From Paenibacillus sp. FSL W8-0186 (GTDB taxonomy: Bacteria > Bacillota > Bacilli > Paenibacillales > Paenibacillaceae), in NCBI RefSeq assembly GCF_037969765.1, contig NZ_CP150207.1:1412001-1476000 (forward strand): a stretch of 64,000 bases of DNA. Reading direction: 5' to 3'. Shown here piece by piece: positions 1 to 64,000 of this stretch. Below the pieces are notes generated by a model that saw only the letters and a list, made by a program, of their open reading frames with translations, did no database searches and was not told the origin of the DNA. Every line of letters begins with the position of its first letter. Position 1 is the first letter of the stretch. Position numbers and translations under genes: made by a program.

Positions 1-791
1 TGGTAACGATAAATTGGGGATTTCTTACGAAAACCTCGTGGTTCATTACGCAGCTCCCATTCGTTCTTGTCAGCTTGATCGGCGTTATTCTGCTGCCGGT
101 TACGACGTATAACCGCAATAAGAGTGATCGATTGCAGGGACAGTTGGAGGATGCCAACAAGCGGATTTCGGAGCTGGTGAAGCTGGAGGAGCGTCAGCGG
201 ATTGCTCGGGATTTGCACGATACGCTGGGCCAGAAGCTGTCTTTAATCGGTCTGAAAAGCGATCTTGCAGGCCGACTGATGGATGAAGATCCTTCCCGAG
301 CACAGGCCGAGATTGCTGATGTGCGCCAGACAGCTAGAGTGGCATTGAAGGAAGTTCGCGAGTTGGTTACTCAGATGAGAGGAACGAGACTACAGGATGA
401 GATATTTCGGATCAAGCAAATATTGAAGGCTGCTCAAATTGAATTTTCGCTGGAAGGGGATCCTGAGCAGCTGGACATTTCGTTGATGAATGAGAATGTG
501 CTCAGCATGTGTCTTAAGGAAGCTGTAACGAACATCGTCAAGCATAGCAGCGCTACGGCCTGTTCTATTGCAATTAGACCGTCTCGCGGTGAATTAATCG
601 TTACAATACAGGATAATGGGGTAGGCATAGCCGTCAACTCCTACTATTTCAAGGGAAATGGTCTGCGAGGGATGAAGGAACGCCTCGAATTTGTTAACGG
701 GAGCATGGAAATTGCTTCAAATGGAGGGACGGTGCTGACAATTAAAGTACCCAGCTCACTAAAACAACCCGTAGAGGAGGCATCGATATGA
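1..791 (+). CDS. Sensor histidine kinase, DesK/NarL type (5' partial)
   Basis: Membrane sensor kinase that autophosphorylates on histidine and passes phosphate to the regulator encoded next. The reading frame is open from base 3, so the true start lies before the window. The first ~25 codons form a hydrophobic membrane segment, followed by a coiled coil and the HisKA_3 box RQRIARDLHDTLGQKL (histidine codon 216-218). The C-terminal HATPase shows an N box (LKEAVTNIVKHS) and a DNGVGI G1 box with a later GNGLRGMKERL. Its stop overlaps the next start by 4 bases, so the two are co-translated. The family resembles DesK, but the stimulus cannot be told from sequence and no desaturase gene is in view. 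Confidence 0.9.
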   Translation, partial: VTINWGFLTKTSWFITQLPFVLVSLIGVILLPVTTYNRNKSDRLQGQLEDANKRISELVKLEERQRIARDLHDTLGQKLSLIGLKSDLAGRLMDEDPSRAQAEIADVRQTARVALKEVRELVTQMRGTRLQDEIFRIKQILKAAQIEFSLEGDPEQLDISLMNENVLSMCLKEAVTNIVKHSSATACSIAIRPSRGELIVTIQDNGVGIAVNSYYFKGNGLRGMKERLEFVNGSMEIASNGGTVLTIKVPSSLKQPVEEASI

Positions 792-1387
792 TCCGAATTG
801 TCATTGCCGAAGATCAGCGCATGCTGCTCGGAGCTCTAGCTTCAATCCTTGATTTGGAGGAAGATATGACGGTAGTCGGCAGGGCCAGCAATGGGGAAGA
901 TGCAGTCCGGCTAGTTCATCAGCATAAGCCGGATATTTGTATTATGGATATTGAAATGCCCGTGAAGAATGGTCTGGATGCGGCAGAAGAGCTGAAAGGC
1001 TCCGGCTGTAAAGTGATGATTCTAACGACCTTTGCTCGCTCGGGGTATTTTGAACGGGCGATTAAAGCCGGGGCAAGCGGGTATTTGCTGAAAGACAGTC
1101 CCAGCGAGGAATTGGCAACTTCCATTCGCAGTATTATGGCGGGGCGCAGAATCTACGCATCAGAGCTTGTCGATGAGGCCTACGGGGAAGTGAACCCGTT
1201 AACCGAGCGGGAGAAAGAAGTACTGGGGCTTGTCGCCGACGGGAAAAATACCAAGGAAATTGCTAGCGAGCTGTTCATTACTACAGGGACGGTTCGCAAT
1301 TATATTTCCGTCATCCTGGATAAGCTGGGAGTAAGCAATCGAATCGAGGCCATTACCCGCTTTAAAGAGAAGGGATGGTTTAAGTAG
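788..1387 (+). CDS. Response regulator, DesR/NarL-LuxR type
   Basis: DNA-binding partner of the preceding kinase. It has an N-terminal receiver domain with the phospho-acceptor aspartate in DICIMDIEMP, the conserved threonine in LTTFAR and the lysine in LLKDS. The C-terminal LuxR-type helix-turn-helix (LTEREKEVLGLVADGKNTKEI) ends at residue 199, the usual length for the family. The start ATG overlaps the kinase stop (ATGA) and has a GAGGAGG site about 8 bases upstream. Targets are unknown. DesR of Bacillus controls lipid desaturation, but related pairs control ABC exporters, so function is left open. Confidence 0.92.
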   Translation: MIRIVIAEDQRMLLGALASILDLEEDMTVVGRASNGEDAVRLVHQHKPDICIMDIEMPVKNGLDAAEELKGSGCKVMILTTFARSGYFERAIKAGASGYLLKDSPSEELATSIRSIMAGRRIYASELVDEAYGEVNPLTEREKEVLGLVADGKNTKEIASELFITTGTVRNYISVILDKLGVSNRIEAITRFKEKGWFK

Positions 1388-1441
1388 GCTTCGGGCTACT
1401 CTCCATCGTAAGTCATCATAGAGAAGGAGATGTGTCAGCAA

Positions 1442-1942
1442 ATGTCATTCGAAATTGAGCGTAAATTTCTGCTTCAGGAGATTCCCCAATCTTTAATCGA
1501 AGAAGGGGAGCTGCAACTGCAATCAGAGCATCGAATCGAGCAGACCTATCTGGCGCTGGCTGGCGATCAGGAACTGCGCGTGCGTAAAATCAAGGACTTG
1601 TCGACAGGCGAGGTTACATATACGCATACCTTTAAGAAGGGGCATGGTCTGCTTCGGGAGGAAGTAGAGTACGAAATATCGGAAGGGATCTACGAACAGA
1701 TTACAGGGATACACCAGGCAGTGCCCTTAACAAAGAACCGGGTAACGGCGAATTGGAACGGACGAATCATTGAGGTCGACCTGTATGATCAAATTGATTT
1801 GATGGTGCTTGAGGTGGAGTTTGCATCCGAAGAGGAAGCGGTCGGGTTTACGCCGCCGGACTGGTTCGGTCTGGACATTAGCACGAATAAGGAATATAGC
1901 AACAAGAAAGTATGGAAGGAACTGCAGGAGCGCTCGAGTTGA
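1442..1942 (+). CDS. CYTH domain protein
   Basis: A 166-residue triphosphate-tunnel (CYTH) family protein. The N terminus MSFEIERKFLL contains the ExExK signature that binds triphosphate and metal, followed by a beta-rich body with alternating charged strands (ELRVRKI, TYTHTFKKG, IIEVDLY, LEVEF) as expected for an eight-strand tunnel, and a C-terminal NKEYSNKK. Family members act on inorganic triphosphate, thiamine triphosphate or cAMP synthesis; the bacterial short forms are usually tripolyphosphatases. An earlier in-frame ATG at 1430 abuts the AAGGAG site with no spacing, so 1442 is the better start. It stands alone between the sensor pair and a repeat-bearing gap. Confidence 0.85.
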   Translation: MSFEIERKFLLQEIPQSLIEEGELQLQSEHRIEQTYLALAGDQELRVRKIKDLSTGEVTYTHTFKKGHGLLREEVEYEISEGIYEQITGIHQAVPLTKNRVTANWNGRIIEVDLYDQIDLMVLEVEFASEEEAVGFTPPDWFGLDISTNKEYSNKKVWKELQERSS

Positions 1943-1976
1943 ACTTGTAGATTCGATGCCATCTTACTGTTTTTCA

Positions 1977-2003
1977 CCCCGCGTGCCTTCTCAGCGCGCG
2001 GGG
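1977..2003 (+). terminator. Possible hairpin after CYTH gene
   Basis: CCCCGCG and CGCGGGG form a 7-bp stem with a 13-base loop shortly after the CYTH stop. There is no T-run after it, so this is only a weak terminator candidate. Confidence 0.3.
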
Positions 2004-2115
2004 TTCGCTGCATGACGGCGGTTGGTCGACCGGATTGGGCTGGGGGGCATTTTTTTGCGTCAAAAAAATAGGTTCAACGGGTTAGTAGGTAAGTTCCGGT
2101 AACAGCGAATGGATA

Positions 2116-2301
2116 ATGATGGATTTCTGGTATTTAAAATATACATGTAGTCGTAAACCGCATAATTAACTGGATTTCGTGTCTTTAATAGCGAAGAAAG
2201 AAAGCGAATCCGATGAATCCAGCGTTTATAGATACTCGCTATCCACCTATTTTCTCGTTATTGTCTGATCAGAATAGAATAAATGCACGAAATCCAATTA
2301 A
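2116..2301. repeat. Intergenic repeat element, copy 1
   Basis: This fills much of the 512-base gap between the CYTH gene and ypsA. It has the same series of anchor words as 7920-8104: ATGGATTT, then TGGATTTC 51 bases later in both copies, then GTC-TTA, GAATCCA, ATCCAYCTA, TTGTCT, ATGC and TCCAWTTAA. The inner part is bounded by near-perfect inverted arms of 16 bp (TTAACTGGATTTCGTG at 2166-2181 and its complement, one mismatch, at 2286-2301). No coding potential is seen. It looks like a dispersed non-coding repeat or degraded miniature element. Confidence 0.5.
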
Positions 2302-2454
2302 CTTGGATAGTCAGAGAACCGAGCATTGAATGAAGCTATAGACCGTGTTGAAGGAGCATTGGCTCCAATGACCGAGTAAAAACTCCTGCAAAAAGCAATA
2401 AATTCGCTCGCTGGTTGAGTAAAGTTTCTCGCTGCTCGGGCCGTGACTATCCGT

Positions 2455-3060
2455 TTATGTTGATGATTCCTGCCCAGGATCAAGCCATTCATAAGCTTGC
2501 TCATCATTAAACTGGGCTTCCGCCTCTTCCTCGGCCAAGGATTGAATTTCCTCGGCGCCGATGGTAAGGACTTCATACCCTTCTTCCGCATGTTTGCGAA
2601 GCGCCCGCTGCTTAATGAACTTGGGGCTGGCCTCGCCCATCTCTTCGTCATAGACGAGCAGGATGCCATCCGTTTTACGCAGGAGCAGCTCGTCCCTCGC
2701 TATGAACTGCCATTTGCCCTCGTAAGACTCTTTGCTTACCGCGGCATAGTGATCGATACTTCGCAGCAGCTCTTCGTAATATATTTTTTTATCATCGCTC
2801 CACTTTTCCTCTGGATTACTAAATGCCGTAATAATGGAGCATTTTAGCTGCGGATACTGCGTCTTTAGCGAAATGGCGGCCTCGCAAGCCCAAAGATCGA
2901 CGCCGTATTGTCCGGGAGTGATCACCCATTCCAAGCCTTCCTCCAGAAGAGGGATCAGCTTGTTCCGGATCGCCTGCTGAATATAGGGGATTCCTTCATG
3001 TTTATTATTGAAAATGCCAAGCTCATGAGCCCGGTAACCGGTCACGAATAAGTTCTTCAA
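2455..3060 (-). CDS. ypsA: YpsA-like SLOG family protein (DUF1273)
   Basis: A 201-residue cytosolic protein of the SLOG superfamily (Rossmann-like fold, predicted nucleotide or nucleotide-sugar binding). The N terminus MKNLFVTGYRAHELGIF and the later VITPGQYGVDLWACEAA loop are the family hallmarks: a GxR pocket followed by a GxxxGVDxWA segment. The acidic tail is somewhat longer than in the Bacillus protein. The start is TTG, supported by AAGGAG seven bases upstream; no ATG is closer. YpsA of Bacillus subtilis is linked to cell division and stress, but its reaction is not established. No partner gene is adjacent. Confidence 0.88.
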   Translation of the reverse strand: MKNLFVTGYRAHELGIFNNKHEGIPYIQQAIRNKLIPLLEEGLEWVITPGQYGVDLWACEAAISLKTQYPQLKCSIITAFSNPEEKWSDDKKIYYEELLRSIDHYAAVSKESYEGKWQFIARDELLLRKTDGILLVYDEEMGEASPKFIKQRALRKHAEEGYEVLTIGAEEIQSLAEEEAEAQFNDEQAYEWLDPGQESST

Positions 3061-3214
3061 TGTAGGACTCCTTCGTTCTATTAAAATTTTTTGGATTATT
3101 TATAATCATAGAATAGCTTTCTTGAGATAGCTACCTGACAGGAAAAATAATTTCAGTATCGGTGCAATTTGATTATTATGTTTAGAGTACTAAGTAATTA
3201 GGAGGAAATAATCT

Positions 3215-4087
3215 TTGACGAAATTCACAGCAGTACTATTGGGGGCAATGTTACTAGTAAACATCACAGCTTGTGGAAAGGAGAAGGAGGCGGGAAGCGT
3301 GAATACACCTGCAACGAACGCAGATGTATACGAAGCTGGTTCTGCTTCAGCTTCAGCTGAAGGTCCTTTGCCTACGGTCGACGAATTGATTATGAGATCA
3401 GCTGAAGCTGCCAAAGCTCTAAAGAGCTATTCGATGCAAGGAAATGTTAATCAAAAGATGACGGTAAAGCAAGGCGATCAAGAAACAAGCAATAACACCA
3501 AGGCCGTTATGATGATAGACGTTCAACAGAAGCCATTCGCCATTTACCAGGAACTCGAAAACGACGCCGAGGAAGAAGGTAAGACAGTGATTAAGCAATA
3601 CATAACGAATGAAGGTATCTATATCTTAACGGATGGTGCTTGGGTTAGGATTCCTAAGGTTGTACAGGAAGGTTTGATTTCGAGAATGCAACAAGCATCT
3701 AGCCTGGAAGCTCGATTGGAGAATTTCAAGTTAATGAATAAGGAAGTCACAGTTACCGAAGAAGAGGATGAATATATATTGTCTGCCGACCTTTCGGGAG
3801 ACGAATATAAAAAATTGGCAGCAAGCCTAATAGGTCAAGTAGCCATCGGTAAAGAAGAAGAAATGGCAGCAATGCTGGAAGTGCTTACGATTAAAAGAAT
3901 CATGCTCAGTAATGCTATAGATAAAGAAACATATCTTCCAACGAGAATCGACATGTATTTGGAATTGGAGATGGAAATCGAAGATCAATTCACGTTATGG
4001 GTAATGAGCTCGAACGGTCAAATTTCCAATCACAATGTGTTGGATGAGATAAAAATTCCGCAGGACGTGATTGATAGCGCAATTTAA
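3215..4087 (+). CDS. Secreted lipoprotein, LppX/DUF6612-like
   Basis: A 290-residue lipoprotein. A short signal peptide ends in the lipobox ITAC (lipid-modified Cys at residue 20), followed by a small polar linker and a ~230-residue beta-rich domain (AAKALKSYSMQGNVNQKM onward) like the LolA/LppX-type lipoprotein families of Bacillota. TTG is the start, with AGGAGG about 8 bases upstream. No enzyme motif is present. Such proteins sit on the outer face of the membrane and may carry lipid or act in envelope sensing, but the role here is unknown. It appears monocistronic, with a hairpin terminator after the stop. The family name is recalled and not tested by search. Confidence 0.7.
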   Translation: MTKFTAVLLGAMLLVNITACGKEKEAGSVNTPATNADVYEAGSASASAEGPLPTVDELIMRSAEAAKALKSYSMQGNVNQKMTVKQGDQETSNNTKAVMMIDVQQKPFAIYQELENDAEEEGKTVIKQYITNEGIYILTDGAWVRIPKVVQEGLISRMQQASSLEARLENFKLMNKEVTVTEEEDEYILSADLSGDEYKKLAASLIGQVAIGKEEEMAAMLEVLTIKRIMLSNAIDKETYLPTRIDMYLELEMEIEDQFTLWVMSSNGQISNHNVLDEIKIPQDVIDSAI

Positions 4088-4115
4088 GCTTACTCGCTCC
4101 TATAATATGATAACG

Positions 4116-4146
4116 GCCGAACGAACTTACGGGTTCGGCGGTTTAT
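4116..4146 (+). terminator. Rho-independent terminator
   Basis: GCCGAAC (4116-4122) pairs with GTTCGGC (4133-4139), followed by GTTTATT. It lies just downstream of the lipoprotein stop. Confidence 0.6.
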
Positions 4147-4298
4147 TGGTGGGCTGGCAGCATTAGGCGTTGTTCGGGTACTGTGTTGTGCTGAATGGAA
4201 GAATGGTTAAAAGCGTCGGCTGGTAATTCGGAGCAGCCCCATCCGACGATCCTTCGAATAAGCATGTAGTGCCTGAGAAACCGTTCCACACAAATAGA

Positions 4299-4319
4299 CC
4301 TTTCTGGCTCTCAGAAAGG
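4299..4319 (-). terminator. Terminator of the 39-residue protein gene
   Basis: CCTTTCTG (4299-4306) and CAGAAAGG (4312-4319) form a perfect 8-bp stem with a 5-base loop. On the minus strand it is followed by TCTATTTG. It sits 25 bases after the stop of the small minus-strand gene. Confidence 0.55.
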
Positions 4320-4344
4320 CCTAAATCTTATGTTCTGTTTGTTA

Positions 4345-4464
4345 TTAACCGTGAATGGCCAGGATCGTAAAGGTCGTATAGAACAGTGTATAGAATGTAC
4401 CTAATGCGACAATCCAGGCAAAGATGTTGCTTTCGTTTTTATACTCTGTTTTTGGCTTTTGCAT
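4345..4464 (-). CDS. Small membrane protein, 39 aa
   Basis: A short gene reading MQKPKTEYKNESNIFAWIVA and on to a tyrosine/phenylalanine-rich hydrophobic helix ending AIHG. The first 13 residues are polar and charged; residues 14-37 form one transmembrane helix. An AAGGAG site lies 8 bases upstream of the ATG, a TTGAAA-17-AATAAT promoter about 70 bases further up, and a hairpin after the stop. These signals together argue that it is a real gene. No family is recognised. Possible roles are a membrane-complex subunit or regulator peptide, but nothing in the neighbourhood points to a partner. Confidence 0.65.
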   Translation of the reverse strand: MQKPKTEYKNESNIFAWIVALGTFYTLFYTTFTILAIHG

Positions 4465-4530
4465 ACGGATCAGCTCCTTGTGAATGCTGAATTCATAATT
4501 TGTGAACAATTTGTGTCACCCTTATTACAT

Positions 4531-4559
4531 ATTATTAAACATTTTGTGTCTAATTTCAA
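4531..4559 (-). promoter_or_regulatory. Sigma-A-type promoter for the 39-aa gene
   Basis: On the minus strand TTGAAA (4559-4554), a 17-base spacer and AATAAT (4536-4531), in AT-rich DNA pointing to the small gene. Confidence 0.5.
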
Positions 4560-4600
4560 ACACTTTTTTGATTCATCTTGACAAAAAATATTTGTATGCG

Positions 4601-4637
4601 AAAAAACCACAGCCAATTAAGAGCATTGGACTGTGGT
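4601..4637 (-). terminator. Rho-independent terminator
   Basis: On the minus strand ACCACAG-CCAAT pairs with ATTGG-CTGTGGT (one bulged base), followed by six T. It closes the hypothetical gene at 4694-5233. Confidence 0.9.
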
Positions 4638-4693
4638 TATCAGTTGCTGTTGCATCATTTTGAAGTTATATAAAATGGGCAGCCCTGCCTTCC

Positions 4694-5233
4694 CTAAGGT
4701 GCAAAGCCTTCCTCGCGCAAATATTCCTCTGCTTCCTCCCGGGTCTCGAACACCATTTCAATGGCGGAGCCGGCGTAAACATACCATAAGTCGTCTGCTG
4801 GCTTGAGCAGCAGGCTGGTTCCTTCCGGGTCAAGCCAAAGCTCTTCGCTGGAGTTCTCGCCTGATATTGCCGCTTGTATACCTAACCCGCTTGTATCACC
4901 GCTTATTGCAGCGGCTCCTGTGCCTGGTACTGGGGAACCGGAATAACTTGCACTCAGCCCGGACAGTGAATCGATCGATTGCTGCACCAGTTGGCGAAGC
5001 TCGGATTCCGTGAAGTCGCGAATGTTGACGAAGCCTTTATCATTCACATCGGACCGATCGAGCCGCCCGGCATAAATAAAGCCGTTGCCGTTTGGATGCA
5101 GATGATAGCCGACCGTTTTTTTGTCATAAATGCTGCCTTCATAGTGGAAGTTGACGCGACCCAGCGATACGTCCCGGCGCTCAAGCTGGGGAAAGGATTC
5201 AAGAATGTGGATCTTCTGTTGGAACGTGAGCAT
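4694..5233 (-). CDS. Conserved-looking hypothetical protein, 179 aa
   Basis: No recognised family. It begins MLTFQQKIHILESFPQLERR, followed by a globular part with aromatic residues (VGYHLHPNGNGFIYAGRLD) and a helix FTESELRQLVQQSIDSL. A serine/glycine/alanine-rich linker (about residues 92-125) follows, then a C-terminal segment (EELWLDPEGTSLLLKPADDL) ending in an acidic helix. No signal peptide or membrane segment is seen, so it is probably cytosolic. The start ATG is preceded by GGGAGG, and a strong terminator follows. It has its own transcription unit between the 39-aa gene and the DUF2339 gene. Confidence 0.65.
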   Translation of the reverse strand: MLTFQQKIHILESFPQLERRDVSLGRVNFHYEGSIYDKKTVGYHLHPNGNGFIYAGRLDRSDVNDKGFVNIRDFTESELRQLVQQSIDSLSGLSASYSGSPVPGTGAAAISGDTSGLGIQAAISGENSSEELWLDPEGTSLLLKPADDLWYVYAGSAIEMVFETREEAEEYLREEGFAP

Positions 5234-5327
5234 GTACTGCCTCCCTAAAATTACATAAATTTCATCGTGCCGTGATTATATCATAATCCTGGTGGCAATT
5301 TATATGCGGAGTGCGGTTGTATTGCAG

Positions 5328-5354
5328 AAAAAAGAACCGCCTAAAAGACGGTTC
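5328..5354 (-). terminator. Rho-independent terminator
   Basis: On the minus strand GAACCGTC pairs with GGCGGTTC (one T-G wobble), a 5-base loop and six T follow. It lies after the stop of the DUF2339 gene. Confidence 0.85.
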
Positions 5355-5416
5355 CTCTGACACTGCCAAGAAATCAGCTAATATTTTACACACAGGACTG
5401 CTGTTCTGGTTCTTGT

Positions 5417-7696
5417 TTATGCATCCGGGGACATGGGCTGCTCCTCGTCCTGCTTCTTCTTATAAAGCAATCTCGAGGTAGCTATTCCCGCAAGCCCCAA
5501 GGCGATAAATAATGCAGCCCTTACGCCGATCGATACCCATGGCAAATCAATAATAACGACTTTCAGCAAAATGACAAACAAGAAAATAACGCCTGCCAGT
5601 CTGACGCGGGAGCGGTTCGTGATCAGCCCGAAAATAATCAGGCCGGCCGAATAAAGAATCCATGCGCCGGACAAGCTCAAATGCTGGACATCGCTGCTGA
5701 AGGATTTGCCTAATACATGGGCAATCTGGGTGAGGAAAATGAGACAAAGCGCTGCCTCAACCCAATTGAAGACGTTCCAAAGAGAATGGATCCATTTAGG
5801 CTCCTGTTCATTTTTTACCATAAAATACGGAATCGGCATGCTGATGACGAGCAAAAACCAGGCCAGCGTCTCGCTGGAGAAAAACGCAGGTATAGGGCTG
5901 AATAAAATAAGCAATGCGCTAAACAAGTATAAGGTTAAGCCGACGATTTGCTGCAGCAGGCTTCTCAGCTTAATGCCAAGCGCCAAGGAGAGCATGCCCA
6001 AGACAAGCAGCACGCTGGCCTTGTAGTTGCTGCCTACGCTGTCGACGATAAATACGACCCAGCCGTATGTAGCAATGGAAGCAAATAGCTGCGACATTTC
6101 TTTGTGCTTTAAGGACAGCACGGTGGTCACGCTGTACAGGATGGACAATAAAGCCATTAGAATGCTGAATGTATAACCTTCCTCTCCAGAGTACAGTCCG
6201 ATGACCCAAAGGGAGAGCAGGAAAAAGCCAATCGGCAGCAAAATCATCTGATCCAGCTTGTGCCGGTAGCGGCGGGCCACTGTAATTCCATATAATACGA
6301 AATGCTGTAATAATACGGCGATTAAGAAGAGATATTTGCTCTTATCGTATAGGCCTTGCACATACAGGATTAGGAGCGGTACATGCAGGACGGAAATGGC
6401 TACGATATAAGCGGCCCGGAAATTGAAACGGATTGCTACGAGCATCATGGCGATAGAAAAAATGACCTCGTACAGCACGAACATCCACGGGCTGGCCGGG
6501 GACTTGACCAGAAACGGTATGAGGTATCCGGACAGCAAGGCAATGATGACCAGCGTTTGCGATCGATGGTGAACCGCTATGAACACGCCAAAGGCGATGG
6601 ACATGATGTACAGGACAAAGGCAATGCCAAGCGGTATCAAGTTATAGAGCATATGCGCGGCAAATAGAGTGAGCACCAGCACGGCGTTCGCTCCGCCTAG
6701 TAGGACCTGCCCCAACGCCTCACGCTGCTGGCGAACCTGCCTGTCTCCAAACCAGTACATGACTGCGGCGAGGACGGCTCCTAGCAGGCAGCGCAGCGGC
6801 TCATTTAAATATCCGGCGTTGACAGCGGCCATGAACAGCCAGAGTACGCCAAGCAATAACACGACGATGAAAACCCGCGGCAGCCATACCCGTGAAATCG
6901 CGTATTCCCAATCTTGCGAGGTACGGGGGGGATTCGCCGGAGGCTTCACAAACGAAGGCTGCTGGAATTTCGGCTGTTGGCCTGGATATGGCGCTCCCGC
7001 AGGAGGCGCCTGGTTCAGGAACTGTGCCTGTTGCTGCTGGCTGTACTGCGGAGCATCGGGGGATGCTTCCTGACTTAAAGAGTGCCCCTGCTGATCGTTA
7101 TGTGGCAGCTCCTGTTGATTGTACATTTGCTGATAATCGTGTTGTAAGTTCCGCTGTTGCCCCGCTTGTTGATGCTCCTGATGTTGCTCATATTGGTGTG
7201 GGTGCTGAGATTGATGTTGATGTTGTTGCTCATGCTGGTGTGGATACTGATGTTGATGTTGTTGCGATCGATGCGGACCCCACCCAGGGTGGTCAGTCTG
7301 CTGCTGGTTATGCCGCATGCCAACGAATGTGTCTTGATTTTGGACATGTTCTTGCTGGTAGTGCTGTTGTTGGGACTGCTGCTTTAGTTGCGGGTCCGAT
7401 TGCCGGCGTTGGTCGTTTAGATACTGTTGTTGCTGCTGCTGCTCTGGTTGTCGGTAAACTTGCTGATGTTGTTGCTGTTGTGGGCCTTGCGGGTTCCATG
7501 GCGGTGGTCCGGACTGCTGACTTTGCCGCTGTGCCCGAAGGGACGGATCAAGGGCGGGATCCTGGTCCGCTTCCTTTTCTAGTACCGGGTTCATAGGTTT
7601 TGATGCGGGTCCTTCGCCTAGTTTCAGCTCAGACAGTTGTTCGCTGATCTTTCTTAATTCTTCCTCCAGTTCTCTGATCTTTTTGTCTTTATCCAA
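5417..7696 (-). CDS. DUF2339 polytopic membrane protein with Q/H-rich N-terminal region
   Basis: A 759-residue protein in three parts. Residues 1-25 form a charged coiled coil (KIRELEEELRKISEQL). Residues ~45-255 are very rich in glutamine, histidine and proline with no fold evident. From ~265 to ~745 there are many hydrophobic helices separated by short loops, typical of DUF2339 proteins with well over ten membrane spans. The start is TTG with AGGTGA upstream. The function of the family is unknown. The low-complexity head is encoded by CAG/CAA/CAT-rich DNA, which is why long antisense frames stay open here; those are not taken as genes. It is a single-gene unit ending in a terminator. Confidence 0.85.
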   Translation of the reverse strand: MDKDKKIRELEEELRKISEQLSELKLGEGPASKPMNPVLEKEADQDPALDPSLRAQRQSQQSGPPPWNPQGPQQQQHQQVYRQPEQQQQQQYLNDQRRQSDPQLKQQSQQQHYQQEHVQNQDTFVGMRHNQQQTDHPGWGPHRSQQHQHQYPHQHEQQHQHQSQHPHQYEQHQEHQQAGQQRNLQHDYQQMYNQQELPHNDQQGHSLSQEASPDAPQYSQQQQAQFLNQAPPAGAPYPGQQPKFQQPSFVKPPANPPRTSQDWEYAISRVWLPRVFIVVLLLGVLWLFMAAVNAGYLNEPLRCLLGAVLAAVMYWFGDRQVRQQREALGQVLLGGANAVLVLTLFAAHMLYNLIPLGIAFVLYIMSIAFGVFIAVHHRSQTLVIIALLSGYLIPFLVKSPASPWMFVLYEVIFSIAMMLVAIRFNFRAAYIVAISVLHVPLLILYVQGLYDKSKYLFLIAVLLQHFVLYGITVARRYRHKLDQMILLPIGFFLLSLWVIGLYSGEEGYTFSILMALLSILYSVTTVLSLKHKEMSQLFASIATYGWVVFIVDSVGSNYKASVLLVLGMLSLALGIKLRSLLQQIVGLTLYLFSALLILFSPIPAFFSSETLAWFLLVISMPIPYFMVKNEQEPKWIHSLWNVFNWVEAALCLIFLTQIAHVLGKSFSSDVQHLSLSGAWILYSAGLIIFGLITNRSRVRLAGVIFLFVILLKVVIIDLPWVSIGVRAALFIALGLAGIATSRLLYKKKQDEEQPMSPDA

Positions 7697-7919
7697 GTTC
7701 GTATCACCTCTGCTTATTTAAATGTTGAACACTCTGATTACGATACCTGATCAACCATTGACAATAACGGATGGCTGGCAATCCTTCAAGTCCATATTTT
7801 GGAAGTAAATACTTTAGGTTTATTGTACGATATCATTGCAGAAATCGATCTAGGAGCCAAGCAGTTGCAGGAACATTGTGCGTGCTTGCCCTTATCCATT
7901 TTTGTTGTTTAACTCGTAA

Positions 7920-8104
7920 TAAATGGATTTATAGCAGTTAGTTCCTGCAGCAAGACAGGGAAATTCGATTTACATGGATTTCTTGTCATTAGAAGAAGGG
8001 AAATTGCCAGCAATGGTCTGAATCCATCATTTAAGGTGTAAAAATCCATCTAATTTCCAGAAATAGTTGTCTTATGCTTAATTAGATGCGTCATTTCCAT
8101 TTAA
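7920..8104. repeat. Intergenic repeat element, copy 2
   Basis: This lies in the 619-base gap before the SEC-C gene. It is colinear with copy 1 at 2116-2301: ATGGATTT, TGGATTTC 51 bases later, GTC-TTA, GAATCCA, AATCCATCTA, TTGTCT, ATGC and a closing TTTCCATTTAA, with only 1-2 base shifts between the anchor words. A 9-bp inverted pair TGCAGGAAC/GTTCCTGCA (7866-7874 and 7941-7949) overlaps its left edge. No ORF is supported. Confidence 0.5.
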
Positions 8105-8246
8105 TGTGCTGCGTTTGGTGTTTATGCATCTCAATGCCGATGGTAAACCTAACAACCAAATTATGAATTTTGCTGAGAATCCCTCTCCTAGATGCCATTT
8201 ATGTGGTAGTATATGTAGTTGAGCCCGAAATAGGAGAATTATCCGG

Positions 8247-8255
8247 TGGTATAAT
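8247..8255 (+). promoter_or_regulatory. Extended -10 promoter
   Basis: TG-G-TATAAT at 8247-8255 is an extended -10 element without a clear -35 box. It lies about 60 bases before the chosen start of the SEC-C gene. Confidence 0.45.
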
Positions 8256-8315
8256 GATGGTATGAGGCAAAAGGAAATCCAAAGGAAACAAGGAATTGAA
8301 AGAGGAGAACTGAAC

Positions 8316-9488
8316 TTGGAAGATTATAATGAAATGCTTGAACAAATGAATATCCAGCATGCGATTATCGGGGAAGTGACGACAAGCCTGCCTGACATTC
8401 TTCAAGATTTGACGAAGGTCCGTTTGTCATCGCTTGCTTCGGCCTGCAATTTGCCTGGACGTTCCAAGATGAAAAAGCAAGAATTAATAGAAGCGCTAAC
8501 AGCATACATGACCGATGCGGAGCATCTGCAATCCGCCCTGCTGATTGTCGGCGGCCTGGAATGGCAATTGTTCGAATCGCTTCTTCGTCAACCTGTTCTG
8601 CAGAACAATCTCATTCTAATTGAGCACTACTGGTATTTAATGAACCGTGGGCTAGTATTTACTTATTTCAGCGAGGGTCAGCTTTATGTCGTCCTGCCGG
8701 ACGAGATTAGAGAAGCCTATGCCAAGCTGGATCACGCAAAATTCCATCAACAACGGGCGAGTGTACAGCTCGTTCATGAGTATATATTAGCTATGACGCA
8801 CTTATACGGTGTGATCGAACCGGATAAGGTCATTGAAATTTACAATGCGCAGAACAGCGAACAGCTCGATCAGAAACGGTTCAAGGAGCTGCTTGGAGAG
8901 TTAACGAGCAGAGAACAGAATTATACGATAGAGGACGGCTTCATCGTCGACGGATATTTGTCTCTAGAGGATTCGCAAGGAGAGCTTAAAGAACTGCTGG
9001 CGCAAGTACAAGGCAAGCCTTATTTCATTCCGAAACGCGAAGAACTGCTGAAATATGCCGATGAAGATTACTTCGAGATGACGCCGCAGCTGACAAAGCT
9101 GAGAGCATACATCATGAAGGAAATTTCCCGTGATGCGGAAATGATCGACTATCTTATCGACGATATACAGTTAGCCTGCACGATGCAAGCGACTTCGGGA
9201 GAGCTGATCCATGAATTCGAGAGAAGAGGCCTGAAATTCCAAAGCATGGAGCAGGCGGATACGGTTATCGCTCTAATGAACGATGTGTACAACCATACAA
9301 GACTGTGGATGCACAGAGGTCATACACCTTCTGAGATGAACCGGATTTCCGGAAATGTGGAGCTGAGAGCGGCGCATCGCCAGCTAAGTCCTTTGAACAA
9401 AAGCCAGGTGTCCGTCACCAAAATCGGCCGCAACGAACCATGCCCGTGCGGCAGCGGCTTCAAGTACAAAAAATGCTGCGGCAAGTAA
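8316..9488 (+). CDS. SEC-C metal-binding domain protein
   Basis: A 390-residue soluble protein. The last ~20 residues are a SEC-C zinc-binding module ([20 protein letters not shown]) with the CxC...CC ligands, as in SecA tails and many stand-alone proteins. The rest is helical: residues 1-60 include a [30 protein letters not shown] stretch resembling a SAP/Rho-N-like DNA- or RNA-binding motif; the middle is unassigned. TTG at 8316 has GAGGAG eight bases upstream and is preferred over the further-upstream ATG at 8262, which coincides with the likely transcription start. No neighbour suggests its target. Confidence 0.8.
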
Positions 9489-9505
9489 AATGAAATGCCA
9501 AAAAT

Positions 9506-9534
9506 TTGACAACACTTGTAAAGACAGATACAGT
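9506..9534 (+). promoter_or_regulatory. Promoter of the thiamine operon
   Basis: TTGACA (9506-9511), 17-base spacer, TACAGT (9529-9534), immediately upstream of the TPP aptamer. Confidence 0.7.
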
Positions 9535-9555
9535 AATAGTGAAAATGAATAGGAA

Positions 9556-9647
9556 GTCCACTAGGGGAGCCGGCAGCGGCTGAGACAAGATCGTAATCTT
9601 GGACCCTTTGAACCTGATCTAGTTCGTACTAGCGTAGGAAAGTGGAG
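9556..9647 (+). promoter_or_regulatory. TPP riboswitch (THI box) aptamer
   Basis: Conserved thi-box words appear in order: CACTAGGGGAGCC, GGCTGAGA, GGACCCTTTGAACCTGATCT, then GCGTAGGAAAGTGG. Outer stem TCCAC pairs with GTGGA. It binds thiamine pyrophosphate and, with the hairpin at 9710-9738, should stop transcription of tenA-thiMDE when TPP is plentiful. Confidence 0.97.
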
Positions 9648-9709
9648 TCGGAATCCGATGCCTGACACTTATTGCAGCTTGCTGCCCGTGTAAAGGTGGC
9701 GTTGAATGA

Positions 9710-9738
9710 GGCCGCTCCATTGATGGAGCGGCCTTTTT
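9710..9738 (+). terminator. Riboswitch-controlled terminator
   Basis: GGCCGCTCCA pairs perfectly with TGGAGCGGCC around a TTGA loop, followed by five T. It lies between the TPP aptamer and tenA, so it is the expression platform. Confidence 0.95.
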
Positions 9739-9813
9739 GGTATTTTTGCATGTGCGGCATCGTCCCTAACGGCTTCCTGATCATGTTCGCATTATATCCG
9801 GAGGTGGGGAACC

Positions 9814-10503
9814 ATGAGTTTTACGCAGGAGCTTCGTCAGAAAGCGGACGGTATCTTTCAGGCTATTTTTGAACACCCTTTTGTGAGAGGAATCGCTAAC
9901 GGCGACTTGCGGAAGGAGCAGCTCATTCACTACGTCAAGCAGGATCATGAATATTTAACGGCGTATATGCGGATTTATGGCATTGCCATATCCAAATGCT
10001 CGAGCCGCGACGAGATCGAAATGTTTAATCAGCAAATCTCTTTTATTCTGAACAGTGAAGTTCATCCGCATAATAACTTCTGTGCGGTTGCCGGAGTCAG
10101 CTATGATGAAATGCAGGGTTATGCGCTCGCTCCGGGGGCACATCACTATATCCGCCACATGCTGAACGTGGCCCATGAAGGAAGCCTGGCTGAAATTATG
10201 GCGGTGCTGCTGCCGTGTCCGTGGACTTACCTGGAGATCGGGGAGAAGCTGATGAGAGAAGTGCAGCCGACCGAGGCCCATCCATTCTATGAATGGATCC
10301 ATTTCTATGAGACGCGGACGAATACGACCGCTAAATTCTCCGAGCGTCTGGACAAGTGGGCGGAAATGACAACCGAGCTTGAACGCAAAAAAATGACCGA
10401 GCACTATCTATTGAGCTGCCAGCTCGAGTATATGTTCTGGGATATGGCCTATAACGTTCAGGATTGGCCGGTGTCCATGAACACGGCGGAATACGCATTA
10501 TAA
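9814..10503 (+). CDS. tenA: Thiaminase II / aminopyrimidine aminohydrolase TenA
   Basis: Hydrolyses aminomethyl-aminopyrimidine (and thiamine breakdown products) to HMP for thiamine salvage. At 229 residues it has normal TenA length and an all-helical fold. Catalytic residues are at the Bacillus positions: Asp44 in QDHEY and Cys135 in LLPCPWTYLEIGE. GGAGG precedes the ATG. First gene of the TPP-controlled operon tenA-thiM-thiD-thiE. The salvage-only gene set in this operon (no thiC, thiG or thiO) suggests uptake and recycling of pyrimidine and thiazole; de novo genes could lie elsewhere. Confidence 0.95.
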   Translation: MSFTQELRQKADGIFQAIFEHPFVRGIANGDLRKEQLIHYVKQDHEYLTAYMRIYGIAISKCSSRDEIEMFNQQISFILNSEVHPHNNFCAVAGVSYDEMQGYALAPGAHHYIRHMLNVAHEGSLAEIMAVLLPCPWTYLEIGEKLMREVQPTEAHPFYEWIHFYETRTNTTAKFSERLDKWAEMTTELERKKMTEHYLLSCQLEYMFWDMAYNVQDWPVSMNTAEYAL

Positions 10504-10518
10504 GTGAGGCGGATCATA

Positions 10519-11364
10519 ATGAATACACTGGAAAACGATATAACAGCACTTCTTACAAAGGTTCAGAGAACCAAACCGCTTATTCATAATATGACCAACG
10601 TAGTAGTTACCAATTTTACAGCAAACGGGCTATATGCTCTTGGTGCATCTCCCGTCATGGCGTATGCGCCGGAGGAGGTGGCCGATATGGCAAAAATCGC
10701 CGGGGCGCTCGTGCTCAATATCGGCACGTTGACGAAGGAGCAGGTCGAGGCGATGATCATTGCCGGAAAATCGGCGAATGAGCATGGCGTACCGGTACTG
10801 CTTGACCCGGTTGGGGCAGGGGCAACGGCATTCCGCACGGAATCGGCGCTGCGGATTCTCCGCGAGGTGAAGGTCTCCCTCGTGCGGGGAAATGCGGCGG
10901 AAATCGCCAACCTTATCGGCGAGTCGCGTGAAATCAAAGGCGTTGACGCCGGGGATGGCGCCGACAATGAGAACGCCGGACTTGGCCTGCGGGCTTCGCG
11001 GCAGCTGAATGCGATCGTAGCGATTACAGGCAAGGAGGATGTTATCTCGGACGGGAGCCTGTGCCGGATCGTTAGCGGCGGGGATGCGCTGCTGACCCAG
11101 GTGACGGGAGCAGGCTGCCTGCTGACATCGGTGCTGGGCGCTTTTGCCGCGGTGGAGAAGGATTTGCTGCTGGCGGGTACAGCTGGGCTGGCCTTTTACG
11201 GCGCGGCTGCCTCACGGGCGGCTGAGCGCACATCTGAAATCGGCCCGGGCAGTTTCCAAGTCGCTTTTCTCGATGAGTTGGCCAAACTTCACCCTCACTC
11301 CCTGAAGGGACATGCTGCGGTTCGCGAATTTCAGGCCTCCGCCACAGGGGAGGCATTGATATGA
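10519..11364 (+). CDS. thiM: Hydroxyethylthiazole kinase
   Basis: Phosphorylates 4-methyl-5-hydroxyethylthiazole with ATP, feeding the thiazole half to ThiE. The 281-residue ribokinase-like fold shows family motifs [26 protein letters not shown] (substrate loop, given here in part), [11 protein letters not shown] and the catalytic-cysteine loop [14 protein letters not shown]. The start at ATG 10519 is favoured by GAGGCGG upstream; the in-frame GTG at 10504 would leave no site. It is 15 bases after tenA and overlaps thiD by 4 bases. A short insertion ([12 protein letters not shown]) follows the RGNAAEI motif. Confidence 0.95.
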
Positions 11365-12173
11365 GCATAGCCAGAGCACTTACGGTTGCCGGTTCGGATA
11401 GCGGAGGCGGTGCGGGCATACAGGCCGATCTCAAGACATTCCAGGAGCTGGATGTCTTCGGCATGTCGGCCATTACCGCCATCACGGTGCAGAATACGCT
11501 GGGCGTTCAGGGCGTGTACCCGCTGCCGCCGCAAGCTGCTGTAGAGCAAATCGATGCCGTAAGCACCGATCTAGGCGTCGATGCCTTGAAGACGGGGATG
11601 CTGTTCAGCGCCGAGATTATTGAAGCGGTGGCTGGACGCATCAAGGAGCATGGCTGGCGCAATGTCGTCGTTGATCCGGTGATGATCGCCAAGGGCGGAG
11701 CAGATTTGCTGCTGCCGGAAGCCGTGCGAGCCTTGAAGGAGCAGCTGCTGCCGCTGGCGCTGATCGTCACGCCGAATATACCGGAAGCCGAGGCATTGTC
11801 CGGCATGACTATCCGCTCGATGGCGGATCGCCGTGAGGCAGCCAAGCGCATCTGCGCTTATGGCCCGGCAGTTGCCGTGATCAAGGGCGGACACGACGAG
11901 GATGGCGAGCAGGTGGTCGACCTGATCTACGACGGCGCGTCTTGCACGGAGCTGAAGGGCCGGCGGATTCATACCGTTCATACGCACGGAACGGGCTGTA
12001 CTTATTCCGCGGCGATAACTGCCGGACTGGCGAAGGGATTGCCAGTGCTGGAGGCGGTGCAGATGGCCCGCGATTATATCCAGGCTGCGATCGAGGACAG
12101 CCTGGAGCTGGGGCAGGGACATGGCCCGACGAATCACTGGGCACTTCGCCGCAGAAAGGAGCAGGAGCGATGA
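11361..12173 (+). CDS. thiD: HMP / HMP-phosphate kinase
   Basis: Bifunctional hydroxymethylpyrimidine and HMP-phosphate kinase that makes HMP-PP for ThiE. The 270-residue ribokinase fold shows [19 protein letters not shown] at the N terminus, [16 protein letters not shown], and the C-terminal [11 protein letters not shown] anion-hole loop with catalytic Cys. It overlaps thiM and thiE by ATGA on both sides, so all are translationally coupled. Local G+C is visibly higher from here to thiE than in flanking DNA, which is common in these operons and not taken as a sign of transfer. Confidence 0.96.
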
Positions 12174-12841
12174 GCGGCAGCAGCATCTCTCCTGAACAAA
12201 TGCGCCGGTACTTGCGGATGTACCTCGTCATTGGCAGCGTGAACTGCCGGGAGAAGCCGCTGCGCGTCGTGGAGGAAGCGTTGAGCGGGGGCGCGACGAT
12301 GATCCAGTTCCGCGAGAAGGGCCCGGGCGCGCTGACCGGGGAGGCCAAGCTTGCGCTCGCTCTCGAGCTGCAAGCGGCCTGCCGCCGCGCCGGGGTGCCA
12401 TTCATCGTCAACGATGACGTGGAGCTAGCCGCCCGGATCGGGGCGGACGGCATCCACGTCGGTCAGGACGATGAAGCCGCGGGGACCGTTCGCGCACGGA
12501 TCGGCAACCGCATCCTCGGCGTGTCCGCGCACACGGTGAAGGAGGCGCGGACAGCGCTTGTTCACGGCGCCGACTATATCGGCGTCGGCCCGGTCTACCC
12601 GACGATCTCCAAGGATGACGCGCGCCCGGTGCAGGGGACGGGAATGATCCAGGACATGCGGGCGCAAGGGATCCAATTGCCGATCGTCGGTATTGGGGGC
12701 ATTAACGCTGAGCGTGCTGCTGAGGTGGTGCGAGCAGGCGCGGACGGCGTTGCTGTCATCTCTGCGGCTACACAGGCGGCGAATGTACGCGAAGCTGCCA
12801 GAAATCTGCTGGAGCAGGTCGCCCGGGCAGCCGGACGATAA
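12170..12841 (+). CDS. thiE: Thiamine-phosphate synthase
   Basis: Joins HMP-PP and thiazole phosphate to thiamine monophosphate, the common last step of the operon. The 223-residue TIM barrel shows family motifs IQFREK, VNDDVELA, DGIHVGQDD, GPVYPTISKDDA and GIGGI. The start ATG overlaps the thiD stop and has AAGGAG-CAGGAG just upstream; a longer open frame upstream lies inside thiD and is ignored. A strong terminator follows, closing the operon. Confidence 0.96.
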   Translation: MSGSSISPEQMRRYLRMYLVIGSVNCREKPLRVVEEALSGGATMIQFREKGPGALTGEAKLALALELQAACRRAGVPFIVNDDVELAARIGADGIHVGQDDEAAGTVRARIGNRILGVSAHTVKEARTALVHGADYIGVGPVYPTISKDDARPVQGTGMIQDMRAQGIQLPIVGIGGINAERAAEVVRAGADGVAVISAATQAANVREAARNLLEQVARAAGR

Positions 12842-12873
12842 CAGAACGGCGCGGACCCTGAAGCATCAAAGCA

Positions 12874-12909
12874 GGCCGCAGATTCATCACTGGAATCTGC
12901 GGCCTTTTT
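12874..12909 (+). terminator. Rho-independent terminator of thi operon
   Basis: GGCCGCAGATTC pairs perfectly with GAATCTGCGGCC (7-base loop) and is followed by five T. Confidence 0.95.
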
Positions 12910-13192
12910 GCCGTATGAAAAATTCAGTTATTTGGTCTCAGAAACAAAAATTGGGATTTTACGTCTTATTAAATACGAGTCATATTTTTCCGCTAATGCA
13001 CATATAATGTATAAACAAATGCCCCTTTTTTCGGTACAAACTATGCCGCACCTTATAGGCTCTATAAAGATTAAAGAGATTGCGAGCAAGATGATAGGAA
13101 AGGAAGCGGCCCGCCTGGAGCGATGCTTAAGGGGGAGTGCTTCCCGAGCAGCAGCTTTATGAGTCTACTCCTGTTTCCGTCGCCTGTATTCC
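12910..13192. other. Gap between thi operon and yvrJ-like gene
   Basis: An AT-rich stretch with an 84-codon plus-strand frame (12908-13162) that lacks a ribosome site and starts inside the terminator tail, so it is not called. No terminator for the minus-strand yvrJ-like gene was seen. Confidence 0.4.
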
Positions 13193-13408
13193 TCATTTCG
13201 TTTTCGTGTCCGCATGATCTGCAGCTTTAGCAGCATCGGCATGAGCTTCAAGGCTCTTGACCTGCTGGCTTAAGAGGTGGATCGTATCGTCCATTTTGTC
13301 CAGCTTTTCGCCCATCGTTTGCAGTAAGTATTTGATCAGGATAAAGCTTAGAGTAACGGGAAAACCGACGTTTGTGACTAGAGTAACCATATCAGCAACC
13401 TGCATCAT
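13193..13408 (-). CDS. yvrJ: YvrJ family small membrane protein
   Basis: A 71-residue protein. The N-terminal half carries the YvrJ pattern: VTNVGFPVTLSFILIKYLL (one membrane helix), then the amphipathic stretch GEKLDKMDDTIHLLSQQVK. The Ala/Asp/Lys-rich tail makes it longer than the usual ~45-50 residues. ATG is preceded by AAGGAGGG; a second ATG follows immediately, so the start may be one codon later. In Bacillus subtilis yvrJ is cotranscribed with oxdC under the SigO-RsoA sigma factor. Here it is divergent from a SigO/RsoA-like pair and shares their promoter motif, while no oxalate decarboxylase is present. Confidence 0.75.
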   Translation of the reverse strand: MMQVADMVTLVTNVGFPVTLSFILIKYLLQTMGEKLDKMDDTIHLLSQQVKSLEAHADAAKAADHADTKTK

Positions 13409-13443
13409 CGCTCCCTCCTTTCTTCTAAATGTCCTTTCACTAT

Positions 13444-13474
13444 ATAGAGAAAATAATAAGGGAGAATTACAACC
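13444..13474 (-). promoter_or_regulatory. Putative SigO-RsoA promoter for yvrJ
   Basis: On the minus strand GTTGT-AATT (GTTGT at 13474-13470), a spacer of 21 bases from GTTGT, then TTTTCTCTATA (CTATA at 13448-13444). The same words and the same 21-base spacing occur in the opposite direction at 13525-13555. It does not resemble a sigma-A promoter. Confidence 0.6.
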
Positions 13475-13524
13475 AAGAATATAGAAATAAATGTTATAAT
13501 TTCAATAAATAAGGTGATTTCTCA

Positions 13525-13555
13525 GTTGTTAATTTTCTAAGAATTTTTCCCTATA
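13525..13555 (+). promoter_or_regulatory. Putative SigO-RsoA promoter for the sigma genes
   Basis: GTTGT-TAATT (13525-13534) then TTTTCCCTATA (CTATA 13551-13555), with exactly 21 bases between GTTGT and CTATA, as on the divergent side. This suggests the split sigma factor drives its own operon and yvrJ. Confidence 0.6.
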
Positions 13556-13588
13556 GGTAGAAGATGATTTTGAAAGGGGGAGGTAGCT

Positions 13589-13930
13589 TTGGAAGAACAA
13601 CAAACCGTGTACGAGCAATATCGCAGAGAAGTGTATCGGATCGCCTGGCGGATTCAGTATCGAGCAAAGGTCGTGCGGAAGCGGGAGTGTTCATTTGGCG
13701 GAATGGAACCGGCCACAACCAGTTTCACCTCATCTTCTGATAACAAAATCGTCGTAAGACAGTTGATTAATGCCCTCCCGTCTGACACGGGCCGATCGAT
13801 TATCTTCAAGATCTATATCCAAGACAAAACCGAGCAGGAGGTTGCCCGTGAGTTGAACATGAGTCAGCAAGGGGTGAACAAATGGAAGCGAAAGATGATC
13901 AAAGAATTGTCCCGGATGGTGAGTTCCTGA
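13589..13930 (+). CDS. SigO-like sigma subunit (region 4)
   Basis: A 113-residue protein whose C-terminal half is a sigma-70 region 4 helix-turn-helix (SIIFKIYIQDKTEQEVARELNMSQQGVNKWK, quoted in part). No region 2 is visible, so alone it should bind -35 DNA but not open a promoter. The N terminus (YEQYRREVYRIAWRIQYRAK) resembles the start of Bacillus SigO (YvrI), which is ~175 residues; this one is shorter. TTG start after GGGGGAGG. The downstream gene overlaps by 49 bases and supplies the missing part. Alternative reading: a phage-type or positive-control sigma-like regulator. The adjacent yvrJ gene favours SigO. Confidence 0.7.
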   Translation: MEEQQTVYEQYRREVYRIAWRIQYRAKVVRKRECSFGGMEPATTSFTSSSDNKIVVRQLINALPSDTGRSIIFKIYIQDKTEQEVARELNMSQQGVNKWKRKMIKELSRMVSS

Positions 13931-14100
13931 ACCTGTTGGATAAAGCAAGGCAGAATGATAAGGAATCCACCTTGAAGCTCATCGAGCTCTATAAAGGGGA
14001 TATTCTGCGGGTAAGCAAGTATATTCACACGTCGGAGGAAGATGCCGTTTCGGATATTATACTAGAGTTTCTGGAATTGATTAAGGAGCGGAAGGAGTAG
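13882..14100 (+). CDS. RsoA-like co-sigma subunit
   Basis: A 72-residue acidic protein (GEFLNLLDKARQNDKESTLKL... then EEDAVSDIILEFLELIKERK) that matches in size and pattern RsoA (YvrHa) of Bacillus subtilis, the partner that gives SigO its region-2-like core-binding function. It begins inside the SigO-like gene in another frame, after AAGGGGTG, a strong coupling arrangement that would keep the two subunits at equal amounts. A terminator starts at its stop codon. Recognition rests on size, context and weak motif similarity, not on a search. Confidence 0.65.
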   Translation: MEAKDDQRIVPDGEFLNLLDKARQNDKESTLKLIELYKGDILRVSKYIHTSEEDAVSDIILEFLELIKERKE

Positions 14101-14138
14101 GCAAATCCCTGTGCTTTCAGGGGTTTGCCTCTTTTTTT
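14099..14138 (+). terminator. Rho-independent terminator
   Basis: AGGCAAATCCCTG pairs with CAGGGGTTTGCCT (one wobble, 6-base loop), followed by C and seven T. Confidence 0.95.
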
Positions 14139-14341
14139 ATTTGCTCTGGAGTTATATTTTTGTAAAAAATGTTGCAGCAGCGGTTGTAATCGCCGGGCCG
14201 GATGTTCCCTTATTATTGGGAACGGGATAACCTGATCATACGGCAATTGGTTGCTGGCCCGAAGACGAAGCCACAAGGCCATTAGACTGCGGGGCCGCCA
14301 GACCGCCAGACCGCCAGGCATAACGGAGCTGCAATTTCCGC

Positions 14342-15259
14342 TTAGAGGCGCTGCAAGCCGGGTCCCGCAGCCTCCTTCCGCCACTGGGAGGGCGTCAGGC
14401 CTTTGTATTGCTTGAACAGCTTGGTGAAATAATTCGGGTTGCCGCAGCCGATCTGTCCGGCGATTTCCGTAATGGTGAGATCGCTGCCGCTTAGCAGTCT
14501 CATGGCCTCGTTGATGCGAATGAAGTTGACGTATTCAATCAGCGTGGAGCCGGTCGTTTTTTTGAATATTTTACAAAAATGATACGGGTTGAGATTCATC
14601 ATCGCCGCTGCCTTGGATACGGTGATCGGCTCGGCATAATGCTCATCGATATGGAGCAGCAGCTGTTTGAAGCGATCCGTGTTACGAGTATGGGCCAGAT
14701 TCGCCCGCCCTCGCTGATCGCCGGGCATGAAGCGGCGGGAGAGCAGGGTGAACAGCATGTACAGCTGGCTTTTGACCATGAGCTCGTATCCGGGCTGCTT
14801 GCTTTTGAATTCGCGGATGATCTCTTCTAGAATATGCTTGAAGCGCAGGTTCTCTTCGTCTTGATGACTTAGCTTGATAGGAAATAGCAGAGCTCCGTCC
14901 AGATAAGGCGCAATATAGAGCGCGTGCTTCGGGTCGGGCGTTTTGCCATGCCGGAGCAGCGCCGCGTTAAACACGATGGCATAGTATTCCAGCAGCCCTT
15001 CGTCAGCGGCGTAACCTGCATGCAGAGCTCCAGAGGGGACAAGAATGATATCGCCGGGCAGTGCTTCATAGGGATTGCTGTCGATCAAGAAAACGGCCTT
15101 TCCCTCAACCACCAGCAGAATCTCGAAATGGTCATGCCAATGCAAATAAAACGAAGGGGTGCCCTTCTGCTGCTGTTCCTGGCGAAGGCGAAATATATTA
15201 AACGGATAGGATGGATCATTAAAATACGTATGCTCCCGCAATTCCTGGGGATGCGTCAT
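14342..15259 (-). CDS. AraC family regulator with cupin domain
   Basis: A 305-residue transcription factor. The N-terminal cupin (FYLHWHDHFEILLVVEGKAV, then LPGDIILVPSGALHAG) probably binds a sugar. The C-terminal ~100 residues hold two helix-turn-helix motifs (ITVSKAAAMMNLNPYHFCKIFKK and LTITEIAGQIGCGNPNYFTKLFK, each quoted in part). ATG 15259 is preferred over GTG 15268, which is only 2 bases from AGGAG. Divergent from the isomerase/dehydrogenase genes, with a 9-bp inverted repeat between, so it likely activates them in response to their substrate. Confidence 0.9.
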   Translation of the reverse strand: MTHPQELREHTYFNDPSYPFNIFRLRQEQQQKGTPSFYLHWHDHFEILLVVEGKAVFLIDSNPYEALPGDIILVPSGALHAGYAADEGLLEYYAIVFNAALLRHGKTPDPKHALYIAPYLDGALLFPIKLSHQDEENLRFKHILEEIIREFKSKQPGYELMVKSQLYMLFTLLSRRFMPGDQRGRANLAHTRNTDRFKQLLLHIDEHYAEPITVSKAAAMMNLNPYHFCKIFKKTTGSTLIEYVNFIRINEAMRLLSGSDLTITEIAGQIGCGNPNYFTKLFKQYKGLTPSQWRKEAAGPGLQRL

Positions 15260-15306
15260 GTCAGGCACAGCTCCTCTAGCGCAATATAGAACCCAAAAAG
15301 CACAAG

Positions 15307-15343
15307 ATTGTATAGAGATATATTCAGGGAAGCGCTATACAAT
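15307..15343. promoter_or_regulatory. Inverted repeat in divergent AraC / isomerase promoter region
   Basis: ATTGTATAG (15307-15315) and CTATACAAT (15335-15343) are perfect inverted arms 19 bases apart in the 128-base divergent spacer. It is a candidate operator of the AraC-type protein. Confidence 0.45.
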
Positions 15344-15387
15344 GGGCTTATGCTTCACAATATACTCAATATAGGAGTGGTTGGCAA

Positions 15388-16284
15388 ATGCAAAACGGCA
15401 ATCATTTATTACGTATAGGCACGCTGGTGGGCGGACAGGATGCGGTACGGGTCATTCCGCAAATTTTGCCGCATGGCTTTGAGTCATTCAGCCTCACCTT
15501 CTGGCAAACAACGGGAGGCATCGATTTGGCGGAGCTTGCCAAGCAGGTGCGGGAGATTATAGATGAGCACGGAGTAGTCATTTCCAGCATCGGGGTGTTC
15601 GGCAACCCGCTGACTGGAGAAGGGGATAATGCGGATACGCTGGCCAGCTGGGAGCGCGCGATCGATCACGCGCATCTGTTCGGAGCAGATATCGTCAGCG
15701 GTTTTACCGGCCGTCTGACGGACCGTCCGATCGATGAGTCGCTGCCTCGCTTCAAGGAAGTATTCGGGGAGCTGGCGAAGCGCGCAGCGGACCGGGGCGT
15801 GCGGATCGCGTTCGAGAACTGCGATATGGGCGGCACCTGGTGGAAGGGAGATTGGAACATCGCTCATAACCCGCAGGCCTGGGAGATGATGTTCAACGAG
15901 GTTCCGGCCGACAATCTGGGCCTGGAATGGGAGCCCTGCCATCAGATGGTCAGTCTGATCGATCCGATTCCGCAGCTGCGGAAGTGGGTAGACAAAGTCT
16001 TCCATGTGCACGGCAAGGACGCGACGATAGCTTGGGATATCGTCAAGGAATACGGCATTCACGGACCGAAGGAATTTGTCTGGCACCGGACGCCGGGATT
16101 TGGCGACACGAACTGGACGGACATTATTACGATTTTACGTCAAGCCGGGTATAAGAGCACGATCGATATTGAGGGCTGGCATGATCCGGTCTATCAGGGC
16201 GAGCTGGAAATGACCGGCCAGGTGCATGCGCTGAATTACTTGAAGCAGTGCCGCGGCGGGGCTTTTGTGCCAAACCCGGTGTAG
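15388..16284 (+). CDS. Sugar phosphate isomerase/epimerase-like TIM-barrel protein
   Basis: A 298-residue member of the xylose-isomerase-like TIM-barrel superfamily (AP endonuclease 2 fold). Metal-ligand motifs are visible: AFENCDMGG (Glu), LGLEWEPCHQ (Glu and His), FHVHGKD (His and Asp) and IDIEGWHDP (Glu). Such enzymes isomerise or epimerise keto-sugars or inositol intermediates. GGAGTGG lies 9 bases before the ATG. It is followed by a short ORF and a Gfo/Idh/MocA dehydrogenase, a common pairing in cyclitol or keto-sugar breakdown. The substrate cannot be read from the sequence. Confidence 0.85.
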   Translation: MQNGNHLLRIGTLVGGQDAVRVIPQILPHGFESFSLTFWQTTGGIDLAELAKQVREIIDEHGVVISSIGVFGNPLTGEGDNADTLASWERAIDHAHLFGADIVSGFTGRLTDRPIDESLPRFKEVFGELAKRAADRGVRIAFENCDMGGTWWKGDWNIAHNPQAWEMMFNEVPADNLGLEWEPCHQMVSLIDPIPQLRKWVDKVFHVHGKDATIAWDIVKEYGIHGPKEFVWHRTPGFGDTNWTDIITILRQAGYKSTIDIEGWHDPVYQGELEMTGQVHALNYLKQCRGGAFVPNPV

Positions 16285-16295
16285 GGGAGAGCTGA

Positions 16296-16394
16296 GTGAT
16301 CATCCATGTTGGACTTAGCGACGTGGATATCTGGCAAGGGTTTGAAATGGATTCCGAAGCATACAAGTTGAATCATAGGTGGTGTGAACAATGA
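16296..16394 (+). CDS. Possible 32-aa coupled ORF
   Basis: GTG start after GGGAGAG, reading MIIHVGLSDVDIWQGFEMDS and ending with a TGA that overlaps the ATG of the next gene (ATGA). It fills the space between the isomerase and dehydrogenase genes. The composition is protein-like, but the product is short and has no recognised family. It may be a real micro-protein, a translational coupling device, or the remnant of a lost gene. Confidence 0.35.
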   Translation: MIIHVGLSDVDIWQGFEMDSEAYKLNHRWCEQ

Positions 16395-17419
16395 GCAAGC
16401 AGCATCGGATCGTGGTCGCCGGGTGCGGCGGAATGTCGAACGTGTGGATCAAGGAGCTGCTGAAGCGGGACGATGCCCTCGTTGTCGGGCTGGTCGATGT
16501 GCATATTGGCCAGGCGGAGAAAGTCCGGGACGCCTTTGGGCTGGCGTGCGGTGTTTATACCGGACTGACGGAGGCGATTACCGGTACAGGCGCGGATTTG
16601 GTCATCGACGTGACGATCCCGGACAGTCACTTCGAGATCAGCACGACGGCCATGAAGCAGGGCTGCCACGTCTTTGGCGAGAAGCCGATGGCCGCCACGA
16701 TGGAGCAGGCCAGGACAATTATTGAAACAGCGGATGCTACGGGCAGGTCGTTATCGGTCATGCAGAATCGCCGGTACGACGTCAATATCCGTGCGCTGCG
16801 CGAGCTGATCGCCTCCGGCACGATTGGCAGGCCCGGCATGATCAATGCGGACTTCTTCCTGGGGCCGCATTTTGGCGGGTTCCGCGATGTGATGGAAAGT
16901 CCGCTGATTCTGGATATGGCGATCCACACTTTTGACCAAGCCCGGTTTATCGCCGGCGCCGACCCCGTATCGGTCTACTGCCATGAGTTTAACCCTCCGG
17001 GCTCCTGGTATGCGGGCAATGCTTCGGCCGTCTGCATTTATGAAATGTCGGACGGCTCTGTGTTCAGCTACCGGGGCTCGTGGTGCGCGGAAGGCGCTCC
17101 GACGTCCTGGGAGGCTGAATGGCGGATCATCGGCGAGAAAGGGACGGCGATTTGGGACGGCGTCCAGGCGCCTTATGCGGAGGTCGTAAATGCCGGCGAA
17201 CAGGCGGAGCAGAAGTTCATGCGCGATACGGTGCGCGTGGAGGCGCCGCTGCGCTGGAACGGCAAGCCGGGGCATGAGGGCTGCCTGGATGAAATGTTCC
17301 TGGCTCTGAAGGAAGGCCGTCCGGCCGAGACCGATTGCCGCGATAACATCCACAGCATGGCCATGGTGCTCGGAGCAATCGAAAGCGCGAAGAGCGGACG
17401 GAAGGTTATGCTGGGGTAA
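16391..17419 (+). CDS. Gfo/Idh/MocA family oxidoreductase
   Basis: A 342-residue NAD(P)-dependent dehydrogenase. The N-terminal Rossmann fold shows VVAGCGGMSNVW and the family loop GEKPMAAT with the EKP motif. The C-terminal alpha/beta domain includes DMAIHTFDQARFIAG, with the DxxxHxxD catalytic pattern. Members oxidise or reduce cyclitols and sugar derivatives. An AGGTGG site precedes the ATG. It lies in the AraC-controlled unit after the TIM-barrel enzyme and probably acts on the same compound. A terminator follows at 17451-17486. Confidence 0.9.
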   Translation: MSKQHRIVVAGCGGMSNVWIKELLKRDDALVVGLVDVHIGQAEKVRDAFGLACGVYTGLTEAITGTGADLVIDVTIPDSHFEISTTAMKQGCHVFGEKPMAATMEQARTIIETADATGRSLSVMQNRRYDVNIRALRELIASGTIGRPGMINADFFLGPHFGGFRDVMESPLILDMAIHTFDQARFIAGADPVSVYCHEFNPPGSWYAGNASAVCIYEMSDGSVFSYRGSWCAEGAPTSWEAEWRIIGEKGTAIWDGVQAPYAEVVNAGEQAEQKFMRDTVRVEAPLRWNGKPGHEGCLDEMFLALKEGRPAETDCRDNIHSMAMVLGAIESAKSGRKVMLG

Positions 17420-17450
17420 CACAGTAAGCAGTTAGATGAAAAGGGTTGGA

Positions 17451-17486
17451 AGGAGGGGGAGCAGCATGCTCCTCCTTTATTTTTTT
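17451..17486 (+). terminator. Rho-independent terminator
   Basis: GGGGGAGC pairs with GCTCCTCC (one wobble) around AGCAT-type loop, followed by TTTATTTTTTT. It ends the dehydrogenase unit. Confidence 0.8.
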
Positions 17487-17500
17487 GCACAAGAATAAAG

Positions 17501-17523
17501 AAAAAGCCGCCGAAAGCGGCGGC
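17501..17523 (-). terminator. Rho-independent terminator
   Basis: GCCGCCG pairs with CGGCGGC around a 4-base loop; on the minus strand it is followed by five T. It sits five bases after the stop of the DUF4179-type gene. Confidence 0.9.
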
Positions 17524-17527
17524 TCTG

Positions 17528-18817
17528 TTAATTGATGGGAATATCGACAACCACATTATATTCCTTCATGTAATGCATCCCTTTGATGCGCAGGTACTCC
17601 GGCTTGGCCTGCGAATCAAACAGCAGGGTGCGTTCCTTCAGGATCGTTCCATCCTCCAGCTTGGTTTCGATCTGGCCGATGGTCGTACGTAAAGAAATGG
17701 TCTCGCCCTGCGTTTCGATCGAGACGCCGTCAAGCAGGACATCCTCCTCGGTCGCGATCGTGATTTCCACGCCTTGGGCCGTGACGGTTACTTTTTTCAC
17801 CCATAGCTCCTTGCCTTCCAATGTGAAGGGCTCTTCGCCAGCCGACGCGAGGGGCAGCCTCTGATCCAACTGCTGGTAACCGGCGAATTCTTTCATAACG
17901 AGCTCCAGGGATTTCAAGGGCTTGGGCAGCGGATTGTAGCGCAAGTCAAACTTTCTGCCTCGGATAGAAGATCCATGCCCGCTTCCGGTCATCTCTACAG
18001 GCACTCCGTTGGCAATCAGCTCGATCCCGTCTAATGCTCTAGGGAGGCGGTCAAAGTTATCTACGTTTAACGAGCCTTCAATCATGGTCATCGTTGGCGT
18101 AGCGGTGATCGACTGGAAGTTTATCGTGCCTTTGTCTACTTGTGCCTTCTTGCCGATAGACTGCTTCACCTCGGTCTGCATCGCCTGGTTCGGATCATAG
18201 GCGAAGGAGAGGGCGTGGTCGATGAGCTGGTTGTTTTCCCCAGGTTCGAAATAATGCAGCGTCAGTTTTTTGGCAAAAGGGCTTACGGGCTCGAAGGTGA
18301 TCGTTCCCTTCACCTCGGTCTGGCCCTCGTTGGGCTGCGATACGCCGCTTTCCAAATGGGAGTTCGTCAGGAAGCCGGTAATCTTGGACGGCTTGAACGG
18401 AGGGTCGCTCCAATTATCGATCCCCTTAGGGTTCATCAAGGTGTAATACAGGATCAATTGGTTGGCATCGGTCATGATGCCATTGATCGTCAGCTCCGTT
18501 CCGTCGCTTAAGGTTGCCTTCCTGTCCACAAGCTGCCCCATCCCTTGATCGTTCAACTCCTGCAGCGTACTGCTGATCAACTCGTCGAAGCCAAGCAGCT
18601 TCTTGCCGTAGAAAGCAAAGGCATTATAGTTATAGCCAAAAATAACGATTAACAATATAGCGGCTGCCGCGGCTCTCCAGACCACGGATATCCGTTTTGT
18701 TCTTGCTGGGGCAGCCCCGTCGAGGGCGCTTCGTAACCGGGCTTCCAGCTCCTCCGGTGCGGCGATGGTGTTCAGGCGCCGTTTCTCTTCTGTTAGCCGC
18801 TTTTCGATATTATCCAT
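17528..18817 (-). CDS. Membrane-anchored ECF partner, DUF4179/DUF5643-like
   Basis: A 429-residue protein translated after an ECF sigma gene. Residues 1-50 are cytosolic and charged (MDNIEKRLTEEKRRLNTIAA), one membrane helix follows (VVWRAAAAAILLIVIFGYN), and the rest is an extracytoplasmic beta-rich region with the DUF4179 start (FAFYGKKLLGFDELISSTL). This is the layout of an anti-sigma factor that holds its sigma subunit and senses an envelope signal. The start at 18817 has GGGGGTG six bases upstream; the in-frame ATG at 18832 lacks a site. It overlaps the sigma gene by 8 bases. A direct anti-sigma role is inferred from position. Confidence 0.8.
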   Translation of the reverse strand: MDNIEKRLTEEKRRLNTIAAPEELEARLRSALDGAAPARTKRISVVWRAAAAAILLIVIFGYNYNAFAFYGKKLLGFDELISSTLQELNDQGMGQLVDRKATLSDGTELTINGIMTDANQLILYYTLMNPKGIDNWSDPPFKPSKITGFLTNSHLESGVSQPNEGQTEVKGTITFEPVSPFAKKLTLHYFEPGENNQLIDHALSFAYDPNQAMQTEVKQSIGKKAQVDKGTINFQSITATPTMTMIEGSLNVDNFDRLPRALDGIELIANGVPVEMTGSGHGSSIRGRKFDLRYNPLPKPLKSLELVMKEFAGYQQLDQRLPLASAGEEPFTLEGKELWVKKVTVTAQGVEITIATEEDVLLDGVSIETQGETISLRTTIGQIETKLEDGTILKERTLLFDSQAKPEYLRIKGMHYMKEYNVVVDIPIN

Positions 18818-19361
18818 CCGTTTCACCCCCATAGAGCTCTCTCATTTTTTTTAATCCTTGAAAAATACGCGATTTCACCGTCCCGACCGGCACGCCCATC
18901 ATATCCGCAATCGTCTGGTAATCGAGATCATGCCAATATTTCAATTGGATCGCTTCCTGCTGCTGTTCATTTAAATGGAGCAGCATTTGCCGGATATCCA
19001 TTTGCTGATCACTGTGCCGGTAAGGATCGTTAGGAAGGGCAAGGTCCAGGTCTTCTGTCAGCTTGCTGTTCATGGCCGCATCATCCAGCGGCACCAGCTT
19101 CTGGCGCTTGCGAAGCAAGGCTTTGCAGCTGTTGGCCAGAATGGTTCGGCTCCAGCTGTAGAAGGCTTCCTCCTTTTTGAGCTGGCCGATGTTCTCGTAC
19201 AATCTGACGATCATATCCTCCATGGCGTCCATCGCATCATGCGAATTTCCCATATAGGTCAGTGCGAGTCTGTAATAGTCGTCTTTCTCGGCCAGGATCA
19301 GTTGGAGGAGCGCTTCTTTGTTCCCTTTTTTTGCTTTTTTTACGTATCGAACCGCATTCAT
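18810..19361 (-). CDS. ECF RNA polymerase sigma factor
   Basis: A 183-residue sigma-70 family member with region 2 (DDYYRLALTYMGNSHDAMDAMED, AFYSWSRTILANSC) and region 4 (LLHLNEQQQEAIQLKYWHDLDYQTIADMMGVPVGTVKSRI, quoted in part). These are the core-binding and -35-binding modules of SigV/SigY-like ECF factors. ATG follows GAGGTGA. It is cotranscribed with the membrane partner downstream, which probably controls it. Its target promoter is not identifiable by eye here. Confidence 0.92.
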   Translation of the reverse strand: MNAVRYVKKAKKGNKEALLQLILAEKDDYYRLALTYMGNSHDAMDAMEDMIVRLYENIGQLKKEEAFYSWSRTILANSCKALLRKRQKLVPLDDAAMNSKLTEDLDLALPNDPYRHSDQQMDIRQMLLHLNEQQQEAIQLKYWHDLDYQTIADMMGVPVGTVKSRIFQGLKKMRELYGGETDG

Positions 19362-19519
19362 TGCTTCACCTCACTCCCCTATAAGAGTCACGAACCGGGG
19401 TAAAAGTTCATTCTTTTAAAAAAATGGCTAAGTATACATCGTTATAATTGTTACTACTCGATCTCGCTTTATTGCTATATTTTACATGAATTCGAGTTAT
19501 AATGTTATTATGTAATTAC

Positions 19520-19536
19520 AGTTATAAGGTATAACT
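19520..19536. promoter_or_regulatory. Palindromic operator of the toxin-antitoxin unit
   Basis: AGTTATA-AGG-TATAACT is a perfect 7-bp inverted repeat 40 bases before the antitoxin start. GTTATAA also occurs at about 19442 and 19495, giving three copies of the half-site in the promoter region, as expected for autorepression by an AbrB-fold dimer. Confidence 0.5.
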
Positions 19537-19574
19537 AATTGTGCGATGATTATACTATTGAGGAGGATATTGAG

Positions 19575-19874
19575 TTGGGTGGTGTAGCTAAGGTGGATAG
19601 AACTACGAATAGATCAAAGGCTATGAGATATTCACGTAAAATAGGCCGGATGGGAAACAGTTTGGGAGTAAGTATACCAAAGGCTTTAGCAGAAAAGCTT
19701 AATGTAGGGCAAGGCGATGAAATTGAATTTATAGAAAATAATAAAGGCGAAGTGGTCCTTAGAAAAGTTATTCCGACAAAGCTGCCAGATCATGTTCGCC
19801 CAGAAGTGCTCGAAGCTTTCTATGATATTTTCAACGAGGATCGGGACATCTTAGACGATTTAAGGGACCGGTAA
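19575..19874 (+). CDS. AbrB/MazE-fold antitoxin
   Basis: A 99-residue antitoxin candidate. The swapped-hairpin AbrB/MazE DNA-binding domain is clear (SRKIGRMGNSLGVSIPKALAEKLNVGQGDEIEF, quoted in part), followed by a C-terminal acidic tail (LEAFYDIFNEDRDILDD) that likely wraps the toxin. TTG at 19575 has AGGAGG eight bases upstream; upstream ATG-less extension lacks a site. The stop codon touches the toxin ATG. It should neutralise the toxin and repress its own promoter via the GTTATAA sites. Confidence 0.85.
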   Translation: MGGVAKVDRTTNRSKAMRYSRKIGRMGNSLGVSIPKALAEKLNVGQGDEIEFIENNKGEVVLRKVIPTKLPDHVRPEVLEAFYDIFNEDRDILDDLRDR

Positions 19875-20267
19875 ATGGTAAAGTATTTAACCAAGGAAGA
19901 AGTCGTTGCCGGGCATTATTTTATGATGAAGCAGATGGAGGATTTGGAGCAAGCAGGGGTTAAAGATTATTCTTTGCTGGAGTCAGCGATCCATCGACCG
20001 GGGCAAACCGTATTTGGTGAGGATGCTTACCCGTCATTGTTTGATAAAGCAGCTGAACTGGTCGATTCTTTAGCTAAAAATCATTGCTTCCACAACGGCA
20101 ATAAGCGCACTGCTTATTTGTCTGTTAAGACCTTTCTGCTTATAAATGGTTATCATTTAAAAATGGAGAGAAGCTTTGCAGTTAACTTCATGGTTGATAT
20201 CGTAACCGGAAAGTACTCCCTTGAAGATATTGCACATATTTTTCGTGAGCATTGTATTCAGAAGTGA
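19875..20267 (+). CDS. doc: Death-on-curing (Doc) Fic-fold toxin
   Basis: A 130-residue Fic/Doc family protein. The catalytic loop HCFHNGNKRTA (residues 70-80) gives the HxFxxxNKR pattern, with Asn in place of the acidic residue of AMPylating Fic proteins, fitting Doc kinases that phosphorylate elongation factor Tu and halt translation. It begins immediately after the antitoxin stop without its own site, so translation depends on the antitoxin. Classic Doc pairs with Phd; pairing with an AbrB-fold antitoxin is the less usual combination. The unit appears intact. Confidence 0.87.
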   Translation: MVKYLTKEEVVAGHYFMMKQMEDLEQAGVKDYSLLESAIHRPGQTVFGEDAYPSLFDKAAELVDSLAKNHCFHNGNKRTAYLSVKTFLLINGYHLKMERSFAVNFMVDIVTGKYSLEDIAHIFREHCIQK

Positions 20268-20334
20268 GAGAGGATAGATGATGTTTTTAGGGTAATGAAT
20301 ATAATATGGCAATTTCAGAAGAAGGAGGAATTTC

Positions 20335-21756
20335 ATGCTGCGGACAAAAATCATTTGCACGCTCGGGCCCGCTTGTGACACGGTGGAGACTTTAAAGGAA
20401 ATGATCCATGCGGGCATGACCGTGGCTCGTTTGAATATGGCGCATGGAGATCTTGAGGAGCACGCAGGCCGTATTCGGCGTCTGCGCGAGGCGGCCAGGG
20501 AGCTGAATGCGTATATCCCGGTCATGATGGATATTAAGGGACCGGAGGTGCGCATCGGCAAGCTGAAGGATGCATCCTGTCAATTGACAGCCGGCGAGGA
20601 GCTGATCCTGACAACCGAGGAAATCGAAGGCGATGCGCGCCGGATTTCGGTCAACTATACGGAAATGCCCTCGGTTGTCCGGAAGAATGACCGCATTCTG
20701 ATCGATGACGGCCTGATTGAGCTGAGTGTCATGGATGTCGAAGGTACGGAAATTCGTTGTCTCATCAAAAGCGGAGGCCAGCTCAAGCCGCGAAAGGGCG
20801 TAAACCTGCCGGGAATTCATACGACTCTGCCGGGGGTGACCGAAAGGGATATCCGCCATATCGGCTTCGGACTGGAACAGGAGATCGAGATGATCGCCGT
20901 CTCTTTTGTCCGCAAGGGCGATGATATTCGGGAAGTACGGCGGGTTCTGGAGGAGCGCGGCGCCGGACATGTGCAGATTATCTCCAAAATCGAGAATGAA
21001 GAAGGTGTCATGGAGCTGGACGATATCATTGAGGCATCCGATGGCATTATGGTTGCCCGAGGCGATCTCGGCGTAGAGGTACCCGTGGAGAACGTCCCGG
21101 CCATGCAGAAGGAAATGATCGATAAATGCAATTTGGCCGGCAAACCGGTTATCGTCGCGACGCATATGCTGGAGTCGATGCAGGTTAATCCGCGCCCGAC
21201 ACGCGCGGAGGTCAGCGACGTCTATAACGCAGTCATTCAAGGTGCGGACGTGGTTATGCTCTCGGGAGAGTCAGCGGCGGGGAAATATCCGGTGCAGTCT
21301 GTACAGACGATGGCCCGGGTAGCCCGGAAGGCAGAGCTTATGATTGATTATCGCGAGCAATTCAACCGGAAGAGAGCACAGCATGCCGCCGATATTACGG
21401 AGGTAATCAGCCAAGGCGCCGTAAGCGCGTCGCTGGAGCTGGATGCCGCAGCGGTTATTACTTCGACCGAGAGCGGCTTCACCGCCCGAATGGTATCGAA
21501 GTACCGTCCCCAGGCGCCGATTCTGGCGATTACTTATGATCGGCATGTGCTGCCTGCGGTTTGTCTGCTTTCAGGCGTCATTCCCCTCCTGGGGGAGCAT
21601 GTGGCTACAGTAGATGAAATGTTCGAAACAGCTATTCAGCGGGCGCTGGGGACAGGTTATGTGAACCCGGGCGACACGGTCGTACTTTCCGCCGGTTTGC
21701 CGCTAGGGCAGGCGGGGACGACCAACCTGCTTCAGATTCAGCAGGTCAAGGCATGA
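20335..21756 (+). CDS. pyk: Pyruvate kinase (short form)
   Basis: Transfers phosphate from phosphoenolpyruvate to ADP. At 473 residues it lacks the extra C-terminal PEP-utiliser-like domain of the ~585-residue Bacillus enzyme. Motifs present: TKIICTLGPA, MMDIKGPEVRIG, the catalytic lysine in ISKIEN, MVARGDLGVE and THMLESM (usually TQMLESM). RLNMAHG replaces the common RLNFSHG. AGGAGG precedes the ATG. It stands alone, not next to pfkA, so it may be a second isozyme. No clear terminator was found after it. Confidence 0.93.
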   Translation: MLRTKIICTLGPACDTVETLKEMIHAGMTVARLNMAHGDLEEHAGRIRRLREAARELNAYIPVMMDIKGPEVRIGKLKDASCQLTAGEELILTTEEIEGDARRISVNYTEMPSVVRKNDRILIDDGLIELSVMDVEGTEIRCLIKSGGQLKPRKGVNLPGIHTTLPGVTERDIRHIGFGLEQEIEMIAVSFVRKGDDIREVRRVLEERGAGHVQIISKIENEEGVMELDDIIEASDGIMVARGDLGVEVPVENVPAMQKEMIDKCNLAGKPVIVATHMLESMQVNPRPTRAEVSDVYNAVIQGADVVMLSGESAAGKYPVQSVQTMARVARKAELMIDYREQFNRKRAQHAADITEVISQGAVSASLELDAAAVITSTESGFTARMVSKYRPQAPILAITYDRHVLPAVCLLSGVIPLLGEHVATVDEMFETAIQRALGTGYVNPGDTVVLSAGLPLGQAGTTNLLQIQQVKA

Positions 21757-21822
21757 TGAAGCCGTAAAATTAAATCTGGAGGATGCATGGAGGAAGCTGG
21801 TTTTGGATCCATCTTAAAGGGA

Positions 21823-21851
21823 TTGACAGTCTCCTGCTTGTCATGTAAGAT
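21823..21851 (+). promoter_or_regulatory. Sigma-A promoter of the riboswitch-EamA unit
   Basis: TTGACA (21823-21828), 17-base spacer, TAAGAT (21846-21851). Transcription would start about 70 bases before the aptamer-like structure. Confidence 0.7.
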
Positions 21852-21924
21852 GTGTCTTGGTTATTACGTTGTGGTTTGCTGCAGCTGCCAGACATAAGTG
21901 TGACAATTGCATCGCATAGATTAT

Positions 21925-22004
21925 TTTTCGTATAACCTCGCTGAACTAACATTAAATCGGAGCGAGGGTTTCTACTGGAAGCCGTAACTTCCTAGCTACG
22001 AGAA
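21925..22004 (+). promoter_or_regulatory. Purine-riboswitch-like aptamer (variant)
   Basis: Three-way junction reading: P1 TTTTCGTA/TACGAGAA; J1/2 TAA; P2 CCTCGCT/AGCGAGG; J2/3 GTTTCTAC; P3 GGAAG/CTTCC with loop CCGTAA; then TAGC before P1. The J2/3 word, the CCGTAA loop and a C just before P1 match the guanine/adenine riboswitch core. Unlike the known class, the P2 loop is 18 bases instead of ~7, the P3 loop is one base short and the P3-P1 joint is longer, so the normal loop-loop contact is doubtful. Ligand unknown. Confidence 0.6.
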
Positions 22005-22048
22005 TGAGAACGGTATTGCCGATTCTTATTTCGCAGCTAGGATTTTTT
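21991..22048 (+). terminator. Terminator competing with the aptamer
   Basis: CCTAGCT (21991-21997) pairs with AGCTAGG (22035-22041); an imperfect inner stem and six T follow. The 5' arm is also the 3' side of aptamer P3 and P1, so ligand-stabilised aptamer would block the terminator: an ON switch, as in adenine-responsive pbuE. Confidence 0.75.
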
Positions 22049-22096
22049 GCGTTTCTGGGCTTATTTTGATATACGTTGGGGAGGATTTGCAAGGAA

Positions 22097-23074
22097 ATGA
22101 AAATGAAATACCTATTGTCTGTATTAATTGGAGCGAGCAGCTACGGCATATTGTCGACGATTGTTGTACTCGCATATGGCCAAGGATATCAGCTTGGCGA
22201 AGTGGTGGGCACACAGTTGTTGACGGGATGCATCTTGGCGTGGCTGTTGGCCATGTATACGGCCTGGAAAGAACGCAGCAAGGGCAATCGTTTGGGGGCA
22301 GTAGCGGAGTCGGCAGCAGGTTCGGAGAAATCGGAAGCAACGGCGGCTCATTCGCCGAAGCTGACCTGGAAGCATAGATTGCTGCTGATGCTGGCTGGAA
22401 TGCCTACTGCGATTACGGGATTGCTCTACTATCAATCGCTGCGCTATATTCCGGCTTCGCTGGCGATTGTGCTGCTGTTTCAATTCACTTGGATCAGTGT
22501 TTTAATTCAAGCGGTTAGCAAGCGGCAGCGCCCAAATGGAATCATGCTGTTTACTTTGGTATTGCTGCTCGGAGGTACGCTGCTTGCTGCTGGACTTATG
22601 GAGCAGAAGGAGACCAGTTTCCCCGCGATTGGCATTGCGCTGGGACTATTATCGGCTGTCAGCTACACCCTGTTTATTCTATTTAGCGGTAAAGCGATAC
22701 CGTCGGTTCACCCGGCTTACCGCAGCGCTTGGATGATTACCGGCGGGCTGGTGCTTGTGTTCATCTTGTTTCCGCCGTACTTCTTGTTTAACGGCTTATT
22801 ATGGAGCCAATTGCTCCTGTTCGGCTTCCTGCTTGGCCTGTTTGGAGCCTTTATCCCTCCGGTGCTATTCGCGGTCGGCGTGCCTCACATCGGCGAGGGA
22901 ATGGCGGGCATACTCGGAGCTGCAGAACTTCCGGTGGCCGTGCTGCTCTCCTCGTTCGTTCTTCGCGAGCACGTGACAATGCTGCAATGGGGCGGGGTCA
23001 TCATCGTGCTGCTTGGGGTCATGCTGCCGGAACTCTATAAAATGCGAGCAAGAACCGCAGGACGGTTAACTTAG
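22097..23074 (+). CDS. EamA/DMT family transporter
   Basis: A 325-residue integral membrane protein of the drug/metabolite transporter superfamily: two EamA repeats of about five helices each, separated near residue 170-180. Hydrophobic spans start with YLLSVLIGASSYGILSTIVV, and the second repeat ends with VTMLQWGGVIIVLLGVMLPEL. An early hydrophilic loop (residues ~62-95) is rich in Ser, Ala and Lys. The start at ATG 22097 follows GGGGAGG. It is the only gene behind the purine-like riboswitch, which suggests export of a purine-related or nitrogenous metabolite, though the substrate is not shown by sequence. Confidence 0.85.
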   Translation: MKMKYLLSVLIGASSYGILSTIVVLAYGQGYQLGEVVGTQLLTGCILAWLLAMYTAWKERSKGNRLGAVAESAAGSEKSEATAAHSPKLTWKHRLLLMLAGMPTAITGLLYYQSLRYIPASLAIVLLFQFTWISVLIQAVSKRQRPNGIMLFTLVLLLGGTLLAAGLMEQKETSFPAIGIALGLLSAVSYTLFILFSGKAIPSVHPAYRSAWMITGGLVLVFILFPPYFLFNGLLWSQLLLFGFLLGLFGAFIPPVLFAVGVPHIGEGMAGILGAAELPVAVLLSSFVLREHVTMLQWGGVIIVLLGVMLPELYKMRARTAGRLT

Positions 23075-23102
23075 CGTCGTTGTATATTTATGTCGGTGTC
23101 AG

Positions 23103-23152
23103 CACACCATCCTTAGATCGGCTGGTTCGATTGGAGGAGGGTGTGTTTTTTG
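23103..23152 (+). terminator. Rho-independent terminator
   Basis: ACACC-TCCT pairs with AGGA-GGTGT (one mismatch) around an inner GATCG/CGAT hairpin, followed by six T. It ends the EamA transcript. Confidence 0.75.
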
Positions 23153-23192
23153 TTGTATACTTGTGCCAGAATTAACGAGAGGTGAGAGCAGT

Positions 23193-23585
23193 ATGATCCA
23201 AGTAGCGGCAGCAATCATTGAGGATGAACAAGGGCAACTGCTAATAGCACGCCGAAAAGAAGGGAAGTCCCAGGCGGGGCTGTGGGAATTTCCGGGCGGA
23301 AAGATCGAAGAAGGCGAGTCTGGAGAAGAGTGCCTTCGCCGGGAGCTCATGGAGGAAATGAATATTGCGATTGAACCGTATGAATTTGTTGGCGTCAATG
23401 ACCATTGGTATGGAGATGTGCATATCAGGCTGTTTGCCTGGAAGGCAACATATCAGGCCGGGACAATTACATTAGCCGATCATGATGAATACTGCTGGAT
23501 AGCCAAGAGTGAGCTTGGTTTATTTGAGTTCGCTGAGGCGGATAAAGTGTTTGTCCGGAAGCTTAGTGCGGGAGGAGAGGGTTGA
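23193..23585 (+). CDS. Nudix hydrolase, MutT-like
   Basis: A 130-residue Nudix protein. The Nudix box runs from Gly36 to Ile58 with GKIEEGE at its start and RELMEE (residues 50-55) as the metal-binding core. Upstream residues (IARRKEGKSQAGLWEFPGG) match (deoxy)nucleoside triphosphate pyrophosphohydrolases of the MutT/CTP-diphosphatase type, which remove oxidised nucleotides such as 8-oxo-dGTP. ATG 23193 has GAGAGGTGAG about 7 bases upstream; the frame extends 10 codons further with no better start. Substrate assignment is by family only. Confidence 0.88.
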   Translation: MIQVAAAIIEDEQGQLLIARRKEGKSQAGLWEFPGGKIEEGESGEECLRRELMEEMNIAIEPYEFVGVNDHWYGDVHIRLFAWKATYQAGTITLADHDEYCWIAKSELGLFEFAEADKVFVRKLSAGGEG

Positions 23586-23664
23586 AATTTGTCGAATTTC
23601 ATTAGCTAAGGAAAATTAATATTATCGTAACTAAAAATGATCATTTAGTAGCTGGAGGGCAACA

Positions 23665-24585
23665 ATGGGGGATATTAAATTATTTCGTATAACGGCTAGT
23701 GGAGCCGTAGAGTTAGCTGGTCAAACCGCAACGATTGAGAAATCGCTGCAAACGATGATGGAGCGGCATTTGGAGGAATTACTGGGAATTCGTTTTTTGG
23801 CTACGGAATACACGACAGGGAAGCGACACAACGGCAGAATAGATACACTTGGTATTGATGAGAACAATTCGCCAGTCATTATAGAGTATAAAAGGACGAC
23901 AAATGAGAATGTCATGAATCAAGGGCTGTACTATTTGGACTGGCTGATGGATCATCAAGCTGAGTTTACTTTGCTTGTGCAGAAGAGATTTGGAGTGGAG
24001 GCTGCCGATGCGATTGATTGGAGCGCTCCTCGTCTGTTATGTATTGCCGGCGGCTTCACAAAGTACGATGAATACGCCGTACAGCAAATAAATCGAAATA
24101 TAGAGCTGTATACATACAAAAAGTTTGGTGAAGAGTTGTTTTTACTTGATCTGGTGAATGCAACAACAGCGAGCCCATCTACGGCATCCGCTGAAACTGC
24201 AAGCAACAGCAAAGGCAACAGTAAAAATTCAAAAACAGTCTCCGATTACCTTGCGCAAGCAAGCGAAGAACTGACTAATCTGTATGAGGATCTCAAGGCT
24301 TTTATATTAGCCATTGGAGACGATGTACAACTGAATATACTTCAGGATTATATTGCCTTTAAACGAATCAAGAACTTTGCCTGCGTAGAAATTCACCCTC
24401 AAAAGAAAGCAATTACGGTTTTTGTCAAAGTGGATCCAAGTTCTATTGAGCTTAAGCCTGGTTTTACGCGGGATGTAAGGAATATTGGACATTTTGGAAC
24501 GGGGGATCTTGAAATTACAATTATGACGACCGATCATTTGGAGGAAGCCAGATCTTTAATCCAGCAAAGCTATGAAATGAACTAG
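23665..24585 (+). CDS. PD-(D/E)xK nuclease-fold protein with DUF5655-like C-terminal domain
   Basis: A 306-residue cytosolic protein. Residues ~30-90 look like a restriction-endonuclease-fold core: GRIDTLGIDENNSPVIIEYK provides the Asp and the ExK pair of PD-(D/E)xK enzymes. After a Ser/Thr/Asn-rich linker (~170-195), the C-terminal ~100 residues (DVQLNILQDYIAFKRIKNFA) resemble DUF5655. Similar proteins are widespread and are annotated as endonuclease-like of unknown role. It has no methylase or helicase neighbour, so it is unlikely to be a restriction system by itself. GGAGGG lies before the ATG. Confidence 0.7.
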   Translation: MGDIKLFRITASGAVELAGQTATIEKSLQTMMERHLEELLGIRFLATEYTTGKRHNGRIDTLGIDENNSPVIIEYKRTTNENVMNQGLYYLDWLMDHQAEFTLLVQKRFGVEAADAIDWSAPRLLCIAGGFTKYDEYAVQQINRNIELYTYKKFGEELFLLDLVNATTASPSTASAETASNSKGNSKNSKTVSDYLAQASEELTNLYEDLKAFILAIGDDVQLNILQDYIAFKRIKNFACVEIHPQKKAITVFVKVDPSSIELKPGFTRDVRNIGHFGTGDLEITIMTTDHLEEARSLIQQSYEMN

Positions 24586-24601
24586 CTTCAAAAGGTAAAA
24601 A

Positions 24602-24672
24602 TACGTTAGACGTCATGGATCGGATATTCGATCTCTTTCACACGAATCCTCAACTCATGACGTTCTAACGTA
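24602..24672. repeat. Long inverted repeat between convergent genes
   Basis: TACGTTAGACGTCATG (24602-24617) matches the reverse complement of 24656-24672 except for one extra base. A nested GATCG/CGATC pair lies inside. It lies between the convergent ends of the nuclease-like gene and the isoprenoid gene and may stop transcription from both sides, but there is no T-run. Confidence 0.6.
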
Positions 24673-24695
24673 CAGAATGATTTGCTGTTATCGCT

Positions 24696-27077
24696 TTATT
24701 TATCTCTGCTCACCATATAATGTAATAAGTGCTTAAGGAAAGCATTGTCCCGCGGTATATCGTTTAATGCTTCCACGGCCCGGCAATAGTGCTCCCACAT
24801 CGCCCTTCGGGCACCATCATGACCTAGAAGGGTTACAAAGGTCGAACTATTGTTTTCAACGTCCTGACGAACGGGCTTTCCCAATAAGCTAATTTCACCT
24901 TCCGAATCCAGCAAATCATCTTTAATCTGGAAGGCAATGCCTGCATGGTAGGCATATTTCTTTAGAGCTGTGATCTCCGTCTCATTGACTTGAGCCAGAA
25001 TGGCTGGCATCACCAGGCAAGCCTCAAAGGCGATCCCTGTTTTGTAGAAGCATATCGTATTCAACTGCTCAAGGGTTAACATCTGTCCTCTGGCTTCTAA
25101 ATCCATGGCCTGACCCATGCAGATTTCGCCGGCCTTTTGGGATGAATATCGCATCAAGGCGAGTACGGCCGTGGCCTCAAAACCGCTCAGGGAGGACTGC
25201 TCTTCAACGGCCTTCTGAATCAGATACAGCCCCGTCAGCTCCGCAGTGGCGCTATTATGAACCTGATGAAGAGTGGGGCGTCCCCGGCGGGTAGGCGCAT
25301 TGTCCTGTGAAGGCAGATCGTCGAAAATCAAAGAAGCTGTATGCATATACTCCAATGATTTCAGCAGCGGCATAATCGCCGCAGGCTCCAGGCCATATTC
25401 ATGAACCCCCATAACCCACGTTAAAATAGGCCGAAGGCGTTTGCCGTCTCCTTGAAGACTATAGTTTGCGGCATCAATTAGCGAATTCGTGACGGGCGGC
25501 ATTTCTCCCGCTTTAGGAATCTGCAATTGTTGATTGATCTCGCGGCGGACAGAATGAATCGTATCGATGAAGCGATCCTTCTCTTTCCGGCTGGTTCTCA
25601 GTACGGTTATGATTTGATCTCGAAGCAGCTTGTCAAGGAAGTCCACATCGTCCGCTTGCTGAACCATACGTTGGACGAGCCGGTTAAATTCCCGATTTCC
25701 CGAGGCGAAGATGTTTATGATTTCATTGTACTTGATCTCCCCGAGGCGTTCCTTGCTGCGTTTTAATCCGTTGATGGCACGATTCAGGATAATGTCCCGT
25801 GTTCTGGCATCTGAAGAATACACGTCGTGGATCAAATAGGAAATGACGGTCCAGTACAATTCATACGGATTCATCAGGTCCGGACGCTGCTTGCTGTACT
25901 GCAAATAATAGGTGTAGGGCGTCACGGCTCCGGCCTTTATATCATCGAACATATCCGCAAAATCATCAGCGAGCTGGTTATAGATCCCGTAGTAGAACGT
26001 CCGCCGCTCGAAGCTTTCATCCCCGGGTGCGCCAATGACGGAGCGGACAATCAATCGGGAAGAAGAGGATTTTAGAATAACAGGCAGGTACAGCTCCTCG
26101 TTGGTGTAGGCAGGATGGGACAGCTCCTTCGCACGGTCCAGATCCTGAGCCTGAAAAAACACATAAGCTTGCTCAAAGAAGATATTGATGGTTTCCGGCG
26201 GCTGGGAGTTCCTAATATATTCAAAAGCTTCCCGAAGCTCTGAATATACATACTGAATAAATTCCCTGTTCTCGCCGTCCCACTCTCCGGATTCCGGAAC
26301 AGAGCCGGTAAGCAGTGCAGTTCTGATCATGCGGGAAAATTGTTCCTTCTCCCCGGTATTCAGAATTTCTGAATCAAGGAGATCGTCAATAAAAGGATAG
26401 GTCAGGCCATAGGAGTAACCGAGGCGGATCGCTTCATCAAGCCGCTTCGAACGCTCGTCGGCTGATAGGCTGTCATCCAGCTCATCCATGACATGAAGCA
26501 CTACGCCGATGATGATTTTCATCAGCTTTCTCTGGGCATGCTCCGCATCCATTTCCTGAGGGATATGGGCGGATACGCGGTTTAGTTTATCGATTAGCCA
26601 GATAACGGCGTCTTCTATGCTCTCCTTCTGAGCCCATCGGTACAGCCCGGCCAGACTCATAAAATCAGGCGGGTCTCCCTGTTTGGTACCGGTGTAGCGA
26701 AGCAGGTATTTTTTAACGTCAGCTGATGTTTGCTCTATCCGAGCCTGAGTATCTGGAGAGTCCAGAGCCTTGCCCAGGTCACGCATGTAAATATAAGAAA
26801 TGCTTCGATCTAGATAGCCGTCCAATTTGCCGGTGCGATTCAGCCAGCCGATATATTGATGATAGCCCAGTACATCGGGCGTCTTGCTGCCGCGTGGAAG
26901 CCAGGAATGCCAGGAGCGGGGAACATGGTTTTTTTTCCACAGTTGAAAATCAGTTGTCAGAGTTTGAACATACATATGATCCATAGCCCGCGTTTGCAGA
27001 GAGGCATAATACTGAACTGCCTTCTGCTCAGCCCTTTGATACCACGTATTGGCTTGGATTGTAATTAACTCATTCAT
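24696..27077 (-). CDS. Tandem class I isoprenoid enzyme (terpene synthase-like domain plus polyprenyl synthetase)
   Basis: A 793-residue two-domain protein. Residues ~526-793 are a complete trans-polyprenyl diphosphate synthase: GKRLRPIL, first Asp-rich motif DDLPSQD (586-592), GQAMDLEA, and second motif DDLLD (720-724). Residues ~1-520 are another all-helical region with its own Asp-rich motifs: DDLLD at 231-235 and DDFADMFDD at 371-379, as in class I terpene synthases or prenyltransferases. The expected roles are chain elongation plus use of the product by the N-terminal domain. GAGGGAAG precedes the ATG. Single gene, divergent from a WYL regulator. The product and the N-terminal activity are unknown. 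Confidence 0.75.
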   Translation of the reverse strand: MNELITIQANTWYQRAEQKAVQYYASLQTRAMDHMYVQTLTTDFQLWKKNHVPRSWHSWLPRGSKTPDVLGYHQYIGWLNRTGKLDGYLDRSISYIYMRDLGKALDSPDTQARIEQTSADVKKYLLRYTGTKQGDPPDFMSLAGLYRWAQKESIEDAVIWLIDKLNRVSAHIPQEMDAEHAQRKLMKIIIGVVLHVMDELDDSLSADERSKRLDEAIRLGYSYGLTYPFIDDLLDSEILNTGEKEQFSRMIRTALLTGSVPESGEWDGENREFIQYVYSELREAFEYIRNSQPPETINIFFEQAYVFFQAQDLDRAKELSHPAYTNEELYLPVILKSSSSRLIVRSVIGAPGDESFERRTFYYGIYNQLADDFADMFDDIKAGAVTPYTYYLQYSKQRPDLMNPYELYWTVISYLIHDVYSSDARTRDIILNRAINGLKRSKERLGEIKYNEIINIFASGNREFNRLVQRMVQQADDVDFLDKLLRDQIITVLRTSRKEKDRFIDTIHSVRREINQQLQIPKAGEMPPVTNSLIDAANYSLQGDGKRLRPILTWVMGVHEYGLEPAAIMPLLKSLEYMHTASLIFDDLPSQDNAPTRRGRPTLHQVHNSATAELTGLYLIQKAVEEQSSLSGFEATAVLALMRYSSQKAGEICMGQAMDLEARGQMLTLEQLNTICFYKTGIAFEACLVMPAILAQVNETEITALKKYAYHAGIAFQIKDDLLDSEGEISLLGKPVRQDVENNSSTFVTLLGHDGARRAMWEHYCRAVEALNDIPRDNAFLKHLLHYMVSRDK

Positions 27078-27202
27078 TGTTGGCTTCCCTCAATTTCTAG
27101 TTGTTTAGTGGACGGATGATGCTTACATCATATACGTGAAAGAAACTTATTGGTTACAACATCGGCCCATACACTTTGGTAAAATAGGCTGGGGTGACAG
27201 TG

Positions 27203-28105
27203 ATGCAAATAAACAGGCTGCTTGAAATTGTGTATATTTTATTAGATAAAAAGCAGGTAACCGCCAAGCAATTGGCCGAGCAGTTCGAAGTATCGCAGCG
27301 GACGATTTACCGCGATATAGATACATTGAGTGCGGCGGGAATCCCCATATATACGAATAAGGGGAGGGGCGGAGGTATTCGTCTGCTTGATCAATTCGTG
27401 CTGGGCAAATCGATGCTGTCAGACAAGGAGCAGGTAGACATTCTCTCTTCGCTTCAAGGCTTGAATGCCTTGAATGTTCCAGATGTCGAGCCCGTGCTGA
27501 GTAAGCTCGCAGCCATATTCAACAAAGAGTCTACGAGCTGGATTGATGTCGACTTCTCCCGGTGGGGCTCTGATGCTTCGGAGCAGGAGAAGTTCAACTT
27601 GCTGAAAACGGCGATTTTAAACAGAAATGTAGTGGCCTTTGATTATTATAGTTCGTATGGAGTTAAAACCGAGAGAATCGCAGAGCCTATAAAGCTGATT
27701 TTTAAAGGGCAAGGCTGGTATATTTATGGATTTTGCAGGTTGAAAAATGACTTTAGAATGTTCAAGGTGACCCGAATCAAAAATCTGGCATACTCTCAAG
27801 AAACTTTTAGCAGAGAGAAGCCGGGGGAAGTCTGGAGTTATCCCTCCAATATGAATCATAGAACGGTAAAGCTTGTTTTAAAAATGGAGTCCAGCATGGC
27901 TTATAGAGTCTATGACGAATTTGACCAGAATGGTATAACTAAACTTCCGGACGGAAGCTTTATAGTAGAAGTTACCTATGTCGAGGATGAGTGGGTGTAC
28001 GGGTACATATTGTCTTACGGTGCTGCTGCTGAGGTGATAGAACCGGAGCATGTCCGGAATATCATAAAGCAAAGGCTGGAGGCGAGTTTAAGAAAATATT
28101 CATGA
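27203..28105 (+). CDS. HTH-WYL transcriptional regulator (YafY/DeoR-like)
   Basis: A 300-residue regulator. The N-terminal winged helix-turn-helix HTH_11 (LLDKKQVTAKQLAEQFEVSQRTIYRDIDTL, quoted in part) has the YRDIxxL recognition helix. The central WYL domain (IKLIFKGQGWYIYGFCRL) is thought to bind a ligand or nucleic acid, and a WCX tail follows. ATG 27203 follows GGGGTGA; an in-frame GTG lies 9 bases up. It is divergent from the isoprenoid enzyme gene and could regulate it, but no operator was recognised. Confidence 0.88.
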   Translation: MQINRLLEIVYILLDKKQVTAKQLAEQFEVSQRTIYRDIDTLSAAGIPIYTNKGRGGGIRLLDQFVLGKSMLSDKEQVDILSSLQGLNALNVPDVEPVLSKLAAIFNKESTSWIDVDFSRWGSDASEQEKFNLLKTAILNRNVVAFDYYSSYGVKTERIAEPIKLIFKGQGWYIYGFCRLKNDFRMFKVTRIKNLAYSQETFSREKPGEVWSYPSNMNHRTVKLVLKMESSMAYRVYDEFDQNGITKLPDGSFIVEVTYVEDEWVYGYILSYGAAAEVIEPEHVRNIIKQRLEASLRKYS

Positions 28106-28188
28106 GCTAGTTTTTATAATATGACATGCTGTTGTCTAATTAAGGCTGCTATACTGACCTCAATATCAAATGAAACGAGGTATAGCCT

Positions 28189-28668
28189 ATGAATTATGAA
28201 ATAGTGCATGTAGAAGAAAAAAGAGTCGCAGGGATTCAGATTAGAACCAGCAACAACGATCCATATATGAGCCAAAAGATAGGTGAGCTCTGGCAGCGGT
28301 TTTATCAGGATGGAATCTACCACTCGATACCTGACAAACGGAATGATAAAAGCATAGGCTTATACACCCATTATGAGATGGATGTTCATGGCGAATATGA
28401 TGTGATCGTATGCTGCGAAGTGCAAGAAGCGGGGGACTCTGATGCCAAAAAAAGTTTAGAAGAGACTGAGATTCAGATCGAAACGATCCCTGCGGGGAAA
28501 TATGCTAAGTTTATTGTGCAGGGCCATATGCAGCAGGCGGTGGCTGAATTTTGGATGCAGCTGTGGTCGATGGAGCTGGATAGAAAATTCAGCAGCGATT
28601 TTGAGGAGTATCAAAGCGGTGGAGATATGGACAATGCAGAAATTCATATATATATTGCATTGAATTGA
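28189..28668 (+). CDS. GyrI-like / effector-binding domain protein
   Basis: A 159-residue protein with the GyrI/AraC effector-binding fold: MNYEIVHVEEKRVAGIQIRT at the start, then IGLYTHYEMDVHGEYDVIVCCEV and the terminal PAGKYAKFIVQGHMQQAV. This fold binds small hydrophobic or cationic compounds and occurs alone or fused to regulators. Here there is no DNA-binding part. It follows the WYL regulator by 83 bases on the same strand, so it may share its signal, but a separate promoter is possible. ACGAGGT lies upstream of the ATG. Confidence 0.82.
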   Translation: MNYEIVHVEEKRVAGIQIRTSNNDPYMSQKIGELWQRFYQDGIYHSIPDKRNDKSIGLYTHYEMDVHGEYDVIVCCEVQEAGDSDAKKSLEETEIQIETIPAGKYAKFIVQGHMQQAVAEFWMQLWSMELDRKFSSDFEEYQSGGDMDNAEIHIYIALN

Positions 28669-29059
28669 ATTAACTTAATTAAACGCTAACCTGGGGTCGC
28701 GACGAGGCGGGAATTTCGTTATTAATTAGGGGATGGTTTTTTTGTGCGTATAGTGTGGACGTTTTAATTGTGAATGTCCATGCAAATGAGGACACAGGGG
28801 AGATCATCATTCAACGCATAGTTCATACTGCATATTGTGTTTGAATATTATAAAAATCTATATATAGATATTCCCGGATGGTGCAGATATATTTCAGGTG
28901 TCCACTATTTGAAAGACATTTCGGTATGAAAAGTCCACTGGGAAAACACATTTCTTTAGGAACTATAATTCGGAAAATTTGCCATGAACTTTATATACAG
29001 AGCCTCTAGCTTGTCGTATTATAAACAATAATAAAGCTCATGGGAGGCCATCGCGAAAA
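28669..29059. other. AT-rich intergenic stretch
   Basis: 391 bases without a supported gene. GGAGG for the LURP-one gene lies at its right end. No riboswitch, hairpin terminator with T-run or repeat unit was recognised. Confidence 0.4.
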
Positions 29060-29641
29060 GTGGATAATAAGTTCAGCTATGATCAATATTTGGTAAGACA
29101 AAAGATAATCTCCGTACTGGGTGCCAGGTTTCATATTTATAATGCCAATCAAGAGCTCGTCATGTATTCTCAAATGAAGGCCTTTAAGCTAAAGGAGGAT
29201 ATTCGGCTGTACAGTGATGAGAGCATGAGCGAGGAATTGCTGACGATCAAGGCGCGTAATGTGATCGATTTCTCCGCGACCTACGATGTTCAGGATGCGC
29301 GTACGGGCGAGCGCGTCGGAAGCCTGCGCAGAAAGGGATTTAAGTCTATTTTGAAAGATGAATGGATCATACTGAATGCGGGCGAGGCCGAGATCGGGCG
29401 GATCAAAGAGGATAGCAGGCTGCTAGCACTGCTGCGGCGGTTCCTCAGCAGCTTAATTCCGCAAACTTATAACGTGGAAATAAATGGCATTACGGTGACT
29501 ACTTTTAAACAAAATTTCAATCCGTTTGTCACGAAAATTAATGTTGATTTCTCCAGCGACCCGTCTCAGACGCTTGATCGCCGCCTTGGTCTTGCTGCCA
29601 GCGTATTGTTGTGTGCAATTGACGGCAAGCAGTCGAGCTAA
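29060..29641 (+). CDS. LURP-one-related family protein
   Basis: A 193-residue protein of the LURP-one/YxjI family (tubby-like beta barrel around a helix). Signs are YLVRQKIISVLGARFHIYNA at the start, repeated beta strands with ARNVIDFSATYDVQDA, the GERVGSLRRKGFKSILKDEW segment and a C-terminal hydrophobic helix (RLGLAASVLLCAID). Function in bacteria is unknown; membrane-associated phospholipid binding is suggested for tubby-like folds. GTG start with GGGAGG 12 bases upstream. A perfect terminator follows, so it is monocistronic. Confidence 0.82.
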   Translation: MDNKFSYDQYLVRQKIISVLGARFHIYNANQELVMYSQMKAFKLKEDIRLYSDESMSEELLTIKARNVIDFSATYDVQDARTGERVGSLRRKGFKSILKDEWIILNAGEAEIGRIKEDSRLLALLRRFLSSLIPQTYNVEINGITVTTFKQNFNPFVTKINVDFSSDPSQTLDRRLGLAASVLLCAIDGKQSS

Positions 29642-29708
29642 GGAAAGTCCTCTATAAGTGTAATTAACCACACCAAATACATTCATGACCAACCGGTTGA
29701 TATGATGA

Positions 29709-29738
29709 AGAAGGGGCTAAAACAGCCCCTTCTTTTTT
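29709..29738 (+). terminator. Rho-independent terminator
   Basis: AGAAGGGGCT pairs perfectly with AGCCCCTTCT (5-base loop) and runs into six T. Confidence 0.95.
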
Positions 29739-29905
29739 GCATCCGCTATTTACTTCCGCAAAGATTCCATTAACAATTTTCTTTTTACAACTCCTGATTT
29801 ATTGAATAAAATTAATTTTTATTAAACAAAGTTAAGAAATAAACAAAAATATTGTTTACTTTTATTAATATTTTGGTTATCCTAGGAAACAAGGGAGGGA
29901 GATAG

Positions 29906-30205
29906 ATGGGGGAGAGGAATATTCCTTTGTGGATTTTATCGTTGGATTCAGAAGATATCGAATTTATGCGTAAGTTCATTATTAATTCTGGCTCCTTAAA
30001 GGACCTTGCAAAAGCGTACGAGGTTTCTTATCCTACTGTTCGCATCAGATTAGACAGACTGATTCAAAAAATTGAACTAGCTCAGGACGAGAATTCACAA
30101 CCTTTGGTTAATTTCGTTAAGAAACTTGCCATTGAGGAACGTATTACCTTAGAAGATGCACGACTTATTATCGAGAAATATAATGCAGAGAGGAAAGGGA
30201 TATAG
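29906..30205 (+). CDS. DUF2089-like helix-turn-helix protein
   Basis: A 99-residue protein: WILSLDSEDIEFMRKFIINSGSLKDLAKAYEVSYPTVRIRLDRLI (quoted in part by motif) is the DUF2089 core, a helix-turn-helix in which SYPTVRIRLDRL is the recognition helix. A second helical part follows (ERITLEDARLIIEKYN). It probably regulates transcription. AGGGAGGG precedes the ATG. Its stop is directly followed by the ATG of a membrane protein, so the pair is translated together, an arrangement that suggests a membrane-tethered signal controlling this regulator. That link is inference. Confidence 0.82.
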   Translation: MGERNIPLWILSLDSEDIEFMRKFIINSGSLKDLAKAYEVSYPTVRIRLDRLIQKIELAQDENSQPLVNFVKKLAIEERITLEDARLIIEKYNAERKGI

Positions 30206-30487
30206 ATGCCGGATTTAACGGTGTTTTTCATCATTGTTAGTATGTCGGCTGTTCAGTATTTTATGGCTAGCAGAAATAGTTTCATACTCGGTGCCGTCAT
30301 CCCTATACTGTTCACTGCTGTGATCACATGGATGTTTACAACCAACAGAATTGAAAGTAAGATTGCGTATATTGTATTACTTCTAATAGGATTGATTATT
30401 TTGATAGAAGAGTGGGTAAGAGGCCGGAAATCTCTCCGTAAGCGTCAGCAAAAGGAAATGGATATCATGATAACCAAAGATTTATGA
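30206..30487 (+). CDS. Small membrane protein paired with DUF2089 regulator
   Basis: A 93-residue protein with three hydrophobic helices (TVFFIIVSMSAVQYFMA, FILGAVIPILFTAVITWMF, IAYIVLLLIGLIILIEEWV) and a strongly basic cytosolic tail (RGRKSLRKRQQKE). The ATG touches the stop of the regulator gene, and AGAGGAAAGGG is inside that gene's end. No family is recognised. By context it may sequester or modulate the DUF2089 protein at the membrane. Confidence 0.7.
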   Translation: MPDLTVFFIIVSMSAVQYFMASRNSFILGAVIPILFTAVITWMFTTNRIESKIAYIVLLLIGLIILIEEWVRGRKSLRKRQQKEMDIMITKDL

Positions 30488-30513
30488 TTCATTTCCTCAG
30501 GGGAAAAATACAT

Positions 30514-30542
30514 TTGACAATCGAAAATCAATTCACTATACT
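30514..30542 (+). promoter_or_regulatory. Promoter of the tyrS leader
   Basis: TTGACA (30514-30519), 17-base spacer, TATACT (30537-30542). Confidence 0.85.
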
Positions 30543-30548
30543 TTCTGT

Positions 30549-30825
30549 AAACTTATATGTGATTTACGATGATGGAACGAAGTAGCGGGCAGTCACTGTT
30601 CTCAGAAAGCCAGGGGTTGATGCGACCTGGCAGCATTACTGAACCTTGCGAATTACACTCCGGAGTATCTTGGGTAATGCCAAGCGGGTTGGCTCACGAT
30701 AGCGAGCTGAGAGTGGTATGATGGCGAAGCCGGCTGACGGATGTTGAGATCATCGTACAAATTGGGTGGTAACACGGTTAAATCAATCGTCCCTTTAGTC
30801 TGTAACAGACTAGGGGACGTTTTTT
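30549..30825 (+). promoter_or_regulatory. T-box leader of tyrS
   Basis: Contains an AGAAAGCC-type AG-bulge region, a Stem I with candidate specifier TAC (Tyr codon, 30654-30656), the T-box word AATTGGGTGGTAACACGG (30760-30777) and a terminator, CGTCCC...TAGTCTG-TAA-CAGACTA...GGGACG plus six T (30788-30825). Uncharged tRNA-Tyr would favour the antiterminator and let tyrS be transcribed. Confidence 0.93.
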
Positions 30826-30851
30826 ATTTTATGAGAGTATAGGGAGTGAAC

Positions 30852-32114
30852 ATGTTGAATATTATCGATGAACTGGAATGGCGCGAAGCGATTAATCAGC
30901 AGACGGATGCGGAGGGGCTCCGCAAGCTGACCGAGGAGAAGGCGATCTCCTTGTATTGCGGGGTGGACCCGACGGGAGACAGCATGCATATCGGGCATTT
31001 GATTCCTTTTATCGTGCTGAAAAGATTTCAACTGGCAGGGCACAAACCTGTCATTCTCATTGGCGGCGCAACCGGAACGATCGGTGACCCAAGCGGCCGT
31101 CAGACTGAGCGCAGCCTGCAGACGATGGAGCAGGTACAGGCTAACGTTGAGGCGCTGACTGCGCAAATGAAGAAGCTGTTTATGACCGACGGGGACAATG
31201 AGCTGAGACTGGTGAACAACTATGATTGGACGCATCAGTTGAACGTGATTGATTTTCTGCGGGATTACGGGAAGAATTTCAGTATCAATGCGATGCTGGC
31301 CAAAGATGTCGTAGCAAGCCGGCTGGATAGCGGAATTTCGTTCACGGAGTTCTCGTATCAAATTCTGCAGTCGATGGACTACCTGCATCTGTATCAGGAA
31401 GAGGATGTTCAGCTGCAAATCGGCGGCTCCGATCAATGGGGCAATATTACAAGCGGGCTGGATCTCATTCGCAAAAAAGTAGGCCCGGAAGCGAAAGCCT
31501 TCGGCTTAACGATTCCGCTCATGCTGAAGGCCGATGGCACGAAATTCGGCAAAACGGCCGGCGGTGCGGTCTGGCTTGATCCGAAGAAAACGACACCGTA
31601 CGAGTTCTACCAGTTCTGGGCAAATACCGATGACCGTGATGTCGTTAAATACCTGAAATACTTCACATTCCTCGATAAAGAGGCGATTGAGGTTCTGGCT
31701 GAGAAGGTACAGACCGAGCCGCATAAACGCGAAGCGCAAATTACGCTGGCCGAGGAAATGACCCGGTTCGTACACGGCGAGGATGCGCTGGCCGAGGCTA
31801 AGCGAATTACTGCCGCTCTGTTCAGCGGGGATATTAAGTCTCTGACCGCTGATGAAATCGAACAAGGCTTCAAAGAAATGCCGACCTTCGAAGCAGCCAA
31901 AGACTCCAAGAATATCGTCGATTGGCTCGTTGACGTAGGCATTGAACCCTCGAAACGCCAAGCGCGCGAGGATATTACGAGCGGGGCCATCTCCCTAAAC
32001 GGGGAGCGGGTCAATGAGCTGGAGTTCGAGATTACGGCCGATCTGGCGATCGAAGGCCGCTTCATCATTGTCCGCAAAGGGAAGAAGAAATACCATTTGG
32101 TGAAATTGGTTTAG
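30852..32114 (+). CDS. tyrS: Tyrosyl-tRNA synthetase
   Basis: Attaches tyrosine to tRNA-Tyr. The 420-residue class Ic enzyme has the HIGH motif at residues 46-49 (DSMHIGHL), the KFGKT form of KMSKS at 231-235, tyrosine-pocket sequences (YQILQSMDYLHLY, GGSDQWGNI), and a C-terminal S4 RNA-binding domain (ISLNGERVNEL). ATG 30852 has AGGGAG five bases upstream and is preferred over the in-frame GTG at 30846, which lies inside that site. Controlled by the T-box leader and closed by a terminator. Confidence 0.97.
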   Translation: MLNIIDELEWREAINQQTDAEGLRKLTEEKAISLYCGVDPTGDSMHIGHLIPFIVLKRFQLAGHKPVILIGGATGTIGDPSGRQTERSLQTMEQVQANVEALTAQMKKLFMTDGDNELRLVNNYDWTHQLNVIDFLRDYGKNFSINAMLAKDVVASRLDSGISFTEFSYQILQSMDYLHLYQEEDVQLQIGGSDQWGNITSGLDLIRKKVGPEAKAFGLTIPLMLKADGTKFGKTAGGAVWLDPKKTTPYEFYQFWANTDDRDVVKYLKYFTFLDKEAIEVLAEKVQTEPHKREAQITLAEEMTRFVHGEDALAEAKRITAALFSGDIKSLTADEIEQGFKEMPTFEAAKDSKNIVDWLVDVGIEPSKRQAREDITSGAISLNGERVNELEFEITADLAIEGRFIIVRKGKKKYHLVKLV

Positions 32115-32130
32115 GGGTACGAAACGAAAG

Positions 32131-32168
32131 GCACAGCAATCTCCTGGGGGAGGGTGCTGTGCTTTTTT
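32131..32168 (+). terminator. Rho-independent terminator of tyrS
   Basis: GCACAGCA pairs with TGCTGTGC, with an inner CTCC/GGAG stem, then seven T. Confidence 0.93.
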
Positions 32169-32176
32169 TGTTTTAT

Positions 32177-32206
32177 GCGAAAAGACGCCGGTTCTTCTTG
32201 GCGTCT
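32177..32206 (-). terminator. Rho-independent terminator
   Basis: AGACGCC/GGCGTCT stem with a 10-base loop; on the minus strand four T follow. It lies 9 bases after the small basic membrane protein gene. Confidence 0.7.
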
Positions 32207-32214
32207 CTGCGTAG

Positions 32215-32445
32215 TTAGATGAGCGTTTCGGAGGTGCCGCCGGATTTTAAATCATTCCAAGCTACGTACAAGCTGAGCGAGGCGGCGATTAGAAACAAAA
32301 CGGCGGAAAGCAGCGCGATTTCGTTTCTTCGGGTCGTTGAAATCGAACTGCCACCGCCACCGCTTAAACTTCGTATTTTTACGGGTTTCGCATGCTTTCT
32401 TGCCGACTGCTTTACATGCTTTTTTATAGGTCTCACACGCTTCAC
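32215..32445 (-). CDS. Small basic membrane protein, 76 aa
   Basis: GTG start with AAGGAG nine bases upstream. The first ~40 residues are very basic (MKRVRPIKKHVKQSARKHAK) with a GGGGSS patch; then one membrane helix (EIALLSAVLFLIAASLSLYVAW) and a short polar tail. No known family. The strong ribosome site and a terminator directly after the stop support expression. Another minus frame overlaps (32252-32476) but has no such signals. Convergent with tyrS. Confidence 0.6.
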   Translation of the reverse strand: MKRVRPIKKHVKQSARKHAKPVKIRSLSGGGGSSISTTRRNEIALLSAVLFLIAASLSLYVAWNDLKSGGTSETLI

Positions 32446-32555
32446 ACGCAGTCACTCCTTTGGAACGCAATGGCATACTCCAGAATATGTTGGCGTAGGA
32501 GTGATCGTTCCGGAAAGAGATGAAAATGGACAGTTAGTAGAGTTTTGACCAATTG

Positions 32556-32595
32556 CAAAAAGCCACAGTACCGAAAACGGTGACTATGGCTTTTT
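32556..32595. terminator. Bidirectional hairpin
   Basis: AAAAAGCCACAGT-ACCG pairs imperfectly with CGGT-ACTATGGCTTTTT; A-run and T-run on the two sides allow action on either strand. A related hairpin is at 34611-34650. Confidence 0.65.
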
Positions 32596-32904
32596 AACAT
32601 TATCATAAGCCCTAAAAAAGCTTCATCTTGCCGATAGCACCAGAGCTTGGAGACAGCTGGGAATAGTGAATATGCTATCTCACATCTTGCATCTATTATT
32701 TTCATTGTCGAAAATAGGCAGATATATCCAAAGTATTGTGATATGATAGAACTGATTTTAATAGGTCTAAGGTTCTAAGTCGCTAGAGGGATTGAGGCAG
32801 GGGACCAGATTTAGAGATGAGAATTATCTTGCGAACGGTCTGACGAATAAGATCAGATTTCATCGTAGGATAAGCAATACTACAGTTTAATCGTGGAGGA
32901 CAAG
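32596..32904. other. Leader region of the stalk-domain gene
   Basis: 309 bases with no gene. TGATATGAT near 32740 could be an extended -10 element. No riboswitch-like structure was recognised. Confidence 0.3.
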
Positions 32905-34605
32905 ATGAGAAAGATTAGTATGTTGTTGTTGGCATTATGTCTCTTTTTATTCCTAGGGGCATCAGTAAGTTATGCAGAAGGGAAGGTAACAGCCACGGTA
33001 AGCACTAGTAATGTGGTCATCGATGGCGAGGTTGTTCGCAGCTCCGGATTTAATATTCAGAATTACAATTATTTTCGTTTGCGTGATTTGGCAAATCATT
33101 TATCAGGAACGAATAGTCAATTTAATATTACCTGGAACAATGGTCAGAATGCGATTGAATTAACTACAGGCAAGGCTTACTCAGCCAATGAATCTTTCCG
33201 TACCCCTTACTATAGTTCTGGCAAAGGGTATGAAGCCAAGCTATCAACGGCCAAGGTTATGATTGATGGGGAGCTTCATTCGATACAGGCTTATAATATT
33301 GATGACAATACCTATTTTCAACTCAGAGATTTGGCCAAAGCATTAAAATTTGATGTTTCATTTGACTCAGCGACCAATAGTATTGTTGTAGATCCATACT
33401 TGCCTGAAAATGCGTATCAAGCGGCAGGAACAAGAGTAGGGGAAAATAATATTGTTCAGTCTTACTTCCCAAGAAGGGGCGAGCCGATCCGTTCCCATTT
33501 AATAAAGAATAGCGATGGTACGTTCAGCAGTATAATCGCGGATGAGAAGCGTGTTCGAATCGAGACGTACAACAAGGATTATGAGGTAACTTCAAGCAAA
33601 GAGCTCCCTCTTGAAATGCCGCTCTATGGAGCCTTTTATAGTGGAGAGAAATACAACTATATTGCTTATGGCCAAGAAAATGAGGAAGAGAACGACAGTA
33701 AGGAAGTAATTCGAGTCGTTCGCTATGATAAAAATTTCAACCGGGTTGACAGTGTCTCTATTAAGGGCGGAGAGAGCTTCACCATTCAGCCGTTTCGTTC
33801 CGCAGCCCCTAGAATGGCTGAACATGGCGATGAGCTTGTATTACATACGTCACGATTGAGGTATCTAACATCAGATGGCAAGAATCATCAGTCTCAGCTT
33901 ACTTTAATTATTAATACGTCGAATATGAGCATAACTAATTATTTAGGACAATTTCAGAAGAACCATGTAAGCCATTCCTTTAACCAGTTTGTTAAATATG
34001 ACGGGAAGGAACATGTCCTGGTGGATCATGGGGATGCGTACCCCCGGTCGATCGTGCTTCATAAAGGAAACGGATCACAGTATAAAGAAGTAGATTTATT
34101 TCATATTCCTGGTAGTATTGGTGCTAATGCGACTGGAGTTTCTCTCGGGGGATTCGAGATTTCCTCTACGCATTATATAACTGCCTATAACAAGGTTGAC
34201 CACTCTAAGGTGCAGTCCTATACCAATTTTGAGATGGTCGGGCTGGATAAGGATGTTCGTGATATCATGCTTGCTGTAGTGCCTCGTTCTAATTTGAGCG
34301 AAAGTGCAGTTAATAACATAACTATAGCGAAATATACATCAGGTACGGATCTTATTGGCTCCATCCCTAAATTAGTAAAAGTAAACGATAATCGGTTCAT
34401 GGTATTGTGGCAGGAATTTGACCGCGAGAATTCGCCGCTGGATGTGAAGTATGTCGAAGTTGACGGCAAAGGTAATCCAGTTGGTGCAATCAACAGAATT
34501 TCTCAATTTGTACTTTCCGAATGCGACCCGATCCTCATGGATGGCAAGCTGGTTTGGTTTGCGGATAAAAAAGGCAAGCGTATTTTCTACACGATTCCAC
34601 TATAA
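32905..34605 (+). CDS. Secreted stalk-domain protein (copper amine oxidase N-like)
   Basis: A 566-residue exported protein. The signal peptide (MRKISMLLLALCLFLFLGAS) is cut near VSYA-EG. Residues ~30-170 hold two halves of the copper-amine-oxidase-N-like stalk domain (VVIDGEVVRSSGFNIQNYNYFRLRDLAN, quoted in part, and VMIDGELHSIQAYNIDDNTYFQLRDLAK), common in Paenibacillus cell-surface proteins. The C-terminal ~390 residues look like a beta-propeller or sugar-binding region without known catalytic motifs. ATG 32905 has GGAGG five bases upstream; a GTG four codons earlier is within the site. Single gene flanked by two related hairpins. Confidence 0.83.
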   Translation: MRKISMLLLALCLFLFLGASVSYAEGKVTATVSTSNVVIDGEVVRSSGFNIQNYNYFRLRDLANHLSGTNSQFNITWNNGQNAIELTTGKAYSANESFRTPYYSSGKGYEAKLSTAKVMIDGELHSIQAYNIDDNTYFQLRDLAKALKFDVSFDSATNSIVVDPYLPENAYQAAGTRVGENNIVQSYFPRRGEPIRSHLIKNSDGTFSSIIADEKRVRIETYNKDYEVTSSKELPLEMPLYGAFYSGEKYNYIAYGQENEEENDSKEVIRVVRYDKNFNRVDSVSIKGGESFTIQPFRSAAPRMAEHGDELVLHTSRLRYLTSDGKNHQSQLTLIINTSNMSITNYLGQFQKNHVSHSFNQFVKYDGKEHVLVDHGDAYPRSIVLHKGNGSQYKEVDLFHIPGSIGANATGVSLGGFEISSTHYITAYNKVDHSKVQSYTNFEMVGLDKDVRDIMLAVVPRSNLSESAVNNITIAKYTSGTDLIGSIPKLVKVNDNRFMVLWQEFDRENSPLDVKYVEVDGKGNPVGAINRISQFVLSECDPILMDGKLVWFADKKGKRIFYTIPL

Positions 34606-34610
34606 AATTG

Positions 34611-34650
34611 AAAAGGCCATAGCACCGCAATGGTGACTGTGGCCTTTTAT
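34611..34650. terminator. Bidirectional hairpin terminator
   Basis: AAAAGGCCATAG-CACC pairs with GGTG-ACTGTGGCCTTTT. It follows the stalk-domain gene directly. Confidence 0.85.
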
Positions 34651-34719
34651 CATTCATAAACTTCGGTAGACTTACGCAATGGCTACTATGTAATTGGTGA
34701 GGTGGAAGGGATTCTGTCG

Positions 34720-34890
34720 ATGTTCCGCATGGATGTCATCCGCATGTTTCCAAATCTATTCTCAACGATGTTCAGCGGGATGGATATCATCTTTGTATTA
34801 TTAGCCATAGTAACGGCCTGGCAGCTGCCAGCAAAATTGGCAAGTAACCGCGGTCATGGTGAGACAGAGGAACCTGTATCAGCAGAATAG
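34720..34890 (+). CDS. Small membrane protein or gene remnant, 56 aa
   Basis: Reads MFRMDVIRMFPNLFSTMFSG, then one helix (MDIIFVLLAIVTAWQLPAKLA) and an acidic tail. GGAAGGG lies 9 bases before the ATG. The frame is open a further ~20 codons upstream, with protein-like sequence (NGYYVIGEVEGILS), which hints that this is the C-terminal end of a once larger membrane protein. A hairpin terminator follows. No family is assigned; it may be a pseudogene fragment. Confidence 0.4.
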   Translation: MFRMDVIRMFPNLFSTMFSGMDIIFVLLAIVTAWQLPAKLASNRGHGETEEPVSAE

Positions 34891-34921
34891 TCAACATATC
34901 ATTCATTCATTCATAGGTGAG

Positions 34922-34967
34922 GGATGCCCCGTTAACTATTCATATAGTGGCTGGGGCATCCTTCTTT
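34922..34967 (+). terminator. Hairpin terminator
   Basis: GGATGCCCC (34922-34930) pairs perfectly with GGGGCATCC (34953-34961), with an inner ACTAT/ATAGT stem, followed by TTCTTTG. Confidence 0.75.
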
Positions 34968-34990
34968 GTCACCGCAGCTCGATAAATTTG

Positions 34991-35019
34991 TTATCATAAT
35001 AACGCTAACAAAATATAAT
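34991..35019 (+). promoter_or_regulatory. Promoter of the mannanase gene
   Basis: TTATCA (34991-34996), 17-base spacer, TATAAT (35014-35019). Confidence 0.55.
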
Positions 35020-35120
35020 AAACTGTAGAAATATTTTTACAATTAATGTATGATGAAAAGTGTAATTTCCATTTCTATCTACTTTTTCGCAGAAAGGAGG
35101 TTCGGAGTAACGCCAATTAA

Positions 35121-35132
35121 GTAAGCGCTTAC
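35121..35132. promoter_or_regulatory. cre-like palindrome
   Basis: GTAAGCGCTTAC between promoter and start, matching the core of the CcpA site (12 of 14 positions in the surrounding window). Carbon catabolite repression of the mannanase is likely. Confidence 0.65.
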
Positions 35133-35168
35133 CTATAATCCAAACTATTGAATTGGAGGGTTCTGTTT

Positions 35169-36953
35169 ATGGCTAGAAAACGGTTGAAGTCTTTTGCCAC
35201 AATGCTTCTTGCTATGGCCGTCATCACAGCTTCGGCTATTGTTTCCGGCGGGCAAGCATCCGCGGCAGCTACGCCTGTAAAGGGATTTTATGTGAACGGT
35301 ACAACGCTTTATGATGCGACGGGCAAGCCATTTGTCATGAGAGGGGTCAATCATGCCCACACCTGGTTCAAGAATGATTTGGCAGCAGCTATACCCGCGA
35401 TCGCCGCGACAGGCGCGAACACCGTAAGAATCGTACTGTCGGATGGGGGACAGTGGACGAGGGACGATGTCGCTTCGGTCCAGAATATCATCGCCTTATG
35501 TGATCAATATAATCTCATTACGATGCTCGAAGTACATGATGCGACAGGCTCGGATTCTGCCTCTACGCTGAATCGTGCCGTTGACTATTGGATCAGCATT
35601 AAAGATGCGTTAATCGGAAAAGAGGATCGCGTCATCGTCAACATTGCCAATGAATGGTTCGGGTCATGGAGTTCGGATGGCTGGGCAAGCGGTTATCAGG
35701 CGGCGATCCCGGCTCTCCGCAATGCTGGCATTAAGAACACGCTCGTTGTGGATGCGGCAGGCTGGGGACAATATCCGAACTCGATCTTTGAAAAAGGATT
35801 GGCTGTTGCGAGCACCGATCCGCTGAAAAATATGATCTTCTCTATCCATATGTACGAATATGCAGGCGGCGACGCAGCAACGGTAAAGAGCAACATTGAT
35901 AATGCCCTGGCCCTAAATATTCCCGTTATCATTGGCGAATTTGGACATAAGCATTCCAGCGGCGATGTGGATGAGGCGACGATCCTGAGCTATACCCAGC
36001 AGAAAGGCGTTGGCTGGCTGGCCTGGTCCTGGTATGGCAACGGCGGAGGCGTCGAATATTTGGATCTGGCAACGGGCCCGGCGGGAAGCTTGACGGACTG
36101 GGGTAAAACCGTAGTGAACAGCACCTATGGCACACTCGCCACATCTCAGCTTAGCGGAATTTACACAACGCCTGGTTATCAGCCGGTTCCGGATAACGGG
36201 AATACTCCGGTGCCAACAGTACCGGCCGCTCCAACAGGCTTAACAGCTGCGGCAGGGAACGGACAAGCCGTATTGAGCTGGAATGCTTCCTCCGGGGCGA
36301 CAAGTTATGCGGTCAAGAGAGCAGCAGTCAGCGGCGGGCCTTACACGACGATTGCCAGCAACGTTGCAGCTACCAGCTATACGGATACGGGATTGACGAA
36401 CGGCAATACGTATTATTATGTGGTGAGCGCCGCGAATAGCGCCGGAACAAGCTCCCATTCCACGCAGGCCAGCGTAACTCCCCAAGGTACACCAGTGCCT
36501 TCCAGCTCCCTCGTTTTACAATATCGGGCTGGGGATACAAACTCCAGCGACAATCAAATCAAACCGTATTTTAACATCAAAAATAACGGAACGAGCCCTG
36601 TCAATCTAAGCAGCCTGAAGCTTCGCTATTACTTTACGAAAGACGGCAATCAAACGATGAACGCCTGGATCGATTGGGCTCAGGTGGGTTCAAGCAACAT
36701 TCAAACGGCCTTCGGCAGCGTTTCTGGCACGAATGCAGACACCTACGTCGAGCTCAGCTTCACGGCCGCAGCAGGCTCTATTGCTCCCGGCGGGCAGACC
36801 GGGGACATCCAACTGCGGATCTCCAAAGCCGACTGGTCCAACTTTAATGAGAACAACGACTACTCCTTCGATGCCACCAAGACTTCATATACCGATTGGA
36901 ACAAAGTAACATTATACAACAACGGAGATCTGGTCTGGGGAATCGAGCCTTAA
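35169..36953 (+). CDS. Secreted GH5 beta-mannanase with FN3 and CBM3
   Basis: A 594-residue extracellular enzyme cutting beta-1,4-mannan. The signal peptide covers about residues 1-33 (SGGQASA-AA). The GH5 catalytic barrel (~35-325, subfamily-8-like) has acid/base Glu162 in NIANEWFG and nucleophile Glu257 in IIGEFGH, with WLAWSWYGNGGG near the end. A fibronectin type III domain follows (~352-438, APTGLTAAAGNGQAVLSWNA) and a CBM3 cellulose-binding module (~448-594, LQYRAGDTNSSDNQIKPYF). ATG 35169 has GGAGG 11 bases upstream. It is expressed alone behind a cre-like box; no mannan transporter is adjacent. Confidence 0.92.
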   Translation: MARKRLKSFATMLLAMAVITASAIVSGGQASAAATPVKGFYVNGTTLYDATGKPFVMRGVNHAHTWFKNDLAAAIPAIAATGANTVRIVLSDGGQWTRDDVASVQNIIALCDQYNLITMLEVHDATGSDSASTLNRAVDYWISIKDALIGKEDRVIVNIANEWFGSWSSDGWASGYQAAIPALRNAGIKNTLVVDAAGWGQYPNSIFEKGLAVASTDPLKNMIFSIHMYEYAGGDAATVKSNIDNALALNIPVIIGEFGHKHSSGDVDEATILSYTQQKGVGWLAWSWYGNGGGVEYLDLATGPAGSLTDWGKTVVNSTYGTLATSQLSGIYTTPGYQPVPDNGNTPVPTVPAAPTGLTAAAGNGQAVLSWNASSGATSYAVKRAAVSGGPYTTIASNVAATSYTDTGLTNGNTYYYVVSAANSAGTSSHSTQASVTPQGTPVPSSSLVLQYRAGDTNSSDNQIKPYFNIKNNGTSPVNLSSLKLRYYFTKDGNQTMNAWIDWAQVGSSNIQTAFGSVSGTNADTYVELSFTAAAGSIAPGGQTGDIQLRISKADWSNFNENNDYSFDATKTSYTDWNKVTLYNNGDLVWGIEP

Positions 36954-36972
36954 TTGGGTTTGACAAGCTGTT

Positions 36973-37001
36973 TTTACAACAATTCATAGTTGCTGTATAA
37001 T
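36973..37001 (+). promoter_or_regulatory. Promoter of the GntR gene
   Basis: TTTACA (36973-36978), 17-base spacer, TATAAT (36996-37001). Confidence 0.75.
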
Positions 37002-37010
37002 GGAAGTACG

Positions 37011-37024
37011 GACAACGTGACATC
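37011..37024. promoter_or_regulatory. GntR operator candidate 1
   Basis: GACAACGTGACATC just downstream of the -10 box. Its reverse complement fits the pattern GATGTCACGNNGTC seen at 37951-37964 before the PTS operon. Confidence 0.55.
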
Positions 37025-37045
37025 TTAATCAGTTAGGAGGACACA

Positions 37046-37798
37046 ATGGGTAATTTAGCTCAGTATGAACTGGAAAAAAACAGTCCAATTCCTTTATACT
37101 TTCAACTTAAAGAAGATATGATCCATAAAATTAGAAACGAAGAATACAAAGTAAATGACAGCTTGCCTCCCGAAACACAATTAATGAAGATGTATGGAGT
37201 CAGCAGAACTACGGTCAGACAGGCTATTGATTTGCTGGTTAGCGAAGGGTATCTGGAAAAGCGAAGAGGGGTAGGAACCTTTGTCACCAAGCAGCAGCTA
37301 AACCAGTGGGATCTCGCGGAATTGCGAAGCTTCAATGAGGAAGCCAGTCGGCAAGGACTGAGCGCCAGAACGGAACTGTTAAGCAGCGAGCGCGTTATGG
37401 CGAATGATGCCTTGAAGGGCATTTTCGAAAAGGAGTCGGCTTGGTTCTACAAGTTGGAAAGGCTGCGATTTATTGAGAACGAGCCCTCCGTCCTGGTGAC
37501 AACTTATGTTCCGGCGGATATAACACCTGGGCTGGAACGGTTTAATTTTTCGGAAGTTTCCTTGTTTGCAACACTAAGAGAGCATTATTCTCTTAAAATC
37601 AGTTTTGCGAACAAGACCTTTCGGGCGATCAATGCCAGCGCCGAGGATGCCGCGATATTGAAGGTGGATCCAGGATTTGCCATACAATTGGTCGAGACGG
37701 TCACTTATGATGACAAAGATAGGCCCATTGAATATTCTGTTTCCAGAGACAGAGGCGATCTTAACCGGTTCAAGGTACGCTTGAGATATAAGGAATGA
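37046..37798 (+). CDS. GntR family (HutC/UTRA) regulator of the PTS operon
   Basis: A 250-residue repressor-type regulator. The N-terminal winged helix (IPLYFQLKEDMIHKI, LPPETQLMKMYGVSRTTVRQAI, GYLEKRRGVGTFV) is classic GntR, and the C-terminal ~160 residues form a UTRA ligand domain (WFYKLERLRFIENEPSVLVTTYV). UTRA proteins usually sense a sugar phosphate or related metabolite. AGGAGG precedes the ATG. A shared motif in its own promoter and before the PTS operon suggests it controls both. Confidence 0.92.
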   Translation: MGNLAQYELEKNSPIPLYFQLKEDMIHKIRNEEYKVNDSLPPETQLMKMYGVSRTTVRQAIDLLVSEGYLEKRRGVGTFVTKQQLNQWDLAELRSFNEEASRQGLSARTELLSSERVMANDALKGIFEKESAWFYKLERLRFIENEPSVLVTTYVPADITPGLERFNFSEVSLFATLREHYSLKISFANKTFRAINASAEDAAILKVDPGFAIQLVETVTYDDKDRPIEYSVSRDRGDLNRFKVRLRYKE

Positions 37799-37832
37799 AC
37801 GGCTATTAGTGAATGAATATAATGAAAATGAT

Positions 37833-37890
37833 AAACCTGTCGCTTAATTTTTCCGTCAAGACGTGAAATTAGGGCGATGGGTTTATTTTT
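37833..37890 (+). terminator. Long imperfect terminator
   Basis: AAACC-GTCGC-TAATTT arms pair with AAATTA-GGCGA-GGGTTT around a 15-base loop, followed by ATTTTT. It separates the GntR gene from the operon promoter. Confidence 0.7.
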
Positions 37891-37904
37891 GTCCTTTTTT
37901 TCTA

Positions 37905-37941
37905 TGAAAGCGCTTGACAAAGAAAAAAAACAGTGTAATCA
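37905..37941 (+). promoter_or_regulatory. Operon promoter overlapped by cre-like box
   Basis: TTGACA (37914-37919) with a poor -10 (TAATCA) 16 bases on. TGAAAGCGCTTGAC (37905-37918) has a perfect left cre half-site and overlaps the -35, pointing to CcpA repression. Confidence 0.5.
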
Positions 37942-37950
37942 TAACAGTAG

Positions 37951-37972
37951 GATGTCACGACGTCACGATGTC
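37951..37972. promoter_or_regulatory. GntR operator candidate 2
   Basis: GATGTCACGACGTCACGATG contains two 8-bp direct repeats (TGTCACGA, CGTCACGA) and a third half (TGTC). It shares GATGTCACGNNGTC with 37011-37024 and lies between promoter and first operon gene. Confidence 0.6.
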
Positions 37973-38004
37973 TTATCAGCTGCATAATAAGGAGGAATTG
38001 ACAA

Positions 38005-38796
38005 ATGGCAGGCGACTGGTTGAATTTGGCGGGGAAGGTCATCATCGTTACAGGGGGAAGCTCGGGTATTGGGGCTAAAATAGTGCAAAATCTCAGTGAG
38101 AATGGGGCACAGGTCGTAATCGCTGATATTTTTGGTTCCGCTTACAATAACGTTGATTTTATCCAATGCGATATCACAAACAAGCTGCAGGTAGAAGAAA
38201 TGATAGACAAGGTAACGGAGAAATATTCCCGGATTGATGGCTTGGTTAACAATGCCGGAGTCAACCGGCCCAAATTGTTAGTGGATTATTATTACGGCGA
38301 CAAGGATCACGAGTTTAACGAGGAAGATTTTGATTTTATGTTCAACGTTAATGTCAAAGGCGCCTTTTTCTGTGCCCAGGCGGCCGCAAGAATAATGATC
38401 AAGCAAAAAAGCGGGGTTATTGTAAACATTAGCTCCGAAGCCGGTATGGAAGGCTCCAAAGGGCAAAGCATTTATTCCGCAACCAAGGGGGCTCTGAATT
38501 CCTTCACACTATCGTGGGCGAAGGAGCTCGGTCGTTTCAATCTTCGAGTGATCGGCGTCTCTCCCGGGATCAATGAGCCTACGCCGATGGGCAATCCTGA
38601 GCATGTAAAGGCTTTGGCCTATACAAGAGGTATAGAGTCCGGAGATGTTTCCGGAGAATATATGAAAATGATCCCTTTGGGTAGACGAGGAAAGTTGGAA
38701 GAAATTTCGGATCTGGTTACGTATCTGTTATCTGATCGATCATCGTATATTTCAGGCACGATTGTAAATGTTACTGGCGGTAAGTCTAGAGGCTAA
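38005..38796 (+). CDS. SDR oxidoreductase, sorbitol-6-phosphate dehydrogenase-like
   Basis: A 263-residue short-chain dehydrogenase, first gene of the operon. The cofactor loop TGGSSGIG, DITN, NNAG and catalytic Ser and YSATK are intact. The Asp-containing end of strand 2 (VVIADIFG) favours NAD. A long insertion with acidic residues (VDYYYGDKDHEFNEEDFDF) and the GVSPGINEPTPMGNPEH loop resemble SorD, the glucitol-6-phosphate 2-dehydrogenase of sorbose operons. It probably oxidises the polyol phosphate delivered by the PTS genes that follow. AAGGAGG lies before the ATG. Confidence 0.85.
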   Translation: MAGDWLNLAGKVIIVTGGSSGIGAKIVQNLSENGAQVVIADIFGSAYNNVDFIQCDITNKLQVEEMIDKVTEKYSRIDGLVNNAGVNRPKLLVDYYYGDKDHEFNEEDFDFMFNVNVKGAFFCAQAAARIMIKQKSGVIVNISSEAGMEGSKGQSIYSATKGALNSFTLSWAKELGRFNLRVIGVSPGINEPTPMGNPEHVKALAYTRGIESGDVSGEYMKMIPLGRRGKLEEISDLVTYLLSDRSSYISGTIVNVTGGKSRG

Positions 38797-38811
38797 GACA
38801 GGAGGATAGCT

Positions 38812-39231
38812 ATGAACAGCAAACCGTGGATTATCATCATCACGCACGGGACATTCGGTGAGGAATTAAAGAGAAGCGCGGAACTTATTATCGGAGAATT
38901 AGAGGATGTGTATTGCTTTTCTTTATTGGCAGGAATGGAAAGCAAAGCGCTGATTGAACATATTGGTTCCCAGTTAACCGATGCCCCGCGGGATTCCATT
39001 TTCCTGACCGATCTGTACGGAGGAACTCCATCAAATATCGGTGCCTATTTTGCAAAAAAGGATGGATACTCCGTCATTTGCGGAGTTAATTTGCCGATGC
39101 TGATCGAGGCGCAAACGCGTAGGTCGTTGGGGGAGTGGGAAGGCATCGAAGACAAAATTATTGAATTCGGGGCTGAAGGCATACGCAATATCACCAAAAT
39201 CATTAAAGAAAGGAAGGGATCTGCATGTTAA
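38812..39231 (+). CDS. PTS mannose-family IIA component
   Basis: A 139-residue cytosolic phospho-carrier. It accepts phosphate from HPr on His12 in the motif IITHGTFGEELKRSAE and passes it to IIB. DLYGGTPSNIGAYF and NLPMLIEAQ are typical of EIIA-Man. AGGAGG precedes the ATG; it starts 15 bases after the dehydrogenase gene and overlaps IIB by 7 bases. With IIB, IIC and IID it forms a complete four-subunit permease of the mannose/fructose/sorbose family. Confidence 0.95.
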   Translation: MNSKPWIIIITHGTFGEELKRSAELIIGELEDVYCFSLLAGMESKALIEHIGSQLTDAPRDSIFLTDLYGGTPSNIGAYFAKKDGYSVICGVNLPMLIEAQTRRSLGEWEGIEDKIIEFGAEGIRNITKIIKERKGSAC

Positions 39232-39719
39232 ACGGAATCAAACTGGTGAGAGTCGACTTTAGATTGATTCACGGACAGGTTGTCACGAAATGGAGCAATA
39301 CCGTCACGGCCAAAACGATCATCGTTGTTAACGACGAGCTTTCCGAAGACGAGTTTATGGCGGATATTTACGTGATGGCGGCCCCTCCCGGCATCAAGGT
39401 GCAAGTGCTATCCATCGCTTCTTTCGTCGAGCAGGCTAACGCCGGGCAGTATGACAGCGGCAGTATTCTCGTACTGTTCAAGAACATTGAAGATGTACGG
39501 AATGCGGTGGAGAGGGGCATTGTGTTTGCCGAGGTACAGATTGGCGGACTTGGCGCAGCCGGGAATCGGACATCCGTAGTTAAAGGAATCTCCATTGACC
39601 GGGATGATGCAGACAATCTGATCTGCATGAGAGATCGGGGAGTTGAGGTTTACTTCCAGGTGACCCCGGAGGAAACCAAGCTATCGCTGGATAAAGCATT
39701 GAAAAAATTGGGGGGATAA
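39225..39719 (+). CDS. PTS mannose/sorbose-family IIB component
   Basis: A 164-residue IIB with phospho-His16 in VRVDFRLIHGQVVTKW. The conserved IIVVNDELSEDEFMADIYVMAAPPGIKV block (quoted by motif) is also present. It transfers phosphate from IIA to the incoming sugar at the IIC-IID channel. Overlaps IIA; AAGGAAGGG lies inside the IIA end. The sequence is closer in pattern to sorbose/N-acetylgalactosamine-type IIB than to the fused ManX form. Confidence 0.95.
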   Translation: MLNGIKLVRVDFRLIHGQVVTKWSNTVTAKTIIVVNDELSEDEFMADIYVMAAPPGIKVQVLSIASFVEQANAGQYDSGSILVLFKNIEDVRNAVERGIVFAEVQIGGLGAAGNRTSVVKGISIDRDDADNLICMRDRGVEVYFQVTPEETKLSLDKALKKLGG

Positions 39720-39722
39720 GCG

Positions 39723-40475
39723 ATGGAATTGCTGGTCGTAAGTATATTTGCGGGTTTGTGGTATTGGATTTGTAAAACGGATATCGGTTATGCAATCACC
39801 CATGCGATACGGCAGCCATTGTTTGCCGCTCTCCCCATCGGGCTAATCATGGGCGATGTCAAGCAGGCGATGATTATCGGGGCCGCTGTGCAAATTCTCT
39901 ATATTGGCCTGGTTGCCGCGGGCTCCAATCTTCCCGCCGATGACTGTCTCGCAGGACTTATCGCTATTCCCATTGCGATCGGTTCCGGGCTTACACCGGC
40001 GCTGGCAGTTGCCATAGCCGTGCCCGTAGGTGTCATGGGCGTATTCGTCGATCAATTGCGCAAGACGGTCAATGTCATATTCGTTCATATGGCCGACCGG
40101 TATGCGGAGGAAGGAAATACCCGAAAGATTGTGCTTGCTTCCGTCGTTTATCCTACCGCTTTAAGCTTTTTCTTCCGGTTTCCGATTCCGTTTTTCGCTA
40201 TTCTCTATGGCGCGGATGCCGTTAACTCCTTCATGAACAGCATTCCGGAATGGCTGGTTCACGGTTTCAGTGTGGCCGGTGGTCTGCTGCCAGCTCTCGG
40301 TTTCGCTTTGACGATGTTCGTCATTGGGAAAAAAGAACTTTTTCCGTGGTTCGTCATCGGTTACTTCTTAGTTCAATTCAGCGGAATTCCTGTGATCGGA
40401 GCAGCTATTTTCGGCTTATGCGCAGTTCTTCTAATCACTTATTACAACAATAATAAGAAGAATTTGGAGGTGTGA
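39723..40475 (+). CDS. PTS mannose/sorbose-family IIC component
   Basis: A 250-residue polytopic permease subunit with about seven hydrophobic spans. Family markers: QPLFAALPIGLIMGDVKQAMIIGA and ILYIGLVAAGSNLPADDCLAG near the N terminus. It forms the substrate channel with IID. The start is 4 bases after IIB with GGGGGG upstream; the stop overlaps the IID start by one base (TGATG). Confidence 0.94.
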   Translation: MELLVVSIFAGLWYWICKTDIGYAITHAIRQPLFAALPIGLIMGDVKQAMIIGAAVQILYIGLVAAGSNLPADDCLAGLIAIPIAIGSGLTPALAVAIAVPVGVMGVFVDQLRKTVNVIFVHMADRYAEEGNTRKIVLASVVYPTALSFFFRFPIPFFAILYGADAVNSFMNSIPEWLVHGFSVAGGLLPALGFALTMFVIGKKELFPWFVIGYFLVQFSGIPVIGAAIFGLCAVLLITYYNNNKKNLEV

Positions 40476-41332
40476 TGAAAATGACGGAAACGCAGAAAAC
40501 AGCAGAAGCCGGCACGGAAACCGGTAAATTGATTACCGAGAAGGACATCCGCCGCAACTGGCTGACCTACTATATGGTAGCGGAGATGGGCATTTCGTAC
40601 GAACGGCTTCAGGCGCTCGGCTTTACAACGGCCATGATCCCGGTTCTGAAGAAGCTGTATTCCGATCCGGAGGATATGAAGGAAGCCCTGAAGCGGCATC
40701 TCGTTTTCTATAATACGGAGGCGGTATTCGGGTCGCCGGTCAATGGCATCGTCATCGCCATGGAGGAACAGAAGGCCAAGGGAGAGCCGATCACCGACAA
40801 ATCGATCACCGGGATGAAAACAGGGCTGATGGGGCCGCTTGCGGGGATCGGCGATTCCATTGACTGGGCTACGCTGAAGCCGATCATCTTCGCGCTTGCG
40901 GCGACGTTGTCCGCGACCGGGAGCATCATCGGTCCCTTCGTCCTCCTGCTGCTGCCGCTGATTCAAATCATGATCGGCCTCAGATTGTCCGTGTACGGTT
41001 ATCGCACTGGCAAGGCGTCCATCCGGGAGCTGCTGCACTCCGGGCGGATCAAGGATCTGATCGTCGGGGCAAGCACACTCGGATTGTTCATGATGGGGGC
41101 ATTGTCGTCCACCTATGTCAAGCTCAGTACTCCGCTGCAGTTCGATTTCGGCAACGGCAACGAGCCGTTTGTGGTGCAAAACATTCTCGACGGGATTATC
41201 CCCGGCCTGTTGCCTCTTTTGGCCGTACTCGGCCTGTACTGGTGGCTTAATAAGAAGAGCCAGAATTTCACCGTCATTATGCTTATCATCATTGCTGTAA
41301 GCATCATTGGAGCCTTTACCGGTATTTTTTAA
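40475..41332 (+). CDS. PTS mannose/sorbose-family IID component
   Basis: A 285-residue IID subunit: a cytosolic N-terminal part (EKDIRRNWLTYYMVAEMGISYERLQALGF) and a C-terminal membrane part with the GPLAGIGDSIDWATLKPI loop (family GPLAGIGD motif) and a last helix FTVIMLIIIAVSIIGAF. GGAGG is 4 bases before ATG 40475 and 10 before ATG 40481, so the exact start is uncertain. Completes the transporter. A 63-base gap follows before the MtlD-like gene. Confidence 0.94.
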   Translation: MKMTETQKTAEAGTETGKLITEKDIRRNWLTYYMVAEMGISYERLQALGFTTAMIPVLKKLYSDPEDMKEALKRHLVFYNTEAVFGSPVNGIVIAMEEQKAKGEPITDKSITGMKTGLMGPLAGIGDSIDWATLKPIIFALAATLSATGSIIGPFVLLLLPLIQIMIGLRLSVYGYRTGKASIRELLHSGRIKDLIVGASTLGLFMMGALSSTYVKLSTPLQFDFGNGNEPFVVQNILDGIIPGLLPLLAVLGLYWWLNKKSQNFTVIMLIIIAVSIIGAFTGIF

Positions 41333-41395
41333 GAGAAGCCCTTGGACGCCAGGAAGAATACAACAATAAATTCATAACAAAAAGAGGTGGTACCT

Positions 41396-42553
41396 TTGCA
41401 AGCGGTGCATTTTGGAGCCGGCAGCATCGGCAGAGGTTTTATCGGGGATTTGCTGCATGATTCGGGATACGAAATCACCTTTGTCGATGTAGATCCCGCG
41501 ATCATTGCTCAGATTAACCGGGACAAGGCTTACGATTTATATCTAATTGAACAAAATTATCTCAGAAAAACGATTGATCATGTGAGCGCCGTCTCTTCCA
41601 TTACCCAGGAGCAAGAGACCGTTGCGGCATTGGCGAATGCGGATATCATTACAACCTCGGTATGGGCCGACAATCTGCCGCGAATCGCGCCCGTTTTGCT
41701 GAAAGGATTACGGGCCAGGCAGGAGGCAGGGAAAAGCAAGGTGAATATCCTTGCCTGTGAGAACGCCATGTTCAACTCCGATATTTTGAAGAAAAGCATA
41801 CTGGAGCTGGAGGGAAGTCTATCGGAGAAAGAATTGGAAGAGATTGCTTCATTTCCGAATACAGCTGTCGACCGCATGGTGCTGGAGGGTAAGCAGGAAG
41901 GCAAGGCGGTCATTAACATCGGGCAAGATTACGAACTGGTCATCGAACAAAACAAGCTGGCCGAACCCGGCATGAAGCCGATTCGTAATGCCGTGTATAC
42001 CGATAATCTGCAAAAATTTTTAGAGCGGAAATTGTACATCATTAATTGCGGCCATGCCTGGGCCGGCTATATCGGCCATGTGTACGGCTATGAGATTATC
42101 CAGGATGTATTTCATCATGACACCTTGGTACAGGAAGTGCGGGAGACAATGCTGGAGTCGGCGAGCATGCTGGAGCGGAAGTACGGCTTCTCTAACCAGG
42201 AACTGGTTGAATATGTAGACTTTGCGATTGCCCGCTTTCAAACGCCAGGCATCGTCGATACGATCAACCGGGTGTGCAGGTCGCCGATTCGCAAGCTGCA
42301 AGCTGACGATCGGTTGGTGGCGCCCTGCCTGCAATGTGAAGAATACGGGCTTAAGAACAGCCGATTGCAGCAAGGCATCGCCGCCGCGTTTCTCTTCCGC
42401 AACGATGCGGACAGCCAATGCGAAGAATTGCGGTTGTATGTAGAGGAGCACGGAATCGGCGCAGCGATTACGCATTATACCGGGATTCCGGCGGCGACCC
42501 AATTGCATGAGGGCATTTTGAAGCATTATGAAGAATTGTACCGGACAGCATGA
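41396..42553 (+). CDS. Mannitol-1-phosphate 5-dehydrogenase-like enzyme
   Basis: A 385-residue polyol-phosphate dehydrogenase of the long-chain mannitol dehydrogenase family. Rossmann start MQAVHFGAGSIGRGFIGDLL; catalytic-lysine helix region NCGHAWAGYIGHVYGYEII; full family length. The TTG start follows GAGGTGG by 6 bases (an upstream GTG lies within that site). It would reduce or oxidise a hexitol phosphate at C5/C2. A second polyol-phosphate dehydrogenase in the same operon as the SorD-like enzyme suggests successive or alternative oxidations of an unusual polyol. No mtlA-type transporter is nearby. Confidence 0.88.
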   Translation: MQAVHFGAGSIGRGFIGDLLHDSGYEITFVDVDPAIIAQINRDKAYDLYLIEQNYLRKTIDHVSAVSSITQEQETVAALANADIITTSVWADNLPRIAPVLLKGLRARQEAGKSKVNILACENAMFNSDILKKSILELEGSLSEKELEEIASFPNTAVDRMVLEGKQEGKAVINIGQDYELVIEQNKLAEPGMKPIRNAVYTDNLQKFLERKLYIINCGHAWAGYIGHVYGYEIIQDVFHHDTLVQEVRETMLESASMLERKYGFSNQELVEYVDFAIARFQTPGIVDTINRVCRSPIRKLQADDRLVAPCLQCEEYGLKNSRLQQGIAAAFLFRNDADSQCEELRLYVEEHGIGAAITHYTGIPAATQLHEGILKHYEELYRTA

Positions 42554-42574
42554 AAAGGGAGGGGATGAGCACTG

Positions 42575-43219
42575 ATGGAATTTACGAACCAGGCGGGCAT
42601 CGCCGTAGTGACAGCCATGATTGAAGCCGTTTGCTCTAACCGGGATTATTTGAGCCGCATCGATGCCTTAGTGGGGGATGGCGATCATGGAATCAACATG
42701 AGCAAGGGCTTCTCCATGGCAGGCGAGGAGCTCGGCAAACTCGATGCCGATATGAGCGAAGGTTTGTTGACGCTCAGCAAAGTGCTGGTCAGCAAAATCG
42801 GCGGCTCGATGGGCCCCTTGTACGGCAGCTTTTTCAGGGGGATGGCCACGGCTTCGAAAGACGAACCCGTCATAAATACTACGGTCATGCTGAATATGCT
42901 GCAGAAGGCTTACGGTCGGATCGCCATGTTGACGAACGCGCAGGTGGGTGACAAAACCTTGATCGATGTACTGAACCCAGCGGTGAAGGCTTACGAGGAA
43001 GCTGCCGCTGAAGGCGGAAATATGGAGGTCTGCCTGAGTCATATGCTTGATGCTGCGAAGCGGGGACTCGAGTCCACCAAGGAGATGGCAGCCAAAGTCG
43101 GCCGCGGTAGCCGTCTCGGAGAACGCGCAATCGGGCATCAGGACGCCGGAGCGACTTCCTGCTATATCATTCTGGAAGCCTTGGCCGAGGCTTCTCTCCG
43201 GCTGGTCAAAGCCGATTAA
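42575..43219 (+). CDS. dhaL: Dihydroxyacetone kinase subunit DhaL-like
   Basis: A 214-residue ADP/ATP-binding subunit of two-part ketose kinases. Mg-nucleotide motif IDALVGDGDHGINMSKGF, then SKIGGSMGPLYGSFF and GDKTLIDVLNPA, and RLGERAIGHQDAGATS at the end, as in DhaL. It precedes dhaK, the reverse of the usual order, and no DhaM phospho-donor gene is in the operon, so phosphate might come from ATP directly or from another PTS protein. Related DhaK/L-type kinases act on erythrulose and other short ketoses. GGGAGGGG precedes the ATG. Confidence 0.88.
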   Translation: MEFTNQAGIAVVTAMIEAVCSNRDYLSRIDALVGDGDHGINMSKGFSMAGEELGKLDADMSEGLLTLSKVLVSKIGGSMGPLYGSFFRGMATASKDEPVINTTVMLNMLQKAYGRIAMLTNAQVGDKTLIDVLNPAVKAYEEAAAEGGNMEVCLSHMLDAAKRGLESTKEMAAKVGRGSRLGERAIGHQDAGATSCYIILEALAEASLRLVKAD

Positions 43220-43231
43220 GGAGGGTGTGAA

Positions 43232-44227
43232 ATGCAGCGTTTTGTAAACAACCCCGATTTCATCGTAGACGATATGCTGAAAGGGTATGTCAAAGCTCAT
43301 GGGGATACGATTCAACTGTCGGAGCGCAATGATCGTGTGGTGAAGACGATTCAGGCCCCGATAGAGGGCAAGGTTGGCATCGTGACGGGCGGCGGCAGCG
43401 GCCATGAACCGGCATTCCTCGGTTATGTCGGCGAGGGACTGGTGGATGCGGCCGCCATCGGCGAAGTTTTCGCTTCACCGCCGGCCCAGTCGTTTTTGGA
43501 TGCAATCGTCGAAGCCGATTCCGGCCAAGGGGTGGCCTGCCTGTTCGGCAATTACGCGGGCGACAACATGAATGTCAAAATGGCGGTACAGCTTGCGGAG
43601 GACGAGGGAATTCCCGTTAAATACGTGACTGCGACGGACGATATCGCCTCCTCCCCGCCCGAGACAAGAGAGAAGCGTCATGGCATTGCCGGCGGCCTGT
43701 TCATGTGGAAGGCCGGAGGTGCGAGGGCGGCGATGGGCGGCTCCCTGGATGAAGTGATCGCTGCCGCGCAGAAGGCCGTCGACCATACCCGGAGCATTTG
43801 CGTCGGACTCAGCTCCTGCACGATCCCGGCAGCGGGCTCTCCCAACTTTACCATCGAAGAAGGAATGATGGAATTCGGGATCGGCCACCATGGCGAGCCG
43901 GGAATCCGGGTGGAGCCGCTGAAGACGGCGGATGAAATCGCCGCCGAAATGACCGGCGCCATCCTGCAGGATTTTGGCTTCAGCAAATCGGAGGAGCTGG
44001 CTGTCATGCTGTCCGGTTTGGGCGCGACCCCACTGATGGAATTGTATGTAGTGTATGACAAGGTGGCGGAAATCCTGACGGGACAGGGCCACCGGATCGA
44101 TCGCACCTTGATTGGGAACTTCGTGACTTCCCTGGATATGAACGGCTTGTCGCTAACGATTGTACGGCTGGATGAGGAACTGAAGGAGCTTTTGGATTAT
44201 CCGGGGCAATGCCCTGCCTTCAAATAA
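43232..44227 (+). CDS. dhaK: Dihydroxyacetone kinase subunit DhaK-like
   Basis: A 331-residue substrate-binding subunit. The substrate-linking histidine is in FGIGHHGEPGIRVE, the glycine-rich pocket in IVTGGGSGHEPAFLGYVGEG, and DDIASSPP and RHGIAGGLFMWKAGGA are typical of DhaK. Such subunits bind the ketone covalently via His before phosphorylation by DhaL. AAGGAGGG precedes the ATG, 12 bases after dhaL. In this operon it may phosphorylate dihydroxyacetone or another short ketose released by the aldolase-type step. Confidence 0.9.
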   Translation: MQRFVNNPDFIVDDMLKGYVKAHGDTIQLSERNDRVVKTIQAPIEGKVGIVTGGGSGHEPAFLGYVGEGLVDAAAIGEVFASPPAQSFLDAIVEADSGQGVACLFGNYAGDNMNVKMAVQLAEDEGIPVKYVTATDDIASSPPETREKRHGIAGGLFMWKAGGARAAMGGSLDEVIAAAQKAVDHTRSICVGLSSCTIPAAGSPNFTIEEGMMEFGIGHHGEPGIRVEPLKTADEIAAEMTGAILQDFGFSKSEELAVMLSGLGATPLMELYVVYDKVAEILTGQGHRIDRTLIGNFVTSLDMNGLSLTIVRLDEELKELLDYPGQCPAFK

Positions 44228-44252
44228 AGAATCATGGAGAGGAGACAGAAAG

Positions 44253-44888
44253 ATGAAGCTGCAGTTGGCTTTGGATGAGCTGAGGCTGGAGGAAGCGCTG
44301 GAATTTGCCGAGAAGGTCAAAGACTATATCGACATTATCGAGATCGGAACTCCCTTTGTCATCGCCGAGGGCATGAATGCGGTTAAAAGATTCAAGGAGC
44401 GCTTTCCGGACAAGGAAATTTTGTCTGATGAAAAAATTATGGATGGTGGCTTTTTTGAATCGAAGCTCGCTTTTGACGCTGGAGCCGAATACGTGACAGC
44501 GCTTGGGGTTACCGATATATTGACCATCAAAGCCTGCCTGAAGGCCGCAAACGAGTTCGGCAAGCAATTGGTGGTCGATATGATATGCGTGGACGATTTG
44601 CCGGCCAAGATCGATGAGCTGGAGCAGTTGGGCGTCCATGTGCTGGCCGTTCATACGGGGGCTGACCAGCAGGCGGCCGGCAGACAGCCGATTGATGATC
44701 TGAAGGTGATGAAGGCGCATGCCAAGTCGGCCAAGATCGCTGTTGCCGGGGGTATTAACAGCCGCACGATCGCTCAATACGTTGCGCTGGAGCCCGATAT
44801 CATTATCGTGGGCACCGGGATTACCCATGCAGAGGATCCGGTCAAGGAAGCCCGGTTGATTAAGGAAGCGATAGAACGGAGAGCCTGA
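44253..44888 (+). CDS. 3-hexulose-6-phosphate synthase-like protein
   Basis: A 211-residue OMP-decarboxylase-superfamily barrel, close in pattern to HxlA: MKLQLALDELRLEEALEFAE, DIIEIGTPFVIAEGMNAV, the catalytic DxKxMD as SDEKIMDGG (commonly DLKIMDAG), VVDMICVDDL, VHTGADQQAAG and IAVAGGI. HPS joins formaldehyde and ribulose-5-phosphate to arabino-3-hexulose-6-phosphate, or runs in reverse. The Leu-to-Glu and Ala-to-Gly changes around the catalytic loop may mean a changed substrate. It is followed by its usual isomerase partner. GGAGAGGAG precedes the ATG. Confidence 0.85.
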   Translation: MKLQLALDELRLEEALEFAEKVKDYIDIIEIGTPFVIAEGMNAVKRFKERFPDKEILSDEKIMDGGFFESKLAFDAGAEYVTALGVTDILTIKACLKAANEFGKQLVVDMICVDDLPAKIDELEQLGVHVLAVHTGADQQAAGRQPIDDLKVMKAHAKSAKIAVAGGINSRTIAQYVALEPDIIIVGTGITHAEDPVKEARLIKEAIERRA

Positions 44889-44904
44889 AGGAGGAGAGCA
44901 ATCA

Positions 44905-45468
44905 ATGAAACCTTGCAGTAATTTGCTGGCGATATTGGAAGAGCTTTCAGAGAATGCGAAGCGGGTGAATGGGGAAGAGGTCGACACGGTGAAAAAATTG
45001 ATTTCTGAAGCCAAGCGGGTATTTGTGGCAGGGGCCGGCCGTTCCGGATTCGCGGCCAGAGGATTCGCCAATCGCCTGATGCATTTGGGCTATAGCTCGT
45101 ATTTTGTCGGAGAACCTACTACACCGTCCATTCAGCAAGGCGATCTCCTGATTATCGGCTCCGGCTCTGGCGAAACCGCCAGTTTGAAGGCGATGGCGCA
45201 AAAGGCAGTCGAACAGGGAGCAAAGCTGGCTACGCTGACGATTTTTCCTTCGAATACGATTGGTTCAATGGCTGCAGCCTGCATTAAAATTCCCGGCATC
45301 ACCTCTAAGGTGGAGGAAGAAGGGGATAACGCGAAGTCCATCCAGACAAAGGGATCTTCCTTTGAACAGTTGAGCTGGTTGATTTATGACAGCATCATCA
45401 TTGATTTGAAGCGGGAGACTGGGCAGACCGACGCTGATATGTTTGCCCGGCATGCCAATCTGGAGTAG
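44905..45468 (+). CDS. 6-phospho-3-hexuloisomerase-like SIS protein
   Basis: A 187-residue SIS-domain isomerase like HxlB, which converts arabino-3-hexulose-6-phosphate to fructose-6-phosphate. Motifs: VFVAGAGRSGFAARGFANRL, HLGYSSYFVGEPTTPSI, LLIIGSGSGET, and the C-terminal SSFEQLSWLIYDSIIIDL. GAAGGAGGAG lies before the ATG, 17 bases after the synthase. Last gene of the operon. With HPS it would link a C6 keto-phosphate to glycolysis through fructose-6-phosphate, or form a formaldehyde-handling ribulose monophosphate bypass. Confidence 0.9.
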   Translation: MKPCSNLLAILEELSENAKRVNGEEVDTVKKLISEAKRVFVAGAGRSGFAARGFANRLMHLGYSSYFVGEPTTPSIQQGDLLIIGSGSGETASLKAMAQKAVEQGAKLATLTIFPSNTIGSMAAACIKIPGITSKVEEEGDNAKSIQTKGSSFEQLSWLIYDSIIIDLKRETGQTDADMFARHANLE

Positions 45469-45515
45469 GCAAACGAGACTCACTTTCGGACTTTGGAGCG
45501 AATAAGCTACCTATA

Positions 45516-45553
45516 CACCGTCAGGGGTAAACCCTGGCGGGTTTCATTTTTTA
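45516..45553 (+). terminator. Rho-independent terminator of the PTS operon
   Basis: ACCGTCAGGG pairs with CCCTGGCGGGT (one wobble, one bulge), followed by TTCATTTTTT. Confidence 0.85.
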
Positions 45554-45623
45554 CGCCGCAGTCGGGCCTATACTTCTCGTTTAGAGTGAGAGTTTACAGA
45601 TTTATTTTCATAGGAAACAAAAT

Positions 45624-45637
45624 TGAAAGCGTTTTAA
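45624..45637. promoter_or_regulatory. cre site upstream of the LacI gene
   Basis: TGAAAGCGTTTTAA matches the CcpA consensus TGWAANCGNTNWCA at all but one position, just upstream of the -35 box. Confidence 0.6.
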
Positions 45638-45644
45638 AAAGTTA

Positions 45645-45673
45645 TTGTCAAAATAAAAAGGGCTTGCTATAAT
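45645..45673 (+). promoter_or_regulatory. Promoter of the LacI-type gene
   Basis: TTGTCA (45645-45650), 17-base spacer, TATAAT (45668-45673). Confidence 0.85.
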
Positions 45674-45677
45674 GGCG

Positions 45678-45693
45678 TTGAAAAGCTTTTCAA
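45678..45693. promoter_or_regulatory. LacI-family operator O1
   Basis: TTGAAAAGCTTTTCAA, a perfect 16-bp palindrome at the transcription start of the regulator gene. The central 14 bases recur at 46742-46755. Confidence 0.75.
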
Positions 45694-45711
45694 AAAAGGA
45701 AGTAGACGAAG

Positions 45712-46716
45712 ATGAAACCTACAATTCGGGATGTTGCCAAGATGGCAGGAGTATCCATCAGCACGGTATCACGTGTTATGAACGCCCCGGATACAGTGAT
45801 TGAGAGTAAACGGAGGCGGGTGTTGGATGCGATCGAGGAGCTGCAGTATCAGCCGAACTCTTTTGCACGGGGCCTGATTTACAAGAAGTCATTTACGCTG
45901 GGCCTGCTGATCCCTGATATCGAGAACATTTACTATTCCGGCATCATTCGGGGAGTGCAGGATGCCTGCATCAGGCTTGGCTACAGTCTTATGATTTGCA
46001 ATACGGACCGCGACAAGGATCGTCTGCTGTCCTACATCGACGCGTTTCATGAGAAACAGGTGGATGGTATCGTTTTTGCTAGTGACATTATTTTTCCAGA
46101 GTATTACGAGAAGCTGGCCGGCAGCCGAATCCCGTTTGTTCTTGTCTCCTCCCACTCCTATGAATATGACATTCCGAGCGTGGAGATTGATGATAAGGCG
46201 GCGGCATATGATGCGGTCAAATACTTAATTGGGCTTGGCCACACTGAAATCGGCATGATTGGCTTCAACCATGAGAATTCCATAGCCGGACCGCCACGTT
46301 TCGAAGGTTTTTTGCAAGCGCTTACGGAGTGCGGACTGGAGCATAACGTGGAGAAGGTCAAATATGCGAACCACCGTTTTGAGCATGCGTATGAGGCAGC
46401 CGGCGAATTGTTTGCGGAGCACCCGGGCATCACCGCGGTTTTCTGCGTAGCCGACGAGTTCGCTATGGGGACAATATCTTATTTGAACGATCGGAATATC
46501 AGCGTTCCGGAGCAAGTATCCGTTATAGGCTTCGATAACCTGCGGGTAGCGGGCATGTATATTCCAAAGCTGACGACGATTGCGCAGCCGATCTACGAGT
46601 TGGGTTATCGCGCGGCAGAGAAGGTGCATGAACTGGTCACGACAGGAAGCATCGACATTTTACGAGAAAAAATGGCCCATCGGCTCATTGTACGGGATTC
46701 CTGCCGAGAAAAGTAA
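45712..46716 (+). CDS. LacI family repressor of the alpha-glucoside genes
   Basis: A 334-residue LacI/GalR protein. The DNA-binding head is PTIRDVAKMAGVSISTVSRVMN with hinge NSFARGLIYKKSFTLGLLIP; the periplasmic-binding-like core includes FGVADEFAMGT-type motif (FCVADEFAMGTISYL) and SVIGFDNLRVAGMYIPKLTT. It should dissociate from DNA when a maltose-type sugar binds. AAGGAAG precedes the ATG. Matching palindromes overlap its own promoter and lie right after its stop before the transporter genes, so it probably represses both. Confidence 0.93.
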   Translation: MKPTIRDVAKMAGVSISTVSRVMNAPDTVIESKRRRVLDAIEELQYQPNSFARGLIYKKSFTLGLLIPDIENIYYSGIIRGVQDACIRLGYSLMICNTDRDKDRLLSYIDAFHEKQVDGIVFASDIIFPEYYEKLAGSRIPFVLVSSHSYEYDIPSVEIDDKAAAYDAVKYLIGLGHTEIGMIGFNHENSIAGPPRFEGFLQALTECGLEHNVEKVKYANHRFEHAYEAAGELFAEHPGITAVFCVADEFAMGTISYLNDRNISVPEQVSVIGFDNLRVAGMYIPKLTTIAQPIYELGYRAAEKVHELVTTGSIDILREKMAHRLIVRDSCREK

Positions 46717-46736
46717 GATTTACTTATTTTTCTGTC

Positions 46737-46760
46737 GATTCTGAAAAGCTTTTCAGAATC
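46737..46760. promoter_or_regulatory. LacI-family operator O2
   Basis: A perfect 24-bp palindrome centred on GAAAAGCTTTTC, between the repressor gene and the transporter operon. It shares the O1 core. It could also form a hairpin, but no T-run follows. Confidence 0.75.
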
Positions 46761-46984
46761 GGGAAATCGTAAAAATTTGAATGAGGAATCAGCAAAATGT
46801 AAACGTATGCGACCTTGTAGATCATGATATGCTTAGCCTAAGAAACGAAGATTGAAGCTCTTGAAGGGGGTGATCCTGGAGAAGAATGATCCGTTTAGCG
46901 GGCAAAAAGCGAGGAAGAAGCAAGAATGCAAGACCCTGCAACTAGGGACGCAAGATTTACTAAACTAAAGGGGATGTTCATAAG

Positions 46985-48391
46985 ATGAAGAACGCTGTAG
47001 GACGAAAAATGTCATTGCTTCTCGTACTATTGCTGTCATTTACGATGGTGCTGAGCGCCTGTGGCGGGGGCGGCAATACGCCGAAAAGTGAGCCGCCAGC
47101 GAATACAGGGGGCAACAACCAGGGAGCAGCAAACGAAGGCAGCAGCAACGAGAATCTGTCGCCTCTGGAGCTTGCGCTGAAGGGCGAATACAAAGGAACG
47201 AAAGTAACGATGTTCGGTCCGTTCGTAGATGCTGACCAAGTGAAATTCGAAAGCAGCATTAAAGAATTCGAGGAGAAAACCGGGATCGACATTCAATACG
47301 AAGGCTCCAAAGAATTCGAAGCGACGATCAATATCCGCGTAGACGGCGGAAATGCTCCGGACATCGCTGACTTCCCGCAGCCGGGTCTGCTGGCTTCTAT
47401 CGCAAAAACGGGGAAAGTCATCGACTTGACCAACATTCTTGACCAGGACAAATTAAAAGCGAACTACAACCAAAGCTGGCTGGACATGGGAACGATGGAC
47501 GGCAAAGACGGCAAAATTCTGGCGGGGATCTGGAACCGCAGTAACGTGAAGAGCTTGGTATGGTATCCGAAGAAGCAGTTCGAAGAAGCAGGATACAAAA
47601 TTCCTGAGACATGGGATGAAATGATGGCCTTGACCGAGCAAATCGCCAAAGACGGCGACCCTGCTTGGAGTATCGGTATCGAGTCCGGTGCAGCCACAGG
47701 CTGGACAGCTACGGACTGGGTGGAGGACATCATGCTCCGCACTACAACTCCAGAGAATTACGACAAGTGGGTAAACGGCGAGCTTCCGTTCACATCTCCT
47801 GAAGTGAAGCGTGCTGTAGAAATTATGTCTGACATCTGGATGAATAAAGATTATGTATACGGCGGCACGAAATCGATCGTAACTACGGCATTCGGTGATG
47901 CTCCGGCTCCAATGTTCACGGACCCTCCAAAAGCCTGGTTCCACCGTCAAGGCAACTTCATCACCAGCTTCTTCCCAGAAACGGCTAAAGTGGATGAAGA
48001 TTACGACTGGTTCTACCTGCCATCTATTGATGAAGAATACGGCAAGCCAGTACTTGTAGCGGGCGATATTTACGCGATGTTCAACGATCGTCCGGAGGTT
48101 CGCGCGGTCATGGAATTCTTCACGACAGGCGAATCCATCAAAACTTGGGTTCAATCCGGCGGCGTTATCGCGCCTATGAACGACGCATCTCTCGACTGGT
48201 ACAGCTCCGAATCCGACCGCCGCATGGCGAAGCTCGTACAGGATGCATCCACGCTCCGCTTCGACGGATCTGACTTGATGCCTGGTAAAGTTGGCGCAGG
48301 TACGTTCTGGAAGGGGATGACCGACTACGTGAGCGGTACGGCTTCCTTGGATGACGCATTGAAGCAAATTCAGTCCGGCTGGGATAACTAA
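46985..48391 (+). CDS. ABC transporter substrate-binding lipoprotein (alpha-glucoside type)
   Basis: A 468-residue extracellular solute-binding protein, family 1. The lipobox is VLSAC (Cys at residue 24), followed by a Gly/Asn/Ser-rich tether. The mature part has the usual cluster VTMFGPFVDADQVKFESSIKEFEEKTGIDI (by motif), DIADFPQPG, and Trp-rich pocket sequences (PAWSIGIESGAATGWTATDW). It delivers an alpha-glucoside to the two permeases downstream, as in AglE/ThuE-like systems. AAAGGGG precedes the ATG. A strong hairpin after the gene would lower permease expression relative to this protein. Confidence 0.92.
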   Translation: MKNAVGRKMSLLLVLLLSFTMVLSACGGGGNTPKSEPPANTGGNNQGAANEGSSNENLSPLELALKGEYKGTKVTMFGPFVDADQVKFESSIKEFEEKTGIDIQYEGSKEFEATINIRVDGGNAPDIADFPQPGLLASIAKTGKVIDLTNILDQDKLKANYNQSWLDMGTMDGKDGKILAGIWNRSNVKSLVWYPKKQFEEAGYKIPETWDEMMALTEQIAKDGDPAWSIGIESGAATGWTATDWVEDIMLRTTTPENYDKWVNGELPFTSPEVKRAVEIMSDIWMNKDYVYGGTKSIVTTAFGDAPAPMFTDPPKAWFHRQGNFITSFFPETAKVDEDYDWFYLPSIDEEYGKPVLVAGDIYAMFNDRPEVRAVMEFFTTGESIKTWVQSGGVIAPMNDASLDWYSSESDRRMAKLVQDASTLRFDGSDLMPGKVGAGTFWKGMTDYVSGTASLDDALKQIQSGWDN

Positions 48392-48431
48392 TCTGCAATT
48401 ATCGTCATTTTTCACACGTTGTTAACTGGTA

Positions 48432-48476
48432 AAGAGGAGCACTGTGGTTTAATTGCTAGCTGCTCCTCTTTTCTTG
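48432..48476 (+). terminator. Intra-operon hairpin / attenuator
   Basis: AAGAGGAGCA pairs perfectly with TGCTCCTCTT (19-base loop) and is followed by TTCTTGTCTT. It is imperfect as a terminator and probably gives partial read-through into the permease genes. Confidence 0.7.
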
Positions 48477-48509
48477 TCTTATCAACTTTTGATCACGAAG
48501 TAATTCAAG

Positions 48510-48578
48510 GCTTACGAAGACAAGTTTTGCTTCGCAAAACAAGCGTATGCTTACGAAGATAGTTTTGCTTCGCAAAAC
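48510..48578. repeat. Two tandem hairpin repeats
   Basis: GCTTACGAAGA followed by AGTTTTGCTTCGCAAAAC occurs at 48510-48540 and again at 48549-48578 (39-base period, two small differences). Each copy holds the hairpin GTTTTGC-TTC-GCAAAAC. They lie between binding protein and permease genes, ending 10 bases before the permease ribosome site. Confidence 0.85.
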
Positions 48579-48595
48579 TTATAGGAGGAGCTATT

Positions 48596-49678
48596 ATGAG
48601 TACACAAGCAAAACCAAGAATTAGCATGAAAGCCGTGCTCTTATCCTTGCTTGTACTATTGGCCAATATCGCCGTACACGGTTTGATATTCTTGTTTTTC
48701 CGCGATTCGACGCTTAATCCGCTGCTCACGGCCGTATTCGCTGTGCTATGGGGAGTCGTCGGCATCTATCAAATCTACTATTCGTTTAACTGGGCGGTGG
48801 AGCAGTACCCGGAGCATGTCCGCCGGAAAGTTCTGCCTTACGTCTTCGTCGGTCCGGCAACCCTTGTCCTGGGATGGCTGCTTATTCTGCCTGCATTGCG
48901 GACGCTATATTTAAGCTTCTTCAATGCCTCCTCGGATAAGTTCGTCGGTCTGGCCAACTATGCAGCTATTTTTACCGACCGCCTGCTCGCGACGGCGCTG
49001 CGCAACAACCTGCTATGGGTGTTCGTCGGGACGCTGGCCTGCGTAAGCCTGGGTCTGCTGATTGCGATTCTGGCTGACCGCAGCAGCTACGAGAGAATCG
49101 CTAAGTCGATAATCTTCATGCCGATGGCGATTTCCTTTGTGGCTGCCGGCGTTATTTGGAAGTTCGTTTACTACTATCAGCCTGGCGATGAACAAATCGG
49201 GATATTGAACGCAATTGTTACATTTTTTGGCGGTGAGCCGCAGGCCTGGACAAGTATGCTCCAGCCATGGAATAACTTTTTTCTGATTATCATCCTGATT
49301 TGGATGCAGACGGGATTTGCGATGGTTATTTTCTCCGCCGCAATCAAGGGCGTCCCCGAGGATATTCTGGAGGCGGCGCGCGTGGACGGTGCGGGAGAAG
49401 TCAAGATTTTCTTCGGCATTATGATTCCATATATCTCTACGACGATTTTGACGGTCACTACGACCATTATTGTATTCACTTTGAAAATATTTGACGTCGT
49501 CATGGTGATGACGGGAGGTCAATACGATACAGAGGTTGTTGCGACGCAGTTCTACCGGCAGTTTTTCATGTACCGCAACTTCGGTTACGGCTCTACGCTG
49601 GCTATCGTGCTGCTGATCGCGGTCTTGCCTGTAATCATTATCAATTTGCGCCAGTTCCGCAAGCAGGGGGGATTCTAA
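48596..49678 (+). CDS. ABC sugar transporter permease 1 (AglF/MalF-like)
   Basis: A 360-residue inner permease. Two N-terminal helices (VLLSLLVLLANIAVHGLIFLFF and an adjacent one) precede a MalF-type core with six further spans. The EAA loop, where the ATPase docks, is ILEAARVDGAGEVKIFFGIMIP. AGGAGG lies 7 bases before the ATG, next to the hairpin repeats. Adjacent permease 2 starts right after its stop. No ATP-binding gene is present in the cluster, so a shared MsmX-type ATPase elsewhere is expected. Confidence 0.93.
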   Translation: MSTQAKPRISMKAVLLSLLVLLANIAVHGLIFLFFRDSTLNPLLTAVFAVLWGVVGIYQIYYSFNWAVEQYPEHVRRKVLPYVFVGPATLVLGWLLILPALRTLYLSFFNASSDKFVGLANYAAIFTDRLLATALRNNLLWVFVGTLACVSLGLLIAILADRSSYERIAKSIIFMPMAISFVAAGVIWKFVYYYQPGDEQIGILNAIVTFFGGEPQAWTSMLQPWNNFFLIIILIWMQTGFAMVIFSAAIKGVPEDILEAARVDGAGEVKIFFGIMIPYISTTILTVTTTIIVFTLKIFDVVMVMTGGQYDTEVVATQFYRQFFMYRNFGYGSTLAIVLLIAVLPVIIINLRQFRKQGGF

Positions 49679-50770
49679 ATGGTCGGCCGTAAAAAGAGAA
49701 AAGGAAACAAGACCGTAGTCAACGTTGTGCTCGGCATCATCTGCTTCATCTGGCTGCTCCCGACGTTGGGACTCTTCATCTCCTCGTTCAGGCCTGCGGC
49801 GGATATTTTGCAGACCGGCTGGTGGAAGGTGTTCCCCCACCAGGAATGGAAGGCCGGAGAAACAGTGCAGTTGTCTAAGGACGTCGATTTGCGCGAGCCG
49901 ATCGAGGTCAATGGCACAACCTACACGGATGACCAGCTGAAGGCTGGCGTTACTGAGGGCGACAAACGCCTCGTATGGGAGAACCGCAGAGCCCGTACGA
50001 TCAATATGCAGGAGCGCGGCTGGGAAGTGAAGCCTGATTTTACGCTGGACAACTATAAGAACGTGCTGTCCGGGAAGGAATACAAGCTGAAGCTCGGGGA
50101 CGGCAGCGAAACGGTGCAAAAAGGAACCGGCCTGTCCCAGGCCTTCTGGAACACGCTGACAATAGCCGTGCCGGCGACCATTATTCCGGTACTGATCGCT
50201 TCGTTCGCGGCATACGCCTTTGCTTGGCTGCGATTCCCGGGCCGGAAGACGCTATTTGTCATCATCATCGCCATGCTCGTCATTCCAATTCAGGTCGCGC
50301 TTATTCCGATCCTGAAGGACTACACGGCGCTTGGCCTAAATGGCAGCTACCTGGGCATTTGGCTGGCGCATACCGCGTTTGGTCTGCCGCTTGTGACGTA
50401 CTTTATGTATAACTTCATCAGCCAGCTGCCTAAAGATTTGTTCGAGTCGGCGTTTATTGACGGCGCTAGCCATTTTACGATTTTCAGCCGGTTGATTCTG
50501 CCGCTGTCCGTACCAGCCTTGGCTTCAATAGCGATCTTCCAGTTCCTATGGGTCTGGAACGATTACCTCGTATCGCTGATTTTCATCGGCAATCAGCCGA
50601 ACGTGCAGGTTATGTCCATGAAGATTGCCGACCTCGTTGGCTCGCGGGGCAATGACTGGCATTTGCTGACCTCGGCCGCATTCATTTCGATGCTGATGCC
50701 GCTGACGATTTTCTTCCTGCTGCAGAAATATTTCGTCAAAGGGCTTATGGGCGGATCGGTCAAGGGTTAA
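49679..50770 (+). CDS. ABC sugar transporter permease 2 (AglG/MalG-like)
   Basis: A 363-residue permease. The first helix (VNVVLGIICFIWLLPTLGLF) is followed by a ~110-residue extracytoplasmic insertion (residues ~50-140) before the five-helix MalG-type core. The EAA loop is LFESAFIDGASHFTIFSRLILP. It starts on the base after permease 1 ends, with AAGCAGGGGGG as the ribosome site inside that gene. Such insertions are known in AglG-type permeases. It imports the substrate of the GH65 enzyme encoded next. Confidence 0.93.
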   Translation: MVGRKKRKGNKTVVNVVLGIICFIWLLPTLGLFISSFRPAADILQTGWWKVFPHQEWKAGETVQLSKDVDLREPIEVNGTTYTDDQLKAGVTEGDKRLVWENRRARTINMQERGWEVKPDFTLDNYKNVLSGKEYKLKLGDGSETVQKGTGLSQAFWNTLTIAVPATIIPVLIASFAAYAFAWLRFPGRKTLFVIIIAMLVIPIQVALIPILKDYTALGLNGSYLGIWLAHTAFGLPLVTYFMYNFISQLPKDLFESAFIDGASHFTIFSRLILPLSVPALASIAIFQFLWVWNDYLVSLIFIGNQPNVQVMSMKIADLVGSRGNDWHLLTSAAFISMLMPLTIFFLLQKYFVKGLMGGSVKG

Positions 50771-50825
50771 CCATGGGCTGCAATCAACAAGAGAATGATT
50801 ACGGAATTGGAGGGGCCTGGCAGAG

Positions 50826-53800
50826 ATGAAAATGAAGCCATACGAGCATCCGAAGGCATTGTATCCTTATGAGGAATGGCACGTTACTGAACAGTCCTAT
50901 GATGAAGAAAACAATCAAAGAAATGAGAGCATATTCGCTTTAGGCAACGGATATATCGGGATGCGCGGCAATTATGAGGAAGGGTATTACGGCAAGGCAG
51001 GAAAATCGGTTGTCGGCAACTACTTAAACGGCTTCTACGATTCCGATCCGATTGTATACCCCGAGGGGGCTTACGGGTACCCGTCGCGCAACCAGTCTAT
51101 GCTCAATGTTCCGAACGCGCAATGGATCGAGCTGAGAGTCGAGGGGCATCCGTTTCATTTTCACTCCGGCAAGGTGCATAGCTCCAAACGGCAATTGAAT
51201 ATGCAGAAGGGAATCTTGCAGCGCGAGGTTGAATGGGAGTCGCCGGCGGGACATCGCGTGTTGATCCGGATTCAGCGGATGGTCGCTTTGCAGCACAAGC
51301 ATTTGGCGGCGATCCAATATGAGGTGACCGCACTGAATTTTGAAGGCAGCGTCGCGCTGATTTCAGGGGTGGACGGCAAAATCGCCGAGCCGGAAGCGAC
51401 CGACGATCCCCGTCTTGGCGGAGCGCGCGCTGAGCCGAATTTGCTGCTCGAAGAGACCGGGCATGAGAGAGCGATGTTATGGATGAGGCATCGTACCCGT
51501 TATACGAAATTTGCCCTGCTCACTGGGATCAGCCATCGCATCGAAGCCCCTTGGGGATACGAAATGTCGGTGCAGCAGAACGAGCAGCGGATGTCGGCGA
51601 AATATAAGCTGCAGCTAAAAGGCGGAGAGACCGCGCGGCTGACCAAATACATCTCGTATCATACGACCCGGGATTATGCCGAGGAGGAGCTGGTCAACCG
51701 CAGCAGTGAAGTGCTGCGGCAGGCGAGCGACAGCGGCTTTGATCTACTGGCTGAAGAGCAGCGCGCTTACCTGGAGCGATTCTGGCAGCGGGCCGACGTG
51801 GAAATCAACGGCGATGTGGCGCTGCAGCAGGGGATTCGCTTTAACGCTTTTGCCCTGCTGCAATCGGCAGGCCGCGACGGCGTTACAAACATCGGGGCCA
51901 AGGGCCTTACCGGCGAGGGCTATGAAGGGCACTATTTCTGGGATACGGAAATGTATATTTTACCGTTCTTCACGTATACACAGCCCGAAATCGGCAGATC
52001 CTTGCTGGAGTTTCGTTATAACACGCTGGATAAAGCGCGGGAGCGGGCAGCTGTCATGTCGCAAAAGGGGGCGCTCTATCCTTGGCGTACCATCGATGGT
52101 GCTGAGAACTCGGCCTATTTCCCGGCAGGCACGGCCCAGGCGCATATCAATGCGGATATTGCTTACGGGATGAAGCAGTACGTGCAGGCGACCGGGGATA
52201 TCGAATTCCTGGTTACCAAAGGAGCCGAAATTTTGTTTGAGACATCCCGTTTCTGGGCGGACCTCGGCCATTACAATCCGGCGCGCGGCGGGGCCTTCTG
52301 CATCGATGCCGTAACCGGACCCGACGAATATACGGCAATCGTCAACAACAATGCGTACACGAATCTGATGGTACAGGAACAGCTGATCTACGCCTATGAG
52401 ACAGCGGCGTTTTTGCGGGAGCAGTATGCGCAGGATTACGATCGGCTGTGCCGGAAGCTCGGGCTGACGGAGGAAGAATTCGAAGGATGGCTGAACGCAG
52501 CGGAGAAGATGTTCATTCCGTTCGATGAAGAACTGGGCATTTATGCGCAGGACGATACATTTTTAACGAAGAAAAAATGGGATTTCGAGAACACACCGGC
52601 AGATAAATATCCGCTGCTGCTGCATTATCACCCGCTGGTGATTTACCGCCATCAGGTACTTAAGCAGGCTGATCTAATACTCGCGATGTTCCTGCTCGGA
52701 GACCGGTTCTCCCTGGCGGATAAAATCCGCAACTTCAATTATTACGAGCCGCTGACAACACACGACTCCTCGCTGTCCATATGCATTCACAGCATTATTT
52801 CCGCGGAAATCGGGGATTTGGCAAGCGCGTATTCCTATTTCGACCGCACGGTGCGCATGGATCTCGACGATGTGAACCGCAATGCGAAGGATGGCCTGCA
52901 TACCGCGGCAATGGCGGGTTCCTGGATGTCGATTGTAAACGGCTTTGGCGGCATGCGCGCGTATGATGGAGTGCTCAGTTTTGATCCGAAGCTGCCGGCG
53001 CAGTGGGACAGTTATCGCTTTAAGATAATGAACCATGGCCAACGGGTTGATATTTTTGTTGATCAGGAGGGCGTCGTATATACCCTGCTGGAGAGCGATA
53101 GCGCGGAGGGCTTGGAGATTAGGCATAAAGGAGATATCTTAAACCTGCTGCCTGGAGAACCGGTGAGAATGCCATTTGTAAAAAAATTGGAGGCCGTTAT
53201 CTTCGACCTTGACGGTGTAATTACCGATACGGCAGAGTACCATTATCTGGCCTGGAAGGAGCTGGCCGAGGAGCTAGGCCTTCCATTCGACCGTGCCAAA
53301 AACGAACGCCTGAAGGGCGTCAGCCGGATGGAGTCGCTGGAAATCGTGCTCGAGGACAGTGAGCGGAGCTATACCGCCGAAGAAAAGGCGGAGCTGGCGA
53401 AGCGGAAAAACGACAGCTATAAGCGGATGATCGAGCATATCACGCCTGCCGATCTGCTGCCGGGCATCCGCGAGCTGCTCATGAGCCTGCAAGAGCAGGG
53501 AATCGCAGTCGGGTTGGCGTCGGCCAGCCACAATGCGCCGTTCATCCTGGAGCGGCTAGGCGCCAGCTCCTGGTTCCAGGCGGTGGCTGACCCTGGCAGC
53601 GCCCGCAAAGGCAAGCCGGATCCGGAAATATTTCTGCTGGCCGCAGAAATGCTTGGCGCAGATCCGGCGAACTGCATCGGCGTCGAGGATGCCGAGGCAG
53701 GCATTGCCGCCATCCGGGCCGCCGGGATGAAGGCCGTCGGCATCGGAAGCGCCGCCCAGCTCGGCGCCGCCGACCTGCTGCTTGCCTCGACGGCCGAACT

Positions 53801-53834
53801 GAGCCTGGACAAGCTGCAGCAGCTGATGGCTTAG
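50826..53834 (+). CDS. GH65 alpha-glucoside phosphorylase fused to beta-phosphoglucomutase
   Basis: A 1002-residue bifunctional enzyme. Residues ~10-780 are a GH65 phosphorylase: N-terminal beta sandwich (NGYIGMRGNYEEGYYG), (alpha/alpha)6 barrel with GHYFWDTEMY and general acid Glu501 in TGPDEYTAIVNNNAY. Residues ~788-1002 are a HAD beta-phosphoglucomutase with nucleophile Asp794 and Asp796 in VIFDLDGVITDTAEYH and a KPDPEIF motif. The first half splits maltose or a similar disaccharide with phosphate to glucose and beta-glucose-1-phosphate; the second makes glucose-6-phosphate. GGAGGGG precedes the ATG. The exact linkage specificity is not evident. Confidence 0.93.
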   Translation: MKMKPYEHPKALYPYEEWHVTEQSYDEENNQRNESIFALGNGYIGMRGNYEEGYYGKAGKSVVGNYLNGFYDSDPIVYPEGAYGYPSRNQSMLNVPNAQWIELRVEGHPFHFHSGKVHSSKRQLNMQKGILQREVEWESPAGHRVLIRIQRMVALQHKHLAAIQYEVTALNFEGSVALISGVDGKIAEPEATDDPRLGGARAEPNLLLEETGHERAMLWMRHRTRYTKFALLTGISHRIEAPWGYEMSVQQNEQRMSAKYKLQLKGGETARLTKYISYHTTRDYAEEELVNRSSEVLRQASDSGFDLLAEEQRAYLERFWQRADVEINGDVALQQGIRFNAFALLQSAGRDGVTNIGAKGLTGEGYEGHYFWDTEMYILPFFTYTQPEIGRSLLEFRYNTLDKARERAAVMSQKGALYPWRTIDGAENSAYFPAGTAQAHINADIAYGMKQYVQATGDIEFLVTKGAEILFETSRFWADLGHYNPARGGAFCIDAVTGPDEYTAIVNNNAYTNLMVQEQLIYAYETAAFLREQYAQDYDRLCRKLGLTEEEFEGWLNAAEKMFIPFDEELGIYAQDDTFLTKKKWDFENTPADKYPLLLHYHPLVIYRHQVLKQADLILAMFLLGDRFSLADKIRNFNYYEPLTTHDSSLSICIHSIISAEIGDLASAYSYFDRTVRMDLDDVNRNAKDGLHTAAMAGSWMSIVNGFGGMRAYDGVLSFDPKLPAQWDSYRFKIMNHGQRVDIFVDQEGVVYTLLESDSAEGLEIRHKGDILNLLPGEPVRMPFVKKLEAVIFDLDGVITDTAEYHYLAWKELAEELGLPFDRAKNERLKGVSRMESLEIVLEDSERSYTAEEKAELAKRKNDSYKRMIEHITPADLLPGIRELLMSLQEQGIAVGLASASHNAPFILERLGASSWFQAVADPGSARKGKPDPEIFLLAAEMLGADPANCIGVEDAEAGIAAIRAAGMKAVGIGSAAQLGAADLLLASTAELSLDKLQQLMA

Positions 53835-53877
53835 TCTGGCTGCTGCCGGGCTAGGGCTGTTCTGGCTCGGCAACACG

Positions 53878-53923
53878 GCCCCGCTCCTCTCCCGTTTGCA
53901 GGGAGAAGGGGCGGGGCTTTTTT
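53878..53923 (+). terminator. Rho-independent terminator
   Basis: GCCCCGC-CCT-CTCCC pairs with GGGAG-AGG-GCGGGGC and is followed by six T. Ends the alpha-glucoside operon. Confidence 0.93.
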
Positions 53924-54044
53924 GCATTGTGCGCCTGCACGCTGTGCGAGCCTATACCTCGCATGACCCAATGCAGCAACCCCATCGCCACATGCCCCGC
54001 ACCTGCGCTGCTTGTTCACACACGTTCACAAGTTACACAGGCAG

Positions 54045-54781
54045 CACATCGCACTCTCGGCATATCGCGCACGCGGTACATCGCACGCCCGGTACATCGC
54101 GCACGTGGCACATCGCACGCTCGGCACATCGCGCACGCGGTACATCGCACGCCCGGTACATCGCGCACGTGGCACATCGCACGCTCGGCACATCGCGCAC
54201 GCGGTACATCGCACGCCCGTTACATCGCACACTCGGCACGTCGCACGCTCGGCACATTGCACACTCGGCACATCGCACACTCGGCACGTCGCACACTCGG
54301 CACGTCGCACGCCCGGCACATTGCACACTCGGCACATCGCACACTCGTCACGTCGCACGCTCGTCACATCGCACGCTCGTCACATTGCACACTCGTCACA
54401 TTGCACACTCGTCACATCGCACACTCGGCACATCGCGCACGCGGCACGTCGTACTCTCGGCACATTGCACACTCGTCACATCGCACGCTCGGCACATCGC
54501 ACGCCCGGTACATCGCACGCTCGGCATATTGCGCACGCGGTACATCGCACACGCGGTACATCGCACGCTCGTCACATCGCACGCTCGTCACATCGCACGC
54601 TCGTCACATTGCGCACGCGGTACATCGCGCACGCGGTACATCGCACACTCGTCACATCGCGCACTCGGCACATTGCACGCTCGGCACATTGCACGCTCGG
54701 CACGTCGCACACTTCGGCACATTGCGCACGCGGTACATCGCACACGTGGTACGTCGCACACTCGGCACGTCGTACTCTCGG
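54045..54781. repeat. Minisatellite: 46 tandem copies of a 16-bp unit
   Basis: Consensus YACATYGCRCRCYCGK. All 46 units were read in register; unit 42 has one extra T, so the array is 737 bases. Units 2-9 form a higher-order 64-bp block (four variant units) repeated twice. Because 16 is not a multiple of 3 and the unit lacks stop codons, long frames stay open on both strands; they have no convincing starts and are not called as genes. No spacer diversity exists, so it is not a CRISPR array. Confidence 0.97.
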
Positions 54782-54809
54782 CACCTCCACGGCTGTAAGC
54801 CGCCGCCAA

Positions 54810-54880
54810 CGGACCCTGTTTCCGCTATTTGTCCCAAATCAGCAAATTTCACAGGCTATCGGACCCTAGTTCCGCTATTC
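54810..54880. repeat. Pair of 20-bp direct repeats
   Basis: CGGACCCTGTTTCCGCTATT (54810-54829) and CGGACCCTAGTTCCGCTATT (54860-54879) differ at two bases. TGTCCGTAAG also occurs twice further on (about 54932 and 54981). It resembles a dispersed intergenic repeat family. Confidence 0.7.
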
Positions 54881-54881
54881 C

Positions 54882-55175
54882 ATCATTACAGCAGCAAAAA
54901 CGTGTGAAAATGCTCAAATAGCTGATCCTGTGTCCGTAAGCACACGAGTCTGCCTCTTTTTCTTACAAATAAGGTCTCCCATGTCCGTAAGGACTGGTGA
55001 CAGCAGATACTCACAATCCCTGAGGGCATGCTGTAGAATTTTTATACTTCAGGTGGTTACAAAACAGCAGCTGGCAATGTGAAACAGTGGTTATGGATCG
55101 CAGTTTTATTGCATTTCTTGCAAATCTATTATATGTTGAAAATCAATACATACAATCATGAGGTGACAGAAATCC
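54882..55175. other. Intergenic region before the peroxidase gene
   Basis: No gene seen. AT-rich with candidate -10 TTATAT near 55130 and GAGGTGA at the right end. Apart from the TGTCCGTAAG pair nothing structured was recognised. Confidence 0.4.
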
Positions 55176-55733
55176 ATGCCAACAATCTATGACTTCAACG
55201 TGCTTAAGACGAACGGAGAGCGGTTCCCATTGTATAAACTCGAGGGCCGGCCGGTCCTGATCATGAATACGGCTAGCAAATGCAAATTTACGCCCCAGTT
55301 TGACGATGTGCAGAAGGTTTACGAGCAATTTCACGCCGAAGGGCTGGAGATCATCGGTTTTCCATGCAATCAGTTTGGGGAACAGGAGCCAGGTACGAAT
55401 GAAGAAGCGGAGTCCTTCTGCCAGGTCAATTATGGCGTGAAATTTCCGATTTTTGCGAAGGTGGAGGTCAATGGGGAGGAGGCGCATCCTTTGTTCGATT
55501 ATTTGAAGAAGGCGGCCCCGTTCCAAGGCTTCGATGAGAGTGATATCAACGCGAAGCTGCTGAAGCTGATGGTGTCTGAAAAAGCGCCGGAATGGCTGGT
55601 AGGCGATGCGATCAAATGGAACTTTACCAAATTCTTGATCGATCAGCAGGGCCGGGTGGTGCGCCGTTTTGAGCCGACGGACTCTATCGATGTTGTCCAA
55701 TCGAGCATCCAGGAATTGTTGCAATTGGCTTAA
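55176..55733 (+). CDS. Glutathione peroxidase family thiol peroxidase
   Basis: A 185-residue peroxidase that reduces hydroperoxides, in Bacillota usually with thioredoxin or bacillithiol. Catalytic residues are in place: Cys36 in NTASKCKFTPQF, Gln in FPCNQFGEQEPG, and Trp-Asn in WNFTKFL. It is slightly longer than BsaA (about 160) because of an insertion around KLLKLMVSEKAPEWLVGD. GAGGTGA precedes the ATG by ~9 bases. Monocistronic. Confidence 0.93.
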   Translation: MPTIYDFNVLKTNGERFPLYKLEGRPVLIMNTASKCKFTPQFDDVQKVYEQFHAEGLEIIGFPCNQFGEQEPGTNEEAESFCQVNYGVKFPIFAKVEVNGEEAHPLFDYLKKAAPFQGFDESDINAKLLKLMVSEKAPEWLVGDAIKWNFTKFLIDQQGRVVRRFEPTDSIDVVQSSIQELLQLA

Positions 55734-55738
55734 TGCCA

Positions 55739-55785
55739 AATCCGATTCCCAATCCAAATCCGATTCCGATTCCCAATCCAATTCG
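55739..55785. repeat. Short tandem repeat
   Basis: TCCGATTCCCAATCCA occurs twice at a 24-base offset with extra CCGATT words between, directly after the peroxidase stop. Confidence 0.6.
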
Positions 55786-55819
55786 AAGTGAAGTCGAAGC
55801 CGGACATAAAGCCGAACTT

Positions 55820-55853
55820 GAAGTCCCTATCTCATGAATGAGACGGGGACTTT
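55820..55853. terminator. Bidirectional hairpin terminator
   Basis: AAGTCCC-TCTCAT pairs with ATGAGA-GGGACTT (2-base mismatch inside), flanked by A/T runs. It lies between the convergent peroxidase and NAD(P)-binding protein genes. Confidence 0.75.
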
Positions 55854-55873
55854 AATTTCTTCAATTGCAATCT

Positions 55874-56512
55874 CTATGTAGCAATAAAAGGGGTTTTGTG
55901 AATATACTTGGCCTCTGCCGCTTGGCGGACGATAAAGCTCGCGATGTCCTGATTGGAAATTTTGAGGCCGGGCATATCGGTGAGATTTTCTTTGATGCCG
56001 CCGCTTTCTGAACCCTCGACGACGAACGGCAGCCGGATCAGCGTCCATTCGATATTGCAGTATTGTTGGATGATGGCCGCTTCCTTCTGCTTGTCTTTGA
56101 TCATCGCTGGGAAAAAGATTCTGAACAGCAGCGCACCGATTTTGTTCATGAATCGTTTCCGGTCCCCTTCCAAAGTAAGGGAGCCTCCGGTTACACCGAT
56201 ATATCGGCTGATTTCGAGCTCGTTCATCACTTCGAGAACCATGCCGGTTACGGAGCTATATTGCGGGATTTCTCCCGGCGGCTGACCAAAAACGTTCACC
56301 ACAATGTGACAATCCTGAAGCAGCTGCCGTATATGGTCCTTATTCTCCGCAGTTCCCTGCAGAATTTCGATTCTGCCGTCTTGGCCATCCAGCTTCCGCG
56401 GACTTCTGACGAGCATGCGCACCTGATAACCCTTCCGCAGCGCAGCTGCGGCGATATGGCGTCCTACTTTTCCTGTCCCGCCGATAATGGCTATTTTGTG
56501 GTTATTTGTCAT
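55874..56512 (-). CDS. NAD(P)-binding NmrA-like protein
   Basis: A 212-residue atypical SDR. The Rossmann loop is IAIIGGTGKVGRHIAAAALR, and VRMLVRSPRKL after strand 2 suggests NADP binding. No YxxxK pair is evident; IGVTGGSLTL and WTLIRLPFVVEG are typical of NmrA/YwnB-type proteins acting as redox sensors or reductases. ATG 56512 follows AGGGG by 7 bases; the frame extends nine codons upstream to another ATG without a site. Substrate unknown. Confidence 0.85.
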   Translation of the reverse strand: MTNNHKIAIIGGTGKVGRHIAAAALRKGYQVRMLVRSPRKLDGQDGRIEILQGTAENKDHIRQLLQDCHIVVNVFGQPPGEIPQYSSVTGMVLEVMNELEISRYIGVTGGSLTLEGDRKRFMNKIGALLFRIFFPAMIKDKQKEAAIIQQYCNIEWTLIRLPFVVEGSESGGIKENLTDMPGLKISNQDIASFIVRQAAEAKYIHKTPFIAT

Positions 56513-56579
56513 AAATACGCCCCTATTCACGTTTCTCATTCATCAATCCATTCAATTACAATTCTAATACAGCCATGTA

Positions 56580-57560
56580 TCATTCCGATGACAGGCCCTG
56601 TACCACTTGGATTCCGGTGTCAACGAAAGGAGGAACATGCTCGCCCTGGGCTGCCCGCAGCAGATGCTCAATGAGCAGGCGTCCCCAATCCTGTTCGTGA
56701 TGAGAAATGACGGAGGTGATCTGTCCGTTGCGGATCGCTTCCTTCATTTCCGGGGTCATGTTGAAAGAGAGTGCAAACCGGTTCAAGCCTTTGGCCTTCC
56801 AGACGAGCACGGATGCTGAACTGGAGATTGGATCTATCGACACTAACGAATCGAAATGCGGGTGATCGTCGATCATTTGTTCCAAATCGGATAAGGATTT
56901 GTCACTGTTTCCACCATGATAGCGGATTTCAAGCACTTGAATATTCGTATGATCCTGCAAATACCGGAGCAAGCCTTCGAGACGCTCCTGATTCACTTTC
57001 ATGCTCTGCACGCCGGATTCAATGAGAAGCATACCTTTGTTGTTGTGCAGCTGCCGGATGACTTGGCCCATTTGCTCCCCGGCCTTGACGTTATCCGTAC
57101 CGATCAAAGAGAGCCGCCGGCTTCCCGGCGAGTCCGACTCGAAGCAAATGACTGGAATTCCGGCCTCAACCGCCCTGTCGATGACCGGAGCAAGGGCGGC
57201 CGCATCGATTGGAGCAATGGCGATGGCATCAACCTGCTGCTGGATCATTGTCTCCATCATATGGATCTGCTGGTCGGCACTGAAGCTTTCCGGCGCTTTC
57301 ACGATAAGCCGTATGGAATGAGGAGCTGCCGCCTCCTCCGCTAAACGGGTAATCTCCTCATAAAACAGATGGGCAACCGGATATATGATGCCGAAGGTAT
57401 AGCTTGGCCCTTCATCTTCGCTCGCAGCAGCAACTTTGATGGACTGTGATTTGGATTCCGTGGTCGCGGCAGATTGGCAGCCTGCAAAGACCAAGCAGCT
57501 AAACAGCATTATTGCGACTGGCAGGACCTGGCTATAAAGAAATTGTCTGGCTGCTCTCAT
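56580..57560 (-). CDS. Sugar-binding lipoprotein of the sensor operon (RbsB/YtfQ-like)
   Basis: A 326-residue periplasmic-binding-protein-4 family lipoprotein (lipobox VFAGC, Cys 28). The two-lobed fold shows YTFGIIYPVAHLFYEEI, VDAIAIAPIDAAALAPVID, VICFESDSP and LIGTDNVKAGEQMGQVI. It overlaps the preceding response regulator gene by 29 bases and is thus made with the kinase, not with the transporter. It probably presents sugar to the kinase's extracellular domain. AAGGAGCAG lies before the ATG. Confidence 0.88.
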   Translation of the reverse strand: MRAARQFLYSQVLPVAIMLFSCLVFAGCQSAATTESKSQSIKVAAASEDEGPSYTFGIIYPVAHLFYEEITRLAEEAAAPHSIRLIVKAPESFSADQQIHMMETMIQQQVDAIAIAPIDAAALAPVIDRAVEAGIPVICFESDSPGSRRLSLIGTDNVKAGEQMGQVIRQLHNNKGMLLIESGVQSMKVNQERLEGLLRYLQDHTNIQVLEIRYHGGNSDKSLSDLEQMIDDHPHFDSLVSIDPISSSASVLVWKAKGLNRFALSFNMTPEMKEAIRNGQITSVISHHEQDWGRLLIEHLLRAAQGEHVPPFVDTGIQVVQGLSSE

Positions 57561-59316
57561 CTGCTGCTCCTTCTGCCCGGTGCAACGCTGCAGGGAGCGT
57601 TCCCTTCCTGCGGAATTGCGTCGTGGTCATCCCGGTAGTTCGCTTAAATAGATTAGAAAAATAATGCGGATCGCTATAACCCACCTGAAAGGCGATTTCA
57701 TACGTTTTGGCCTGTGTGGAGTGCAGCAGCTCCATCGCTTTGCGAATCCGGGTCTGGGTCAGGAATTCGATGAACGTCTGTCCCGTTTCCTGGCTGAATA
57801 TTTTACTGAGATGGCTCGGGCTTACATTCACGTAATCAGCCGCATCCTGTAGAGAAATATGGTCCTTGTCATAGTTGGCTTGAATGTACGCCTTGACCTG
57901 GACGAGCAGGTGGGCGTAGCGGTCGGAGGAGCGGGTGCGCCAGAGCCAGAACTGTTCTGCCAGCCGGGTCAGATAAGCGCACGCATCCTCCCAGTCTCGG
58001 ATTGACTCAATGTCGCTCTGAAACGGCCGAAGGAAGCTGTCAGGAGACTCGGGCTGGCGGTACAGCTCCTCCGCCGTGCGAATGACTTCCAGTGTGATGT
58101 CGTTGAGAATGTAGTAACCGATCAATGAGGTGTTCCAGTCAATAGGCTGCAGCACCGCTGCAAAATCCCTGATGAAGCCTGGCGTTTCCGGGGGAGAGCC
58201 GACCTTTAGAAATCCGATGAAGGCCTGCCGGTCCAGAAAAATGTTTCTGTGTAAGGTACTGCGGGTGGCCTCCCATAAATTTCGGCGGTTCTGCCGGGAC
58301 AGCCGCTGCCAGTGCATATCCTCCTCCGCTTCCAGACAAGACAGATGAACGCCCTGCAGCCGATCCTGAATCGAGCCGATACCGACCGCCATGACACTGC
58401 TGCGGGCATGTTCGGCCGCGTTCTCTTGCAGCCTTCGGAACGGCTCGATCCGCTCGTTCAGGGTATCGACCGTATCGCCTTTGACAATCCAGCCGGTCTT
58501 TGTCCGGCTCTGGCGGAAGGGGAGAGCTGTGTCCTCCTCCCAGGCACTGATTTGCTGCATTAGCTGTCTATTCACCGTGCTTAGCTCTGCAGCCTGCCCG
58601 AGCAGGAGCCTAGCATCAAGGAACAGTCCCTCCGGCGTCTCCTCCTTGGCTCCCGTCTCATGGCCTTCAATTGCACGGCTCTTGGTACTGGTCAATTCAC
58701 CGGTGGCCTGTTGTTCCGGCACGTGTGCGCCTGCCGGGTCATCGGCTTCGCGCAGATCCATCACCACGACCGCATAATAACGGGCGACCAGGGGCACCTC
58801 GAGCTGGGACGCGGCATGCAGCGCCTCCGGTGTCGTGAGGAAGCCGCTGCATAGATCGTCCAGCAACTTTGCCCGGGATTGCACCCTGCCCATGCTCTCG
58901 TTCCGCCGGAGACGTTCAAGCTGCGCCTGCTCGCTGCGTTCCTTATCGATCTTTCGGCTGACACTCCGCAGCAGGCTGGTCAAATCCGCAGAGCTGATCG
59001 GCTTCAGGCAGTATTCTTCGATCCCGATGCTGAGGGCGCTCCGGGCGTACTCGAATTCGCCGTGTCCGCTCAAAATGATGATTTTGATATCCGGCATACG
59101 CTGGCGGACGAGAGTGCACAGCTCCAAGCCGTTCATGAAAGGCATCTTAATGTCGGTGATCAGAATGTCCGGATGAAGCTCCTCGATCAGCGGCAGCGCG
59201 ACCTCGCCGTCCGAGGCATCGCCGCAGTAGAGGAAGCCTTCCTGCTCCCAATGGACGCAGTCCCGGATCGTCTCCCGGATCAGAATTTCGTCATCGACTA
59301 GAAATACCTTCTTCAT
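57532..59316 (-). CDS. Response regulator, YesN/AraC type
   Basis: A 594-residue regulator: N-terminal receiver (VFLVDDEILIRETI, phospho-Asp in PDILITDIKMPFMNGLEL, Lys in CLKPI), a long middle region, and a C-terminal AraC double helix-turn-helix (ISLQDAADYVNVSPSHLSKIF and TYEIAFQVGYSDPHYFSNLFKR). It likely activates the divergent ABC importer when phosphorylated. ATG begins 3 bases after the kinase stop with only a weak ribosome site, so translation is coupled. Confidence 0.93.
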   Translation of the reverse strand: MKKVFLVDDEILIRETIRDCVHWEQEGFLYCGDASDGEVALPLIEELHPDILITDIKMPFMNGLELCTLVRQRMPDIKIIILSGHGEFEYARSALSIGIEEYCLKPISSADLTSLLRSVSRKIDKERSEQAQLERLRRNESMGRVQSRAKLLDDLCSGFLTTPEALHAASQLEVPLVARYYAVVVMDLREADDPAGAHVPEQQATGELTSTKSRAIEGHETGAKEETPEGLFLDARLLLGQAAELSTVNRQLMQQISAWEEDTALPFRQSRTKTGWIVKGDTVDTLNERIEPFRRLQENAAEHARSSVMAVGIGSIQDRLQGVHLSCLEAEEDMHWQRLSRQNRRNLWEATRSTLHRNIFLDRQAFIGFLKVGSPPETPGFIRDFAAVLQPIDWNTSLIGYYILNDITLEVIRTAEELYRQPESPDSFLRPFQSDIESIRDWEDACAYLTRLAEQFWLWRTRSSDRYAHLLVQVKAYIQANYDKDHISLQDAADYVNVSPSHLSKIFSQETGQTFIEFLTQTRIRKAMELLHSTQAKTYEIAFQVGYSDPHYFSNLFKRTTGMTTTQFRRKGTLPAALHRAEGAADESSQTISL

Positions 59317-59319
59317 TGC

Positions 59320-61119
59320 TTAATCACGTCCCCTCATCGGAATTCGCATCGTTACGGTCGTACCTTCGCCTTCAATGCTGTCGACCTGAACGCCGTACTG
59401 CTGTCCGTAATACAGCCGGATTCGCTGCTGCACGTTATGCAGTCCGAAGCCGCCGGAGACCTCCTCGCCGGTTTCTGCCGGAAGCCGTTGATTCGCCAAA
59501 TTGGCGCGCAGCTGTCCAAGCTTGTACGCGTTCATTCCACAGCCGTTATCCTGAACTCGGAGCTCCATCTCCCCGCCGTCTGCGGCACGGGCGCTAATCT
59601 GAATAAGGCCCTTGCCCCGCTTGTTCTTGATTCCGTGGTAAAGCGCATTTTCCACGATAGGCTGAAGCAGCATTTTCAAGGTCGGAGCGCTGAGAAGATG
59701 CGGCTCTGCCGCGATCTCGTATTCGAGAATATCGCGATAACGCATTTGTTGAATAATCAAGTAACTGTGCACATGCTCGATTTCCTTCTCCAGGCTGATC
59801 CAGTCCTTTCCTTTGCTCAGACTGATCCGGAACAAACGGGAGAGTGACTCGACCAGGCGAATCACTTTATCGGTCTTGCCGGCCTCGGCCATCCAAAGAA
59901 TCGAATCCAGCGTGTTATACAGAAAATGCGGATTGATTTGCGCCTGCAGCGCCCGGAGCTCGGCCTTTTTCATTTCTTCCTGCTCCCGGATATTCTGCTC
60001 GAGCAGTGTCTTGATTTTGCTTAGCATAATATTGAAGCTTTGGCCGAGATCGGCGATTTCGTCATTGCCTGTAGGAGCGACTTTCGATTCCAGGAAGCCG
60101 GAAGCAGCCAGCCGCATTTTATTTTTCAACAATTGGAGAGGTCTAGTGAGTCTGGATGAGATGAAAAAATGAAGCGACACCGCAAACACGATGCTTAAGA
60201 TGACGCTAATGATGATCAACTGCCGGATAGAATTCGCCTCGGACACGATCTCCTGGAGCGGCACTTGCCCGATGATTTTCCAGCCGGTGGCCTTGGAAGC
60301 CGAGGTAAAGATAAATTTAGGGCTGCCCCGAGATGTATCTACGTAGCTCGTCATGGAGCCGGCCGCTAAGCTCGTTAAATTGTCCTGCGCGGGGAGCTGG
60401 ATTTCCCGACTTGAACGCGCGGGCGTAAAGATCGGCCTCCCGTTCTGATCAATGACGTAGAAGAATCCCGTCTCGCCGATGGTGACATTGTCGCAAAACT
60501 GCTTGACGACGGCATCGTCCAGATCGATCACAATGAAGCCGATGACTTCGTGCGTGATTCGCTGCTTCACGGCAGCCATGATGGAAATGGCATGCGGCTC
60601 GGCGAAGCCGTCCAGCCGGTCCAGCGGATTGGCATCCGGCGGCGGAACATAGAGCACGGTATCCGGATGATGCAGCAAAAAAGTAAAGTGGGGATTGCGC
60701 AGCGGATTTTTATCCAGCTGGAAGACACCGCGACGCTCGCTGATTCCCCGGCCGTACAAATTGATCATCGAGATATTGAGAACGCTTTCATATTTGTAGG
60801 TTTGCCGATATGAATCCATCAATTTAAGCACTTCTTTGGCATCTTCATAGGTGTCGTTCTGAGAGAAGAGGAAGTGCAGCACCCGCGGATGCTTGCCTAG
60901 CTCCAGCAGCTTGCCCGTATCCGTAAACAGCATCTCCAAATCCTGAGCCAGCTGCTCAGCAATTAACACGGCGCCAGCCTTACTGTTCTCGTACACCGTA
61001 TTATACGACTTCTGGTAAGAGATCAGTCCGATGGCGATTAACGGTATGACGGTCAGGAGTACGAACATAGCAAGCAGCTTCGCCCGCAGGCTGGAGGAGA
61101 ACGAGTGGATCAGCTTCAT
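59320..61119 (-). CDS. Sensor histidine kinase, YesM type
   Basis: A 599-residue membrane kinase: helix 1 near residues 12-35, extracellular Cache-like sensor domain (~36-285), helix 2 (~290-315), HAMP (SSRLTRPLQLLKNKMRLAASG), His_kinase domain with phospho-His in LQAQINPHFLYNTLDSI, and HATPase with VENALYHGIKNK and DNGCGM boxes. First gene of the sensor operon kinase-regulator-binding lipoprotein, divergent from the importer. GGAAAGGG lies upstream of the ATG. Confidence 0.93.
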   Translation of the reverse strand: MKLIHSFSSSLRAKLLAMFVLLTVIPLIAIGLISYQKSYNTVYENSKAGAVLIAEQLAQDLEMLFTDTGKLLELGKHPRVLHFLFSQNDTYEDAKEVLKLMDSYRQTYKYESVLNISMINLYGRGISERRGVFQLDKNPLRNPHFTFLLHHPDTVLYVPPPDANPLDRLDGFAEPHAISIMAAVKQRITHEVIGFIVIDLDDAVVKQFCDNVTIGETGFFYVIDQNGRPIFTPARSSREIQLPAQDNLTSLAAGSMTSYVDTSRGSPKFIFTSASKATGWKIIGQVPLQEIVSEANSIRQLIIISVILSIVFAVSLHFFISSRLTRPLQLLKNKMRLAASGFLESKVAPTGNDEIADLGQSFNIMLSKIKTLLEQNIREQEEMKKAELRALQAQINPHFLYNTLDSILWMAEAGKTDKVIRLVESLSRLFRISLSKGKDWISLEKEIEHVHSYLIIQQMRYRDILEYEIAAEPHLLSAPTLKMLLQPIVENALYHGIKNKRGKGLIQISARAADGGEMELRVQDNGCGMNAYKLGQLRANLANQRLPAETGEEVSGGFGLHNVQQRIRLYYGQQYGVQVDSIEGEGTTVTMRIPMRGRD

Positions 61120-61301
61120 CGGAAGTCGGACCCTTTCCTTATAAATAATGTAAATTAAATTATGAATGATCCCCTATAAAAACGCAATCGATAATAAAAA
61201 ATTGAACCATCTTCACAAGAAAACAAACAAAAAGCGGGCTGGCCGCAATAATGCAAAAAAAATCGCATCAAGCCGCGATGAAACTCCATATCCTCCTGTT
61301 T

Positions 61302-61318
61302 TGGAAGCGTTTTATAAT
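61302..61318. promoter_or_regulatory. cre-like box overlapping a -10 element
   Basis: TGGAAGCGTTTTAT (left half matches cre) overlaps TATAAT at 61313-61318, upstream of the importer genes. No good -35 is present, which fits an activator-dependent promoter. Confidence 0.35.
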
Positions 61319-61366
61319 CTGGTCACGCCATTCAAATTGGTGATTAGCAAAAGGGGAGGATACACA

Positions 61367-62431
61367 ATGAAGGTATTCAGGAAATCAGGAATTATTCTTG
61401 CGGCCGCGCTGATGCTGCTGATGTCCGCGGCTTGCGGCGGCGGCGGAAGCGCTGGGGGAAATGGCAGCGGCAATGGCGGCGGGGATGCCCAGCAGCCAGG
61501 GGTAAGCCAGTCCAGCCAAGATCCGGCGGTGAACAAGAAGAATGCCAGCGACCGGAAAATTACACTGGGCTTCTCACAGGTCGGGGCGGAGAGCGGATGG
61601 AGAACGGCCAATACGAAATCGATCCAGGATGCGGCGAAGGAGTCCGGAATCGAGCTCAAGTTCTCCGATGCCCAGCAGAAGCAGGAGAACCAGATTAAAG
61701 CGATCCGCAACTTCATTCAGCAAAAGGTGGATGTGATCGCCTTCTCCCCGGTCGTTGAGTCGGGCTGGGATACCGTATTAAAGGAAGCGAAGGATGCTGG
61801 CATCCCGGTGATTCTGACGGACCGTGCGGTGGATTCCAAAGATACGTCTTTATATGAAACATTTATCGGTTCCGATTTCGTGGAGGAAGGGCGCAGCGCA
61901 GGCAAATGGCTGGTCGAACAATACAAGGATACCGAGGAAGAGATCAACATCGTAGAGCTGCAGGGTACAACGGGTTCAGCACCGGCCATCGACCGGCAGA
62001 AGGGCTTTGCCGAGGAGATCGCCTTCAATCCGAAGCTGAAGGTGATCGCTTCCCAGACGGGCGATTTCACGCGGGCTAAAGGGAAGGAAGTCATGCAGGC
62101 GTTCCTGAAGGCGCATAAGAAGATCGACGTGCTGTACGCACACAACGATGATATGGGATTGGGCGCGATTCAGGCGATTGAGGCCGCAGGCCTGAAGCCC
62201 GGCGAGGACATCATCATCATTACCGTTGACGGCGTCAAGGACGGATTCGTCGCAGCGAGCGAAGGCAAAATCAACTTTATCGTCGAGTGCAATCCGCTGC
62301 TCGGCCCGCAATTGATGGATGCGGTACGCGACGTGGTAGACGGCAAGGATGTGGCTAAACGGATCGTTACGGTAGAAGGTGTGTTCACCTCGGAGGATGC
62401 GAAGCGGGAGCTGCCGAACCGCCAGTACTGA
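61367..62431 (+). CDS. Sugar ABC transporter substrate-binding lipoprotein (YtfQ-like)
   Basis: A 354-residue lipoprotein. Signal peptide with lipobox SAAC, then a Gly/Ser/Asn tether. The mature PBP-4 domain starts KITLGFSQVGAESGWRTANT, the pattern of YtfQ-type (galactofuranose) binding proteins, and includes VIAFSPVVESGWD, ILTDRAVD and YAHNDDMGLGAIQAIEAAG. ATG 61367 has AGGGGAGG 8 bases upstream; the frame is open 67 codons further but without a site. It feeds the ATPase gene that follows and a permease presumably beyond the window. Confidence 0.92.
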   Translation: MKVFRKSGIILAAALMLLMSAACGGGGSAGGNGSGNGGGDAQQPGVSQSSQDPAVNKKNASDRKITLGFSQVGAESGWRTANTKSIQDAAKESGIELKFSDAQQKQENQIKAIRNFIQQKVDVIAFSPVVESGWDTVLKEAKDAGIPVILTDRAVDSKDTSLYETFIGSDFVEEGRSAGKWLVEQYKDTEEEINIVELQGTTGSAPAIDRQKGFAEEIAFNPKLKVIASQTGDFTRAKGKEVMQAFLKAHKKIDVLYAHNDDMGLGAIQAIEAAGLKPGEDIIIITVDGVKDGFVAASEGKINFIVECNPLLGPQLMDAVRDVVDGKDVAKRIVTVEGVFTSEDAKRELPNRQY

Positions 62432-62520
62432 CGGGGATGGCAAGGAAAAATGGGGCTCCGGACAATTGGCCTGGCCAAGCGTCCGGAGCTGCTTACTATG
62501 GAAGGGAGAGGACTGTGCAA

Positions 62521-64000
62521 ATGACAGAGAATAACCCTATTTTACGAATGACTGGCATCCATAAGCAGTTCCCCGGCGTCAAGGCATTGTCCGGCGTCAG
62601 CTTCCGGCTATTCCCGGGGGAAGTTCATGCGCTCATGGGCGAGAATGGCGCAGGCAAGTCGACGCTGATCAAGGTGCTCACGGGTGTATACACGATCGAT
62701 GCAGGCAGCGTTGAAATGAACGGCCGGACGATTGCTGTTCACAACCCGCAGGAGGCTCAGCACGCCGGCATCAGCACGGTGTATCAGGAAGTAAATCTGT
62801 GTCCTAATCTGTCGGTTGCCGAGAACATTTATATCGGCAATGAGCCTCGCAGCCTGGGGCGTATCCGCTGGAAGGAAATGAACCGGAATGCGGAGCAGCT
62901 CCTGCAGGACAGATTGCATTTGCATATTGATGTCACGCGAACACTTCAGTCCTACTCGGTAGCGGTTCAGCAATTAATCGCGATCGCCCGGGCCTTAAGC
63001 GTCTCGGCCCAGGTGCTTATTCTGGATGAGCCGACCTCGAGCCTTGATCAAAGCGAGGTTGCCCAGCTGTTCAAGATCATGCGCAAATTGAAAAGCGAAG
63101 GGTTGGCGATTTTGTTCGTAACGCATTTTCTGGACCAGGTGTATGAAATTTCAGATCGAATAACCATTCTCCGTAATGGAGAATTTGTTGGGGAATACAT
63201 GGCGCAGGATCTTCCCCGCATAGAGCTGGTAGCGAAAATGATCGGCAAGGAGCTTTCGCTGCTCGAACAGCTGCCTAAGCAGCCGGGAGAGGGGGCGGAG
63301 CGATGCGCCGAGATCATGCTGGAGGCGAGCCGCCTTGGCAAGCGGGGTTCGATTGAACCGTTTGATATTCGCATTCATAAAGGCGAGATTGTAGGCATTG
63401 CAGGACTGCTCGGCTCGGGGCGCACGGAGCTCGCCAGGCTGCTGTTCGGTGCGGATCGCGCCGATGAGGGTCATGTCCGGCTAGGCGGTTTTAGCGGAAT
63501 GATCTCCAGCCCGCGGCATGCCATAGACCTGGGGATCGCTTTTTGCTCGGAGAATCGAAAGGCGGAGGGCATTATCGACGATCTCACTGTGAGGGAGAAT
63601 ATCATCCTTGCCCTTCAGGCGACGAAGGGCTGGTTCCGCACGATCCCCCGCAAGCGCCAGGATGAAATCGCCGAAGAATATATCCGCCTATTGAACATCA
63701 GTCCGCCCGCACCCGAGCAGCTTATCCGCCACTTAAGCGGGGGCAATCAGCAGAAGGTGCTGCTGGCGCGCTGGCTGCTCACTGAGCCTGGCCTGTTGAT
63801 TTTAGATGAACCAACAAGAGGTATCGACGTCGGGGCCAAAGCGGAAATCCAGAAGCTCGTTGTCACTTTGGCGGAGAAGGGAATGTCCGTCCTGTTCATT
63901 TCCTCCGAGCTGGAGGAAGTGCTGCGGGTGAGCGACCGCGTAGCCATTATGCGGGATCGCCGCAAGGTGCAGGAAGTGCAAGGCGGAGCAGCAAGACAGT
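62521..64000 (+). CDS. Sugar ABC transporter ATP-binding protein, MglA/YtfR-like (3' partial)
   Basis: The frame runs from ATG 62521 (GGAGAGG upstream) to the window edge without a stop, 493 codons, close to the usual ~500. It has two ATPase halves: the first with Walker A GENGAGKST and Walker B LILDEPTSSLD; the second with LSGGNQQKVLLARWL signature and LLILDEPTRGIDVGAKAEIQ. The second-half Walker A (GLLGSGRTEL) is degenerate, as normal for ribose/galactose importers. The first-half signature is SVAVQQLIAIAR in place of LSxxxQQ. It powers uptake with the binding protein upstream. Confidence 0.93.
   Translation, partial: MTENNPILRMTGIHKQFPGVKALSGVSFRLFPGEVHALMGENGAGKSTLIKVLTGVYTIDAGSVEMNGRTIAVHNPQEAQHAGISTVYQEVNLCPNLSVAENIYIGNEPRSLGRIRWKEMNRNAEQLLQDRLHLHIDVTRTLQSYSVAVQQLIAIARALSVSAQVLILDEPTSSLDQSEVAQLFKIMRKLKSEGLAILFVTHFLDQVYEISDRITILRNGEFVGEYMAQDLPRIELVAKMIGKELSLLEQLPKQPGEGAERCAEIMLEASRLGKRGSIEPFDIRIHKGEIVGIAGLLGSGRTELARLLFGADRADEGHVRLGGFSGMISSPRHAIDLGIAFCSENRKAEGIIDDLTVRENIILALQATKGWFRTIPRKRQDEIAEEYIRLLNISPPAPEQLIRHLSGGNQQKVLLARWLLTEPGLLILDEPTRGIDVGAKAEIQKLVVTLAEKGMSVLFISSELEEVLRVSDRVAIMRDRRKVQEVQGGAARQ

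Follow-up and report, generated by a model that had tools for sequence, protein, structure and literature searches.

An operon in Paenibacillus sp. FSL W8-0186, lying within the 64,000-nucleotide stretch of DNA that was analysed (the window), probably serves the uptake of an uncommon sugar alcohol and its degradation by two enzymes of the formaldehyde-fixing type, 3-hexulose-6-phosphate synthase (HPS) and 6-phospho-3-hexuloisomerase (PHI). In the reading that we favour, with a probability of roughly 0.4, a hexitol other than mannitol would be oxidised by an MtlD-like dehydrogenase (MtlD') to a 2-ketohexose-6-phosphate, from which PHI and then HPS, acting as a retro-aldolase, would yield pentulose-5-phosphate and formaldehyde.

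Layout, control regions and strain variability of the operon

The operon consisted of a GntR/UTRA regulator gene and ten closely spaced structural genes on the forward strand (37046-45468), in the order SDR, IIA, IIB, IIC, IID, MtlD-like, DhaL, DhaK, HPS and PHI, with intergenic gaps of -7 to about 60 bases from SDR to PHI (Table 1). The gene families named in an earlier note on this DNA were all confirmed by profile matches on this strand, and the close spacing it described was found as well; its nine genes became ten structural genes, and its interval (37011..45468) held, besides these, the regulator (37046-37798), which it had not mentioned. The MtlD' reading frame opened at GTG 41387, and the TTG at 41396 agreed with the homologues. 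Both family scores of the DhaK-like subunit (NF011049, TIGR02363) were below cut-off. The ten genes very likely form one unit, as the note had proposed. Chance does not account for the grouping, since the gene set was met again in different gene orders and also in a second phylum, and since a same-species genome (G295, locus L220) lacked window positions 36955-45622 as one block. When the window was compared with L220 by blastn (hits over 150 bases counted), the match ended at 36954 and restarted at 45623, the two ends being separated in L220 by about 400 bases. The idea that the block was newly gained in the species was dropped: two other loci (L033 and L157) carried it beside similar neighbours, so G295 may instead have lost it. 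Plasmids and phages were ruled out as carriers of MtlD' because all matching records (13 and 11, respectively) were below 60% identity.

Promoters and terminators were called as consensus matches only, and against expectations of 9.3 promoter-like and 8.8 terminator-like sites the region scan gave 21 and 4, respectively. The terminator that the note had placed at the operon end corresponded to a hairpin after PHI, likewise a consensus match only. The 9-mer GATGTCACG, a putative operator, stood just 3' of both promoter-like sites and occurred three times in the whole window (0.36 expected; 2 of 100 shuffles reached three). Among four Paenibacillus cassettes compared, it was exact before GntR in all four; before SDR it was exact in two, had one mismatch in a third and had no match at that stringency in the fourth.

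Table 1. Features of the operon and its surroundings, in window coordinates
Feature	Position	Strand	Basis
Strain-variable block, absent from same-species genome	36955..45622	.	blastn vs L220 (G295)
Promoter-like site of GntR gene, TTTACA-17-TATAAT	36973..37001	+	11/12 consensus matches
Putative operator GATGTCACG ahead of GntR	37016..37024	-	motif scan
GntR/UTRA transcription regulator, 250 aa	37046..37798	+	PF00392 + PF07702
Promoter-like site before SDR (operon), TTGACA-17-AATCAT	37914..37942	+	10/12 consensus matches
Putative operator, GATGTCACG then GACGTCACG	37951..37967	+	motif scan
SDR, sorbitol-6-phosphate dehydrogenase subfamily, 263 aa	38005..38796	+	NF004817 385 bits, cut-off 304
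PTS EIIA, mannose type, 139 aa	38812..39231	+	PF03610
PTS EIIB, mannose/sorbose type, 164 aa	39225..39719	+	PF03830
PTS EIIC, mannose/sorbose type, 250 aa	39723..40475	+	PF03609
PTS EIID, mannose type, 285 aa	40475..41332	+	PF03613
MtlD' polyol-phosphate dehydrogenase	41396..42553	+	PF01232 + PF08125; tree: own clade
DhaL-like kinase subunit, 214 aa	42575..43219	+	TIGR02365 170.6 bits, cut-off 138.3
DhaK-like subunit, 331 aa	43232..44227	+	NF011049 432 (cut-off 492), TIGR02363 352 (cut-off 406)
3-hexulose-6-phosphate synthase (HPS), 211 aa	44253..44888	+	TIGR03128 275 bits, cut-off 200
6-phospho-3-hexuloisomerase (PHI), 187 aa	44905..45468	+	TIGR03127 223.9 bits, cut-off 160; SIS domain
Terminator-like hairpin after PHI	45518..45540	+	9 pairs, then T-rich

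MtlD', HPS and PHI and their companions among relatives

In a tree of 24 MtlD' proteins and 15 canonical mannitol-1-phosphate dehydrogenases from host genomes, the two sets were split with a support of 100/100; left out were the mannitol dehydrogenases of the long type (about 490-540 aa each), two L036 proteins (82-129 bits), the L182 duplicate of the L053 protein, canonical MtlD of hosts lacking a found locus (for example, G299, G302, G303 and G307), and L219 and L221, which were fetched later. In the alignment MtlD' kept K215, N220 and H223, and a W to L change at position 184 was fixed (24/24 MtlD' vs 15/15 canonical). In a scan confined to the operon proteins, the operon MtlD' stayed below the cut-off of every one of the nine NCBIfam models listed for mannitol-1-phosphate 5-dehydrogenase (best score 331.8, cut-off 356). 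Mannitol as the plain substrate was set aside, since MtlD' forms a separate clade and canonical mtlA and MtlD are present elsewhere in the same genome (2.69 Mb); that the PTS serves something other than ordinary mannitol, as suggested earlier, is supported. We know of no activity for any enzyme of the MtlD' clade, which counts against our explanation.

Ordinary use of mannitol or glucitol, in which MtlD' and the SDR would both give fructose-6-phosphate and PHI and HPS would divert part of this to ribulose-5-phosphate and formaldehyde as a supply of pentose and one-carbon units, as in archaea, is unlikely given the coexisting canonical mannitol genes and the separate clade with its fixed W to L change. 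Most host bacteria should, moreover, have other routes to pentose phosphates. The sorbitol-6-phosphate dehydrogenase subfamily of the SDR and the mannitol-type PTS of ten relatives speak for such use, as does the direction from fructose-6-phosphate to ribulose-5-phosphate and formaldehyde assigned to L. casei hxlAB in PMC7716342.

Of 26 MtlD' loci, most of them located through HPS, 25 had HPS and PHI close by, and the contig of the 26th ended just after MtlD'; two loci located through MtlD' (L219 and L221) likewise carried HPS and PHI. Loci with a mannose-type PTS carried the SDR in 15/15 and DhaLK in 13/15 cases, vs 0/10 and 1/10, respectively, for MtlD' loci with a mannitol-type PTS. MtlD', HPS and PHI thus stay together while the PTS is swapped, and the SDR and mostly DhaLK follow the mannose-type PTS. 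Being missing from two of the mannose-type and nine of the mannitol-type loci, DhaLK falls outside the core, a point against the favoured explanation; over all 26 loci, DhaK and DhaL were both present in 14, and DhaK alone in L058. The MtlD' genes of L083, on the other strand and several kilobases away, and the divergent DeoR gene in between in L064 indicate a looser association and weigh against the favoured explanation.

Both HPS and PHI exceeded the curated cut-offs of the ribulose monophosphate (RuMP) families (TIGR03128, TIGR03127). The operon HPS belonged to a group met mostly in sugar or polyol loci, and its closest solved relative was PDB 3f4w (285 bits), presumably from Salmonella. 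Residues D8, E30, D59, K61, D64, D109 and H134, which we take to be catalytic, were at least 97% conserved in both HPS groups (38 operon-type and 37 canonical-type rows), and residues were dropped as a substrate clue, as a single class-specific position was found between the groups. At 5.45 Mb the same genome had another HPS-PHI pair (L158), accompanied by an HxlR protein (PF01638, 130 bits), and the operon itself had a GntR/UTRA regulator and PTS genes, with neither HxlR regulation nor a link to methanol or formaldehyde genes. Formaldehyde defence was therefore discarded as the operon's role. Detoxification tied to a sugar operon, with HPS and PHI running in their classical direction, would suit the family cut-offs they pass, and is most improbable beside the separate pair and such a gene context. 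With MtlD' a clade of its own and with mannitol and HxlR-hxlAB loci elsewhere in the genome, neither ordinary mannitol use nor formaldehyde defence fits.

At least two PHIs were found in 8 of 94 loci vs none of 38 canonical-type HPS loci, which would fit a need for isomerases of two specificities; the window operon itself has a single PHI. L068, with a second PHI detected by tblastn, was kept outside this count, no PHI match was obtained in L060, L062, L152 and L156, and the PHI tree kept ten named loci of L075-L112 together with L158. The 38 control loci were set by rank (45-52% identity), not by tree, and are not independent, as 20 are from Staphylococcus; none anywhere contained DhaK, DhaL, GldA, TK or TalC. 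Related HPS and PHI genes stood beside a GPI-family protein (PF06560 in L045 and L113) together with a glucose-type PTS, a phosphomannose-isomerase protein in L083 and a glucosamine-isomerase-family protein (PF01182) in L061; weaker ManA-like genes occurred elsewhere (L150, barely at cut-off; L147, no Pfam match). Ribokinase-, RpiB- and RPE-like genes in some HPS loci would suit pentoses and count against the hexitol explanation.

Predicted pathway

We envisage a catabolic operon, variable between strains and under GntR control, that would serve a hexitol other than mannitol and perhaps, by way of the SDR, the sugar corresponding to it. The PTS would import and phosphorylate the hexitol, MtlD' would oxidise the polyol phosphate to a 2-ketohexose-6-phosphate other than fructose-6-phosphate, PHI would move the carbonyl from C2 to C3, erasing the C3 stereocentre, and HPS would cleave between C1 and C2 to pentulose-5-phosphate and formaldehyde. 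As a guess, the best match would be the C3-epimer (allo/altro) series, since enzymes of the upstream families normally act on gluco/manno substrates and the difference at C3 is precisely what PHI chemistry removes. Since related HPS and PHI genes adjoin hexose-phosphate isomerases that make 2-ketoses, formation of the 3-ketose phosphate by PHI, for use by HPS, is more likely than the route sketched in the earlier note, in which the dehydrogenases make a 3-hexulose phosphate directly. In one version of the latter, oxidation of a hexitol phosphate at C3 or C4 would give D-arabino-3-hexulose-6-phosphate (or an epimer), PHI would make fructose-6-phosphate and HPS would be a side valve. This would provide an intermediate common to PHI and HPS and account for the closeness of PHI to MtlD' in 25 of the 26 loci; it is improbable in that HPS would be dispensable, yet is present in all 25 complete loci, in that the isomerase-linked relatives begin with a 2-ketose, and in that MtlD-type enzymes are known to oxidise the carbon adjoining a terminal CH2OH.

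A pentitol pathway, with MtlD' and the SDR oxidising two epimeric pentitol-5-phosphates to ribulose-5-phosphate and HPS and PHI adding outside formaldehyde, is less probable again: the hexose-phosphate isomerases would be left unexplained, the operon has no formaldehyde source and the genome already has the HxlR-linked pair, even though ribulose-5-phosphate is the substrate of HPS and some HPS loci are linked to RPE, RpiB and ribokinase. Two further points count against the favoured hexitol pathway, namely that nature has a one-step solution (AlsE for allulose-6-phosphate) and that a sugar route which releases free formaldehyde is costly. AlsE was above cut-off in 7 of 20 host genomes and absent from the operon's own, a distribution too mixed to be decisive.

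The products of the hexitol pathway may re-enter metabolism as fructose-6-phosphate, by recombination of pentulose-5-phosphate and formaldehyde via HPS and PHI, or by transketolase, which could convert formaldehyde and xylulose-5-phosphate to glyceraldehyde-3-phosphate and dihydroxyacetone, the latter then being phosphorylated by DhaLK. The earlier suggestion of a short ketose, made by HPS and passed to DhaLK, is difficult on chemical grounds, since HPS chemistry releases formaldehyde. GldA and a transketolase 8.4 kb from HPS were found in L114, and an F6P-aldolase-family gene in L154. A complete transketolase occurred in one locus only (ET350, 8.4 kb off), the L045 and L057 copies being fragments at contig ends (K. 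spallanzanii loci were read up to contig ends); Enterobacterales copies were dropped as proof of linkage because several belong to other gene groups, so that ET350 alone was counted. Use of a polyol that is branched or yields formaldehyde (such as hamamelitol or apiitol), with HPS releasing or recapturing formaldehyde and DhaLK acting on a tetrulose such as erythrulose, is very unlikely. DhaK-like kinases acting on tetruloses are known, and in Anaerostipes the same kind of DhaK is accompanied by another DhaK-DhaL pair and a gene of the class II aldolase family; against this, no branched-sugar enzyme was noticed in the loci read, and relatives with a mannitol-type PTS or linked isomerases indicate straight hexoses.

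In alignments, the DhaK-like subunit kept the His of the HGEPG motif and the DhaL-like subunit had the GDGDHG motif; the closest solved relatives of the latter were PTS-dependent DhaL proteins. No TIGR02364 (DhaM) match was obtained in the genome, and the operon EIIA matched sugar EIIA-Man, its 12 PDB matches including proteins with mannose/sugar PTS IIA names and no protein named DhaM. That EIIA-Man might replace DhaM is suggested by this absence together with the occurrence of DhaLK in 13/15 mannose-type vs 1/10 mannitol-type loci. A wider proposal, which we consider doubtful, is that HPS and PHI were recruited to serve as a general degradation module for 'wrong' hexose stereoisomers and that the operon EIIA-Man phosphorylates DhaL. 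The C3 and C2 stereocentres would be erased via pentulose-5-phosphate and formaldehyde, rare-series polyols and aldoses (possibly allo/altro) would enter metabolism without a dedicated epimerase, and in the mannose-PTS version EIIA-Man would couple sugar uptake to disposal of formaldehyde-derived dihydroxyacetone.

Significance and comparison with known systems

If the hexitol pathway is correct, the formaldehyde-fixing pair has a second, reverse-running job in sugar breakdown of non-methylotrophs, which would explain why PTS loci of E. coli, Salmonella, Enterococcus and gut Firmicutes contain hxlAB-like genes. The pathway would also be a source of formaldehyde inside the cell, and MtlD' would stand for a new clade of polyol-phosphate dehydrogenases. 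Simple growth tests could reveal the substrate with the help of the operator-like motif, the relatives with a swapped PTS and the natural pair of strains, one having the block and the other lacking it.

No description of the operon's gene combination was found in searches of the open-access literature, in line with the earlier note, whose author knew of no standard pathway using the whole set. The L-sorbose operon (sor genes) has a mannose-type IIA-IIB-IIC-IID, a SorD-like SDR and SorE; the window operon shares the first two, with MtlD' in place of SorE and DhaLK, HPS and PHI added. It resembles HxlA-HxlB of the ribulose monophosphate pathway in families above curated cut-offs and conserved residues, and differs in its regulator and its place in a polyol PTS operon, the HxlR-linked pair being separate. 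With the mannitol operon (MtlA-MtlF-MtlD) it has the MtlD family in common, and ten relatives have a mannitol-type PTS, whereas MtlD' is a separate clade followed by HPS and PHI and the window PTS is of mannose type. DhaK and DhaL are nearest to PTS-dependent subunits of the DhaKLM kind among solved structures, but the genome has no DhaM-family match and DhaLK lies inside a polyol operon. The B. methanolicus D-arabitol operon likewise combines a PTS with a polyol-phosphate dehydrogenase, the PTS there being of galactitol type (PMC6685057); a figure legend of that paper places hps and phi in the ribulose monophosphate cycle. For the E. coli/Salmonella cluster ptsG-like - GPI family - hxlB - hxlA, no functional description was found in the open-access literature; it too holds related HPS and PHI genes in a PTS cluster, with an aldose-type PTS and an isomerase replacing the polyol PTS and dehydrogenases.

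Gene content and strain variability of the operon

The operon is part of a 5.66 Mb genome assembled as one contig and consists of a GntR/UTRA regulator gene and ten plus-strand genes, identified by reading frames and family scans as SDR, mannose-type IIA, IIB, IIC and IID, an MtlD-family dehydrogenase, DhaL, DhaK, 3-hexulose-6-phosphate synthase (HPS, hxlA-like) and 6-phospho-3-hexuloisomerase (PHI, hxlB-like). The families named in the earlier note were thus borne out by the scans, while its count of nine genes was too low and left out the regulator. A site scan placed promoter-like sites upstream of GntR and of SDR, and a terminator-like hairpin downstream of PHI, where a single end terminator had been proposed; the support for the hairpin comes from its position rather than from the count, because the same scan gave four terminator-like sites against 8.8 expected by chance. 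The motif GATGTCACG was located directly downstream of both promoter-like sites. Upstream of GntR it was exact in the window and at the related loci L033, L034 and L157, and upstream of SDR it was exact in the window and L033, carried one mismatch in L157, and was not found in L034 at that stringency.

Features located in the window, elsewhere in its own genome (G000) and at compared loci
Feature	Location	Remark
Endoglucanase-like secreted protein	window 35148-36953	Upstream neighbour of the block; by eye
GntR/UTRA regulator gene	window 37046-37798	Reading frames and family scans
LacI-like regulator and ABC sugar transporter-like genes	window 45712-49678	Downstream neighbours of the block; by eye
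MtlD	own genome 2,689,211	
mtlA	own genome 2,693,320	
DAK2-domain match (L002, L159)	G000:C1:3517975-3518469	In a 588 aa FakA-type protein
Second HPS-PHI pair (L158)	G000:C1:5446000-5458000	At 5.452 Mb, away from the operon
Second DhaK-DhaL pair	L145 11216-12902	Different from the first, beside it
E. coli ET350 locus (L114)	NZ_CP100966.1 4382483-4401397	Near tRNA-Leu and an integrase gene

The operon is real, recurrent and strain-variable, and is built of known families. The DNA of G295, a genome of the same species, could be aligned to the window through position 36954 and again from 45623, with approximately 400 bases intervening, and its sole match to the operon's MtlD was canonical (36% identity). 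As the block is present beside similar neighbours in P. ihumii (L033) and another genome of the genus (L157), the difference from G295 may reflect either gain or loss. The flanking genes (Table) stand side by side in the strain without the block. A complete GntR-to-PHI set, 73-75% identical at the DNA level, was present amid other genes in genome G1118, although that contig also carries, at a distance of approximately 17 kb, a gene related to the LacI gene of the window. The operon HPS occurred at >90% identity in 2 of 296 sampled genomes of the order, its own included (next best 49%), and was 97% identical to an HPS named Paenibacillus lentus; the operon MtlD was found at 68% identity or more in 6 of 40 genomes of the genus.

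The dehydrogenase clade and its partners

In a tree of 39 sequences, 24 dehydrogenases of the operon's clade (MtlD'; that of the window, those of its relatives and that of L181, where the contig ends) were separated from 15 canonical mannitol-1-phosphate dehydrogenases of host genomes by a branch with support of 100/100. This split, together with the separate mtlA and MtlD in the own genome (Table), speaks against MtlD' being the mannitol enzyme. K215, N220 and H223 were among the residues common to nearly all MtlD rows, while a W-to-L difference at position 184 was fixed between canonical MtlD and MtlD', and three more positions differed at 92% or above.

The 26 MtlD' loci comprised 15 with a mannose-type PTS, 10 with a mannitol-type PTS and one without a PTS (L058), which carries both HPS and PHI. 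SDR was present in 15/15 mannose-type versus 0/10 mannitol-type loci, and DhaK plus DhaL in 13/15 versus 1/10. HPS and PHI accompanied all 15 mannose-type and 9 of the 10 mannitol-type loci (in the remaining one the contig stops 352 bases past MtlD'), a link partly built in because HPS served as bait for most loci; two loci found through MtlD' (L219 and L221) likewise carry both. In L083 several kb and a change of strand separate the MtlD' set from the HPS/PHI set, and in L064 a divergent gene lies between them. The scattered hosts (including Paenibacillus, Propionispora, Oceanobacillus, Enterococcus, Tetragenococcus, Vagococcus, Anaerostipes, Lactiplantibacillus, Absicoccus, Izhakiella, Zophobihabitans and Enterobacter) suggest transfer between phyla.

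DhaK, DhaL, glycerol dehydrogenase (GldA), transketolase (TK) and TalC were absent from the whole available stretch of all 38 canonical-type HPS loci (L075-L112 minus L083, plus L158; 20 from Staphylococcus). In the same table, 22 MtlD' loci had DhaK 13 times, DhaL 12 times, and GldA and TK once each, and 36 other loci had DhaK (2), DhaL (1), GldA (1), TK (2, fragments) and TalC (3). Of 27 genomes tested for DhaK, 23 encode one; among nine tested hosts of MtlD' operons lacking DhaLK (excluding those of L083 and L114), eight have one elsewhere, the exception being G311. Among solved structures, the operon DhaL and DhaK most resemble PTS-dependent subunits, and the operon EIIA matches sugar EIIA-Man. 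Since no DhaM-family match was found in the own genome, DhaLK would draw its phosphoryl group from ATP or possibly from the EIIA of the operon. Apart from the operon DhaL, the one DAK2-domain match in that genome (Table) is in a protein with FakA-like Pfam domains, which is not a DhaL. A second, different DhaK-DhaL pair was also seen beside the first kind in L213 and L214, and in Anaerostipes a PTS of galactitol type and a gene of the class II aldolase family accompany the second pair.

HPS and PHI: a probable role beyond formaldehyde defence

The operon HPS and PHI both scored above family cut-offs, and the closest solved structure to this HPS is 3f4w, a putative hexulose-6-phosphate synthase. 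A formaldehyde-defence role for the operon pair was rejected, as the genome has a separate second pair (L158) adjoined by an HxlR protein gene (PF01638). A quickly made PHI tree, in which several branches are long, put 23 of the 26 PHIs from MtlD' loci into one group (support 95) and the nine PHIs of aldose-type loci into another (support 97), with the 10 canonical-type PHIs outside both. At least two different PHI proteins share a locus with HPS at L041, L042, L049, L058, L066, L067, L070 and L154.

Related HPS/PHI genes have other partners. The HPS-PHI stretch of L044 was matched in 133 of 5,426 E. coli genomes (20 of the 133 matches listed), with gene orders taken from two records. The aldose-type cluster of 118UI reads ptsG-like, GPI-family, hxlB, hxlA, a kind also borne by Salmonella plasmids (five Salmonella records matched; gene order from two); it was seen at L113, L155, L191, L192, L045 and L051, in E. 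coli, Citrobacter, Klebsiella, Salmonella plasmids and the genome of L155. The ET350 order is HPr, IIB, mannitol-type IICB, IIA, MtlD', HPS, PHI, regulator, glycerol dehydrogenase, pfkA, transketolase; it was the only examined record with a complete transketolase close to the MtlD'-HPS-PHI core. Pfam matches place one protein each of L045 and L113 in the GPI family, one of L083 among the phosphomannose isomerases and one of L061 in the glucosamine-isomerase family, while the ManA-like genes of L146, L150 and L147 were, respectively, under the cut-off (76.9 bits against 116.2), just at a cut-off and without a Pfam match. RPE-, RpiB-, ribokinase- and F6P-aldolase-family genes occurred at further HPS loci. 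A NagB-like gene, 33-39% identical to that of L061, lies immediately 5' of hxlA-hxlB in eleven staphylococcal loci (L077, L079, L081, L084, L087, L088, L094, L099, L104, L108 and L112).

A proposed route and known systems

At these loci the preceding enzymes belong to families (dehydrogenases, aldose-phosphate isomerases, a glucosamine-isomerase-family protein) whose usual products are 2-ketohexose-6-phosphates. HPS and PHI therefore most likely receive such a compound, and a ketose other than fructose-6-phosphate is favoured, since dedicated paralogues are otherwise hard to explain. PHI would convert the incoming 2-ketose phosphate to a 3-ketose phosphate, which HPS would cleave to pentulose-5-phosphate and formaldehyde. 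These could be rejoined to fructose-6-phosphate, or transketolase could yield glyceraldehyde-3-phosphate and dihydroxyacetone, the latter being removed by DhaLK or GldA. The chemistry is general knowledge, whereas direction and substrate are our inference, and the mechanism as a whole is tentative (probability roughly 0.4). The operon is most likely a polyol degradation route with HPS/PHI in an unusual role. The earlier note knew of no standard pathway using all these families, and an open-access literature search likewise gave no description of the gene combination; as far as searched, the operon is new to the literature. As for known systems, one source concerns the arabitol PTS of B. methanolicus (PMC6685057), and another reads hxlAB of L. 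casei as leading from fructose-6-P to ribulose-5-P (PMC7716342).
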